NCBI GenBank assembly: GCA_016278615.1
Contig: JADQBM010000025.1
Span: 1-37,251, forward strand
From: Clostridia bacterium
GTDB lineage: Bacteria > Bacillota > Clostridia > Peptostreptococcales > JAAYPU01
Direction of reading: 5' to 3'
DNA length: 37,251 nt
Positions within the stretch are counted from its first letter, which is position 1. Every line of letters starts with the position of its first letter. The notes under the pieces are model-generated. The model was not told the DNA's origin. It searched no databases and saw only the letters and a program-made list of their open reading frames with translations. The position numbers were made by a program, and so were the translations under genes. Positions 1 to 37,251 of the stretch are shown one piece after another.

Positions 1-46
1 ATGGTACTTGGCGGGCAGCCGCCTGGGAGAGTAAGTCGTCGCTGGT
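1..46 (+). rRNA. rrf: 5S ribosomal RNA, 3' end only
   Basis: The first bases match the 3' third of clostridial 5S rRNA: ATGGTACT, a GGCGGG/CCGCC hairpin arm, then GGGAGAGTA and GTCGTCGCTGG. The 5' part lies outside the window. A strong intrinsic terminator follows at once, so this is the distal end of an rRNA operon. The exact mature 3' end is estimated from the family. Confidence 0.85.
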
Positions 47-50
47 TTTG

Positions 51-90
51 AAAAAAAGACTTTAAATCGAAAGATTTAGAGTCTTTTTTT
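51..90 (+). terminator. Intrinsic terminator of the rRNA operon
   Basis: A near-perfect hairpin (arms 51-68 and 73-90, one G-U pair) closes on a GAAA tetraloop, with an A-run on the left arm and seven Ts on the right. It directly follows the 5S rRNA end. Confidence 0.9.
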
Positions 91-355
91 GTAGGGACAG
101 GGCTTGCCCCTGTCCGTAATGACGAGATAACAATGCGTGAATTGATACGGCTAACCGCAAGGGTCATCCCTACGAAAACGTGAATTGATGCGACACCGTG
201 TATGTAGGAAAGGGCTTGCCCCTGTCCGTAATGATGAGATACAATGCGTGGATTGATGCGAACACCGTGTATGTAGGGACAGGGCTTGCTCCTGTCCGTA
301 ATGATGGGATAACAATGCGTGAATTGATACGGACAACCGCAAGGCTCGTCCCTAC
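91..355. repeat. Array of five 26-nt palindromic repeats
   Basis: Copies of an imperfect palindrome beginning GTAGGGAC and ending GTCCG lie forward at 91-116, 204-228 (25 nt) and 273-298, and inverted at 148-173 and 330-355. Two spacers (117-147 and 299-329) are nearly identical 31-mers containing ATAACAATGCGTGAATTGAT. Related palindromes recur at 24953-24978, 36768-36793, 36814-36839 and 37046-37071. The stem arms vary together (GGACAGGG with CCCTGTCC, GGACGACC with GGTTGTCC), suggesting selection for the fold or spread as a mobile palindrome. No open frame of note. The array fills the gap between the rRNA terminator and the stop codon of the opposing regulator gene. Confidence 0.85.
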
Positions 356-362
356 GCGTCTC

Positions 363-1655
363 TCATTCCACTGTTGTTCTGGTCTTTTTGCGGTATTGGC
401 TTGGGGTGATTCCGGTGAATTTTTTAAAAACCTTAGTAAAATAGCTTTGTTCCTCAAAACCTGAGTCAATGGATATTTCCAGAAGGCTTAAAGTGGTTGT
501 TGCTAAAAGATCCTTGCTGTTTTTTATTCGAACTTCATTAACAAAATCGGTGAAGCATTGGCTCATCTCTTTATTAAAATGCATAGAAAGATAAGACGGG
601 TTTATGTGAAGGGTGTCTGCAATTTTTTTAAGGGATATCTTATTCATATAATTCCCATTCACGTACTTGATTGTTTCACTAATAATATGAGAGTTTCCTA
701 AATATAAACTGTCAAATACATATAGGGAGAAATGCTCTACAAGCTCTGCTGTTTTAAGACGTAAATCATGAAGACTTTCAGCACCATTGATGGAGTTCAC
801 ATAATTGAAATCTTTTTCAAAAACCTGCTGAAGAGAAGCACCACCTTCAACAGCAGCTCGGGCCAGTACTGCGCATACCTCCAACATAGTTGTTTTAACA
901 AGGTCAAGATTACCAGCCTCAATGATCAACACTTCATTAAGCAGAGTTTGCATAGATTCCTGAGCACCATTTGCATCTCCAATTTTCACTTTTTGAACCA
1001 GTTCTTTCTCAACATTATAAGGATAAAGCAAAGAAATATTCTTCTTTTTGAAAACAAGAACATCTTCTCCAATCTTAGCTTGTTCCTTGAAATCTGTATT
1101 GATTTTTTCATAATCGGTATTATGACTAATAGATGATAAGACACAACTGTTAAGCAAATTTGAAAGATGAGCGACTTCTTTTGGAGAGGTTATTTTCATG
1201 GTACTTAAAAAAAATGTGAACTTAGGAATTTTTTCTGGAAATTCATGAAGTAAATTGATCCGAAATATATTTTCAACGATGCTTTCATTAATTTTGCCCA
1301 TAGCAATAGGACCAGCTATAAAACAGCCTTTAATATTTCCCTCTATTATTAATGAAATAGCTATTTTAGAAAACCCCGCACAGCAAAGAAAAATATAAGG
1401 CTCACCGAGAGTAGTAGCTATTTTTGCTGAGGACACTAAATTTTTTGAGCAGGTACTATCTTTAGTTCCATAAAAATCCGAAAAGGCACATATTTTCTTA
1501 TCTGAGTTGCATTCCCATATAATTGATCCTTCATTATCAAAAAAAGTAATAGGCAGATCAGATATGATGCAGAAGGATTGTATGGCTTCTTTTAAGTTGT
1601 CTGGCAATTTAAATGGATTATTATTGTCTTTTTTTTTCACTAAATTATGATTCAT
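363..1655 (-). CDS. PocR-domain AraC-family transcriptional regulator
   Basis: A 430-residue regulator, read leftward. The N-terminal half (about residues 18-165) resembles the PocR sensory domain, with several Cys (an ICAF..STC stretch and a CCAGF motif) that could bind a cofactor or metal. The C-terminal ~100 residues form an AraC double helix-turn-helix ending in the typical SYFTKVFKKFTGITPSQYRK. The start at 1655 is chosen because GAGGTG lies about 8 bases upstream; the frame is open 63 bases further up, without a good ribosome site. It is divergent from the methylamine/Pyl operon across a ~230-bp gap. By analogy with PocR (which controls B12-linked propanediol genes), it probably activates that operon in response to methylamines or corrinoid state. 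The domain assignment is firm; the ligand is inferred. Confidence 0.85.
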   Translation of the reverse strand: MNHNLVKKKDNNNPFKLPDNLKEAIQSFCIISDLPITFFDNEGSIIWECNSDKKICAFSDFYGTKDSTCSKNLVSSAKIATTLGEPYIFLCCAGFSKIAISLIIEGNIKGCFIAGPIAMGKINESIVENIFRINLLHEFPEKIPKFTFFLSTMKITSPKEVAHLSNLLNSCVLSSISHNTDYEKINTDFKEQAKIGEDVLVFKKKNISLLYPYNVEKELVQKVKIGDANGAQESMQTLLNEVLIIEAGNLDLVKTTMLEVCAVLARAAVEGGASLQQVFEKDFNYVNSINGAESLHDLRLKTAELVEHFSLYVFDSLYLGNSHIISETIKYVNGNYMNKISLKKIADTLHINPSYLSMHFNKEMSQCFTDFVNEVRIKNSKDLLATTTLSLLEISIDSGFEEQSYFTKVFKKFTGITPSQYRKKTRTTVE

Positions 1656-1887
1656 GACATGCACCTCGTATAATATTTTACCAAAATTCAAAGGGATATT
1701 AATAAAATAATATAACATTATCCCTAAAAATGCAATAGATATAGATGTTCACCTAATAATATTACCAAAACAAACAATGAGAGTAGTATAAATTCCTTTT
1801 CTATAAATGATAAACTTAAAATAATAAAGTATAGGGGATTAAATAAAATGAATTTTCAAAAAATAATTAAAATTTGAGGTATTAGAT

Positions 1888-3246
1888 ATGGGTAAAGACT
1901 TATTGATTAAAACATTAAAACACGAAAAAACCGATGGAGTCCCTTGGGTTCCTTTTGCAGGCGTGCATGCAGGAAAGCTAAAAGGTTATACAGCAGAAGA
2001 AGTTCTTAAAGATGCAGATAAGCTTTTTGAGTCTTTAATGGAAGTCAAAAAGATTTATGCACCAGATGGTATGCCCATTATGTTTGATCTGCAAGTTGAA
2101 GCTGAGATACTGGGTTGTGATCTCTTGTGGGCAAAGGATAATCCCCCATCTGTTAAATCACATCCTTGCTCTGGAGAAAAAAGCATTCCTTGTAACTGTA
2201 AAATCCCTACCGCTGATTCAGGTAGAATTCCTATGATTGTAGATGTCATGAAAAGAATGAAAGCTGCTGTTGGTGAGGAAGTTGCGTTATATGGATTAAT
2301 TTGTGGGCCCTTTACTTTAGCTTCTCACTTAAGGGGCAGTGAAATTTTCATGGATATGATTAAAGACCCCGCTTATGTAAAAGAGCTGGTAGAGTTTTGT
2401 GGAGAAGTAGCTTGCAAATTGTCTGAAATTTATATTGAAGCAGGCATGGATGTTATTGCTGTGGTAGATCCCCTTGTAAGTCAAATTTCACCAAAGCACT
2501 TCGAATCAATGCTATCTGATTCTTTTAAAGCTACATTTGATTTCATCAGAGAAAAAGGCGCGTTGTCTTCGTTCTTTGTGTGTGGCAATGCTACTAGACA
2601 AATCAAAGTAATGTGTGATACCAATCCAGATAGTATTTCTGTTGATGAAAATGTGAATCTTCACGATTCCAAATTGGTTACGGATCCATACAATATTACA
2701 ATTGGAGGCAATATTCCACTTACAACCACCATGCTTCATGGAAATCAGCAAGATAATATGAAATGTGTGATTGACCTCATGGACAGTTTGGATCATCATA
2801 ACTTGATTATCAGCCCAGGATGTGACATGCCATATGATACCCCTATTGAAAACACAGTGGCGGTTGCACAGGCTGTTAAAAGAACAGATGATGCAAGGAA
2901 AATGATTGAGAATTATGAATCTGTAGAAGAAGATATTGACATCAGCATTCCAGATTATAAAGATCGAGATAAGGTCTTAATTGAGCTGTTCCTATTAGAC
3001 CCTGAGCAATGTGCAGCATGCACATACATGTTAAATAGTGTTGTAGATATATATGATGAAATCAAAGAGATGGCAGATTATGTTGTCTATAAATACACCA
3101 TTAAGGAAGATATAGCAAGAACTAAGAAAATGGGCATAAGCAATCTACCGACAATGTGCGTTAATGGTGAGGTAAAGTGGGTCTCTATTATTCCGAGTAA
3201 AGAAGAATTCATAAATGAAATAAAGAAATATATTAAAAAGAAATGA
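1888..3246 (+). CDS. UroD-family methylcobamide methyltransferase-like protein with thioredoxin-like tail
   Basis: 452 residues. Residues 1-~345 match the uroporphyrinogen decarboxylase/MtbA-MtaA superfamily, which moves methyl groups from methyl-corrinoid proteins to a thiol. The zinc site of that family is H-x-C plus a distant C. Here the second ligand (Cys232 in FVCGN) and the third (Cys312 in SPGCDMP) are present, but the His position is Phe230. From about residue 360 a thioredoxin-like domain carries a CAAC motif (Cys375, Cys378) and a probable cis-Pro in LPTMC. Ribosome site GAGGT precedes ATG 1888. First gene of the operon, 66 bases before mtbC. Firmicutes generally lack coenzyme M, so an acceptor such as tetrahydrofolate, or a redox or repair role on the corrinoid protein, is possible. 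Called by family; the acceptor is unknown. Confidence 0.8.
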   Translation: MGKDLLIKTLKHEKTDGVPWVPFAGVHAGKLKGYTAEEVLKDADKLFESLMEVKKIYAPDGMPIMFDLQVEAEILGCDLLWAKDNPPSVKSHPCSGEKSIPCNCKIPTADSGRIPMIVDVMKRMKAAVGEEVALYGLICGPFTLASHLRGSEIFMDMIKDPAYVKELVEFCGEVACKLSEIYIEAGMDVIAVVDPLVSQISPKHFESMLSDSFKATFDFIREKGALSSFFVCGNATRQIKVMCDTNPDSISVDENVNLHDSKLVTDPYNITIGGNIPLTTTMLHGNQQDNMKCVIDLMDSLDHHNLIISPGCDMPYDTPIENTVAVAQAVKRTDDARKMIENYESVEEDIDISIPDYKDRDKVLIELFLLDPEQCAACTYMLNSVVDIYDEIKEMADYVVYKYTIKEDIARTKKMGISNLPTMCVNGEVKWVSIIPSKEEFINEIKKYIKKK

Positions 3247-3312
3247 GTTTTAGATATAATATAGATATAATAAAGTTAGAAACTCATTATAAATATTTTA
3301 AGGAGGTTAAAT

Positions 3313-3966
3313 ATGAATAAGGAACTTATTTTCCAAATGGCCCATGCATCCATTATAGATTGCGATGAAGACAAAGCAATGCAAGTTATTAAAGATGCAC
3401 AGGACAACAACATTGATTTAGTTGAACTTCTAAGTATGGGTTTTAGTTCTGGAATCAGAGAGTTGGGAGATCAGTTTGGTAGAGGTGAGATTTTTCTACC
3501 AGAGCTAATATTTTCAACAGAAGTAATGAAAAAAGCATCAGCAGTTATTGAAGAAAAACTTGGGAGCGACAATGTACAAAAAAAAGCTAAAATGGTTATC
3601 GGTACAGTTGCAGGTGATGTCCATGATATTGGAAAGGGAATCGTTTGCTCTCTCGTAAAAAGCAATGGGGTAGAAGTCTATGACTTGGGTAGAGAAGTTC
3701 CGGCATTAACGTTTATAGAAAAGGCAGAAGAGTATCAAGTAGATTTCATTGGAAGTAGTGCATTACTGACGACTACAATGACTGAGCAGAAAAAGATTGA
3801 GGATATATTGAGAAAAGAAGGTCTTAGGGACAAATATAAAACCATGGTAGGCGGAGCCCCTGTCACGAAGCGATGGGCAGAAAAAATTGGCGCAGATGCT
3901 TATTGTGAGGATGCTGCAGAATCCGTAAAAATGGTCATGCAATGGATCGAGCAGGGTGGAAAATAA
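3313..3966 (+). CDS. mtbC: Methylamine corrinoid protein MtbC
   Basis: 217 residues, the standard length for MtbC/MtmC/MttC corrinoid proteins. Residues 1-~85 form the helical cap (B12-binding-2). The Rossmann-like B12 domain follows, with the base-off/His-on signature GDVHDIGKG, where His104 is the predicted lower axial cobalt ligand, and the later GSSALLTTTM and VGGAPV loops that hold the nucleotide tail. It accepts the methyl group from MtbB and probably also MttB, as no other corrinoid protein is encoded here. AAGGAGGT lies just before ATG. It sits between the UroD-like gene and mtbB with short gaps, as in archaeal mtb operons. Which methylamine it prefers cannot be told from sequence, so the mtbC name rests on its neighbour. 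Confidence 0.9.
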   Translation: MNKELIFQMAHASIIDCDEDKAMQVIKDAQDNNIDLVELLSMGFSSGIRELGDQFGRGEIFLPELIFSTEVMKKASAVIEEKLGSDNVQKKAKMVIGTVAGDVHDIGKGIVCSLVKSNGVEVYDLGREVPALTFIEKAEEYQVDFIGSSALLTTTMTEQKKIEDILRKEGLRDKYKTMVGGAPVTKRWAEKIGADAYCEDAAESVKMVMQWIEQGGK

Positions 3967-3988
3967 TTAAAGAAAGGAAGGGCGATTA

Positions 3989-5389
3989 ATGAGCAACGAT
4001 AAGAAATTTTTTACCCGTATGGGTGATGGTTCAGTTGTGTATATGACCGAAGTAGAGATTCGTGAAGATATAGCCGCAGGTGTAGCTGATGCAGCTACCA
4101 GGGGTAAAATTCCACCACTCTCTACAGATGAGATTCAGCGGATATATGAAATTGTTACCATGCCAGGTATTGTGGTAGGTGTAGAGCCAGGACAAGAAAT
4201 TGTTTCAACCAGTGATTCGGGAGCAGACAAGGTAGGCGCAAAATGCGGTGTACCTGTTGATAGAACAACTCAGGCTGTTATTCATGAGAGAGTACTGGGT
4301 TGTGATTCAGTGGACATTGGATTTAGAGACTATAACTATAAAACTGCAAAAGGCGTTGTAGAGCACGAAGCACATGCAGTAAGAAGTGCATTAAATATTA
4401 CAACAATGCCGATTTTCTACGGCGCTATGACCAATCTGGGCTTTTATACCAAACCAGATGGTCCAGTAGAAAATTGGGCAGAGCTTCTACCTCAAGGCAG
4501 GATTGAAGAATCTTTTAAAGCTCAAGAAGAAGCTGTTGAGCATGCTGTTAGGGATGTTGTCTATGTTGCAGAGCAGATGAATACGGCTGGTGCCGATGCA
4601 ATGAACTTAGACACCTCAGGAGCAGGAGGAGATGCTGATTTTTTAGCTGCATTGAAAGCAACAGAAATCATCCGAGAAAGATTTCCGGACCTAGCAGTAG
4701 AAATAGGTATGGCCGGAGAATTTGTTTTGGGTATGCATGGCAAACTCAAATATGATGGTGTTCGGTTGGCGGGTCTGTACCCACATCAACAAGTTAAATT
4801 AGTTGAAAAAGCTGGCGCATCCATTTTCGGTGCTGTGGTAAATACGAACTGTAATATGTCATTTGCTTGGAACATAGCTCGAGTATGTACTTTTATGAAA
4901 GCATGTGTTGAAGTGGCTAGCATTCCGGTACATGCAAATGTAGGGATGGGTGTATGTGGCATTCCAATGTGTGAAATCATACCAACGGACTCGGTTTCAA
5001 GAGCTGACAAATGCATGATAGAAATATGCAAAATTGATGGTTACTAGCTGGGCGTAGGAGATCCCCTTGGAATAGAATCGACTCACGCAATTGCTGCAGG
5101 AATGGGCGGAATACGTACAGCCGGAGATCTGGTTATACGTATGCAGCTTACTCACAAGATGAAACTTGATGAGGCAAAAAAATATGTAGCAGAAAAGTTG
5201 GGCGTTTCAGTTATGGACCTTTGTGATGTTGTTAAAATGGCAGAGGTCAGAGAAGATTTAGGTATCGGTATTCAAGAGCCTTTCAACGGAGCTAACATAG
5301 GTATGGAAGCTAAGTTTAGGATTTCTGAAATACTAGGCCAAAAAATCAACTCCGTAGAACGTTTCAAGGAAAGAGCAGGCGTAAAATAA
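3989..5389 (+). CDS. mtbB: Dimethylamine methyltransferase MtbB, pyrrolysine-containing (UAG read through)
   Basis: Transfers a methyl group from dimethylamine to a corrinoid protein. The frame runs 352 codons to a TAG at 5045-5047, then continues without a stop for 113 codons to TAA, giving 466 residues, which matches archaeal MtbB (about 467, Pyl near 356). Both halves are homologous to MtbB: the upstream part has the MNLDTSGAGGDADF region and the part after UAG begins LGVGDPLGIESTHAIAAG. Pyl is predicted at residue 353, where its imine ring would bind the amine in the active site. A complete pyl gene set and an amber-reading tRNA lie about 4-8 kb downstream. Ribosome site GGAAGGG precedes ATG. 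Conventional annotation would split this into two ORFs (3989-5047 and 5102-5389) or call it a pseudogene; neither fits. Confidence 0.95.
5045..5047 (+). other. In-frame UAG decoded as pyrrolysine in mtbB
   Basis: TAG at codon 353 of mtbB, in the context GGT TAC TAG CTG GGC. Strong MtbB similarity continues directly after it in the same frame. I see no convincing stable stem-loop (PYLIS-like) right after it. Confidence 0.92.
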
Positions 5390-5436
5390 TAAATAGCTGA
5401 GTTAACAAGCAGCTATGATCAGTGAAATTAATAAAA

Positions 5437-5462
5437 GGATAGCAGATACATATCTGCTATCC
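5437..5462 (+). terminator. Strong hairpin after mtbB (attenuator or mRNA-stabilising element)
   Basis: A perfect 12-bp inverted repeat, GGATAGCAGATA, two bases, then its complement, sits between the mtbB stop and the G3E GTPase. The sequence after it (CTTAGATTT) is a weak U tract, so full termination is unlikely. It may reduce read-through from the abundant methyltransferase mRNA into the cofactor genes, or protect the 3' end of the upstream message. Confidence 0.5.
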
Positions 5463-5488
5463 CTTAGATTTAAGAAAAGGTGGACATT

Positions 5489-6406
5489 GTGATCGAATTA
5501 GTTCTTCTAACAGGTTTTCTGGGGGCAGGGAAAACAACCCTTTTAAAAGCAATATTGGATGCTTATAAAGACCAAAAAATTGGTGTGATTGTAAATGAAT
5601 TTGGGAAAGTCAATGTAGATGCTGTTTTATTAGAGAAAGATGGTATTACCATGGCAGAACTCAGTAACGGGTCTATTTTTTGTGCGTGTATCAAAGACAA
5701 TTTCCTTAAGAGTTTAATTGAGATGTCTCAAATGAATATAGATTATTTGTTTATTGAAGCGTCAGGATTGGCTGACCCTTCCAATATGCCCCAAATACTA
5801 AAGGCAATAGAGCCTAAAATATTAAAACCTTATGACTATAAAGGTGCTTTATGTGTGGTTGACGCTGAAAACTTTATGGATCTCTATGATATGTTGCCAG
5901 CTCTTGAGCATCAGTTGGAATATAGTGGTTCGGTCATTATTAACAAAGCAGATTTAGTAGAAAATGAAAAAATAGCGGAAATATCTCATAAAATCGGGGA
6001 GGTAAATCCAAGGGCTCAGGTATATATTACGTCTTATTGCAAAGTCAATATTATGGATATTATCAATGGCTTGGTTGCTTCGTCCAAAGAAGCAGAAGAA
6101 ACAACCAATACTTTTGAGTCAAGACCAAAAACTTTTGTTCTTTCAGCAGAAAGCAGTTTGCCCTTTGAAGATTTAAAAGCATTTATCACAGAGATTGCAG
6201 ACTCTGCCTATAGAATAAAAGGTTTTGTAAAAACCCATGAGGGGACCATAGAAGTGAGCGCAGTTGGAAAAAACATAGAGTTATCTCCTTGGACAAAACC
6301 TATAAAGAATTCCGAAATTGTTGTTATTTCATCTGTTGGAATTAAAATGCTTAGTTTAATAACTAAAGCCATAGAAAGTCACCTTAAAGGTAAAATTCAT
6401 CTATAG
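5489..6406 (+). CDS. G3E-family (CobW/COG0523-like) GTPase
   Basis: 305 residues from GTG 5489, which follows AAAGGTGG at good spacing; a GTG three codons upstream is in frame but lacks a site. Walker A GFLGAGKTT starts at residue 9; EASGLADP and the guanine motif NKAD (in VIINKADLV) follow, then a CobW-type C-terminal domain. This family inserts metals or B12-type cofactors into client enzymes. The canonical metal-binding CxCC after the NG turn is altered to SIFCAC, so any metal site is changed. Given its operon it may help load or reactivate a corrinoid or Pyl-dependent methyltransferase; that is inference. It ends in TAG, and the frame continues without interruption into the next gene, so amber suppression would yield a fusion with the activation-domain protein. 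Confidence 0.85.
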   Translation: MIELVLLTGFLGAGKTTLLKAILDAYKDQKIGVIVNEFGKVNVDAVLLEKDGITMAELSNGSIFCACIKDNFLKSLIEMSQMNIDYLFIEASGLADPSNMPQILKAIEPKILKPYDYKGALCVVDAENFMDLYDMLPALEHQLEYSGSVIINKADLVENEKIAEISHKIGEVNPRAQVYITSYCKVNIMDIINGLVASSKEAEETTNTFESRPKTFVLSAESSLPFEDLKAFITEIADSAYRIKGFVKTHEGTIEVSAVGKNIELSPWTKPIKNSEIVVISSVGIKMLSLITKAIESHLKGKIHL

Positions 6407-6418
6407 GAGAATACTGTT

Positions 6419-7093
6419 TTGAAAAACGAAATCATAACAATCCATAGAAATGAAGCAGATAAGATAGCTGAGGGTTATTTCATTAAAATGTGCGGCTTCG
6501 ACAGGGATGAGAATAAGTTTAAATCCATGTTGCAAGATGGCTATGGTATAAGAGAAAAATTATCGGATGATTTAAGTGTTAGAGCCATCATTTCTTCATT
6601 TGACAAAGAGATTATATGGGGAAAAACTGTTGATATCAATGGAGTTAAATTTGAGTGTAATGCTTTTGAGCAAATAGATAGAGAGAACATAAAAGAGTTA
6701 TTCGTATATATTTTAACGGCAGGCAACTTTGATTTACCCGGTGCATCCATGTTAGAGATGGTTTATGCAGATGCATGGGGCACAGCATATGTGGATGCTG
6801 GAAGAGATATTTTAAGGTCCAGATTGAGCACTCGAGAGCCCTTTGTATCAGATTCCTTTGGACCAGGGTATTATGGGATGGATGTTCCACAGGTAAAGAA
6901 CTTCTTTAGGGTCTTAGATTCTAAAAAGATAGATGTAAAACTATTAGATAGCGGCTTGATGGTCCCAGTAAAATCCATTGCAGGGTTATTTGTCTCTGTG
7001 AAAGACCCCTCTCAATTACCAGGAAACGATTGTAGTTCGTGTCTTGCCAATGAAAAAGGCTGTTATTTTTGCAGAATGAAAAACAAAAAATAA
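6419..7093 (+). CDS. MetH-activation-domain-like corrinoid protein partner 1, Cys-rich C terminus
   Basis: 224 residues, starting with TTG; AGGAG overlaps the upstream TAG, nine bases before the start, suggesting translational coupling. The protein resembles the vitamin B12-dependent methionine synthase activation domain: a helical N-terminal part, then FGPGYYGMDVPQ and LMVPVKSIAGLF. The C terminus carries CSSC...GCYFC, four Cys that could bind an Fe-S cluster or zinc. The MetH domain docks over cobalamin during reductive methylation, so this protein probably assists reactivation of MtbC with the adjacent RACo. A relative lies at 13342-14046. The ORF is certain; the exact function is not established. 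Confidence 0.78.
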   Translation: MKNEIITIHRNEADKIAEGYFIKMCGFDRDENKFKSMLQDGYGIREKLSDDLSVRAIISSFDKEIIWGKTVDINGVKFECNAFEQIDRENIKELFVYILTAGNFDLPGASMLEMVYADAWGTAYVDAGRDILRSRLSTREPFVSDSFGPGYYGMDVPQVKNFFRVLDSKKIDVKLLDSGLMVPVKSIAGLFVSVKDPSQLPGNDCSSCLANEKGCYFCRMKNKK

Positions 7094-7145
7094 TGAAGAA
7101 ATTTATACGGGAATCATATAAATGGATTCAGAAGAGGAAAATAAT

Positions 7146-8978
7146 ATGATTGTAACTTTTTTGCCTCAAAACATTAAGCAGCAAGTTCATAAGAAGGATT
7201 ATCTTTTAAACATTGCTTCCAAAGCTAATATTATGATTGATGGCAACTGTGGGGGCAAAAAAAATTGTGGAAAATGTAAAGTTCAAGTTGTATCTGGAGT
7301 AATAGCACCACTGAGTTCGGAGGAAATATCCATCTTAACAGAAAAAGAAATAAAAGAAGGATATCGTTTGGCTTGCCATTTGATGGTTGAAGATGATTTA
7401 GTGGTTCAAGTTCCACAGATTAACAACAATATTTCGCGAAAAACAAAATTAACGTGGATGCCTGAAAACCTTAGCCTAAAGGCATCTATTAAAAAATATT
7501 TTGTTAAAATAGATAAAGCATCATTGCAAAATCAGGTGAGCGATAGTGATCGTATTTTAAAGGTGCTCCCTGAAAAAGGGGTTGCCATTAGCCCCTTTTT
7601 GTTGGTGAATATGCCAAGGCTTTTAGAAGAAAGTGATCCGCAAATTACCGTTACAGTAAAAGACAACCTGATCATTGATTTGGAAATAGGCGATACCACC
7701 AGTCATTGTTATGGTATTGCATTTGATATAGGGACCACCACCGTAGTAGGCATGCTATGGGATCTAAATGAAGGTAAAATGATAGGCGCTTCTGCATTAA
7801 CCAATCCACAAAGTATTTTTGGAGCAGACGTGATTTCGAGAATACATTTCAGCAGTAGTGATCCTAATAACTTGCTTATTATGAAGACCAAGATAAAAGA
7901 GTGTTTTAACCACATCATAAAAGATTTCATAAGCCTGTACAATATTAATAATATGCATATATATGAAGCGACAGTTGTGGGAAATACGACCATGAGCCAT
8001 TTGTTCATGGGTGTTGACCCAACACAGCTTTCCAGATCGCCATTTGTGCCAGTTTTTTGTATGCCCATTGATTTGCCGGGCAAAGATATGGAGGTGAACA
8101 TAAATCCTTTAGGGAATGTTCATTTATTGCCTAATATAGCAGGGCATGTGGGGTCAGATATGGTAGGGGTATTATTGGCGTCTGATATTATGGAACTTGA
8201 AGGGATCAATTTAGCCATAGATGTTGGTACGAATGGTGAGATTGTTCTATCCCAAAAGGGACGTGTTTTTGCTTGTTCCACTGCAGCCGGGCCTGCTTTT
8301 GAAGGTGCTTCCATTTATCAAGGGATGAGAGCTGCTTCAGGAGCTATCGAGGGGGCGCATATCCACTACGGAGAACTGATTTTAAAAGTGATTGATGACA
8401 CTGAGCCCATAGGGATTTGCGGATCAGGTCTAATTGACATTACTGCAGAACTGCTAAATATAGGAATTATTGACCATACAGGTAAATTAATGGATGAAAA
8501 CTGGGCCATAGAAAATAATATAGACACTTCGCTTGCCAAAAGATTACGAAAAGGAAAAAATGGTAAGGAATTTGTATTATTCTGGCTAGAAGGTCAAGAG
8601 GACATTGTTATAACACAAAAAGATATTCGAGAGGTGCAGCTGGCTAAGGGTGCTATTTACGGAGGTATTGTCATTATGCTCAGTGAGTTGGGCCTTCAAG
8701 TGAAAGATTTGGATAAAATTATTTTGGCAGGTGCTTTTGGCAATTATATTAAGAAAGAAAGTGCTCTTGGAATTGGTTTGTTTCCAAAGATTTCCTTAGA
8801 TAAAATAATTTCCATGGGAAATGCCGCAGGGGTAGGTGCAAGTATGGCACTTTTGTCTCTTGAAGACAGAAAAAAAGCACATGAACAGGCTCGAAAGGTA
8901 GAACACATTGAACTTTCAGGACATTCAGATTTTCAAACAGAGTATATAAAGGCAATGAATTTCCCGAAAGAAGTATAA
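7146..8978 (+). CDS. RACo/RamA-type corrinoid protein reductive activator (2Fe-2S + ASKHA ATPase)
   Basis: 610 residues from ATG 7146, which has GAGGAA seven bases upstream; an in-frame ATG 24 bases earlier lacks a ribosome site. Residues ~1-90 form a plant-type 2Fe-2S ferredoxin domain with Cys35, Cys41, Cys44 and Cys77 (C-x5-C-x2-C...C). The large C-terminal part is an ASKHA-fold ATPase with AFDIGTTTVVG, AIDVGTNGE, GICGSGLID and LAGAFGNYI motifs. RACo-type proteins use ATP to push electrons to Co(II) corrinoid that has lost activity, restoring Co(I). The domain order matches bacterial RACo; archaeal RamA does the same job with different clusters. Here the target is most likely MtbC. The gene ends 16 bases before pylSc. 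Confidence 0.92.
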   Translation: MIVTFLPQNIKQQVHKKDYLLNIASKANIMIDGNCGGKKNCGKCKVQVVSGVIAPLSSEEISILTEKEIKEGYRLACHLMVEDDLVVQVPQINNNISRKTKLTWMPENLSLKASIKKYFVKIDKASLQNQVSDSDRILKVLPEKGVAISPFLLVNMPRLLEESDPQITVTVKDNLIIDLEIGDTTSHCYGIAFDIGTTTVVGMLWDLNEGKMIGASALTNPQSIFGADVISRIHFSSSDPNNLLIMKTKIKECFNHIIKDFISLYNINNMHIYEATVVGNTTMSHLFMGVDPTQLSRSPFVPVFCMPIDLPGKDMEVNINPLGNVHLLPNIAGHVGSDMVGVLLASDIMELEGINLAIDVGTNGEIVLSQKGRVFACSTAAGPAFEGASIYQGMRAASGAIEGAHIHYGELILKVIDDTEPIGICGSGLIDITAELLNIGIIDHTGKLMDENWAIENNIDTSLAKRLRKGKNGKEFVLFWLEGQEDIVITQKDIREVQLAKGAIYGGIVIMLSELGLQVKDLDKIILAGAFGNYIKKESALGIGLFPKISLDKIISMGNAAGVGASMALLSLEDRKKAHEQARKVEHIELSGHSDFQTEYIKAMNFPKEV

Positions 8979-8994
8979 ATGGAGGTTCAAGACC

Positions 8995-9837
8995 ATGACG
9001 GAAAAATTAACCGTATCTCAAAGACAACGTTTGGTTGAATTAGATGCTCAAGAAGATGTTTTAGCTAAGGAATTTGAGAATAGTGGACAAAGGGATCTAT
9101 TTTATAAAGCAATAGAGATAGAGTTGGCAAAAAAAAATAAAGAAAAAATATTAAGTTTATTAAACGAAGGGCATCAGCCGTTGTCTTGTGAAATTGAGAA
9201 TCGCCTCATTAATTGGCTCACAAAAGAAGAAGGGTATTCTCAGGTGGTTACGCCGATTATTATTTCAGAAGCGATGCTGGAAAAAATGACCATTACTTCT
9301 GAGCATCCTTTATCTAATCAGGTTTTTTGGCTAGATTCAAAAAAATGTCTTCGACCCATGCTGGCACCAAATCTTTATACATTGATGCGTGATCTTTATA
9401 AGATTGCAAAACAACCTGTAAAGATATTTGAAGCAGGTCCATGCTTTAGAAAAGAAACACAAGGGGCCCAGCATATGAATGAATTTACCATGTTGAATAT
9501 GGTTGAACTAGCAAGTGTTGAGGAAGGCAAACAAATGGAAAGATTAACACAATTAGCCCACTCATCTATGAAGGCAATAGGAATTGAACATTACGAAATT
9601 GAAATAACCCCATCAGAGGTCTATGGAGAAACTTTGGATATCGTTGTTGGCGATTTAGAACTGGCATCAGGGGCTTATGGGCCTCATGTTTTAGATGATA
9701 AATGGGGTATTTTTGATACATGGGTAGGAATTGGTTTTGGTATTGAAAGAATTGCTATGGCTATGGCGGAGTACAAAAATATCAAAAGAGTTGGTAGAAG
9801 CCTCTCCTATATAGATGGTGCCAGACTCAATGTATAG
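8995..9837 (+). CDS. pylSc: Pyrrolysyl-tRNA synthetase, catalytic domain (PylSc)
   Basis: 280 residues. A class II synthetase core equivalent to the C-terminal half of archaeal PylS: motif 2 FEAGPCFRKE...HMNEFTMLNM, the LRPMLAPNLY pocket helix and motif 3 GFGIERIAMAM. Bacteria split PylS in two; the tRNA-binding part, pylSn, lies at 13003. The enzyme joins pyrrolysine to tRNA-Pyl. ATG follows GGAGGT at eight bases. The gene ends in TAG; suppression would add seven coded residues plus two Pyl (a second in-frame TAG occurs six codons on) before TGA, so the enzyme's own C terminus could report amber suppression. Confidence 0.97.
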   Translation: MTEKLTVSQRQRLVELDAQEDVLAKEFENSGQRDLFYKAIEIELAKKNKEKILSLLNEGHQPLSCEIENRLINWLTKEEGYSQVVTPIIISEAMLEKMTITSEHPLSNQVFWLDSKKCLRPMLAPNLYTLMRDLYKIAKQPVKIFEAGPCFRKETQGAQHMNEFTMLNMVELASVEEGKQMERLTQLAHSSMKAIGIEHYEIEITPSEVYGETLDIVVGDLELASGAYGPHVLDDKWGIFDTWVGIGFGIERIAMAMAEYKNIKRVGRSLSYIDGARLNV

Positions 9838-9860
9838 ATTTTTCTTGAAAGGTAGAGTAC

Positions 9861-10667
9861 ATGACAAGACTTGTAGAGAATTGGATTAAAGATATCAGAA
9901 CATCCATCAAAGAGTATGAAAAAGAGTTAATGGCTAAAACAGGTATGAATCTTATGGCAATCGCTTCTGCTGCTAGTGGTGTTGACCAAGGAAAGATAAT
10001 GTTTGAATTAGAGAATAACAAAATAGGCATTGTTCCTATTACCACAGGATTAGGCATCATTGATTCATTTACTGAATCAGTCGCCTCTGTGTTGCTATGT
10101 ATGGGATTTGAAGCTTTTGTAACAAAGCAGACAGATGTTTCGGGCCTACTGGAGGCCCATGAAAAAGGTGCATCTATTCAATTTATGGCAGATGATGACC
10201 AGTTTATTGCCGTGCATCTTAAGAAGAATCTTATTGCAGAAAACAACTGGGCAACTGCCAGAGGATTTGTTGCTGCATTAGAAGGGGCTACAGGTAGCTT
10301 AAGAGGTAAAGAAGTTCTTGTCATAGGATGTGGCAATGTGGGCACTGAAGCATTGTCATTTCTGAAGGAGAAAGGTGCGAGTCCCATAGCATATGATAAG
10401 AACGAAGTTATTATGAAGCATTTAACCCAAAAAGGCTATGAAACACTATCCCATATAAATAGGATTGGAAATTATTCACTAATAGTGGATGCCAGCAACG
10501 AAGGTGGATGGATTAAAAAAGGTATGCTGGATTCCAAAGCATGGATTGTAACCCCAGGCGTGCCAATATCTTTAGATGAAGAAGCCTGTGCCTTTCATAA
10601 AAACAGATTGATACATGATTATTTACCTATTGGGGTAGCAACCATGATGGCGTCAGTTTGCAAATAG
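9861..10667 (+). CDS. pylD: Pyrrolysine synthase PylD (final dehydrogenase)
   Basis: 268 residues. PylD oxidises the terminal amino group of (3R)-3-methylornithinyl-Nε-lysine, allowing ring closure to pyrrolysine. The N-terminal helical domain holds LVENWIKDIRTSI and GLGIIDSFTESV; the Rossmann NAD-binding motif VIGCGNVGTEAL starts near residue 153; the C-terminal segment has TPGVPISLDEE, typical of PylD. It starts 23 bases after pylSc with AAAGG upstream and ends in TAG only 34 bases before tRNA-Pyl. If that TAG is suppressed, the frame runs into the tRNA sequence and meets another TAG at 10743. Confidence 0.96.
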   Translation: MTRLVENWIKDIRTSIKEYEKELMAKTGMNLMAIASAASGVDQGKIMFELENNKIGIVPITTGLGIIDSFTESVASVLLCMGFEAFVTKQTDVSGLLEAHEKGASIQFMADDDQFIAVHLKKNLIAENNWATARGFVAALEGATGSLRGKEVLVIGCGNVGTEALSFLKEKGASPIAYDKNEVIMKHLTQKGYETLSHINRIGNYSLIVDASNEGGWIKKGMLDSKAWIVTPGVPISLDEEACAFHKNRLIHDYLPIGVATMMASVCK

Positions 10668-10686
10668 GAAGTCAAGATGATAATAT
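10658..10686 (+). promoter_or_regulatory. Candidate internal promoter for tRNA-Pyl
   Basis: TTGCAA, a 17-base spacer and TAATAT overlap the end of pylD; transcription would begin about nine bases before the mature tRNA 5' end. Each hexamer matches consensus at four of six positions, so this is only suggestive; the tRNA could equally be cut from the operon transcript. Confidence 0.35.
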
Positions 10687-10701
10687 GTATAAATTGGACA
10701 T

Positions 10702-10773
10702 GGGGGGCAGATCGAATAGATCGCGTGGACTCTAAATCTATGTAGCCGAGTGTGACTCTCGGGCTCCCCGCCA
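10702..10773 (+). tRNA. pylT: tRNA-Pyl (anticodon CUA, amber-decoding)
   Basis: A 72-nt tRNA with encoded CCA. Acceptor arms are GGGGGGC (10702-10708) and GCTCCCC (10763-10769), with discriminator G10770. Hallmarks of tRNA-Pyl are all present: one base between acceptor and D stem, a short D arm (GATC, GAATA, GATC), a six-base-pair anticodon stem (10724-10729 with 10737-10742), loop CTCTAAA with anticodon CTA at 10732-10734, a three-base variable loop and a T loop TGTGACT lacking TTC. The acceptor stem and D arm closely resemble the Desulfitobacterium tRNA-Pyl as I recall it. It lies between pylD and pylB on the same strand. Confidence 0.97.
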
Positions 10774-10800
10774 AAAAACAAAGAAGGTGTAGGCAGACGC

Positions 10801-11847
10801 ATGTTATACGATAAAAAAGCAATTATTCGGAAGGCTTTATTGGAAAGTAAGCTGGAAAAAGATGAAATCATTGAATTGTTAGCTGTTAAAAATAAAGAGG
10901 ATTTGGAAAGCCTATTTTTGGCAGCAAGAGAAATTAGGAATCAACATTTTTCAAATAAAGTATTCCTGTATGGGTTTGTCTATTTTTCTACTTGGTGTAA
11001 AAATGAATGCAACTTTTGTTATTACAGACATTCAAATGATATTATGCGATACAGAAAATCCCCAGAAGAAATCTTGGAGATAGCGAAAAATCTTGCAGAC
11101 TCAGGGGTTCATTTAATAGACCTTACCATGGGAGAAGATATAAAGTACCACCAAGAGAATTATGAATCTATTTTGAAGGTAATAAAAGATATAAAAGAAA
11201 CCACACAGCTACCGGTTATGATATCTCCAGGAGTTGTTGAAAATAAAGTGATTGATCAACTGGCAAATATGGGAACAGAATGGTACGCTTTGTACCAAGA
11301 AACACATAACAGGGCATTATTCAGTCAGCTTAGAACAGGACAAGATTATGATGAACGTATGCACGCTAAGGAATACGCCAAAGAAAAAGGGATGAGAATA
11401 GAAGAGGGAATTTTAGTTGGTGTAGGAGAAAATCTTGAAGATATCGCAAATTCCATATTGGAGATGGGTAGGATAAATGCAAAGCAAGTTCGAGTGATGG
11501 GGTTTGTTCCACAAAAGGGCAGCCCCATGGAAAACAGAGAAACTTCTGATAGAGAACTTGAATTAAAGGTGATTGCTATTTTACGGTTGATGTATCCCAA
11601 CGCATTGATTCCAGCCTCTTTGGATGTAGATGGGATTTGGGGCTTAAAAGCAAGAATGAATGCAGGTGCCAATGTAATCACTTCAATTATTCCTCCTAAA
11701 CAAGGATTGATGGGAGTTGCCCAAAGCGTTAAGGATGTAGAGGAGGGATCTCGCACAGTTAAAGAAGTGCAGGCTATTCTGTCTCAGATGGGACTGATAC
11801 CCGCTACAGTTTCCGAATACATGGATTATTTGGGGAGGCATATATGA
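10801..11847 (+). CDS. pylB: 3-methylornithine synthase PylB (radical SAM)
   Basis: 348 residues. PylB rearranges L-lysine to (3R)-3-methyl-D-ornithine, the first step of Pyl synthesis. The radical SAM cluster motif is C66-x3-C70-x2-C73 (CKNECNFC), followed by YRHSNDIMRYRKSPEEI; the TIM barrel includes DLTMGEDIKYH, YQETHN and the C-terminal PASLDVDGIWGL and SIIPPKQG segments found in PylB/BioB relatives. AAGGTG lies 12 bases before ATG. The stop overlaps the pylC start (ATGA), so the two are translationally coupled. Confidence 0.96.
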   Translation: MLYDKKAIIRKALLESKLEKDEIIELLAVKNKEDLESLFLAAREIRNQHFSNKVFLYGFVYFSTWCKNECNFCYYRHSNDIMRYRKSPEEILEIAKNLADSGVHLIDLTMGEDIKYHQENYESILKVIKDIKETTQLPVMISPGVVENKVIDQLANMGTEWYALYQETHNRALFSQLRTGQDYDERMHAKEYAKEKGMRIEEGILVGVGENLEDIANSILEMGRINAKQVRVMGFVPQKGSPMENRETSDRELELKVIAILRLMYPNALIPASLDVDGIWGLKARMNAGANVITSIIPPKQGLMGVAQSVKDVEEGSRTVKEVQAILSQMGLIPATVSEYMDYLGRHI

Positions 11848-13016
11848 CTAAGGTTGCAATTATTGGTGGAAAACTACAGGGTTTAGAAGCAGTCTATTTA
11901 GCTTTAAAGGCAGGAATGGAAACTGTGGTTATTGACAAAAAAGAAAATGTGCCTGCAAGTCATTTATGCCATGAGTTTATACGGTGTGACATCTTTAAAA
12001 GAGAAGAAAAAATGATGGCTGCTCTTAAGGAGGCTGATTTCATTGTACCTGCTTTAGAGGACAAGGATGTTTTGGTAGCACTAGAAGAATTGGCTAACCA
12101 ATACCATTTGCTGTTGGCCTTCGATTTTAAATCCTATTGGATAACATCCTCAAAAATATTATCTGATGAATTGTTTCTGAAGCACCATATACCTGCACCT
12201 TTGCATTATCCCAATTGTAAATCCCCTTATATTGTTAAGCCTTCGTCTTCCAGTGGGAGTGAAGGGGTTAAATACATCGCTAATAAGGCAGAAATGGAAG
12301 CCTACTTGAGCCACATTTCAAGGGATGAAGAGTGGGTAGCCCAAGAGTTTCTTTCTGGGAGGTCCTTTTCAATCGAAGTTATCGGTAAGCCTAAAAATTA
12401 CAGAACTTATGATGTAACGGAGATTTTTGTAGATGAAGTCAACGATTGCAAGAGAGTGACAGTACCTTGTGATCTTTCCCAGAACTCTAAGAATCAATTT
12501 GAAGAGATAGCAATAAAAATTGCTGAAATTTTACAACTTGAAGGCATAATGGATGTAGAAGTAATAGAAGATCAAGGGGTTCTAAAAGTCCTTGAAATAG
12601 ATGCCAGAGTACCCAGTCAGACGCCCACAGTTGTGTACCATTGTTCAGGAATCAACCTGTTAGAAGAATTAAGAGACATTTTTTGCCATGGAAATTTCAG
12701 ACAAGTTGCAACACAAGGAAAAAAATTGGTAAGCTTTGAACACCTGTTAATTAGTGATGGCAAGATAAAAGTTCAAGGAGAACATATTATTTCAGAGGCA
12801 GGACCCTTAAAATTAATCCGGGATTTTTGTGGTGCAGAAGAAGCCTTGACAGACTATGAACCAGGAAAGACCTCTTGGAGAGGCACCTTCATTAATACTG
12901 CTGATACCAGTCAACATTTAGACGCTAAAAGGGATAATATGATAAAACAAATAAGAATCTTACAGGGGGAAGAGCTTGAGTATTGTGACTTAGGCCCAAT
13001 CTATGCATATGAGTGA
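11844..13016 (+). CDS. pylC: 3-methylornithine–lysine ligase PylC (ATP-grasp)
   Basis: 390 residues. PylC uses ATP to join 3-methylornithine to the ε-amino group of a second lysine. Residues 2-12 (TKVAIIGGKLQ) begin a Rossmann-like N-terminal domain; the ATP-grasp motif YIVKPSSSSGSEGV lies near residue 130, and the metal/phosphate-binding EIDARVPSQTPT follows near residue 250. The start overlaps the last bases of pylB and the end overlaps pylSn by 14 bases, a tightly packed unit. Confidence 0.96.
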   Translation: MTKVAIIGGKLQGLEAVYLALKAGMETVVIDKKENVPASHLCHEFIRCDIFKREEKMMAALKEADFIVPALEDKDVLVALEELANQYHLLLAFDFKSYWITSSKILSDELFLKHHIPAPLHYPNCKSPYIVKPSSSSGSEGVKYIANKAEMEAYLSHISRDEEWVAQEFLSGRSFSIEVIGKPKNYRTYDVTEIFVDEVNDCKRVTVPCDLSQNSKNQFEEIAIKIAEILQLEGIMDVEVIEDQGVLKVLEIDARVPSQTPTVVYHCSGINLLEELRDIFCHGNFRQVATQGKKLVSFEHLLISDGKIKVQGEHIISEAGPLKLIRDFCGAEEALTDYEPGKTSWRGTFINTADTSQHLDAKRDNMIKQIRILQGEELEYCDLGPIYAYE

Positions 13017-13341
13017 TTCAGCCAAAAGATATTATAGAAAGCATGTTGATTTTTTCCGATTAATAGAAAAAATTAAATTATGGCCTTCAAGAAAGGGCAC
13101 ACTTCACGGCATACGCAGTATAAATATTAAAGGAAATTATGCAGAGGTTATCACCCATTGCGGTGAAAGCTTTATGATCTACAATTCCAAAAGCTCTCGG
13201 GCAGCCAGATGGTTAAGAAATAAATGGGTAAGCAATGCTTGCCCCAAATGCAAAATACCTGCGTGGAAGCTTGAAAAGTATTCAACTACCTATTTTACAG
13301 AGCACTATGGTTCAGAATTAAAACACAAAGGAGATTCTTAA
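13003..13341 (+). CDS. pylSn: Pyrrolysyl-tRNA synthetase N-terminal tRNA-binding protein PylSn
   Basis: 112 residues. This is the separate bacterial form of the PylS N-terminal domain, which grips the T arm and variable loop of tRNA-Pyl and raises charging efficiency. Recognisable are KLWPSRKGTLHGIRSI, HCGESF, NSKSSRAARWLRNKW and a C-x2-C pair (CPKC) followed by WKLEKYS; the His and Cys residues probably hold zinc. The start overlaps pylC; a second in-frame ATG at 13009 is an equal candidate. No gap remains before the next gene, which starts directly after the TAA. Confidence 0.94.
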   Translation: MHMSDSAKRYYRKHVDFFRLIEKIKLWPSRKGTLHGIRSINIKGNYAEVITHCGESFMIYNSKSSRAARWLRNKWVSNACPKCKIPAWKLEKYSTTYFTEHYGSELKHKGDS

Positions 13342-14046
13342 ATGAGTACGATAGAGCGTACAATTGTAGAAATACCCATAAGTGGATTATCTGGGGTTGA
13401 GGGCAGATTTAGTCGTGAAACTAAGATAAATATGGATCAGATTCCTAAAAAATATTGTGATTTAACCATGAGAACAAAAGATCTGTGTTATGGAAAAACT
13501 CAGGCGATAGGCGTATATCAATCTATAAAGATTAAAGACTTATTAGAAGATCGAGTCCTATTAGAAAATGGGAGTATCCTTTATGGTAATTTTCCCCCTG
13601 TCCTTTTGAAGGATTCTGTGGAATTGGTTGCTTTGATTTCTACCCTAAAAAACAGTCAGGAATTATGTGAAGCTGAAGATAACATGATGGGTCGTTATTT
13701 TATAGATTCATGGTGTTCATCCATTATAGAAAGTGCCGATACATGGCTTCAAAATAAAATAAAGGATCATGTGAAAAAAGAAGGTCTGTATACCACATCG
13801 GCCTGGTTTCCCGGACAGCACAATTTTCCCTTGGAAAACCAGCAAGTTCTTTTTGACATCTTGAGACCTGAAGACTTAGATATAAAGCTTTCAGAAAGCT
13901 TTATGATGCATCCTGTTAAATCTGTTTCAGGTATATTGGGTTTGACCCATAGTCAAGACAACAGAAAACTAATACCTTGTAATTATTGTGATCTGAAGGA
14001 GAATTGTCCTTCCAGGGATAGATCTAAAGACTGTAATCAGTTTTAA
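13342..14046 (+). CDS. MetH-activation-domain-like corrinoid protein partner 2
   Basis: 234 residues. It resembles the B12-dependent methionine synthase activation domain and is a distant relative of the product of 6419-7093. Shared features are the central PGQHNFPLENQQVLFDIL helix turn, MMHPVKSVSGILGLT (compare MVPVKSIAGLF in the first) and a C-terminal Cys cluster (CNYCDLKENCP). GGAG precedes ATG by about eight bases, inside the end of pylSn. It lies 27 bases before mttB, as the first copy lies before the RACo gene. A role in reactivating corrinoid or in supporting MttB is likely but inferred. Confidence 0.75.
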   Translation: MSTIERTIVEIPISGLSGVEGRFSRETKINMDQIPKKYCDLTMRTKDLCYGKTQAIGVYQSIKIKDLLEDRVLLENGSILYGNFPPVLLKDSVELVALISTLKNSQELCEAEDNMMGRYFIDSWCSSIIESADTWLQNKIKDHVKKEGLYTTSAWFPGQHNFPLENQQVLFDILRPEDLDIKLSESFMMHPVKSVSGILGLTHSQDNRKLIPCNYCDLKENCPSRDRSKDCNQF

Positions 14047-14073
14047 GAAAAAAAGTGAGAAAGCGGTGATTTT

Positions 14074-15528
14074 ATGTATCAAGAAGATGTTCTTGGCTAC
14101 AGTGTCTTACGAGAACATGATTTGCAAAAAATTCATGAGGCAACCTTAGATATTTTGGAAGACTATGGCATACAGGTGGATGCTAAGGATGCTCGGGAAA
14201 TTTTTAAAGCTGCCGGATGTACGGTAGACCCAGAGACCAATAGGGTGAAATTCCCTCGTCAACTGGTGAATGATGCCATAGAGTCGACTCCCGGTGAAAT
14301 TCTTTTAGCTGGTAGAGACCCTAAAAATGATGTCATACTTTCCGGCAAGAAAGTAATCTTTAAAAATTTCGCCACGGGTATTCAGGTCATTGACCCAGAA
14401 ACTCAGGTTTTAAGGGATTCCACAAAAGAAGACTTGGGAAACATAGCCCGCTTTTGCGAAGCTTTAGATGAAGTTGGATATTTTACATTAGCTGTTTCAG
14501 CCAATGACATTGATCCCAATGTAAGAGATCTTTATGAAGCAGAAGTCGTATTAAACAACACCACTAAGCATTTTAGTCATGACACCCACAGTCCAAAGAG
14601 TGCTCGTCAGTTCATAGATATGGCAGCTGCCATAGTAGGTGGAAAAGATAAGCTACGGGAACGCCCTATTGTCTCCTTAGGAACCTGTCCCGTAAGTCCA
14701 TTGACATTAATTGCGGATTGTACGGACCAGATTAGGGCAGCAGCAGAAGTAGGTATTCCTATAAATATTCTTTCAATGGGACTTGCGGGAGGCACAACGC
14801 CTGTTACTTTAGCAGGTACTTTGGTGGTCACAAATGCTGAGATATTAGCAGGTGTTACTTTTTCCCAGTTGATAAACAAAGGGAATCCTGTTATATATGG
14901 GACTTCTAATACTATTATGGATATGCGGTTCACCACCTCACCGGTTGGTGCTCCTGAACAAGCTTTGTTCTCTGCAGCAGTAGGTCAAATAGGGCATTAT
15001 TACGAAATACCCACGCAAGTAGGAGGGACATAGGCAGACAGCAAAATAGCAGATTTTCAAGCAGGACACGAAAAAACAATGACAGCCATCGTTCCAGCCT
15101 TAGCGGGGGGCAATATATTATATGGCATGGGTTTACTGGAAATGGGACTTAGCTTTAGCTATGCACAATTATTGGTAGACTGTGAAATTGCCCGTATGGT
15201 TCGTAGGCTCATGGATGGGATTACTGTAAATGAGGAAACTTTAGCCGTTGATTTAATTAAGTCGGTAGGTGCCGGTGGCCATTATCTCGCGGAAAAGCAT
15301 ACCATGAAACATTTAAGAAATGAACATGTACAGGTTAAATACATTGATCGTAAAAATCGTGTTGCTGATGAAGAAGTAACCACTAGTGTCATGATGGAAA
15401 GAGCTAAAGTAGATGCACTTAAAGTATTGAAAGAAACCAAAGCCAAACCATTAGATATTGAGACACAAAAAATAATCAGAGGCATAATAGAAGAGGCAGA
15501 AAAAGAGTTTAAAACAAATACAAAATAA
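14074..15528 (+). CDS. mttB: Trimethylamine methyltransferase MttB, pyrrolysine-containing (UAG read through)
   Basis: Transfers a methyl group from trimethylamine to a corrinoid protein. The frame has 319 codons, a TAG at 15031-15033 (residue 320), then 164 more codons to TAA: 484 residues, close to archaeal MttB (about 495, Pyl near 334). The start has LREHDLQKIHEATLDILEDYG; the region before UAG is YEIPTQVGGT and after it ADSKIADFQAGHEKTM, as in Pyl-type MttB. The non-Pyl relatives (MtgB-type) have a sense codon here. Last gene of the operon, with a terminator 20 bases after it. It must share MtbC, as no mttC is present in the window. Confidence 0.95.
15031..15033 (+). other. In-frame UAG decoded as pyrrolysine in mttB
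   Basis: TAG at codon 320 of mttB in the context GGG ACA TAG GCA GAC. MttB similarity continues in frame for 164 codons. No stable hairpin is obvious immediately downstream. Confidence 0.92.
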
Positions 15529-15547
15529 ATGAACTTTGACTAAATAT

Positions 15548-15592
15548 AGCTACAGCAGAAAGCTTTATACCTTGAATGCTGTAGCTGTTTTT
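15548..15592 (+). terminator. Intrinsic terminator of the methylamine/Pyl operon
   Basis: Ten-base arms AGCTACAGCA (15548-15557) and TGCTGTAGCT (15577-15586) followed by GTTTTT. It lies 20 bases past the mttB stop and before the chemoreceptor gene, which therefore has its own promoter. Confidence 0.88.
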
Positions 15593-15753
15593 AGCTTTAT
15601 AATTGTTCAATATATACATATATTGAACAAGCATGGGGCTATGTTGAAAAAAATGAAATATTTTGGTATTATATGTATATCTTAAAATACCATTTCGAAA
15701 TTCATAAAGATTTGCGTTCTCAGATTTTATAATAATTGAGAAAGGATTGAACA

Positions 15754-17841
15754 ATGAAAGAGAAAGAAAAGTTTGTTTCTATTGGGTTTAAGACATCTCT
15801 ACTGGTATTTTTTTTAATATTTGTTTGTGCAACGCTTACAAGTGTCATCATTTTTTCCACTACTCAAGATACAATAATCCTATCAAACCTCTTTCCTAAT
15901 ATTCTAATACCCATTTTCGCGTTATGCGCAGTACTGTTTTTAGCTTCGCTATTTTTCATAAGAAGGATGATTGTTACTCCCTTAAAAACACTACTGGAGG
16001 TATCCAGAGATTTGGCAGAAGGAAATACCGAAGTTGTTGCAGTTAATAATTCTCATGATGAAATAGGGCAACTCATGAATCACTTAAGTAAAATAACTGT
16101 AAGCATTCATAATTGGTCTCAATACGCTCAAAAAATTGCTGAAGGGGATTTATCTAAGGATATGATTCCAAGTTCAGAAAACCATAGGTTAGTGAATAAT
16201 ATGCGGATGATTATTAACAATCTCAGCAATTTAAGTTCACAGGTGAGCAAGATAGAGAAGCAAGTTGTTGAGGGGTATCTTTGTGAATCACGAAATGGAG
16301 ATCATTATAGCGGCGTTTATAGTGGGATCATTGAATCTGTTCAACACATGACGTGCTCCTTTGCAAGCATTTTAGACACCTTTGATTTTAGCATTATCAT
16401 TATTGATAAAGAGCATAAAATTCAATTCGCCAATACAAAAGCAATAAGTGGTTTGGCAAATAGAAATGAGACCATTTACAAAAAATGTTATGATATTTTC
16501 GGTTGCGAGTTAGATACATGTAAATTGGGAGACTGCGTAAAAAGCCAAAAGACCCAATCATTTGAAGAAGTCGGCACAGTATCTAAATTGGTTCTAAGTT
16601 CAAATATAATCCCTCATAAAGATGAATCGGGTAATATATTAGGGGTTATAGAAGTCTCCACAGATGTAACTGAACTAAAGAAAGTCGAAAAAGTTGTCAT
16701 AAAGCAATTAGATTATCAAAAAAATGAGATACAGAATTTAATTAAAAATTTAGACCATCTGGCGAATGGAAATTTGAGTATGGACTTTTCCATTTCAGAA
16801 TCGGATGAGGATACAAAAGAAATTGCAGAAAATTTTAAGATGCTCAACTGTTCCCTTGTTGAAAGTACTGAGTCAATAAAGCAAATCATTGAAGAAGTTG
16901 CAGACATGCTTTCTAAAATGGCAAATAAGGATCTCACAGTGGGTATAGGTAGAGAATATAAGGGAGACTTTATTAAGCTAAAGGATTCCATTAACTATAT
17001 TGTAGAGCATTTCAATACCATCTTATCAGATATTAATTTAGCAGCAGAGCAAGTAGAATCAGGAGCAGATCAAGTTGCAAGTTCTAGTCAGAGTCTATCT
17101 CAAGGCGCATCCCAACAAGCAAGCTCTCTTGAAGAAATAGGTGCTACAGTAACACAGGTAGCAGATCAAACTAAAGAAAATGCCCTTAACGCAGCCAAAG
17201 CTAATGAACTCTCTATAAAAGCAAAAGGCGATGCCCAACAAGGAAACATACAAATGCAGGAAATGCTAAAAGCTATGAACCATATCAAAGAATCCTCAAA
17301 AAGTATATCTAACATCATAAAGGTTATTGATGAAATAGCATTTCAAACCAATATACTTGCACTCAATGCTGCGGTAGAAGCAGCAAGGGCAGGTGAACAT
17401 GGAAGAGGATTTGCCGTCGTCGCAGAAGAAGTTAGAAACTTAGCGGCACGGAGTGCAAAAGCAGCTAAAGAAACAACAGACTTAATTGATTACTCCATCA
17501 ATAACGTGGAAGAAGGCTATGAGATTGCCAATGACACAGCGGATGCCTTAGATAAGATTGTAAAAGGTGTTGCGGATACTGTGGAAATTGTAAAGGGCAT
17601 AGCAGAAGCGTCCAACCAACAAGAAAAGGCTATCTCTGAAATTGATTCAAGTATAGAACAGGTTTCAGCAGTAACTCAAGCAAATACAGCGACAGCAGAA
17701 GAAAGTGCATCTTCCAGTGAAGAAATGGCGGGGCAAGCTCAAATGCTCAAGAATATGATACAAGAGTTTAAACTTAAGCATGAGCACAATAAGATGATTG
17801 AAACATCGCAAAGAGCAAGAATGATAGAGCATAGGAAATAA
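15754..17841 (+). CDS. Methyl-accepting chemotaxis protein with HAMP and PAS domains
   Basis: 695 residues. Two membrane helices (about 13-35 and 47-69) leave only a ~12-residue outer loop, so sensing is not by a large external domain. A HAMP domain follows (about 69-122), then a PAS domain (about 203-310; [20 protein letters not shown]) containing four Cys ([17 protein letters not shown]), a second HAMP-like segment and the signalling coiled coil with the conserved tip [26 protein letters not shown] precedes ATG. Adjacent to but transcribed separately from the methylamine operon; it may steer cells by redox or energy state during methylamine use, which is conjecture. No other chemotaxis genes are nearby. 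Confidence 0.93.
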
Positions 17842-17880
17842 GACTTATAAACTCAAGCTATATACCCATGATGAATGGAT

Positions 17881-17921
17881 AAAGAAGGTTTAAAATAGAA
17901 ATATTTTGAATCTTCTTTTTT
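17881..17921 (+). terminator. Intrinsic terminator of the chemoreceptor gene
   Basis: Sixteen-pair stem (17881-17896 with 17903-17918, two G-U pairs), six-base loop, ending in a T-run. It lies 39 bases after the stop codon. Confidence 0.88.
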
Positions 17922-17935
17922 AGAATTTTTTTATC

Positions 17936-17965
17936 TTGTTATTTATTATTTTAAAAGAGTATAAT
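17936..17965 (+). promoter_or_regulatory. Sigma-A-type promoter for a candidate ncRNA
   Basis: TTGTTA, an 18-base spacer and a perfect TATAAT at 17960-17965, lying just after the chemoreceptor terminator. No open frame with a ribosome site follows, so the transcript would be non-coding. Confidence 0.6.
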
Positions 17966-17971
17966 AAACAC

Positions 17972-18173
17972 AGGGCAATAGCGAATGTAATTATAAAAAA
18001 GTGGCTAACGCCACTCCGCTATGGAACCCAATGGCTTCGCCTCCGACTCGCTGCGCTCCCTGCTGTCCGTTTTACCAGCCAAGCAAGCGTGGGGTAAAAA
18101 GGCTATGGTTCCCTTCGGCACTGCACCCTCCTTAATCGGCAAAGGAGTATCCCCTCTGCACTCCCCCTTTTTT
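17972..18173 (+). ncRNA. Candidate structured non-coding RNA, unknown class
   Basis: A ~200-nt segment clearly richer in G/C than its surroundings, with no convincing coding frame. It follows a good promoter and ends in GGAGT...ACTCC, CCC and six Ts, a plausible intrinsic terminator. Several hairpins are visible: GTGGC-TAAC-GCCAC at 18001-18014, TTTTACC/GGTAAAA around 18070-18098, and CTCCTT/AAGGAG at 18128-18147, the last overlapping and competing with the terminator stem as in switch-like RNAs. Near-copies CTATGGAACCC and CTATGGTTCCC occur ~85 bases apart. I do not recognise it as 6S, SRP, tmRNA, RNase P or a known riboswitch. It could instead be a dispersed GC-rich repeat. Confidence 0.45.
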
Positions 18174-18204
18174 ATATAATAGAAAATCGATATTTCCTAT
18201 TATA

Positions 18205-18237
18205 TAAAAAAATAATCGTTCTATTAGAACGATTATT
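18205..18237 (-). terminator. Intrinsic terminator of the ferredoxin gene
   Basis: Twelve-base arms AATAATCGTTCT and AGAACGATTATT around ATT; on the minus strand the stem is followed by a T-run. It lies just beyond the ferredoxin stop codon. Confidence 0.85.
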
Positions 18238-18258
18238 TGATAGATATGTATTCAATTA

Positions 18259-18429
18259 TTAACCTTCAACCGGTGCATCTACAGGACAAACATTTGCACA
18301 AGCCCCACAGTCGATACATTTGTCCGGGTCAATTACATAAATACTATCGCCTTCAGTAATTGCTTCAACTGGGCATTCAGGTTCACAAGCTCCACAGCTT
18401 ATACATGAATCTTTTATTACATATGTCAT
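18259..18429 (-). CDS. 2[4Fe-4S] ferredoxin, clostridial type
   Basis: 56 residues, read leftward. Two cluster motifs, CISCGACEPECP and CIDCGACANVCP, give the eight Cys of a classic bacterial ferredoxin, which carries low-potential electrons in the cytoplasm. GGAGGT precedes ATG by seven bases and a terminator follows, so it is a single-gene unit. It could supply electrons to the RACo activator or to fermentation enzymes; no partner is implied by position. Its length is normal for the family. Confidence 0.96.
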   Translation of the reverse strand: MTYVIKDSCISCGACEPECPVEAITEGDSIYVIDPDKCIDCGACANVCPVDAPVEG

Positions 18430-18540
18430 GGTCGTTACCTCCTATTTATGATTCACAATTATTATAGCAAAATAAAAAGAATTTAACAATAAAAATTTAA
18501 AAGATTGAAAATTAGATAAATGAACAGGTTGGTGAATTAA

Positions 18541-19362
18541 ATGAGAATCGTAGCACTGGTAGGGAAAAGTGGAACAGGAAAAAGCTATCAATCCTTAATC
18601 TTGGCAAAAAATAAAGGAATTGACTTTATCGTAGATGATGGGTTGTTCATACATGGAAATAAAATCCTGGCAGGAAAATCTGCTAAGAGACAGGCCACTA
18701 AAGTGGCAGCGGTAAAAACAGCACTCTTTTTTGACGAAGATCACAGAAAACAAGTGATAGAGGCCATAATAAAGCATAACCCTTCCAGTATTCTTGTAAT
18801 TGGTACTTCGGATAAAATGGTCAATAAAATTGCTGAGCGACTTGAACTTAATCAAATAGATGAAAGAATTACAATTGAAGAAATAACTGATGAAAAGGAA
18901 CGTGAAAATGCAAGAAAACAAAGACATGAAATGGGAAAGCATGTCATACCCGTTCCCACTTTTCAGCTTAAGCATGAATTTTCAGGATATTTTTTAGATC
19001 CTTTGAAAATATTTAGAAGGATTAGCTCTGGAAAGCATGAATTAACAGAAAAATCAGTTGTGAGGCCGACATATAGCTACCTTGGTGAATATATTATTTC
19101 TGACAGAGTGATAACAGATATCGTATCTTATAATACCCAACATATTATGGGGATTGCTGAAACAACTAAGATTAGCACCATTAGTAGTGAAAATGGTATC
19201 AATATATATATTGATATAACGGTCAATTATGGCATTAGCATTATTCATTTATCGCAAAAACTTCAACAAAAATTGAAGGAAGAAGTGGAAAAAATGACAG
19301 CGTTAAATGTTTGGAATGTCCATATATATGTCAAGAATATATTCAAAATAGAAAAGGAATGA
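18541..19362 (+). CDS. P-loop NTPase fused to an Asp23/Gls24-like domain
   Basis: 273 residues. The N-terminal half begins with a Walker A motif, GKSGTGKS (residues 8-15), then VDDGLFIHGNKILAG and ILVIGTSD, resembling small nucleotide-binding ATPases. The C-terminal ~100 residues (from YLGEYIISDRVITDIV) resemble Asp23/Gls24, a cell-envelope stress protein family, including VNYGISIIHLSQKLQQKLKEEVE and WNVHIYVKNI. No membrane segment or signal. Possible role: nucleotide-regulated envelope protein; unproven. ATG follows a weak GGTTGGTG site. Single gene between the ferredoxin and the surface protein. I believe this architecture exists in other Clostridia but know of no assigned function. Confidence 0.75.
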   Translation: MRIVALVGKSGTGKSYQSLILAKNKGIDFIVDDGLFIHGNKILAGKSAKRQATKVAAVKTALFFDEDHRKQVIEAIIKHNPSSILVIGTSDKMVNKIAERLELNQIDERITIEEITDEKERENARKQRHEMGKHVIPVPTFQLKHEFSGYFLDPLKIFRRISSGKHELTEKSVVRPTYSYLGEYIISDRVITDIVSYNTQHIMGIAETTKISTISSENGINIYIDITVNYGISIIHLSQKLQQKLKEEVEKMTALNVWNVHIYVKNIFKIEKE

Positions 19363-19507
19363 TTTTTATACCAGACACCCGTCATAAACTGGGAATTCTG
19401 TTTACAATAATGTTATATTTATATTACAAAACACCGAAAGTAATGAAAACCCTTGGAAAATCATTTATGATAAGGATAAGTAATACTTGAAAGCTGGTGG
19501 TTTCCAA

Positions 19508-21226
19508 ATGCAAAGAATGTTCAAATATTTTATTTTCGTTTTTATCATTACTTCCTGCATGATGAGTATTTCATTTGCCGATAGTAAGATTGCCTATTTT
19601 TCCAGATATCCAAAAGATATTTCCATACACATTTCCAAACCGGAAATTAGCATGAAACTGATTCTAAACGATAATTCTTTAGAATCATTAGAAATGAAAT
19701 TAGATGGTACAACGGTAGATGCCAAATATGATGATGCTCGGGAAATGGTTGTATATAAACCAATTAGTTCTCTTTCTCCGGGGTCTCACACTGTGGATTT
19801 AGAAGTTCGCATTACTGGATGGTCAAACTTTTTAAGTCAGAGTTGGAGTTTTACAGTTAATGAAAATGCGCTTAATAGTTTTTCTCTTTCAACAGATGAG
19901 CAGAATCAGGCTTTAAAATATGCAAATAACTTCAGAAAATCTATAGGGTTGCCTTTACTAAATATAAACTATTCTCTCAATGCTGCTTCAAAAGCACATA
20001 CCAATTATATGATTCTTAACTCACGAACCAGTCATGATGAACTACAAAGCAACAAAGGGTATTCAGGAGGCACACCTTCAATCAGAGCGCAAGCATATGG
20101 CTACAACGGAACGACTATAGCAGAAAACGTTTCAAGTGGATTTGATGATTTGAATGGTGCTCTTCAGGCGTTCATTTCTGCACCCTATCATAGATTAGCA
20201 TGGCTCAATCCATATGCTCGTGATTTTGGATATTATGGGCAGAACGGCTATCACACATTATTGTTTGGTAGCGTTATAGGTGGAGATGACTTGGTTGTCA
20301 CATATCCATATAATAATCAAATAGACATACCTATAAGATGGGAAAATACTGAAACCCCCAATCCACTTAGAAATTCTCCGGATGATAGTATTGGATATCC
20401 TATTACCATTTCATATTTTAGTGATAAGAAGGCAACTTCAATCGTGGTTGAGAAAGTAACCCTAAAGGACCACCTAGGTGAAAATATAAAGATATATTCA
20501 AAAGGCCCCAAAAATGATGAGTACTTAACGGATAGTGTCATAATAATCCCAGCGGAGCCTTTAAAAAGTGATACCAAGTATAGCGTATCCTCTACACTAA
20601 CGGTTTATTTTGAAGGGGGCACTAAAAAGGAAGTCAGACACTCTTTCAGCTACAGAACCAAAAACGAAAAGAAATATGTTTTTGAGGACATTAATGGCCA
20701 TTGGGCAGCAGATGTCATAGATGATTTGGCTCAGGAAAAGATTGTAACGGCGAAAGATGGAAATAATTTTAGACCCGATGTTGCCATCACAAGAGGTGAG
20801 TTCTCCTTATATATTTCTAAAATGATGGGATTGAACATAAGGAATTTTGAGGGCGTTTTTAAAGACGTCACTTCCAGTATGTCCAATAGTGGCTATATAG
20901 AGGCAGCAGAAAGATATGGCATTCTTAATGGGTATGAAGATGGAACGTTTCAGCCCAATAAACTGATGACTCGGCAGGAAATGGCAGCTGTTATAAAAAG
21001 GACCTATGAAATCAAAACACGTTTAACAAGTGATATAACGGATTACAATATCCGTTATAAGGACAATGCAGATATCAGCAGTTGGGCCATAAGTAGTGTG
21101 AAGCTCTGTAGCAAATTAGGCATTATTAATGGTAGAGAGGATGGTAATTTTGATCCTTATCATAGTACCACCAGGGCAGAGGCTGTGGTTATGATTGACA
21201 GACTTATGACAGCGATTGAACGCTGA
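19508..21226 (+). CDS. Secreted CAP/SCP-domain protein with three SLH repeats
   Basis: 572 residues from ATG 19508, which follows GGTGG; a TTG 21 bases upstream is in frame but less likely. An N-terminal signal peptide (about residues 1-25) could be cleaved after SFA; an ITSC stretch at residue 17 could also act as a lipobox. A ~80-residue beta-rich segment precedes a CAP domain (about 135-255) with LKYANNFRKSIGLPLL, SKAHTNYM and TSHDEL. A second beta-rich part follows, then three SLH motifs (FEDINGHWA..., FKDVTSS..., YKDNADISSWA...) that bind pyruvylated wall polymer. It is thus an exported wall-anchored protein; the CAP role is unknown. The stop codon lies inside a heptamer repeat tract. 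Confidence 0.9.
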   Translation: MQRMFKYFIFVFIITSCMMSISFADSKIAYFSRYPKDISIHISKPEISMKLILNDNSLESLEMKLDGTTVDAKYDDAREMVVYKPISSLSPGSHTVDLEVRITGWSNFLSQSWSFTVNENALNSFSLSTDEQNQALKYANNFRKSIGLPLLNINYSLNAASKAHTNYMILNSRTSHDELQSNKGYSGGTPSIRAQAYGYNGTTIAENVSSGFDDLNGALQAFISAPYHRLAWLNPYARDFGYYGQNGYHTLLFGSVIGGDDLVVTYPYNNQIDIPIRWENTETPNPLRNSPDDSIGYPITISYFSDKKATSIVVEKVTLKDHLGENIKIYSKGPKNDEYLTDSVIIIPAEPLKSDTKYSVSSTLTVYFEGGTKKEVRHSFSYRTKNEKKYVFEDINGHWAADVIDDLAQEKIVTAKDGNNFRPDVAITRGEFSLYISKMMGLNIRNFEGVFKDVTSSMSNSGYIEAAERYGILNGYEDGTFQPNKLMTRQEMAAVIKRTYEIKTRLTSDITDYNIRYKDNADISSWAISSVKLCSKLGIINGREDGNFDPYHSTTRAEAVVMIDRLMTAIER

Positions 21227-21265
21227 ATAATGAATAATGAATAATGAATAATGAATAATGAATAA
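21224..21265. repeat. Heptanucleotide tandem repeat (TGAATAA) x6
   Basis: Six exact copies of TGAATAA, beginning with the stop codon of the SLH gene. Copy number changes would not alter the protein but could shift the distance to the terminator hairpin that follows. Other period-7 tracts occur at ~25017-25118, 25219-25292 and 36714-36770. Confidence 0.95.
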
Positions 21266-21272
21266 TGAAGGG

Positions 21273-21300
21273 AGATTTTGCTTTTAGCAAAATCTTCTTT
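21273..21300 (+). terminator. Intrinsic terminator of the SLH protein gene
   Basis: Nine-pair stem AGATTTTGC / GCAAAATCT with loop TTTTA, followed by TCTTT. The T tract is short, so efficiency may be moderate. It precedes the glycosylase gene by 26 bases. Confidence 0.7.
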
Positions 21301-21325
21301 AAGGTTAGGGAAAGGATAAGGGGAA

Positions 21326-22210
21326 ATGAAGGGACTTGATGTAAAAGAGAAGGATGGGTTGGTTGTTGTTGAAGGGGTTCGGGATTTTAACTTGAAGCAT
21401 ACCTTTGAATGCGGACAGTGTTTTCGTTGGAGTAAGGAAGAGGATGGGAGTTATACAGGTGTTGTTAGGGGTAAAATTTTGAATATTAAACAGGAAAGAG
21501 AGCAGCTTATTTTTCGAAACTCGACAAGGGAAGATTTCTATGAGGTTTGGTATGATTATTTGGATTTAGAGCGGAATTATGATCAGATAAAAACAATTCT
21601 CGCGGAAAAAGATCCCATAATGAAGAGGGCCATTATGTTTGGAGAGGGGATCCGCCTTCTAAATCAGGAAGAGTGGGAAACACTGGTTTCTTTTATCATC
21701 TCCCAAAATCGGAGTATTTCTACTATTAGGAAAAATGTCGAATCTTTATGCGAGAGATATGGAAAATATATTGGAAAATATGAAGGAAAAGACTATTATG
21801 AGTTTCCTTTACCTGAAGTACTGGCTGAAAAGTGTAGTGATGATATTGCAGAATGCAAGGTGGGATACAGAGCTCAATATATCGCAAGAGCAGCTTGTTC
21901 CATTAGAGATAGTAAAGAGCTCTATGCCCTTGAAAAGTCCTCAACAGCAGACGCACAGGGCTTTTTATTGAACTTGTTTGGCGTTGGCCCTAAAGTTGCG
22001 AACTGTGTTATGCTTTTTTCTATGAAAAAGCATGAAAGCTTTCCAGTAGATGTTTGGGTTATGCGTGTTATGAAAGAGTTGTATGGATTAAATAATATAA
22101 AAGAAATTCAGGAATTTGCAGAAAAAAGCTTTAAGCAATACGGAGGATTTGCACAGCAGTATCTATTTTATTATGCAAGAGAGAATGGAATAGGCAAAAG
22201 CAATGGTTAA
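21326..22210 (+). CDS. ogg: 8-oxoguanine DNA glycosylase/AP lyase, OGG1 type
   Basis: 294 residues. Removes 8-oxoguanine from DNA and nicks the abasic site. An N-terminal OGG domain (FNLKHTFECGQCFRW) is followed by a helix-hairpin-helix-GPD module, LFGVGPKVANCVMLFSM, with the predicted Schiff-base Lys223, and PVDVW with catalytic Asp242. The 19-residue Lys-Asp spacing equals that of human OGG1 (249 and 268). AGGGAAAGGATAAGGGG lies before ATG. Single gene, convergent with the ABC transporter genes. The enzyme repairs oxidative damage, useful to an oxygen-exposed anaerobe. Confidence 0.93.
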   Translation: MKGLDVKEKDGLVVVEGVRDFNLKHTFECGQCFRWSKEEDGSYTGVVRGKILNIKQEREQLIFRNSTREDFYEVWYDYLDLERNYDQIKTILAEKDPIMKRAIMFGEGIRLLNQEEWETLVSFIISQNRSISTIRKNVESLCERYGKYIGKYEGKDYYEFPLPEVLAEKCSDDIAECKVGYRAQYIARAACSIRDSKELYALEKSSTADAQGFLLNLFGVGPKVANCVMLFSMKKHESFPVDVWVMRVMKELYGLNNIKEIQEFAEKSFKQYGGFAQQYLFYYARENGIGKSNG

Positions 22211-22249
22211 GATGAAAGATGAAAGTTAAAGAAAGATTTTGCTTGGGGC

Positions 22250-22290
22250 AAAACAAGTTTTATTCTTCGAAGAAAACTTGTTTTATTTTA
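22250..22290. terminator. Bidirectional terminator between glycosylase and ABC genes
   Basis: AAAACAAGTT pairs with AACTTGTTTT around an inner palindrome TTCTTCGAAGAA (22263-22274), with A/T runs on both sides. It includes the last codons of the leftward ATPase gene and serves the rightward glycosylase gene. Confidence 0.75.
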
Positions 22291-22979
22291 TTTTCAATTA
22301 ATAACAATTTCGGGTCTTGTAAAGATCTTTCGTAATGGGGAATTTGTATGAGTCCTTCATAGTTGATTTTTGCGGGAGGATGTGAAAGAACTAATATTTT
22401 ATCAGCTACCATAAGACATTCTTCTATATCATGGGTAACAAAAATGACAGTTCTTTGATCTTCATACCAAAGTTCAAGAAATTTCTTCATGATGTATTTT
22501 TTTATTTTAATGTCTAATCCTTTAAAGGGTTCATCCATAACAAGAATGTCTGAAGGGTAAACAAAAGCTCTTGCAATGGCAGCTCGTTGTCTCATTCCAC
22601 CGCTGAGTCGTTCAGGGTAATAGTTTTTAAAGTCTCCGAGACCCACCATATCCAAATATTTGTGAATGAGTTCCGTTCTTTCTGATGAAACATACTTGTT
22701 TTTTAAGACAAATTCTAAATTCTCCTGAATACTTTTCCAAGGAAGAAGTCTTGAATCTTGAAAGACATAAGAAAAAGTATGGTTCTGAAAATCATCAAGT
22801 TCTCCTGAATCCGCTTTTTCAATACCGCTTATTAAATTAAGCAAAGTGGTTTTTCCGCATCCCGAGGGACCTAAAATACAAGTAACTCTATTAAGGGGTA
22901 TGGAAATAGAAAGACCTTGAAAAACTACTTTATTATTATAGATTTTTTGCAAATTATTTATGGTTAGATTCGGTTTCAT
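22260..22979 (-). CDS. ABC transporter ATP-binding protein, NitT/TauT (SsuB) family
   Basis: 239 residues. Walker A GPSGCGKTT, Q-loop YVFQDSRLLPW, signature LSGGMRQR, Walker B ILVMDEPF (then KGLD) and H-loop FVTHDIEE are all present and intact. It powers import by the permease encoded upstream, whose stop it overlaps by 26 bases. The pattern (lipoprotein, permease, ATPase in that order of transcription) is that of taurine, sulfonate, nitrate or thiamine-precursor importers; the substrate cannot be read from the ATPase. Confidence 0.93.
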   Translation of the reverse strand: MKPNLTINNLQKIYNNKVVFQGLSISIPLNRVTCILGPSGCGKTTLLNLISGIEKADSGELDDFQNHTFSYVFQDSRLLPWKSIQENLEFVLKNKYVSSERTELIHKYLDMVGLGDFKNYYPERLSGGMRQRAAIARAFVYPSDILVMDEPFKGLDIKIKKYIMKKFLELWYEDQRTVIFVTHDIEECLMVADKILVLSHPPAKINYEGLIQIPHYERSLQDPKLLLIENKIKQVFFEE

Positions 22980-23751
22980 ATTTCCACCTTATTACTTTTT
23001 CTTCAATATTTTTTATAAGAATTTCTATCATATAGCTAATCAGTATGGTTGCCACAGTCCAAGCCAACAGCATATCTATTTCAATATACAACTTAGATTC
23101 CCACATCTTTGTCCCAATGGCATATTTTGGCTGGCTCAGAATTTCAGCGCCAACGGTTACCTTCCATCCGATACTAAAAGCCGAAGCAATACCTGCAAAT
23201 ATAAAAGGAGCTGTTGAGGGAAGGTAAATATTTTTTATAATTTGAATCATGCCAACACCATACACTTTTGCCATTTGAATTAGATTTTTATCTATATTTT
23301 TTGTACCCTGAAGTACATTGGTGTAGATAATAGGAAAAGACACCAGAAATCCTGCAAATATAGGCGTTTTCTCAGTTCCGAACCAGATAAGTAGTAGTAG
23401 GATAACGGACATAAAAGGCGTTGATTTTATTACGGCAAGAAATGGATTAAGAGCCTTTTCTATATAACGATTTAATCCCGATAGTGTTCCAAATAGCATG
23501 CCTGTAAAAAGAGAAAGAACAAAGCCTAAAAAGCCTCGAAAAAGTGTATAAAGCAAAACTTTAAACAAATCTGGGGATCGAAATATTTTTATCATATTGA
23601 GAACAACAACTTCAGGAGATGGTAAAAGTGCTTCGTTATGGTACCATAACGAAGCAGCTTTCCATATAAGAATCATTATTATAATTGAAATTAGGGATAT
23701 TTTCTTGTTCTCCATAGATATCTTCTTATTCTCCATAGTAAAAGTCTTCAT
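22954..23751 (-). CDS. ABC transporter permease, NitT/TauT (BPD_transp_1) family
   Basis: Up to 265 residues with about six membrane helices. The ATPase-contact EAA-type loop is AKVYGVGMIQIIKNIYLPSTAPFIFAG. The longest frame is given and overlaps the lipoprotein gene by 26 bases, but the start is uncertain: ATGs at 23736 and 23715 are in frame, and 23715 has AAGAAG at good spacing. A tandem 21-base duplication creates the repeated N-terminal MENKKIS, so the start region was recently copied. It forms the membrane channel with the products at 22260 and 23726. Confidence 0.9.
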   Translation of the reverse strand: MKTFTMENKKISMENKKISLISIIIMILIWKAASLWYHNEALLPSPEVVVLNMIKIFRSPDLFKVLLYTLFRGFLGFVLSLFTGMLFGTLSGLNRYIEKALNPFLAVIKSTPFMSVILLLLIWFGTEKTPIFAGFLVSFPIIYTNVLQGTKNIDKNLIQMAKVYGVGMIQIIKNIYLPSTAPFIFAGIASAFSIGWKVTVGAEILSQPKYAIGTKMWESKLYIEIDMLLAWTVATILISYMIEILIKNIEEKVIRWKYETESNHK

Positions 23752-24727
23752 CAGGCATTGCGCCGCCTATTGACTGTGGAGAGAAACCATTAAACACATT
23801 AAGGTAGAATTCGATTATATTTTTGCAATCTGAGGTCTTAACAAGCTTCATATTACTTCGTGGGATTGCATTTTCCGCAGCTTTTGCAGTAAGTCCCAAT
23901 TCGTTTTTTTCTATGAGATGAGAGGCTTCCCCAGGGTTTTCATTAACCCAATTTACAGAACTTTCATATTCATTCATAAATTGAGTGACAATCTCAGGAT
24001 GTTCTTCTGCAAATTCTTTTCTTACAACAACAGCCGTCATGGGGTAAGATGCATCTGCTGGAAGTATAGAAGAAGTTGCATGAGCTATTTTCCATTCTTC
24101 TTGTAAGTTCATTGGAATTTTTAAATCCGGATTTTTCATGGTAACGGCTGTAACAAATGGTTCAGGAAGTACTGCAATGGAAACTTGATTAGCGGCGAGG
24201 GCCTGAACCAATTCAGCTTGCTGAAGACTATAGTCAAAAGTAACATCTTTTTCAGGGTCGATGCCGTTTAGATTCAAAAGATACTTAAAGAGGATGTCAG
24301 GAGTAGACGCCTGAGCAAAAGGAAAGACAGTCTTTCCAGAAAAATCAGACCAGGTTTTTATATCTGGGTCATCGGTGACCACATACAACATGCCCCATGT
24401 GGAAATACCGGATATTTGATAGGCGCCTTTCTTATTATAAATAATGGATGCAACATTTGTAGGTAAAGTCGCAAAATCGTATTCTCCATTTAAAAGCTTT
24501 GCAACGAGTGTGTCAGGAGCAGGAACTATATCATACAAAGTGGAGACATTATCTCCAAAAGAGCTTTGTTCATCAATCATCTTGATCATGCCCATAGATG
24601 AAGGCCCCTTTAATCCGGCTATCTTTACTTCTGTTGTTGGAGGCGCTTCTTCAATTGGCTGATTGGTACAACCAACCATACCAAAGAACATAAAAGCAGT
24701 AACTGTCCATAAAATTATTTTTTTCAT
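23726..24727 (-). CDS. ABC transporter substrate-binding lipoprotein, NMT1/SsuA-like
   Basis: 333 residues from ATG 24727, with AAAGGTG seven bases upstream; the frame is open 39 bases further but without a site. Signal peptide MKKIILWTVTAFMFFGM ends at the lipobox VGC (Cys20), so the protein is a membrane-anchored binding lipoprotein. The mature part has the NitT/TauT pattern: VKIAGLKGPSSMGMIKM, NGEYDFATLPTNVAS and ALAANQVSIAVLPEPFVT. The substrate is unknown; aromatic or sulfonate ligands and thiamine precursors all use this fold. First gene of a three-gene leftward operon. Confidence 0.9.
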   Translation of the reverse strand: MKKIILWTVTAFMFFGMVGCTNQPIEEAPPTTEVKIAGLKGPSSMGMIKMIDEQSSFGDNVSTLYDIVPAPDTLVAKLLNGEYDFATLPTNVASIIYNKKGAYQISGISTWGMLYVVTDDPDIKTWSDFSGKTVFPFAQASTPDILFKYLLNLNGIDPEKDVTFDYSLQQAELVQALAANQVSIAVLPEPFVTAVTMKNPDLKIPMNLQEEWKIAHATSSILPADASYPMTAVVVRKEFAEEHPEIVTQFMNEYESSVNWVNENPGEASHLIEKNELGLTAKAAENAIPRSNMKLVKTSDCKNIIEFYLNVFNGFSPQSIGGAMPDEDFYYGE

Positions 24728-24770
24728 TGTATCGCACCTTTCGTAAGAGTATAATTTAAAAAGCAAATGT

Positions 24771-24784
24771 ATTGACGGGTCAAT
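24771..24784. promoter_or_regulatory. Inverted repeat upstream of the ABC operon, possible operator
   Basis: A perfect inverted repeat, ATTGAC GG GTCAAT, lies 44 bases upstream of the lipoprotein start. Read on the minus strand it contains TTGACC, a possible -35 hexamer, though TATAC-like sequences downstream are not at ideal spacing. Protein binding is conjecture. Confidence 0.3.
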
Positions 24785-24833
24785 CTTATTATATTTTTCT
24801 TTAGAAGAAAAGTAAACAGGAATAGGGATATAG

Positions 24834-25292
24834 GGAACAGGGGACAGGGAAGTGTAAGTATAAGCTTAAGCTTAAGTGTAAGTAAAGATACAAGTATAGG
24901 ATTTAACTTAAACTACTCCGAAGGAGTTTATTTAAGTTTAACACTCAATTCTGTAGGGGCTGGTCCTGTGCCTGCCCGAACAAGATACAGATGACAGGGG
25001 ACAAGACTTAAAACTAAAAAGATAAGAGAGATAAAAGAAAAGATAAGAGAGATGAAAGAAAAGATAAGAGATAAGAGAGGTAAAAGAAAAGATAAAAGAT
25101 AAGAGATAAGAGATAACAGTTAAGGATGATTTTTATCAAAATCTCCATTTTTACATGATTTAGATTTATTAATAAATCTTTTATACAAATGAAGATTATG
25201 TGCAACAAAATCCCCCTAAACTATTATCTATTATCTGTTATCTATTATCTCTCATCTCTATTATCTATTATCTATTATCTATCATCTATCTA
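24834..25292. repeat. Intergenic repeat cluster: palindrome, 26-mer and period-7 tracts
   Basis: The ~580-base gap between the divergent ABC operon and the DUF554 gene holds no gene. It has hexamer-like AAGTGT/AAGCTT runs (24850-24890); a hairpin ACTCCGAAGGAGT at 24915-24927 flanked by ACTTAAAC/TTAAGTTTAA; the 26-nt repeat at 24953-24978; a purine-rich GATAAGA tract (about 25017-25118); and a pyrimidine CTATTAT tract (about 25219-25292) roughly complementary to it, so the two could pair around a central palindrome AGATTTATT/AATAAATCT (25162-25179). The hairpin and 26-mer recur together at 36961-37071. Confidence 0.85.
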
Positions 25293-25309
25293 TATAAGGG
25301 GGAATACAA

Positions 25310-26005
25310 ATGTTAGGACCAGTCATTAACACCGTAACCGTTATCATATGTGCACTTATTGGAACATTTCTTCATGGAGGGATACCTGAACGATTTAATG
25401 ATACAATCATGAAAGCCTTGGGACTAGTTGTGATACTTTTAGGGCTCACGGGTGCTTTTGAAGTACAGCATTTTGTGCTCCTTATATTCAGCATGGTTTT
25501 TGGAAGCATTTTTGGAGAATTAATGGACATTGACGGGAGTCTTAACCGATTAGGAGAATGGATTGAGAAAAAAGTTGGAAAGGGAGAAGGAACTATTGCC
25601 AAAGGATTTGTAACTGCCAGTTTGATATTTTGTGTTGGTTCCATGGCAATTGTAGGGGCACTTCAAAGTGGATTGACAGGCAATCATGAAATGCTTATTG
25701 CAAAATCTATAATTGATGGATTTACATCCATTATTCTCGCTTCCACTATGGGAATCGGCGTTATTTTTTCTGCAATCATTATATTCTTATATGAGGGCGG
25801 TATTGCTTTAGGTGCATCTTCTATTAAAGATTATTTGAGTTCGGAAGTTATTAATGAAATATCAGCTGTAGGAGGACTATTAATCGCCGCATTAGGATTA
25901 AATTTTCTTGATGTTAAAAGGATCAAGGTAGCAAATATGCTTCCGGCTTTATTAGTACCTTTTATTTATTTTATGGTTAAAGATTTTTTTCCAAATATTT
26001 TTTAA
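25310..26005 (+). CDS. DUF554 membrane protein
   Basis: 231 residues, with about six or seven hydrophobic helices. It matches the DUF554 (YdfK-like) family: GPVINTVTVIICALIGTF at the start, KALGLVVILLGLTGA, IFCVGSMAIVGALQSGL, and VGGLLIAALGLNFLDVKRI at the end. The molecular role of this family is not established; membrane transport has been suggested. ATG is preceded by a GGGGGA site directly after the CTATTAT repeat tract. No operon partner; groES follows with its own promoter and CIRCE. Confidence 0.88.
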   Translation: MLGPVINTVTVIICALIGTFLHGGIPERFNDTIMKALGLVVILLGLTGAFEVQHFVLLIFSMVFGSIFGELMDIDGSLNRLGEWIEKKVGKGEGTIAKGFVTASLIFCVGSMAIVGALQSGLTGNHEMLIAKSIIDGFTSIILASTMGIGVIFSAIIIFLYEGGIALGASSIKDYLSSEVINEISAVGGLLIAALGLNFLDVKRIKVANMLPALLVPFIYFMVKDFFPNIF

Positions 26006-26148
26006 AAAATGAAGAAAAAGATAGTATATTTAAGCATATCCATGTAATAATAACCAATAGGTAGATTTTTGGAATAAAATAGTTATTTTTTATTGTATTT
26101 AATCCATATTTATGCTTGATTAAATAGCAGATATATATTAAATTATAA

Positions 26149-26175
26149 TTAGCACTCATTAAAGAGGAGTGCTAA
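26149..26175 (+). promoter_or_regulatory. CIRCE operator (HrcA binding site) of groESL
   Basis: A perfect inverted repeat TTAGCACTC, nine bases, GAGTGCTAA, identical to the CIRCE consensus. It starts at the end of a TATAAT (26144-26149) and covers the likely transcription start, so HrcA should repress groESL until heat shock. hrcA itself is not in the window. Confidence 0.97.
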
Positions 26176-26230
26176 CAATTTGTTAAAACAATTCAATTCA
26201 TATTTTTTATACAAGAAGGAGGTTAAGTCT

Positions 26231-28181
<1,951 letters not shown>

Positions 28182-28195
28182 ATCTAAAAAGAAAG

Positions 28196-28229
28196 AAATG
28201 AGTAGAGCTAAAGCTTTACTCATTTTTTT
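28196..28229 (+). terminator. Intrinsic terminator of groESL
   Basis: AATGAGTA pairs with TACTCATT, extended inward by four pairs to a TAAA loop, and is followed by a T-run. It starts 15 bases after the groEL stop. Confidence 0.9.
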
Positions 28230-28410
28230 AACTAAAATCTCCCCCGGAAGGGAATTATTTTTATGATGAAAAACACAAAGAAGGGAACTTTAAGAGGTTT
28301 TTATAAAGTCAAATAAGAAATGAAGTCTATCTCACAAATAAAAAAATCTATTGAAGCAAGATAAGATATGAGATAGAATTATAATGTTAATTTAAAGGGG
28401 GGCAATATTT

Positions 28411-29313
28411 TTGAAAAGATTTGTATTTTTATTTGTAGTACTTGTTCTAGCAGTATTCTTATTCTTTTATGTTACGGGCAAGTTTAGTTTGGGCACAGAA
28501 GCGCAAGAGACTTTAAATCCTGTTGAAGACACAGAAGAGGATGATAGTCAAATGGATGATAACAGTATTGAAGGAGAGCCTGATCCTTCAGACGATGCTG
28601 AAATACAAGAGGAAGAAGAAGTGGTTGAGACAGAAGATCCACAAGACAATACGGATATGGATACCGATGTTGAAGAGGAACTCGAGATAAAATCACCTAT
28701 TAAGGGTGCTGAGGAATTTTATAAGGATGTCATTGTTGTGGACAAGCCCGATGATATAAAGGTATTGGTTAATAAAAAGAACGTTCTTAAATCCGATTAT
28801 GAACCATCAGACCTTGTAAAGCCGGAGGTATTTGCCCCTGGTCGATCGGAAATCGAAATGTTTATGCGTGAAGAGGTAGCAACATCTATTTTAGAATTGG
28901 TCAATGCTGCTGAAGCGGAAGCAGATTTAGAAATCCTACCGGCATCAGCTTACCGATCCTACGAACTTCAGACCATCATCTTTCAAAACAATGTCAACAA
29001 GAAAGGTTCTGTAGAGAAAGCCAATGAAACCAGTGCTTTACCAGGGCAAAGCGAACATCAGACAGGCTTGGCAGTGGATATGTCCTGTAGCAGTATAGGA
29101 TATAAGATCAACAATTCCTTTGCGGATACAGAAGAGGCCCTGTGGTTAGCAGATAATGCGCATCGTTTTGGGTTTATTATACGGTATCCCAAAGGTAAAA
29201 CAGATATCACAGGATATAGCTATGAGCCGTGGCATTTGAGATATGTTGGGGAAGATACGGCACTGAGTATATTTGAAGATGGTATCACTTTTGAAGAATA
29301 TTTAAGTGAATAA
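28411..29313 (+). CDS. VanY-type D-alanyl-D-alanine carboxypeptidase (M15B), membrane anchored
   Basis: 300 residues, TTG start with GGGGGGC eight bases upstream. An N-terminal hydrophobic helix (about 4-24) anchors or exports the protein; then an acidic, low-complexity linker (about 30-95, rich in Glu and Asp); then an M15B peptidase domain. Zinc-site residues are visible: S214-x-H216-x2-G219-x-A221-x-D223 (SEHQTGLAVD) and E272-P-W-H275 (EPWHLRYVG). It trims the last D-Ala from peptidoglycan stem peptides outside the cell. VanY relatives in vancomycin clusters do the same, but no van genes are near, so a normal wall-maturation role is likely. Confidence 0.92.
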   Translation: MKRFVFLFVVLVLAVFLFFYVTGKFSLGTEAQETLNPVEDTEEDDSQMDDNSIEGEPDPSDDAEIQEEEEVVETEDPQDNTDMDTDVEEELEIKSPIKGAEEFYKDVIVVDKPDDIKVLVNKKNVLKSDYEPSDLVKPEVFAPGRSEIEMFMREEVATSILELVNAAEAEADLEILPASAYRSYELQTIIFQNNVNKKGSVEKANETSALPGQSEHQTGLAVDMSCSSIGYKINNSFADTEEALWLADNAHRFGFIIRYPKGKTDITGYSYEPWHLRYVGEDTALSIFEDGITFEEYLSE

Positions 29314-29336
29314 ATAGTTACTGGAGGCTGACCAAT

Positions 29337-29924
29337 TTGAAAATTACATTAATTAACGGATATGATAGAAGTCGAAGCCCAAGTTTTTTAGACAGTATCA
29401 AGAGAACCATTTCGGACTACTATTCTAAACCCGGTCAGCAAATGGCTTATCACGACCTTATGAACAAAGAGATATCAACCTGCTTAGAATGTGAGGACTG
29501 CTTTGTTAAGACACCAGGAAAATGCGTCATTGAAGATGATCACTTTCTTATAATGAGAGATTATATCACCAGTGATATTGTTTTTTGGATTGCCCCTATT
29601 AGCTTTGGGAGTTATGGTGCAAATGTAAAGAGGGTAATGGAAAGATTTCAACCACTTTTAGTCCCTTCTATTGAGAAAACAAAAGGGAAATATCGATATA
29701 AAAAACGATATCTTAAATATCCAAAGGTTATGATAATTGGCATTCTTCCTGAAGCAGATAAAGCAGATGAAACCATATTTTTTGAATTGGCAGAAAGCAG
29801 CTTGGAAATATTCAGTAGTAAAGGCCTGTCTTTATTATTATATGAGCATCTAAGCGATGGTGAAATATTGGAAAGGCTTGAAAAGACCCTAGAGGATATA
29901 GGGAGGTCAGACAATGAAGATTAG
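29337..29924 (+). CDS. Flavodoxin-like NAD(P)H-dependent FMN reductase family protein
   Basis: 195 residues, TTG start after GGAGG. The fold is that of the flavodoxin-like multimeric reductase family: MKITLINGYDRSRSPS (phosphate-binding loop), then a Cys-rich loop CLECEDCFVKTPGKCVIEDD typical of iron-sulfur flavoprotein-like members, and WIAPISFGSYGANVKRVMERF near the flavin. The substrate is unknown. It ends in a tandem TAG TAG and overlaps the next gene by 11 bases, so the two are probably co-translated. Confidence 0.82.
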   Translation: MKITLINGYDRSRSPSFLDSIKRTISDYYSKPGQQMAYHDLMNKEISTCLECEDCFVKTPGKCVIEDDHFLIMRDYITSDIVFWIAPISFGSYGANVKRVMERFQPLLVPSIEKTKGKYRYKKRYLKYPKVMIIGILPEADKADETIFFELAESSLEIFSSKGLSLLLYEHLSDGEILERLEKTLEDIGRSDNED

Positions 29925-30576
29925 TAGTGCCTTATTGATTTTTGGATGCCAGGAGAAATCAAAGGGTTCAGCCGATGTTATTGGAAAATTTCTTTCAAAT
30001 AAGCTACAGGAAAAAATGGTGCATACAGGATTGAGATATGCGTCAGATTTAATTAGAAGCAAAGAAATCCTCATATCGACAATAAACGATTTTGATTCTA
30101 TTATATTATTATGTCCAGAAAAGATAGGTGGACTTCCGTCTGATATCATTGAACTTATGGATATTTTGTCCGTTAATAAAGAACAAATTCATAAAGATAG
30201 ACCCATAATGCTTTTATTAGAATCCGATTTTCCAGAAATAGAACAAAATAATCTAAGTGTAAAAATTGCCAGAAATTTTTCCGAAAAGATGAAATTCAAA
30301 TGGCAGGGTGTACTTTGCTTTTCACAAAGCGGAATGATGAGAGATAAAAATCTAAGTGACATTAAAAACAAATTCAAGAGAATTATTAAAGCTTTAGAGG
30401 TATTAGCGAATAACATTGAAGAAGGTGGCAAAATCAATACCAAAGCTTATGAATTAGTGAATAAGAAAATTATGTCTGTGACATCCTATAATTTATCCAA
30501 GAAAAAGCAGTGGAAAAATGAAGCAAAAAAATATGGAACTCAAAAAGAATTGGACTTAAAAACCCTTGATATATAA
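29914..30576 (+). CDS. Hypothetical protein, degenerate flavodoxin-like partner
   Basis: 220 residues. No confident family. The N-terminal half resembles a flavodoxin fold in outline: MKISSALLIFGCQEKSKGS begins a beta strand and loop, and FDSIILLCPEKIGGLPSDIIELMDIL matches the strand-loop-helix seen in FMN reductases. The C-terminal 80 residues are Lys-rich and charged. The start overlaps the upstream flavoprotein gene and has GGGAGGT upstream, so a paired function, perhaps as a subunit, is likely. Not otherwise assigned. Confidence 0.7.
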   Translation: MKISSALLIFGCQEKSKGSADVIGKFLSNKLQEKMVHTGLRYASDLIRSKEILISTINDFDSIILLCPEKIGGLPSDIIELMDILSVNKEQIHKDRPIMLLLESDFPEIEQNNLSVKIARNFSEKMKFKWQGVLCFSQSGMMRDKNLSDIKNKFKRIIKALEVLANNIEEGGKINTKAYELVNKKIMSVTSYNLSKKKQWKNEAKKYGTQKELDLKTLDI

Positions 30577-30670
30577 TCTATATTGACAGCATTCCAGACT
30601 CTCTGATAACGCATACAAACAAAGTTCTTGGCTTGAGGATGGAGTCTTAGAATTCTTAGTCATCGGATAA

Positions 30671-30784
30671 AAATTAACCGAAAGAAAGTATTTGGGAGAT
30701 ATTACAAAAACCAGCTTAATTGAAAGTCACCCGCAGGATATCAATATTACCAGAGAAGAATCAAACTATAGTGTAGGAGAATAG
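30671..30784 (+). pseudogene. Possible gene remnant before guaA
   Basis: A short open frame of 37 codons with no good start codon and ending TAG reads as ordinary hydrophilic protein (contains LIESHPQDINITREE). It may be the decayed tail of a gene. The TAG directly abuts a GTG within the guaA ribosome site. Chance cannot be excluded. Confidence 0.25.
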
Positions 30785-30793
30785 GTGAAGAAA

Positions 30794-32335
30794 ATGAAAT
30801 ATGAAGGGATTTTAGTAATTGATTTTGGTGGACAGTATAATCAACTAATTGCTCGGAGAGTTAGGGAAGAAAATGTTTACTGTGAGGTTGCTCCTTATTC
30901 AAAAGCTCTTGAAGCCGTGAAAGAAAAGAATCCGAAAGGGATTATATTCACAGGAGGGCCAGCCAGCGTATATGCAGAAAATGCACCAACTGTGCCAAAA
31001 GAATTGTTCGAAATGGGCGTACCTATATTGGGTATTTGTTATGGGGCACAAATTATGGCTCATTTAATGGGAGGAAAAGTAGAAAGACCTGTATTGAAAG
31101 AATACGGTCGAGTAAAGGTAGGTATAACAGATAACTTTATTAGCAGTGATATTTTTGATGGAATTCCTTTAGAAAATGAGTGTTGGATGAGCCATACTGA
31201 TCATATCGGAAATGTTCCCCAAGGATTTAGAGTGACTTCAAGTACAAAACATTGTCTTGTTGCATCAATGGAGAATACAGATAAAAAAATGTACGCGGTA
31301 CAATTCCATCCTGAAGTTGAGCATACACCTTTCGGAAGAAAGCTTCTAAGAAATTTTGTTTATAACGTGTGTGGCTGTTCAGGGAATTGGACAATGGCAA
31401 ATTTTGCAGAGCAAAAAATTGCGGAGATAAAAGAAGTCGTCAAAGATAAAAAAGTTTTATGTGCACTCTCTGGCGGCGTAGATTCGTCGGTAGCGGCTGT
31501 GATGGTTCACCATGCAATTGGTGATCAGCTGACATGTGTTTTTGTAGATCATGGTTTATTGAGAAAAGATGAAGGAGACCAGGTGGAGACTCTTTTTAAA
31601 GAGAAATTTCATATGAATCTTATTCGAGTCAATGCACAGGAGAGATTTTTGAATCGATTAAAAGGGTTCGATGAACCGGAAAAGAAGAGAAAGATAATAG
31701 GTGAAGAATTCATAAGAGTATTTGAAGAAGAAGCATTAAAGTTAGGCGAAATCGATTTTTTACTTCAAGGAACCATTTACCCAGACGTTGTTGAAAGCGG
31801 ATCGGGGGATGCGGCAGTCATAAAAAGCCATCATAATGTGGGAGGGCTACCCGAAGACATGAAGCTAAAGCTTCTTGAGCCTTTGAGATTGCTTTTCAAA
31901 GATGAGGTGAGAAAAGTTGGAGAAGAGCTTGAAATGCCATCAGAAGTCGTTTGGAGACAACCTTTTCCTGGTCCAGGCCTTGCCATTAGATGTTTAGGTG
32001 AAGTGACGGAAGAAAAGTTAGAGATTATAAAAGAATCCGATGCCATTTTAAGGGAAGAAATTAAAACCAATGGACTTGAAAATGAAATATGGCAGTACTT
32101 TACCGTGCTTCCCAATATTAAAAGTGTGGGGGTCATGGGAGATGAAAGGACTTATGTACATACAGTAGGCATCAGAGCCGTTACATCCGTTGATGGGATG
32201 ACCTCAGATTGGGCAAGAATCCCATACAATGTACTGGAGAAAATATCCAACAGAATTGTCAATGAGGTTGAACAGGTGAATAGGATTGTATATGACATTA
32301 CTTCTAAGCCACCATCGACTATTGAGTGGGAATAA
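30794..32335 (+). CDS. guaA: GMP synthase (glutamine-hydrolysing)
   Basis: 513 residues, the usual length. Converts XMP to GMP with glutamine and ATP. N-terminal glutaminase: [23 protein letters not shown] (catalytic Cys) and QFHPEVEHT; then the ATP-pyrophosphatase loop [11 protein letters not shown]; then the dimerisation domain ending [13 protein letters not shown] 30794 is chosen because the family starts just before the ILVIDFGGQ strand and AGGTG lies six bases upstream; a GTG three codons earlier is also possible. No purine riboswitch is seen in the preceding ~200 bases. Confidence 0.97.
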
Positions 32336-32661
32336 GGCTTGTCTTTTTTTCGCTATGCGTTGTTGTACAGTTTGCTTCGTTGCTCACATACTCCAATGTA
32401 TGCTCCGCACACAGTCTCAAAGACGAAATCAAATAGATTTCCGCAGTCTCAAAGACGCAATATAAAATTGCTGTCTCGTTGCGAATGGAACTCCTAACCA
32501 ATCAAAGATTGGGGATTTCCACTTTTTTCGTTGCGAATGACAACTGTAACCAATCTAACGATTGGACAGTTTCACTTCAGCAACCAGTACGCCTAGCCTA
32601 GCGGAAAAAATCCTGCGCCTTAGTATAGAGCATTGAATAGAATAATGTAAAACAAAAGAAT
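32336..32661. repeat. Non-coding gap after guaA with partial direct repeats
   Basis: No gene. The motif CAGTCTCAAAGACG occurs twice (about 32413 and 32445), and TCGTTGCGAATG is followed in two places by ACCAATC, a few bases and GATTGG, making two similar small hairpins about 64 bases apart. The region is richer in G/C than flanks in places and may be a decayed dispersed repeat. No convincing guaA terminator other than the T-run at 32343-32350. Confidence 0.5.
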
Positions 32662-32690
32662 ATTAGGCAGCATTATAAATGCTGCCTAAT
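32662..32690. terminator. Bidirectional terminator
   Basis: Perfect 13-base arms ATTAGGCAGCATT and AATGCTGCCTAAT around ATA, with TCGCTTTT to the right and, on the minus strand, ATTCTTTTG to the left. It can end guaA-direction transcripts and the leftward small Gly-rich gene. Confidence 0.85.
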
Positions 32691-32732
32691 CGCTTTTAAT
32701 GTAAGGCTTAGGGGTGTAAGGATCTTAGTGCA

Positions 32733-32870
32733 TTAGCAACCTTTTCCATATCCTCCAAAGATGCCGCAGTTACAGAATAATACTACGAGCAATAAGAAGA
32801 AAAATAACAAACTGCTATTGTCGTCAAAGATACCGCCGATACCACCGATGCCACCTTGTGCGTCAGCCAT
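32733..32870 (-). CDS. Small Gly-rich hydrophobic protein, YjcZ/SscA-like
   Basis: 45 residues. Starts MADAQGGIGGIGGIFDD, then a hydrophobic helix LLFFFLLLVVLF and a Gly/Cys tail ending GYGKGC. GAGGT lies eight bases before ATG on the minus strand. The layout resembles the YjcZ-type small sporulation proteins of Bacillus, which suggests expression during spore formation; family membership is by pattern only. Single gene with its own terminator. Confidence 0.7.
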   Translation of the reverse strand: MADAQGGIGGIGGIFDDNSSLLFFFLLLVVLFCNCGIFGGYGKGC

Positions 32871-32953
32871 TGTGTAAAACCTCCTCAGTATAATAGTTTT
32901 TTTCACTATTATAATATGATACGAAAAGGATATTGTGCTTAAAGGCAACGCAA

Positions 32954-32983
32954 TAAAAAACCAGTATTTTTTAAGTACTGGTT
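32954..32983 (-). terminator. Intrinsic terminator of the bactofilin gene
   Basis: Minus-strand stem AACCAGTA / TACTGGTT followed by six Ts, located 20 bases past the bactofilin stop. Confidence 0.85.
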
Positions 32984-33002
32984 AAGAAGTTGATTGGTAG
33001 GT

Positions 33003-33395
33003 TTATTTTTTATTTTTATCCGCGTCTAATTTCATATTATCTGAATTTGGCGTTTTCATTTTACAATTTCCTTCAAAAGAAGCGTTGCCTTTAACAATAA
33101 GGGTCTTAATGTCCACGTCTCCTATTAATTTGCCTGTTTCATGGAGGGTTAGAGAATCTTGTGTTTCAATATTGCCATGAACCGCTCCAAAGACTTCTAC
33201 GTTTATGGCTTTGATATTTCCTTGAACCATGGAGTCCTCTCCAACGATTAGATTGCCATCTAAAATGACATCACCATTTATTCTTCCTTCAACTCGGGTT
33301 AAACCCGATGATTCCAGTTTACCTGTAAACACGGCATTTTTTCCAACTAGTGTATCAAAAGTGCTTGGGTTTGTTTCACTATATTTCTTACTCAT
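33003..33395 (-). CDS. Bactofilin (polymer-forming cytoskeletal protein)
   Basis: 130 residues with the DUF583 beta-helix: repeated turns such as GRINGDVILDGNLIVGE, VQGNIKAINVEVFGAVHGNI and GKLIGDVDIKTLIVKGNASFEG. Bactofilins form filaments without nucleotide and organise cell-wall enzymes or shape. GGAGGTG precedes the start at eight bases. The C-terminal tail is charged and likely disordered. Single gene. Confidence 0.93.
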   Translation of the reverse strand: MSKKYSETNPSTFDTLVGKNAVFTGKLESSGLTRVEGRINGDVILDGNLIVGEDSMVQGNIKAINVEVFGAVHGNIETQDSLTLHETGKLIGDVDIKTLIVKGNASFEGNCKMKTPNSDNMKLDADKNKK

Positions 33396-33618
33396 TAATT
33401 AACACCTCCTTATCTCACAGTTTTAAGTTAATATTATGTTACTATACTATGAATATAATATCAATTAAAAAGAATATTAAATTAAGGTAGTAAATAGCGT
33501 TTCAAATCTTTTGGTTTAATTTGTTTTAATAAGTTGAAACATCTTTTAAAGACATCCTTACAATAAGTGAGGAAATATAATATAATGAAGAGTAACAATA
33601 AGGAAAAGGAGAGCTTCT

Positions 33619-34746
33619 ATGTTCGAAAAAAAGAGAGGAACACCCCTTAAAATAGTATTAATTATTTTATTACTATCACCTATTCTAATCTTTTCGGAAT
33701 TTTTCATCAACGATAGAGAAGCTGAAATACCTGTAATTAATAGCAATGAAGAAATATCTGAAGTAAATGATGACATGGATGAAGAAGAAAAAAATGATGA
33801 TAAAGTGACCCTGTGTTTTACTGGGGATGTGATGATGAATAGCTATTTCGCAGATTATATTAATAATTTTGGTGTAGACTATTCTTGGACGGATGTATCA
33901 GATATATTACAGAAGGCAGACATCACTGCCATTAACCTTGAAACAAGCGTCAGTGAAAGAGGCAAATCTCTAAAAAGAGAAGGATACGGCTTCAGATCGC
34001 AACCTGAAACATTACAAGGTTTAGTAAATGCAGGTGTTGATTTGGTTAATCTCGCTAATAATCATACCTACGATTATGGAGAAACAGCTTTTCTTGATAC
34101 TCTGGATCACCTTGAAAAGAGCAATATTGTCTATTCCGGTGCTGGAAAGAATCTTGAAGAAGCCATTGATGTCAAAATTTTGAAAAGAAACAATTTGAAT
34201 GTAGGATTTATTAGCTTTTCGGAGGTTCAATCATCTGGCAGTTTTAAAGCGGATGAAGACAAAGCCGGGATTGCTTTTTTTAATAAAAATGATGACTCGC
34301 TGATATTAGATGTAGTGACTAAGGCAAAAAAAGAATGTGATATTTTATTTGTAATGCTTCATTGGGGTGTTGAATATAACAGTGTGCCATCTGAATATCA
34401 AATTGAATTGGCTCACAGAATCATTGATAAAGGGGCAGATGGGATAATAGGACATCATCCTCATATTCTTCAAGGCATGGAAATATATAAAGAACGTCCG
34501 ATAATATACAGTGTAGGGAATTTCTTGTTCCTGAAGAAAAATGAAGAAGCTGGCAAAACAGCGGTATTTGAATTAGAGTTTGGAAAAGATAATTTTATAG
34601 GCGGACGTTTCTACCCCGTTCATATTGATAAATGCAAGGCAGACTTATTGGAAGAGGATGACCCAATGAAAAAAGAAATTATTCAAAAGCTTTCAAATTT
34701 ATCACAAGGTTTTGGAACCAATATAACCACTGAAGGCACTTTTTGA
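33619..34746 (+). CDS. CapA/PgsA-like metallophosphatase-fold protein
   Basis: 375 residues. An N-terminal signal anchor (about 10-30), then a short acidic linker, then a CapA domain: CFTGDVMMN (Asp70 likely a metal ligand), NLETSVSERG, NLANNHTYDYG, LHWGVEYN and GHHPHILQGMEIYKERPIIYSVGNFLF. Members take part in poly-gamma-glutamate capsule making or are exported phosphoesterases. No capB/capC genes are near, so the substrate is open. GGAG lies before ATG. Three bases overlap the TTG of an in-frame extension of nadE, but the real nadE start is 18 bases later. Confidence 0.9.
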   Translation: MFEKKRGTPLKIVLIILLLSPILIFSEFFINDREAEIPVINSNEEISEVNDDMDEEEKNDDKVTLCFTGDVMMNSYFADYINNFGVDYSWTDVSDILQKADITAINLETSVSERGKSLKREGYGFRSQPETLQGLVNAGVDLVNLANNHTYDYGETAFLDTLDHLEKSNIVYSGAGKNLEEAIDVKILKRNNLNVGFISFSEVQSSGSFKADEDKAGIAFFNKNDDSLILDVVTKAKKECDILFVMLHWGVEYNSVPSEYQIELAHRIIDKGADGIIGHHPHILQGMEIYKERPIIYSVGNFLFLKKNEEAGKTAVFELEFGKDNFIGGRFYPVHIDKCKADLLEEDDPMKKEIIQKLSNLSQGFGTNITTEGTF

Positions 34747-34763
34747 GAGTTGAGGTAAGAGAT

Positions 34764-36713
34764 ATGAGAGAAGACTTAGGAATGATTCGAGTTGCGGCTG
34801 TATCACCAAAGATGCTTGTTGCAAATCCGGATTATAATGTTAGAGAAATAGTTGCTTGCATAAAAGAAGCAACGGTTCAAAGGGCTACAATTATTGTATT
34901 GCCGGAGCTATCCATTACAGGATATACGTGTGGGGATTTATTTGCTCAAGGTGTTTTATATGAAAAGGCAATGGCGGCTCTTGACCAATTAGCTCATGAA
35001 ACAAGCCACGTAGATGCTGTGGTTGTTGTTGGGATGCCCATTTATATTGAAAACAATTTTTATAATTGTGCCGTTTTATTACAAAAGGGAGAGATCAAGG
35101 GTGTGGTTCCCAAAACATTTATACCCAATTATAAAGAGTTTTATGAGGACAGATGGTTTGCATCGGGAAATACCATGAGTCGTGAGAGAAAGACAATTCA
35201 TCTCAAAGAGAAAGAGATTCCTTTTGGGAACCTTATTTTTACCGATTTAAAAAATGATATTAAAATAGGGATAGAAATTTGTGAAGACGTTTGGGCCCCT
35301 ATTTCCCCAGGGACACATCTTTCTCTCAATGGGGCGCATGTTGTATTAAATTTGTCTGCAAGCAATGAAATGGTTGGCAAATCAGATTATAGAAGAACAC
35401 TTATTGCCCAGGAGAGTGCGAAAAACATGTGTGGCTATATTTATGCAGCGTCAAGTGTACATGAATCCACAACAGATCTGGTTTTTAGTGGAGATTGTAT
35501 GATTTGTGAAAATGGTAATGTTTTGGCTTTAGGTAAAAGGTTTCAAAGAGACAGTGCCATTTTATATGGAGATATAGATATTGAAAGATTAAAATTTGAA
35601 AGAGTACAAGGTCAGAATTTTGAAAAATGCACCACTTTCTATAGTAAGAGAGATGCCTATCAGCCTATTCCCTTAAATCCTCTATATCTTCTTATGGAAG
35701 GAGATACCCTGGGAAGAGTATACCCTAAAACACCCTTTGTTCCTGAAAAGGATGCTGTTATTAATGAACGCTGCGAAGAAATATTCAATATTCAGGCAGC
35801 AGGTCTTGCTAAAAGAATAGAACATATAGGCACATCTAAAGTGGTAGTTGGCATTTCAGGGGGGCTGGATTCAACTTTAGCTTTGTTAGTTTGTATAGAA
35901 ACTTTTAAGTTATTAGGTATGGATTCAAAAAACATTATTGGCATTACCATGCCAGGATTTGGCACCACGGATAAAACTTATAACAATGCACAATTGCTTA
36001 TGAAGCACTTAAATATACAAATGAAAGAAATTAATATCTCAAACTCAGTCATGCAACATTTTGAGGATATTGGACATGATCCAAAAGTACATGATGTCAC
36101 CTATGAAAATGCTCAAGCCAGAGAAAGAACTCAGATTTTAATGGATATTGCTAACAAAGAAAAAGGAATTGTAATTGGTACCGGGGACCTCTCTGAGACG
36201 GCTTTAGGATGGGCAACTTATAATGGAGACCATATGTCTATGTACGCAGTAAATGTAAGTATACCAAAGACATTGGTGAGATTTATTATTGAGTGGGTCA
36301 TGAACAATAAATTTGAAGATCCAATTTTGAGAAATACACTTCAAAATATTTTGGACACACCGATTTCACCAGAACTTTTGCCTCCTGACGAAGCTGGAGA
36401 GATTGCTCAGAAAACGGAAGATACGGTAGGTCCTTATATCTTACACGATTTCTTTTTATACTACACAATAAGATTTGGAATGAGACCCAAAAAATTATTA
36501 TACATTGCCCAAAGCACTTTTGAGGGAGACTATTCAAAGGATGTTATAAAAAAATGGCTGGTGCTCTTTTATAAAAGATTCTTTTCACAGCAGTTTAAAA
36601 GAAGCTGCATGCCGGATGGACCTAAGGTAGGGACTGTTAGTTTGTCACCAAGAGGTGATTGGAGAATGCCAAGTGATGCAGATGTCAGTATTTGGATTCA
36701 AGAGCTGGAATAG
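34764..36713 (+). CDS. nadE: NAD+ synthase, glutamine-hydrolysing
   Basis: 649 residues. Converts deamido-NAD to NAD with glutamine and ATP. N-terminal nitrilase-type glutaminase: LPELSITGYTCGDLF (catalytic Glu), KTFIPNYKEFYEDRWF (catalytic Lys) and IGIEICEDVWAP (catalytic Cys); C-terminal synthetase with SGGLDSTLAL and GTGDLSETALGWATYNGDH. ATG 34764 has GAGGT seven bases upstream. It starts 17 bases after the capA-like stop and ends in TAG; a second in-frame TAG lies two codons on, then TAA. Confidence 0.96.
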   Translation: MREDLGMIRVAAVSPKMLVANPDYNVREIVACIKEATVQRATIIVLPELSITGYTCGDLFAQGVLYEKAMAALDQLAHETSHVDAVVVVGMPIYIENNFYNCAVLLQKGEIKGVVPKTFIPNYKEFYEDRWFASGNTMSRERKTIHLKEKEIPFGNLIFTDLKNDIKIGIEICEDVWAPISPGTHLSLNGAHVVLNLSASNEMVGKSDYRRTLIAQESAKNMCGYIYAASSVHESTTDLVFSGDCMICENGNVLALGKRFQRDSAILYGDIDIERLKFERVQGQNFEKCTTFYSKRDAYQPIPLNPLYLLMEGDTLGRVYPKTPFVPEKDAVINERCEEIFNIQAAGLAKRIEHIGTSKVVVGISGGLDSTLALLVCIETFKLLGMDSKNIIGITMPGFGTTDKTYNNAQLLMKHLNIQMKEINISNSVMQHFEDIGHDPKVHDVTYENAQARERTQILMDIANKEKGIVIGTGDLSETALGWATYNGDHMSMYAVNVSIPKTLVRFIIEWVMNNKFEDPILRNTLQNILDTPISPELLPPDEAGEIAQKTEDTVGPYILHDFFLYYTIRFGMRPKKLLYIAQSTFEGDYSKDVIKKWLVLFYKRFFSQQFKRSCMPDGPKVGTVSLSPRGDWRMPSDADVSIWIQELE

Positions 36714-37179
36714 GAAAGATAGATAAGAGATAACAGATAAGAGATAATAGTTAAGAGATTAGAGATTGTAGGGACGACCCTTGCGGTTGTCCGTAAGACA
36801 GGAGATTCTATTCGTAGGGGCTGGTCTTGTGCCTGCCCGGACAGTACAGGTGACAGATTAGGGATTAGGGATAAGGTTAAGGATAAGTAAGAGTTGAAGC
36901 TTAAGTGTAAGTATAAGTAAAAGCAGAAGGTAAAGTATAAAAAGTCTTCAAACTCACCCTACTCCGAAGGAGTTTGCTTAAACTTAAGCTTCGACTAAGT
37001 AATTACTACTCCGAAGGAGTCCATTTAAACTTAACGCTCAAGTCTATAGGGGCCGGTTCTGTGCTTGCCCGTAAAAAAATTTCATAGTGTAAAAAAATGG
37101 TTAGGTAAGATTGGGAAGGATAAATAGCAGTGGGGAAGAATAACTTAGAATAGGGATTAAGTTAATGGGGGAAGTTGTT
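36714..37179. repeat. Intergenic repeat cluster at window end
   Basis: No gene of usual size. Period-7 GATAAGA-like runs (36714-36770), 26-nt palindromic repeats at 36768-36793, 36814-36839 and 37046-37071, GATTAGG/AAGTGT-like simple runs (36845-36945), and two copies of the hairpin ACTCCGAAGGAGT (36961-36973, 37008-37020). The unit hairpin-TTTAAACTTAA-CTC-26-mer at 37008-37071 matches that at 24915-24978 over most of its length. Confidence 0.85.
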
Positions 37180-37242
37180 TTGGAAAGGATTTTGAGAACC
37201 ATTTTTAATGATAGAGAAAATACGTTTATTGTGCTAGACTAA
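37180..37242 (+). other. Short ORF near the window edge, leader peptide or gene stub
   Basis: TTG-started 20-codon frame (MERILRTIFND and on, ending LD, TAA) with a GGGGGAAG site six bases upstream. It could be a leader peptide, a broken gene start or chance; the rest lies beyond the window. Confidence 0.25.
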
Positions 37243-37251
37243 AAAACACAT

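Follow-up and report, generated by a model that had tools for sequence, protein, structure and literature searches.

Pyrrolysine (Pyl) systems have been described in several bacteria, among them Desulfitobacterium, Desulfotomaculum, Thermincola, Acetohalobium arabaticum, 'DCMF' and gut bacteria (PMC3941956, PMC6778437 and PMC7593587). In A. arabaticum the decoding of UAG is reported to depend on the substrate (PMC3941956). Here we analyse a 37,251-nucleotide stretch of a Clostridia bacterium genome, contig JADQBM010000025.1 of assembly GCA_016278615.1, which we call the window. It contains a bacterial Pyl/methylamine gene set of a kind already known. We conclude, with a probability of about 0.76, that this is a pyrrolysine/methylamine operon, probably inducible, that stood at an rRNA-ferredoxin-amaP locus before its genus separated from a sister genus (genome G008) and was then lost from G008.

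Between positions 1888 and 15528 all genes lie on the plus strand in a consecutive array (Table 1). Its Pyl part consists of pylSc, pylD, pylT, pylB, pylC and pylSn. Its catabolic part consists of mtbB and mttB, each with a single in-frame UAG at the pyrrolysine site, and one corrinoid protein gene; a RACo-type activase, a CobW GTPase, two methionine-synthase-activation-like proteins and a URO-D/thioredoxin fusion make up the rest. Successive intergenic distances are 66, 22, 90, 12, 28, 16, 23, 34 (to pylT), 27, -4, -14, 0 and 27 nt. PylB, PylC, PylD, PylSc, PylSn, MtbB and MttB exceed the curated cut-offs of their NCBIfam families, and with seven such families the identity of the array is far beyond chance. 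PylS is split into separate PylSc and PylSn proteins, each above its own cut-off. No protein among those scanned in the window matches the monomethylamine enzyme MtmB.

Gene calls and NCBIfam profiles thus bear out the first-pass annotation, which had described a one-strand array of all pyl genes, two UAG-containing methyltransferases, a corrinoid protein, an activator and helpers. Its term 'self-contained' holds in the sense of complete: pyl genes, tRNA-Pyl, both methyltransferases, the corrinoid protein and the activator are found within one array. It had also singled out the compact bacterial arrangement. Compact it is, but not unique, since the order Sc-D-T-B-C-Sn also occurs in genomes G174 and G363.

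Table 1. Features of the array and its flanks (window coordinates)
Feature	Position	Strand	Evidence or remark
5S rRNA 3' end, cut by contig start, then terminator hairpin	1..47	+	end good to a base or two; hairpin z -5.5
Dispersed repeats, left edge	90..355	.	window 1-362: 70 genome matches (self included), most at ~320-362
PocR sensory domain + AraC-type HTH regulator, divergent to operon	363..1718	-	PF10114, PF12833
mtA, URO-D (MtaA/MtbA-like) methyltransferase fused to thioredoxin-like domain	1888..3246	+	PF01208; Thioredoxin_3 slightly under cut-off
Corrinoid protein, MtbC-like	3313..3966	+	MtbC 213.9 bits (cut-off 350), TIGR02370 211.5 (cut-off 215.3)
mtbB, dimethylamine:corrinoid methyltransferase, predicted Pyl UAG 5045-5047	3989..5389	+	TIGR02368 500.8 bits (cut-off 369); PYLIS_2
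Internal hairpin, 11 bp, between mtbB and cobW	5437..5462	+	fold z -4.4
cobW, CobW-type G3E GTPase, stop UAG	5480..6406	+	PF02492, PF07683
act1, weakly like methionine synthase activation domain, Cys-rich tail	6419..7093	+	PF02965 E 0.0015, below cut-off
RACo-type corrinoid reductive activase, [2Fe-2S] + ASKHA domain	7122..8978	+	RACo_C_ter 1.6e-80, Fer2
pylSc, stop UAG	8995..9837	+	TIGR02367 305.9 bits (cut-off 178)
pylD, stop UAG	9861..10667	+	TIGR03911 229.5 bits (cut-off 150)
pylT, tRNA-Pyl, CUA anticodon, encoded CCA	10702..10773	+	motif + acceptor-stem scan, fold
pylB	10801..11847	+	TIGR03910 495 bits (cut-off 348)
pylC	11844..13016	+	TIGR03909 393 bits (cut-off 248)
pylSn	13003..13341	+	TIGR03912 136 bits (cut-off 51)
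act2, second protein weakly like MetH activation domain	13342..14046	+	PF02965 3.7e-5, just below cut-off
mttB, trimethylamine:corrinoid methyltransferase, predicted Pyl UAG 15031-15033	14074..15528	+	TIGR02369 631 bits (cut-off 525); PYLIS_3
Probable operon terminator hairpin 3' of mttB	15540..15600	+	fold z -5.1, U-rich tail
Methyl-accepting chemotaxis protein, HAMP/PAS	15754..17841	+	like pyl block, absent at this place in G008
Dispersed repeat ~210 bp, right edge	17990..18205	.	74 genome matches (self included), best other copies 95-96%
2x[4Fe-4S] ferredoxin, first gene of conserved right flank	18259..18429	-	window 18206-18505 84% identical to G008

Judged by sequence, PylB, PylC and PylD would convert lysine to pyrrolysine, which PylSc and PylSn together would charge onto pylT. 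ARAGORN did not detect pylT in the window; the motif and acceptor-stem scan recovered it, and it folds as a tRNA with a short D arm. A tRNA-Pyl with a CUA anticodon was detected in 31 of the 40 sources scanned (39 loci and the window). The UAG of mttB, the sole PF06253 match in the host genome, aligns with residue 334 of PDB 7XCM, named Pyl334 (PMC9842639). That of mtbB is placed at the Pyl position by a full-length family match and by a PYLIS_2 match beginning at the UAG; we let PYLIS matches support the family assignment and draw from them no conclusion about a recoding element. Given the families of the two proteins and the place of the codons, both UAGs are predicted to be decoded as Pyl, at residue 320 of MttB and residue 353 of MtbB.

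How does the host use UAG elsewhere? The codon ends 37 of 180 sampled ORFs (~21%) in the host, G000, versus 32 of 135 in G008 (p 0.58), so that these samples reveal no depletion of UAG stops relative to G008. Since UAG still terminates about 21% of the sampled host genes, its decoding there is probably conditional. The stop being similarly common in the encoder and in the loser, codon use need not register the gain or loss of Pyl. The likely switch of the operon is the divergent PocR/AraC regulator, relatives of which (28-41%) lie beside mtA in 5 further loci of 18 scanned (G203, G265, G056, G095 and G169). By turning the operon on, this protein would allow a host in which about one-fifth of genes end in UAG to tolerate an amber suppressor.

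The entire array may be transcribed as a single putative unit, with the internal hairpin at 5437-5462 lying within it, and the hairpin downstream of mttB probably ends the transcript upstream of the chemoreceptor gene. A simple terminator scan, with a loop limit of 8, misses this second hairpin. Sigma-70-like sites are not in excess in the window (65 versus a mean of 59.8 in shuffles), and we claim no promoter.

One UAG in the array invites a different reading. The cobW gene ends in UAG, act1 follows in the same frame and the two together would encode 537 amino acids, so that read-through by pyrrolysine could yield a third Pyl protein; among 8 other pyl loci, four share this cobW stop. Yet this UAG belongs to the TAGGAG ribosome-binding site of act1, and the frame beyond the cobW stop extends for just 1-35 codons in the 8 other loci (1-21 in the four with UAG). 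We rejected the fusion, which is very improbable, because read-through is not conserved in the 8 relatives.

Going by the protein families, MttB and MtbB would demethylate TMA and DMA, with the one corrinoid protein as methyl acceptor, and RACo, perhaps with act1 and act2, would re-reduce the inactive Co(II) corrinoid. The window's RACo shares its linker, middle and C-terminal RACo domains and its N-terminal [2Fe-2S] domain with the RACo/AcsV and RamA activases, but it falls below the cut-offs of both AcsV, its best NCBIfam model (462 versus 800 bits), and RamA (121 versus 500). No meaningful match to act1 was found in the PDB.

The methyl group would then be taken from the corrinoid protein by mtA, to judge from the place and fold of the latter. 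Like the methylcobamide:thiol methyltransferases MtaA, MtbA and CmuA (4AY7), mtA is a URO-D family protein with a CG(N/D) motif and a later PGC cysteine. Unlike them, it carries a fused thioredoxin-like domain, scores far below the curated MtaA/MtbA models (147.4 versus 400 and 123.7 versus 600) and, aligned with 4AY7, shows phenylalanine where HxC has its histidine. This histidine and two cysteines are what we take to be the zinc ligands of the MtaA-type site; the window's mtA retains both cysteines. Of 22 loci compared, 21 have phenylalanine at the histidine position and the last has no coverage there. The alignments point to mtA as a candidate second methyltransferase, conserved and without MtaA's zinc-ligand histidine. 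A two-sequence AlphaFold model (mean pLDDT 57.6) was left unused. A search of the host genome for the pterin-binding family matched MetH only. This MetH is 791 aa long and lacks an activation domain; if act1-RACo reactivates MetH, that might account for the retention of the pair in G008. It is conceivable, though we consider it doubtful, that methylamine methyl groups do not pass straight to tetrahydrofolate and that mtA hands them to a thiol, which might belong to its own CxxC or to a partner thioredoxin. If true, this would be a new coupling of corrinoid demethylation to redox metabolism, common to Pyl and non-Pyl methyltransferase systems. Term searches of the open-licence literature, which are no proof of absence, found no description of a URO-D-thioredoxin methylamine protein.

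The array had also been placed beside an rRNA operon. What the window holds of it is the closing ~47 nt of a 5S gene, with which the contig opens. Rfam finds no rRNA in the window, the 5S piece being so short, and searching the host assembly with a 5S covariance model gave none either. The 5S was identified through G008: window positions 1-61 are 90% identical to G008rc 93-152, and G008 has a complete 5S (Rfam) at the equivalent place. The first 55 nt of the window reappear at the start of contig C24.

In G008 the locus reads 5S, act1, RACo, ferredoxin, amaP, SLH: the genes to the left of act1 and to the right of RACo are missing, and no PylD exceeds the cut-off in this genome. Both act1 and RACo are open reading frames there, 65% and 70% identical to the window's proteins; at the nucleotide level the block 6403-8966 is 70% and the ferredoxin block 84% identical. 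The two genomes are colinear through amaP-SLH-OGG-abc-groES/EL-guaA. No recognisable trace of the left genes was found between the 5S and act1 of G008, where the best local score equals the best of 50 shuffles. In G020, the third genome of the family (f1), no PylD exceeds the cut-off, a RACo search at E 1e-100 gives nothing, and the equivalent site was not found. In a different family (f10), G174 carries on contig C72 mtA-mtC-mtbB and cobW-act1-RACo-Sc-D-T-B-C-Sn in the same order as the window; it differs in that a gene of the amino-acid permease family separates mtbB from cobW, and neither mttB nor act2 is matched in the 34.5 kb of contig read.

Two trees bear on the history of the locus. 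For the RACo tree, 84 genomes gave a match; the 30 best of these loci and six further ones were used, a short row (L083) being left out. The tree joins the window with G008 (100/99) and these with G174 (99/97), all within a clade of 21 rows (100/99) that comprises 17 f1/f10 pyl-locus RACos, G008 and three f10 genomes. In three further families, represented by G366, G393 and G487, the RACos near pyl genes fall outside this clade, so a 'pyl-type RACo' is valid for f1/f10 only. For the pyl proteins, 38 of the 40 sources were concatenated (L007 and L068, with fewer than three pyl genes found, were left out) and 21 of these entered the tree. The f1/f10 proteins form one clade (95/93), in which the window groups with G174 (94/97, not starred). 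The same locus in G008, the position of its RACo in the f1/f10 pyl clade and the gene order of G174 together argue that the operon was probably present in the common ancestor and lost from G008, which would have shed both flanks of the operon and kept act1-RACo.

Could act1-RACo instead have been the original resident of the rRNA locus, with methyltransferase and pyl genes inserted later on both sides in the window's lineage? G008, whose locus contains the pair but no operon gene on either side of it, would look just so. In G159, G268 and G275, too, the stretches read contain act1-RACo pairs of the same clade and no pyl genes, and the dispersed repeats at both outer edges of the block, the right one of which is missing at the equivalent place in G008, could have aided recombination. 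Against this speaks the place of the pair within the clade formed by RACos of f1/f10 pyl operons. In G174, too, act1-RACo is flanked by the same genes, arranged as in the window, so that two insertions would have had to recreate an order already known. We consider such a history unlikely.

Less likely still is that a self-contained amber-recoding unit recently moved by horizontal transfer to a site next to an rRNA operon, as the first-pass annotation had proposed. The patchy distribution of PylD would fit it: 14 of 297 order, 1 of 3 family and 24 of 398 phylum genomes exceed the cut-off, the host's own included each time. So would G363 (family f78), whose pyl cassette is related to, and placed next to, those of f1/f10, while GroEL puts the genome among other families on a long branch. 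But no close donor emerges, the highest pyl identity among the 21 tree rows being 60% over the concatenated proteins (G174). No rRNA was found in the searched stretches of 7 f10 pyl loci. With PylB as the only query, we found no plasmid or viral carrier of the unit: all 105 matching PLSDB records are below 60% identity, the 20 matches listed reach at most 30.5% and those annotated are HydE, HydG, BioB, ThiH and similar proteins, and the viral contigs, in a scan that reaches close relatives only, yielded no relative. Nor did near-identical operon copies turn up in the samples and collections searched. The annotation had held that an identical order at the same rRNA site in all relatives would speak against recent transfer; one of the two family relatives, G008, has operon genes at that site, as a probable remnant. 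Arrival as a recent mobile unit is therefore unlikely. Older transfers between families are possible, and the cassette of G363 would fit one. An f10-only RACo clade is mildly rejected (p 0.032), which leaves room for transfer from f10 to f1 before G000 and G008 split; GroEL does not reject f1 with G174 (p 0.141), so descent fits too.

Probable ancestral presence followed by loss gives this complete Pyl/TMA operon a readable history, in that G008, without PylD, keeps two operon genes at the same site. Its act1-RACo pair is probably what remains of an expanded genetic code that later contracted; term searches of the open-licence literature, no proof of absence, found no published report of a pyl remnant. 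With the known bacterial Pyl systems, as published, the window shares split pylSn and pylSc, pylB, pylC, pylD, pylT and UAG-containing methylamine methyltransferases. It may be set apart from the published descriptions of the named bacteria by one array in which RACo and act1 stand amid the catabolic and pyl genes.

The plus strand between 1888 and 15528 carries 13 protein genes and one tRNA gene, with gaps of at most 90 nt and three joints that overlap or abut. The window is the entire contig C89 of a 3.5 Mb genome, G000, that is 99% complete. Seven products (PylB, PylC, PylD, PylSc, PylSn, MtbB and MttB) pass curated NCBIfam cut-offs, upholding the one-strand array of all pyl genes and two UAG-containing methyltransferases described in the first-pass annotation. 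pylT was not called by ARAGORN in the window; its fold is that of a tRNA whose D arm is short and whose anticodon is CUA, and homologues occur in 30 of 39 related loci. After mttB comes a strong hairpin, U-rich at its tail, and the chemoreceptor gene at 15754 therefore probably has a transcript of its own. The 11-bp hairpin that separates mtbB from cobW is a possible site of processing or attenuation; in G174, a genome of family f10, an amino-acid-permease-family gene stands at this point.

Features of the pyl operon and of the corresponding sister locus
Feature	Position	Strand	Remark
Gene order	1888-15528	+	mtA (URO-D + thioredoxin), corrinoid protein, mtbB, cobW, act1, RACo, pylSc, pylD, pylT, pylB, pylC, pylSn, act2, mttB
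In-frame UAG of mtbB	5045-5047	+	
In-frame UAG of mttB	15031-15033	+	aligned to Pyl334 of the MttB structure (position from PMC9842639)
PocR/AraC-type regulator	363-1718		divergent to the operon
act1 and RACo of G008, both open	C35:44901-47861 (L181)		between 5S rRNA and ferredoxin-amaP

The same annotation placed the operon next to an rRNA operon. A 5S end does lie upstream, but the window holds only about 47 nt of it, which align with the complete 5S of the sister-genus genome G008. These 47 nt also open contig C24, a likely sign that C89 was cut off at an rRNA operon present in several copies. No rRNA match was found in the stretches of seven f10 pyl loci searched; the rRNA site is thus not general for pyl loci. 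Two distinct families of dispersed intergenic repeats flank the block, one at 90-355 (just inside the left end of the window) and one at 17990-18205. The protein at 33619-34746, colinear in G008, matches a lasso-peptide C-terminal Trp epimerase model far under its cut-off.

How did the operon come to stand here? The best explanation, to which we give a probability of about 0.76, is that it occupied this locus before G000 and G008 split and was then lost from G008, apart from act1-RACo. G008 belongs to the same family, f1 (GroEL 93%), has no PylD over the cut-off and shares with the window a colinear amaP-SLH-OGG-abc-groES/EL-guaA block. Upstream of its amaP lie ferredoxin, RACo, act1 and a complete 5S. 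Window 6403-8966 matches G008 at 70% of nucleotides; the G008 locus has no match to the window genes left of this segment, nor to those from pylSc through the chemoreceptor on the right. A 24-nt exact match (window 17947-17970) starts 8 nt past the G008 RACo stop.

In a RACo tree of 36 rows, the window and G008 proteins pair (100/99) and are joined by that of G174 (99/97). A 21-row clade (100/99) unites 17 RACos of f1/f10 pyl loci with those of G008 and of three f10 genomes, G159, G268 and G275. Because its RACo falls in this clade, the G008 locus is best read as the remainder of an f1/f10-type pyl operon. Its act1 and RACo are open and so probably serve another corrinoid enzyme. The act1-RACo pairs of the three f10 genomes (L197, L203, L205), which have no PylD over the cut-off, are possibly more remnants or cases of reuse. 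The events might also have run the other way, with methyltransferase and pyl genes inserted later on both sides of an act1-RACo pair resident at the rRNA locus. We consider this improbable. It becomes slightly stronger, and loss from G008 slightly weaker, because the 15 rows outside the clade include RACos that neighbour pyl genes in three further families (G366, G393, G487).

PylD passes the cut-off in 14 of 297 genomes of the order (G000 and 13 in f10), one of three in the family and 24 of 398 in the phylum, G000 being counted at each level. These are lower bounds, as G105 (f11, 76% complete) shows: it has no PylD over the cut-off, and at L176 a pair of mtbB-like genes, each with UAG as the codon for the Pyl position, adjoins mtA and corrinoid genes. 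G105 is thus likely to be another Pyl encoder. Of the 39 pyl loci fetched, some of which are short, the Sc-D-T-B-C-Sn order recurs in G174 and G363 and, with act1 inserted, in G279; the remainder are permuted or incomplete. G174 also has mtA-mtC-mtbB ahead and cobW-act1-RACo mid-array, as in the window. One MAG, G567 (L085/L086), has two similar pylC-Sn-Sc-D-T arrays on contigs C76 and C75, with a second pylT on C75.

In the GroEL tree f1 adjoins f10, with G174 as the first f10 branch (supports 88-92). Pyl proteins of f1 and f10 fall into a single clade (95/93), the window grouping with G174 (94/97). An f10-only clade is not rejected for pyl (p 0.426) and mildly rejected for RACo (p 0.032); a grouping of f1 with G174 is not rejected for GroEL (p 0.141). 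Descent from an f1/f10 ancestor with many losses would fit these trees, as would one old transfer near the base. Recent transfer, as first proposed, does not fit the GroEL, pyl and RACo trees. The one clear candidate for old between-family transfer is G363 (f78), whose cassette lies beside the f1/f10 ones in midpoint-rooted pyl trees and whose GroEL, on a long branch, falls among other families.

Methanogens are often said to have purged UAG. The host, in contrast, has not purged it as a stop codon. UAG is the stop codon even of cobW, pylSc and pylD, and it closes 37 of 180 ORFs in G000 and 32 of 135 in G008 (Fisher p 0.58; mechanical ORFs of at least 200 aa in 20 stretches of each). Decoding as Pyl is therefore probably limited in time. 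A. arabaticum offers a precedent: according to PMC3941956, it reads UAG as Pyl when grown on TMA but not when grown on pyruvate. The cobW UAG, in the same frame as act1, was considered as a Pyl codon; it is better read as an ordinary stop within act1's TAGGAG.

Relatives of mtA occur in 21 of the 297 genomes at E 1e-60 (20 near full length, one fragment), and 12 of these genomes have no PylD over the cut-off. Of 18 loci scanned, nine have cobW beside mtA and six have the PocR regulator there (our own, and five with relatives of 28-41% identity); mtA-cobW therefore belongs to a broader module that also accommodates the pyl genes. Of 22 mtA loci (window 1888-3246, L120-L141), 20 show a PGC motif. 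In 21 (the other not covered) Phe stands two residues before the CG(N/D) cysteine and a CxxC follows in the thioredoxin domain; this conserved CxxC occurs with and without PylD in the genome. mtA thus has FxC where MtaA of 4AY7 has HxC. The only PF00809 protein found in G000 is MetH (791 aa, no activation domain; match C79:22405-23070, L265), the search returning neither folP nor AcsE. Its PDB relatives include AcsE and a chain listed there as DHPS, presumably of D. hafniense origin.

A search of open-licence literature by terms found no report of a pyl-operon remnant or of an mtA-like methyl-acceptor protein. These two give the locus its wider interest: what is probably left of an expanded genetic code after its loss, and a conserved, puzzling candidate methyl-acceptor protein. 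Bacterial Pyl/TMA gene sets themselves are already described (PMC3941956, PMC6778437, PMC9768040, PMC7593587), and the window operon is a further member of them.
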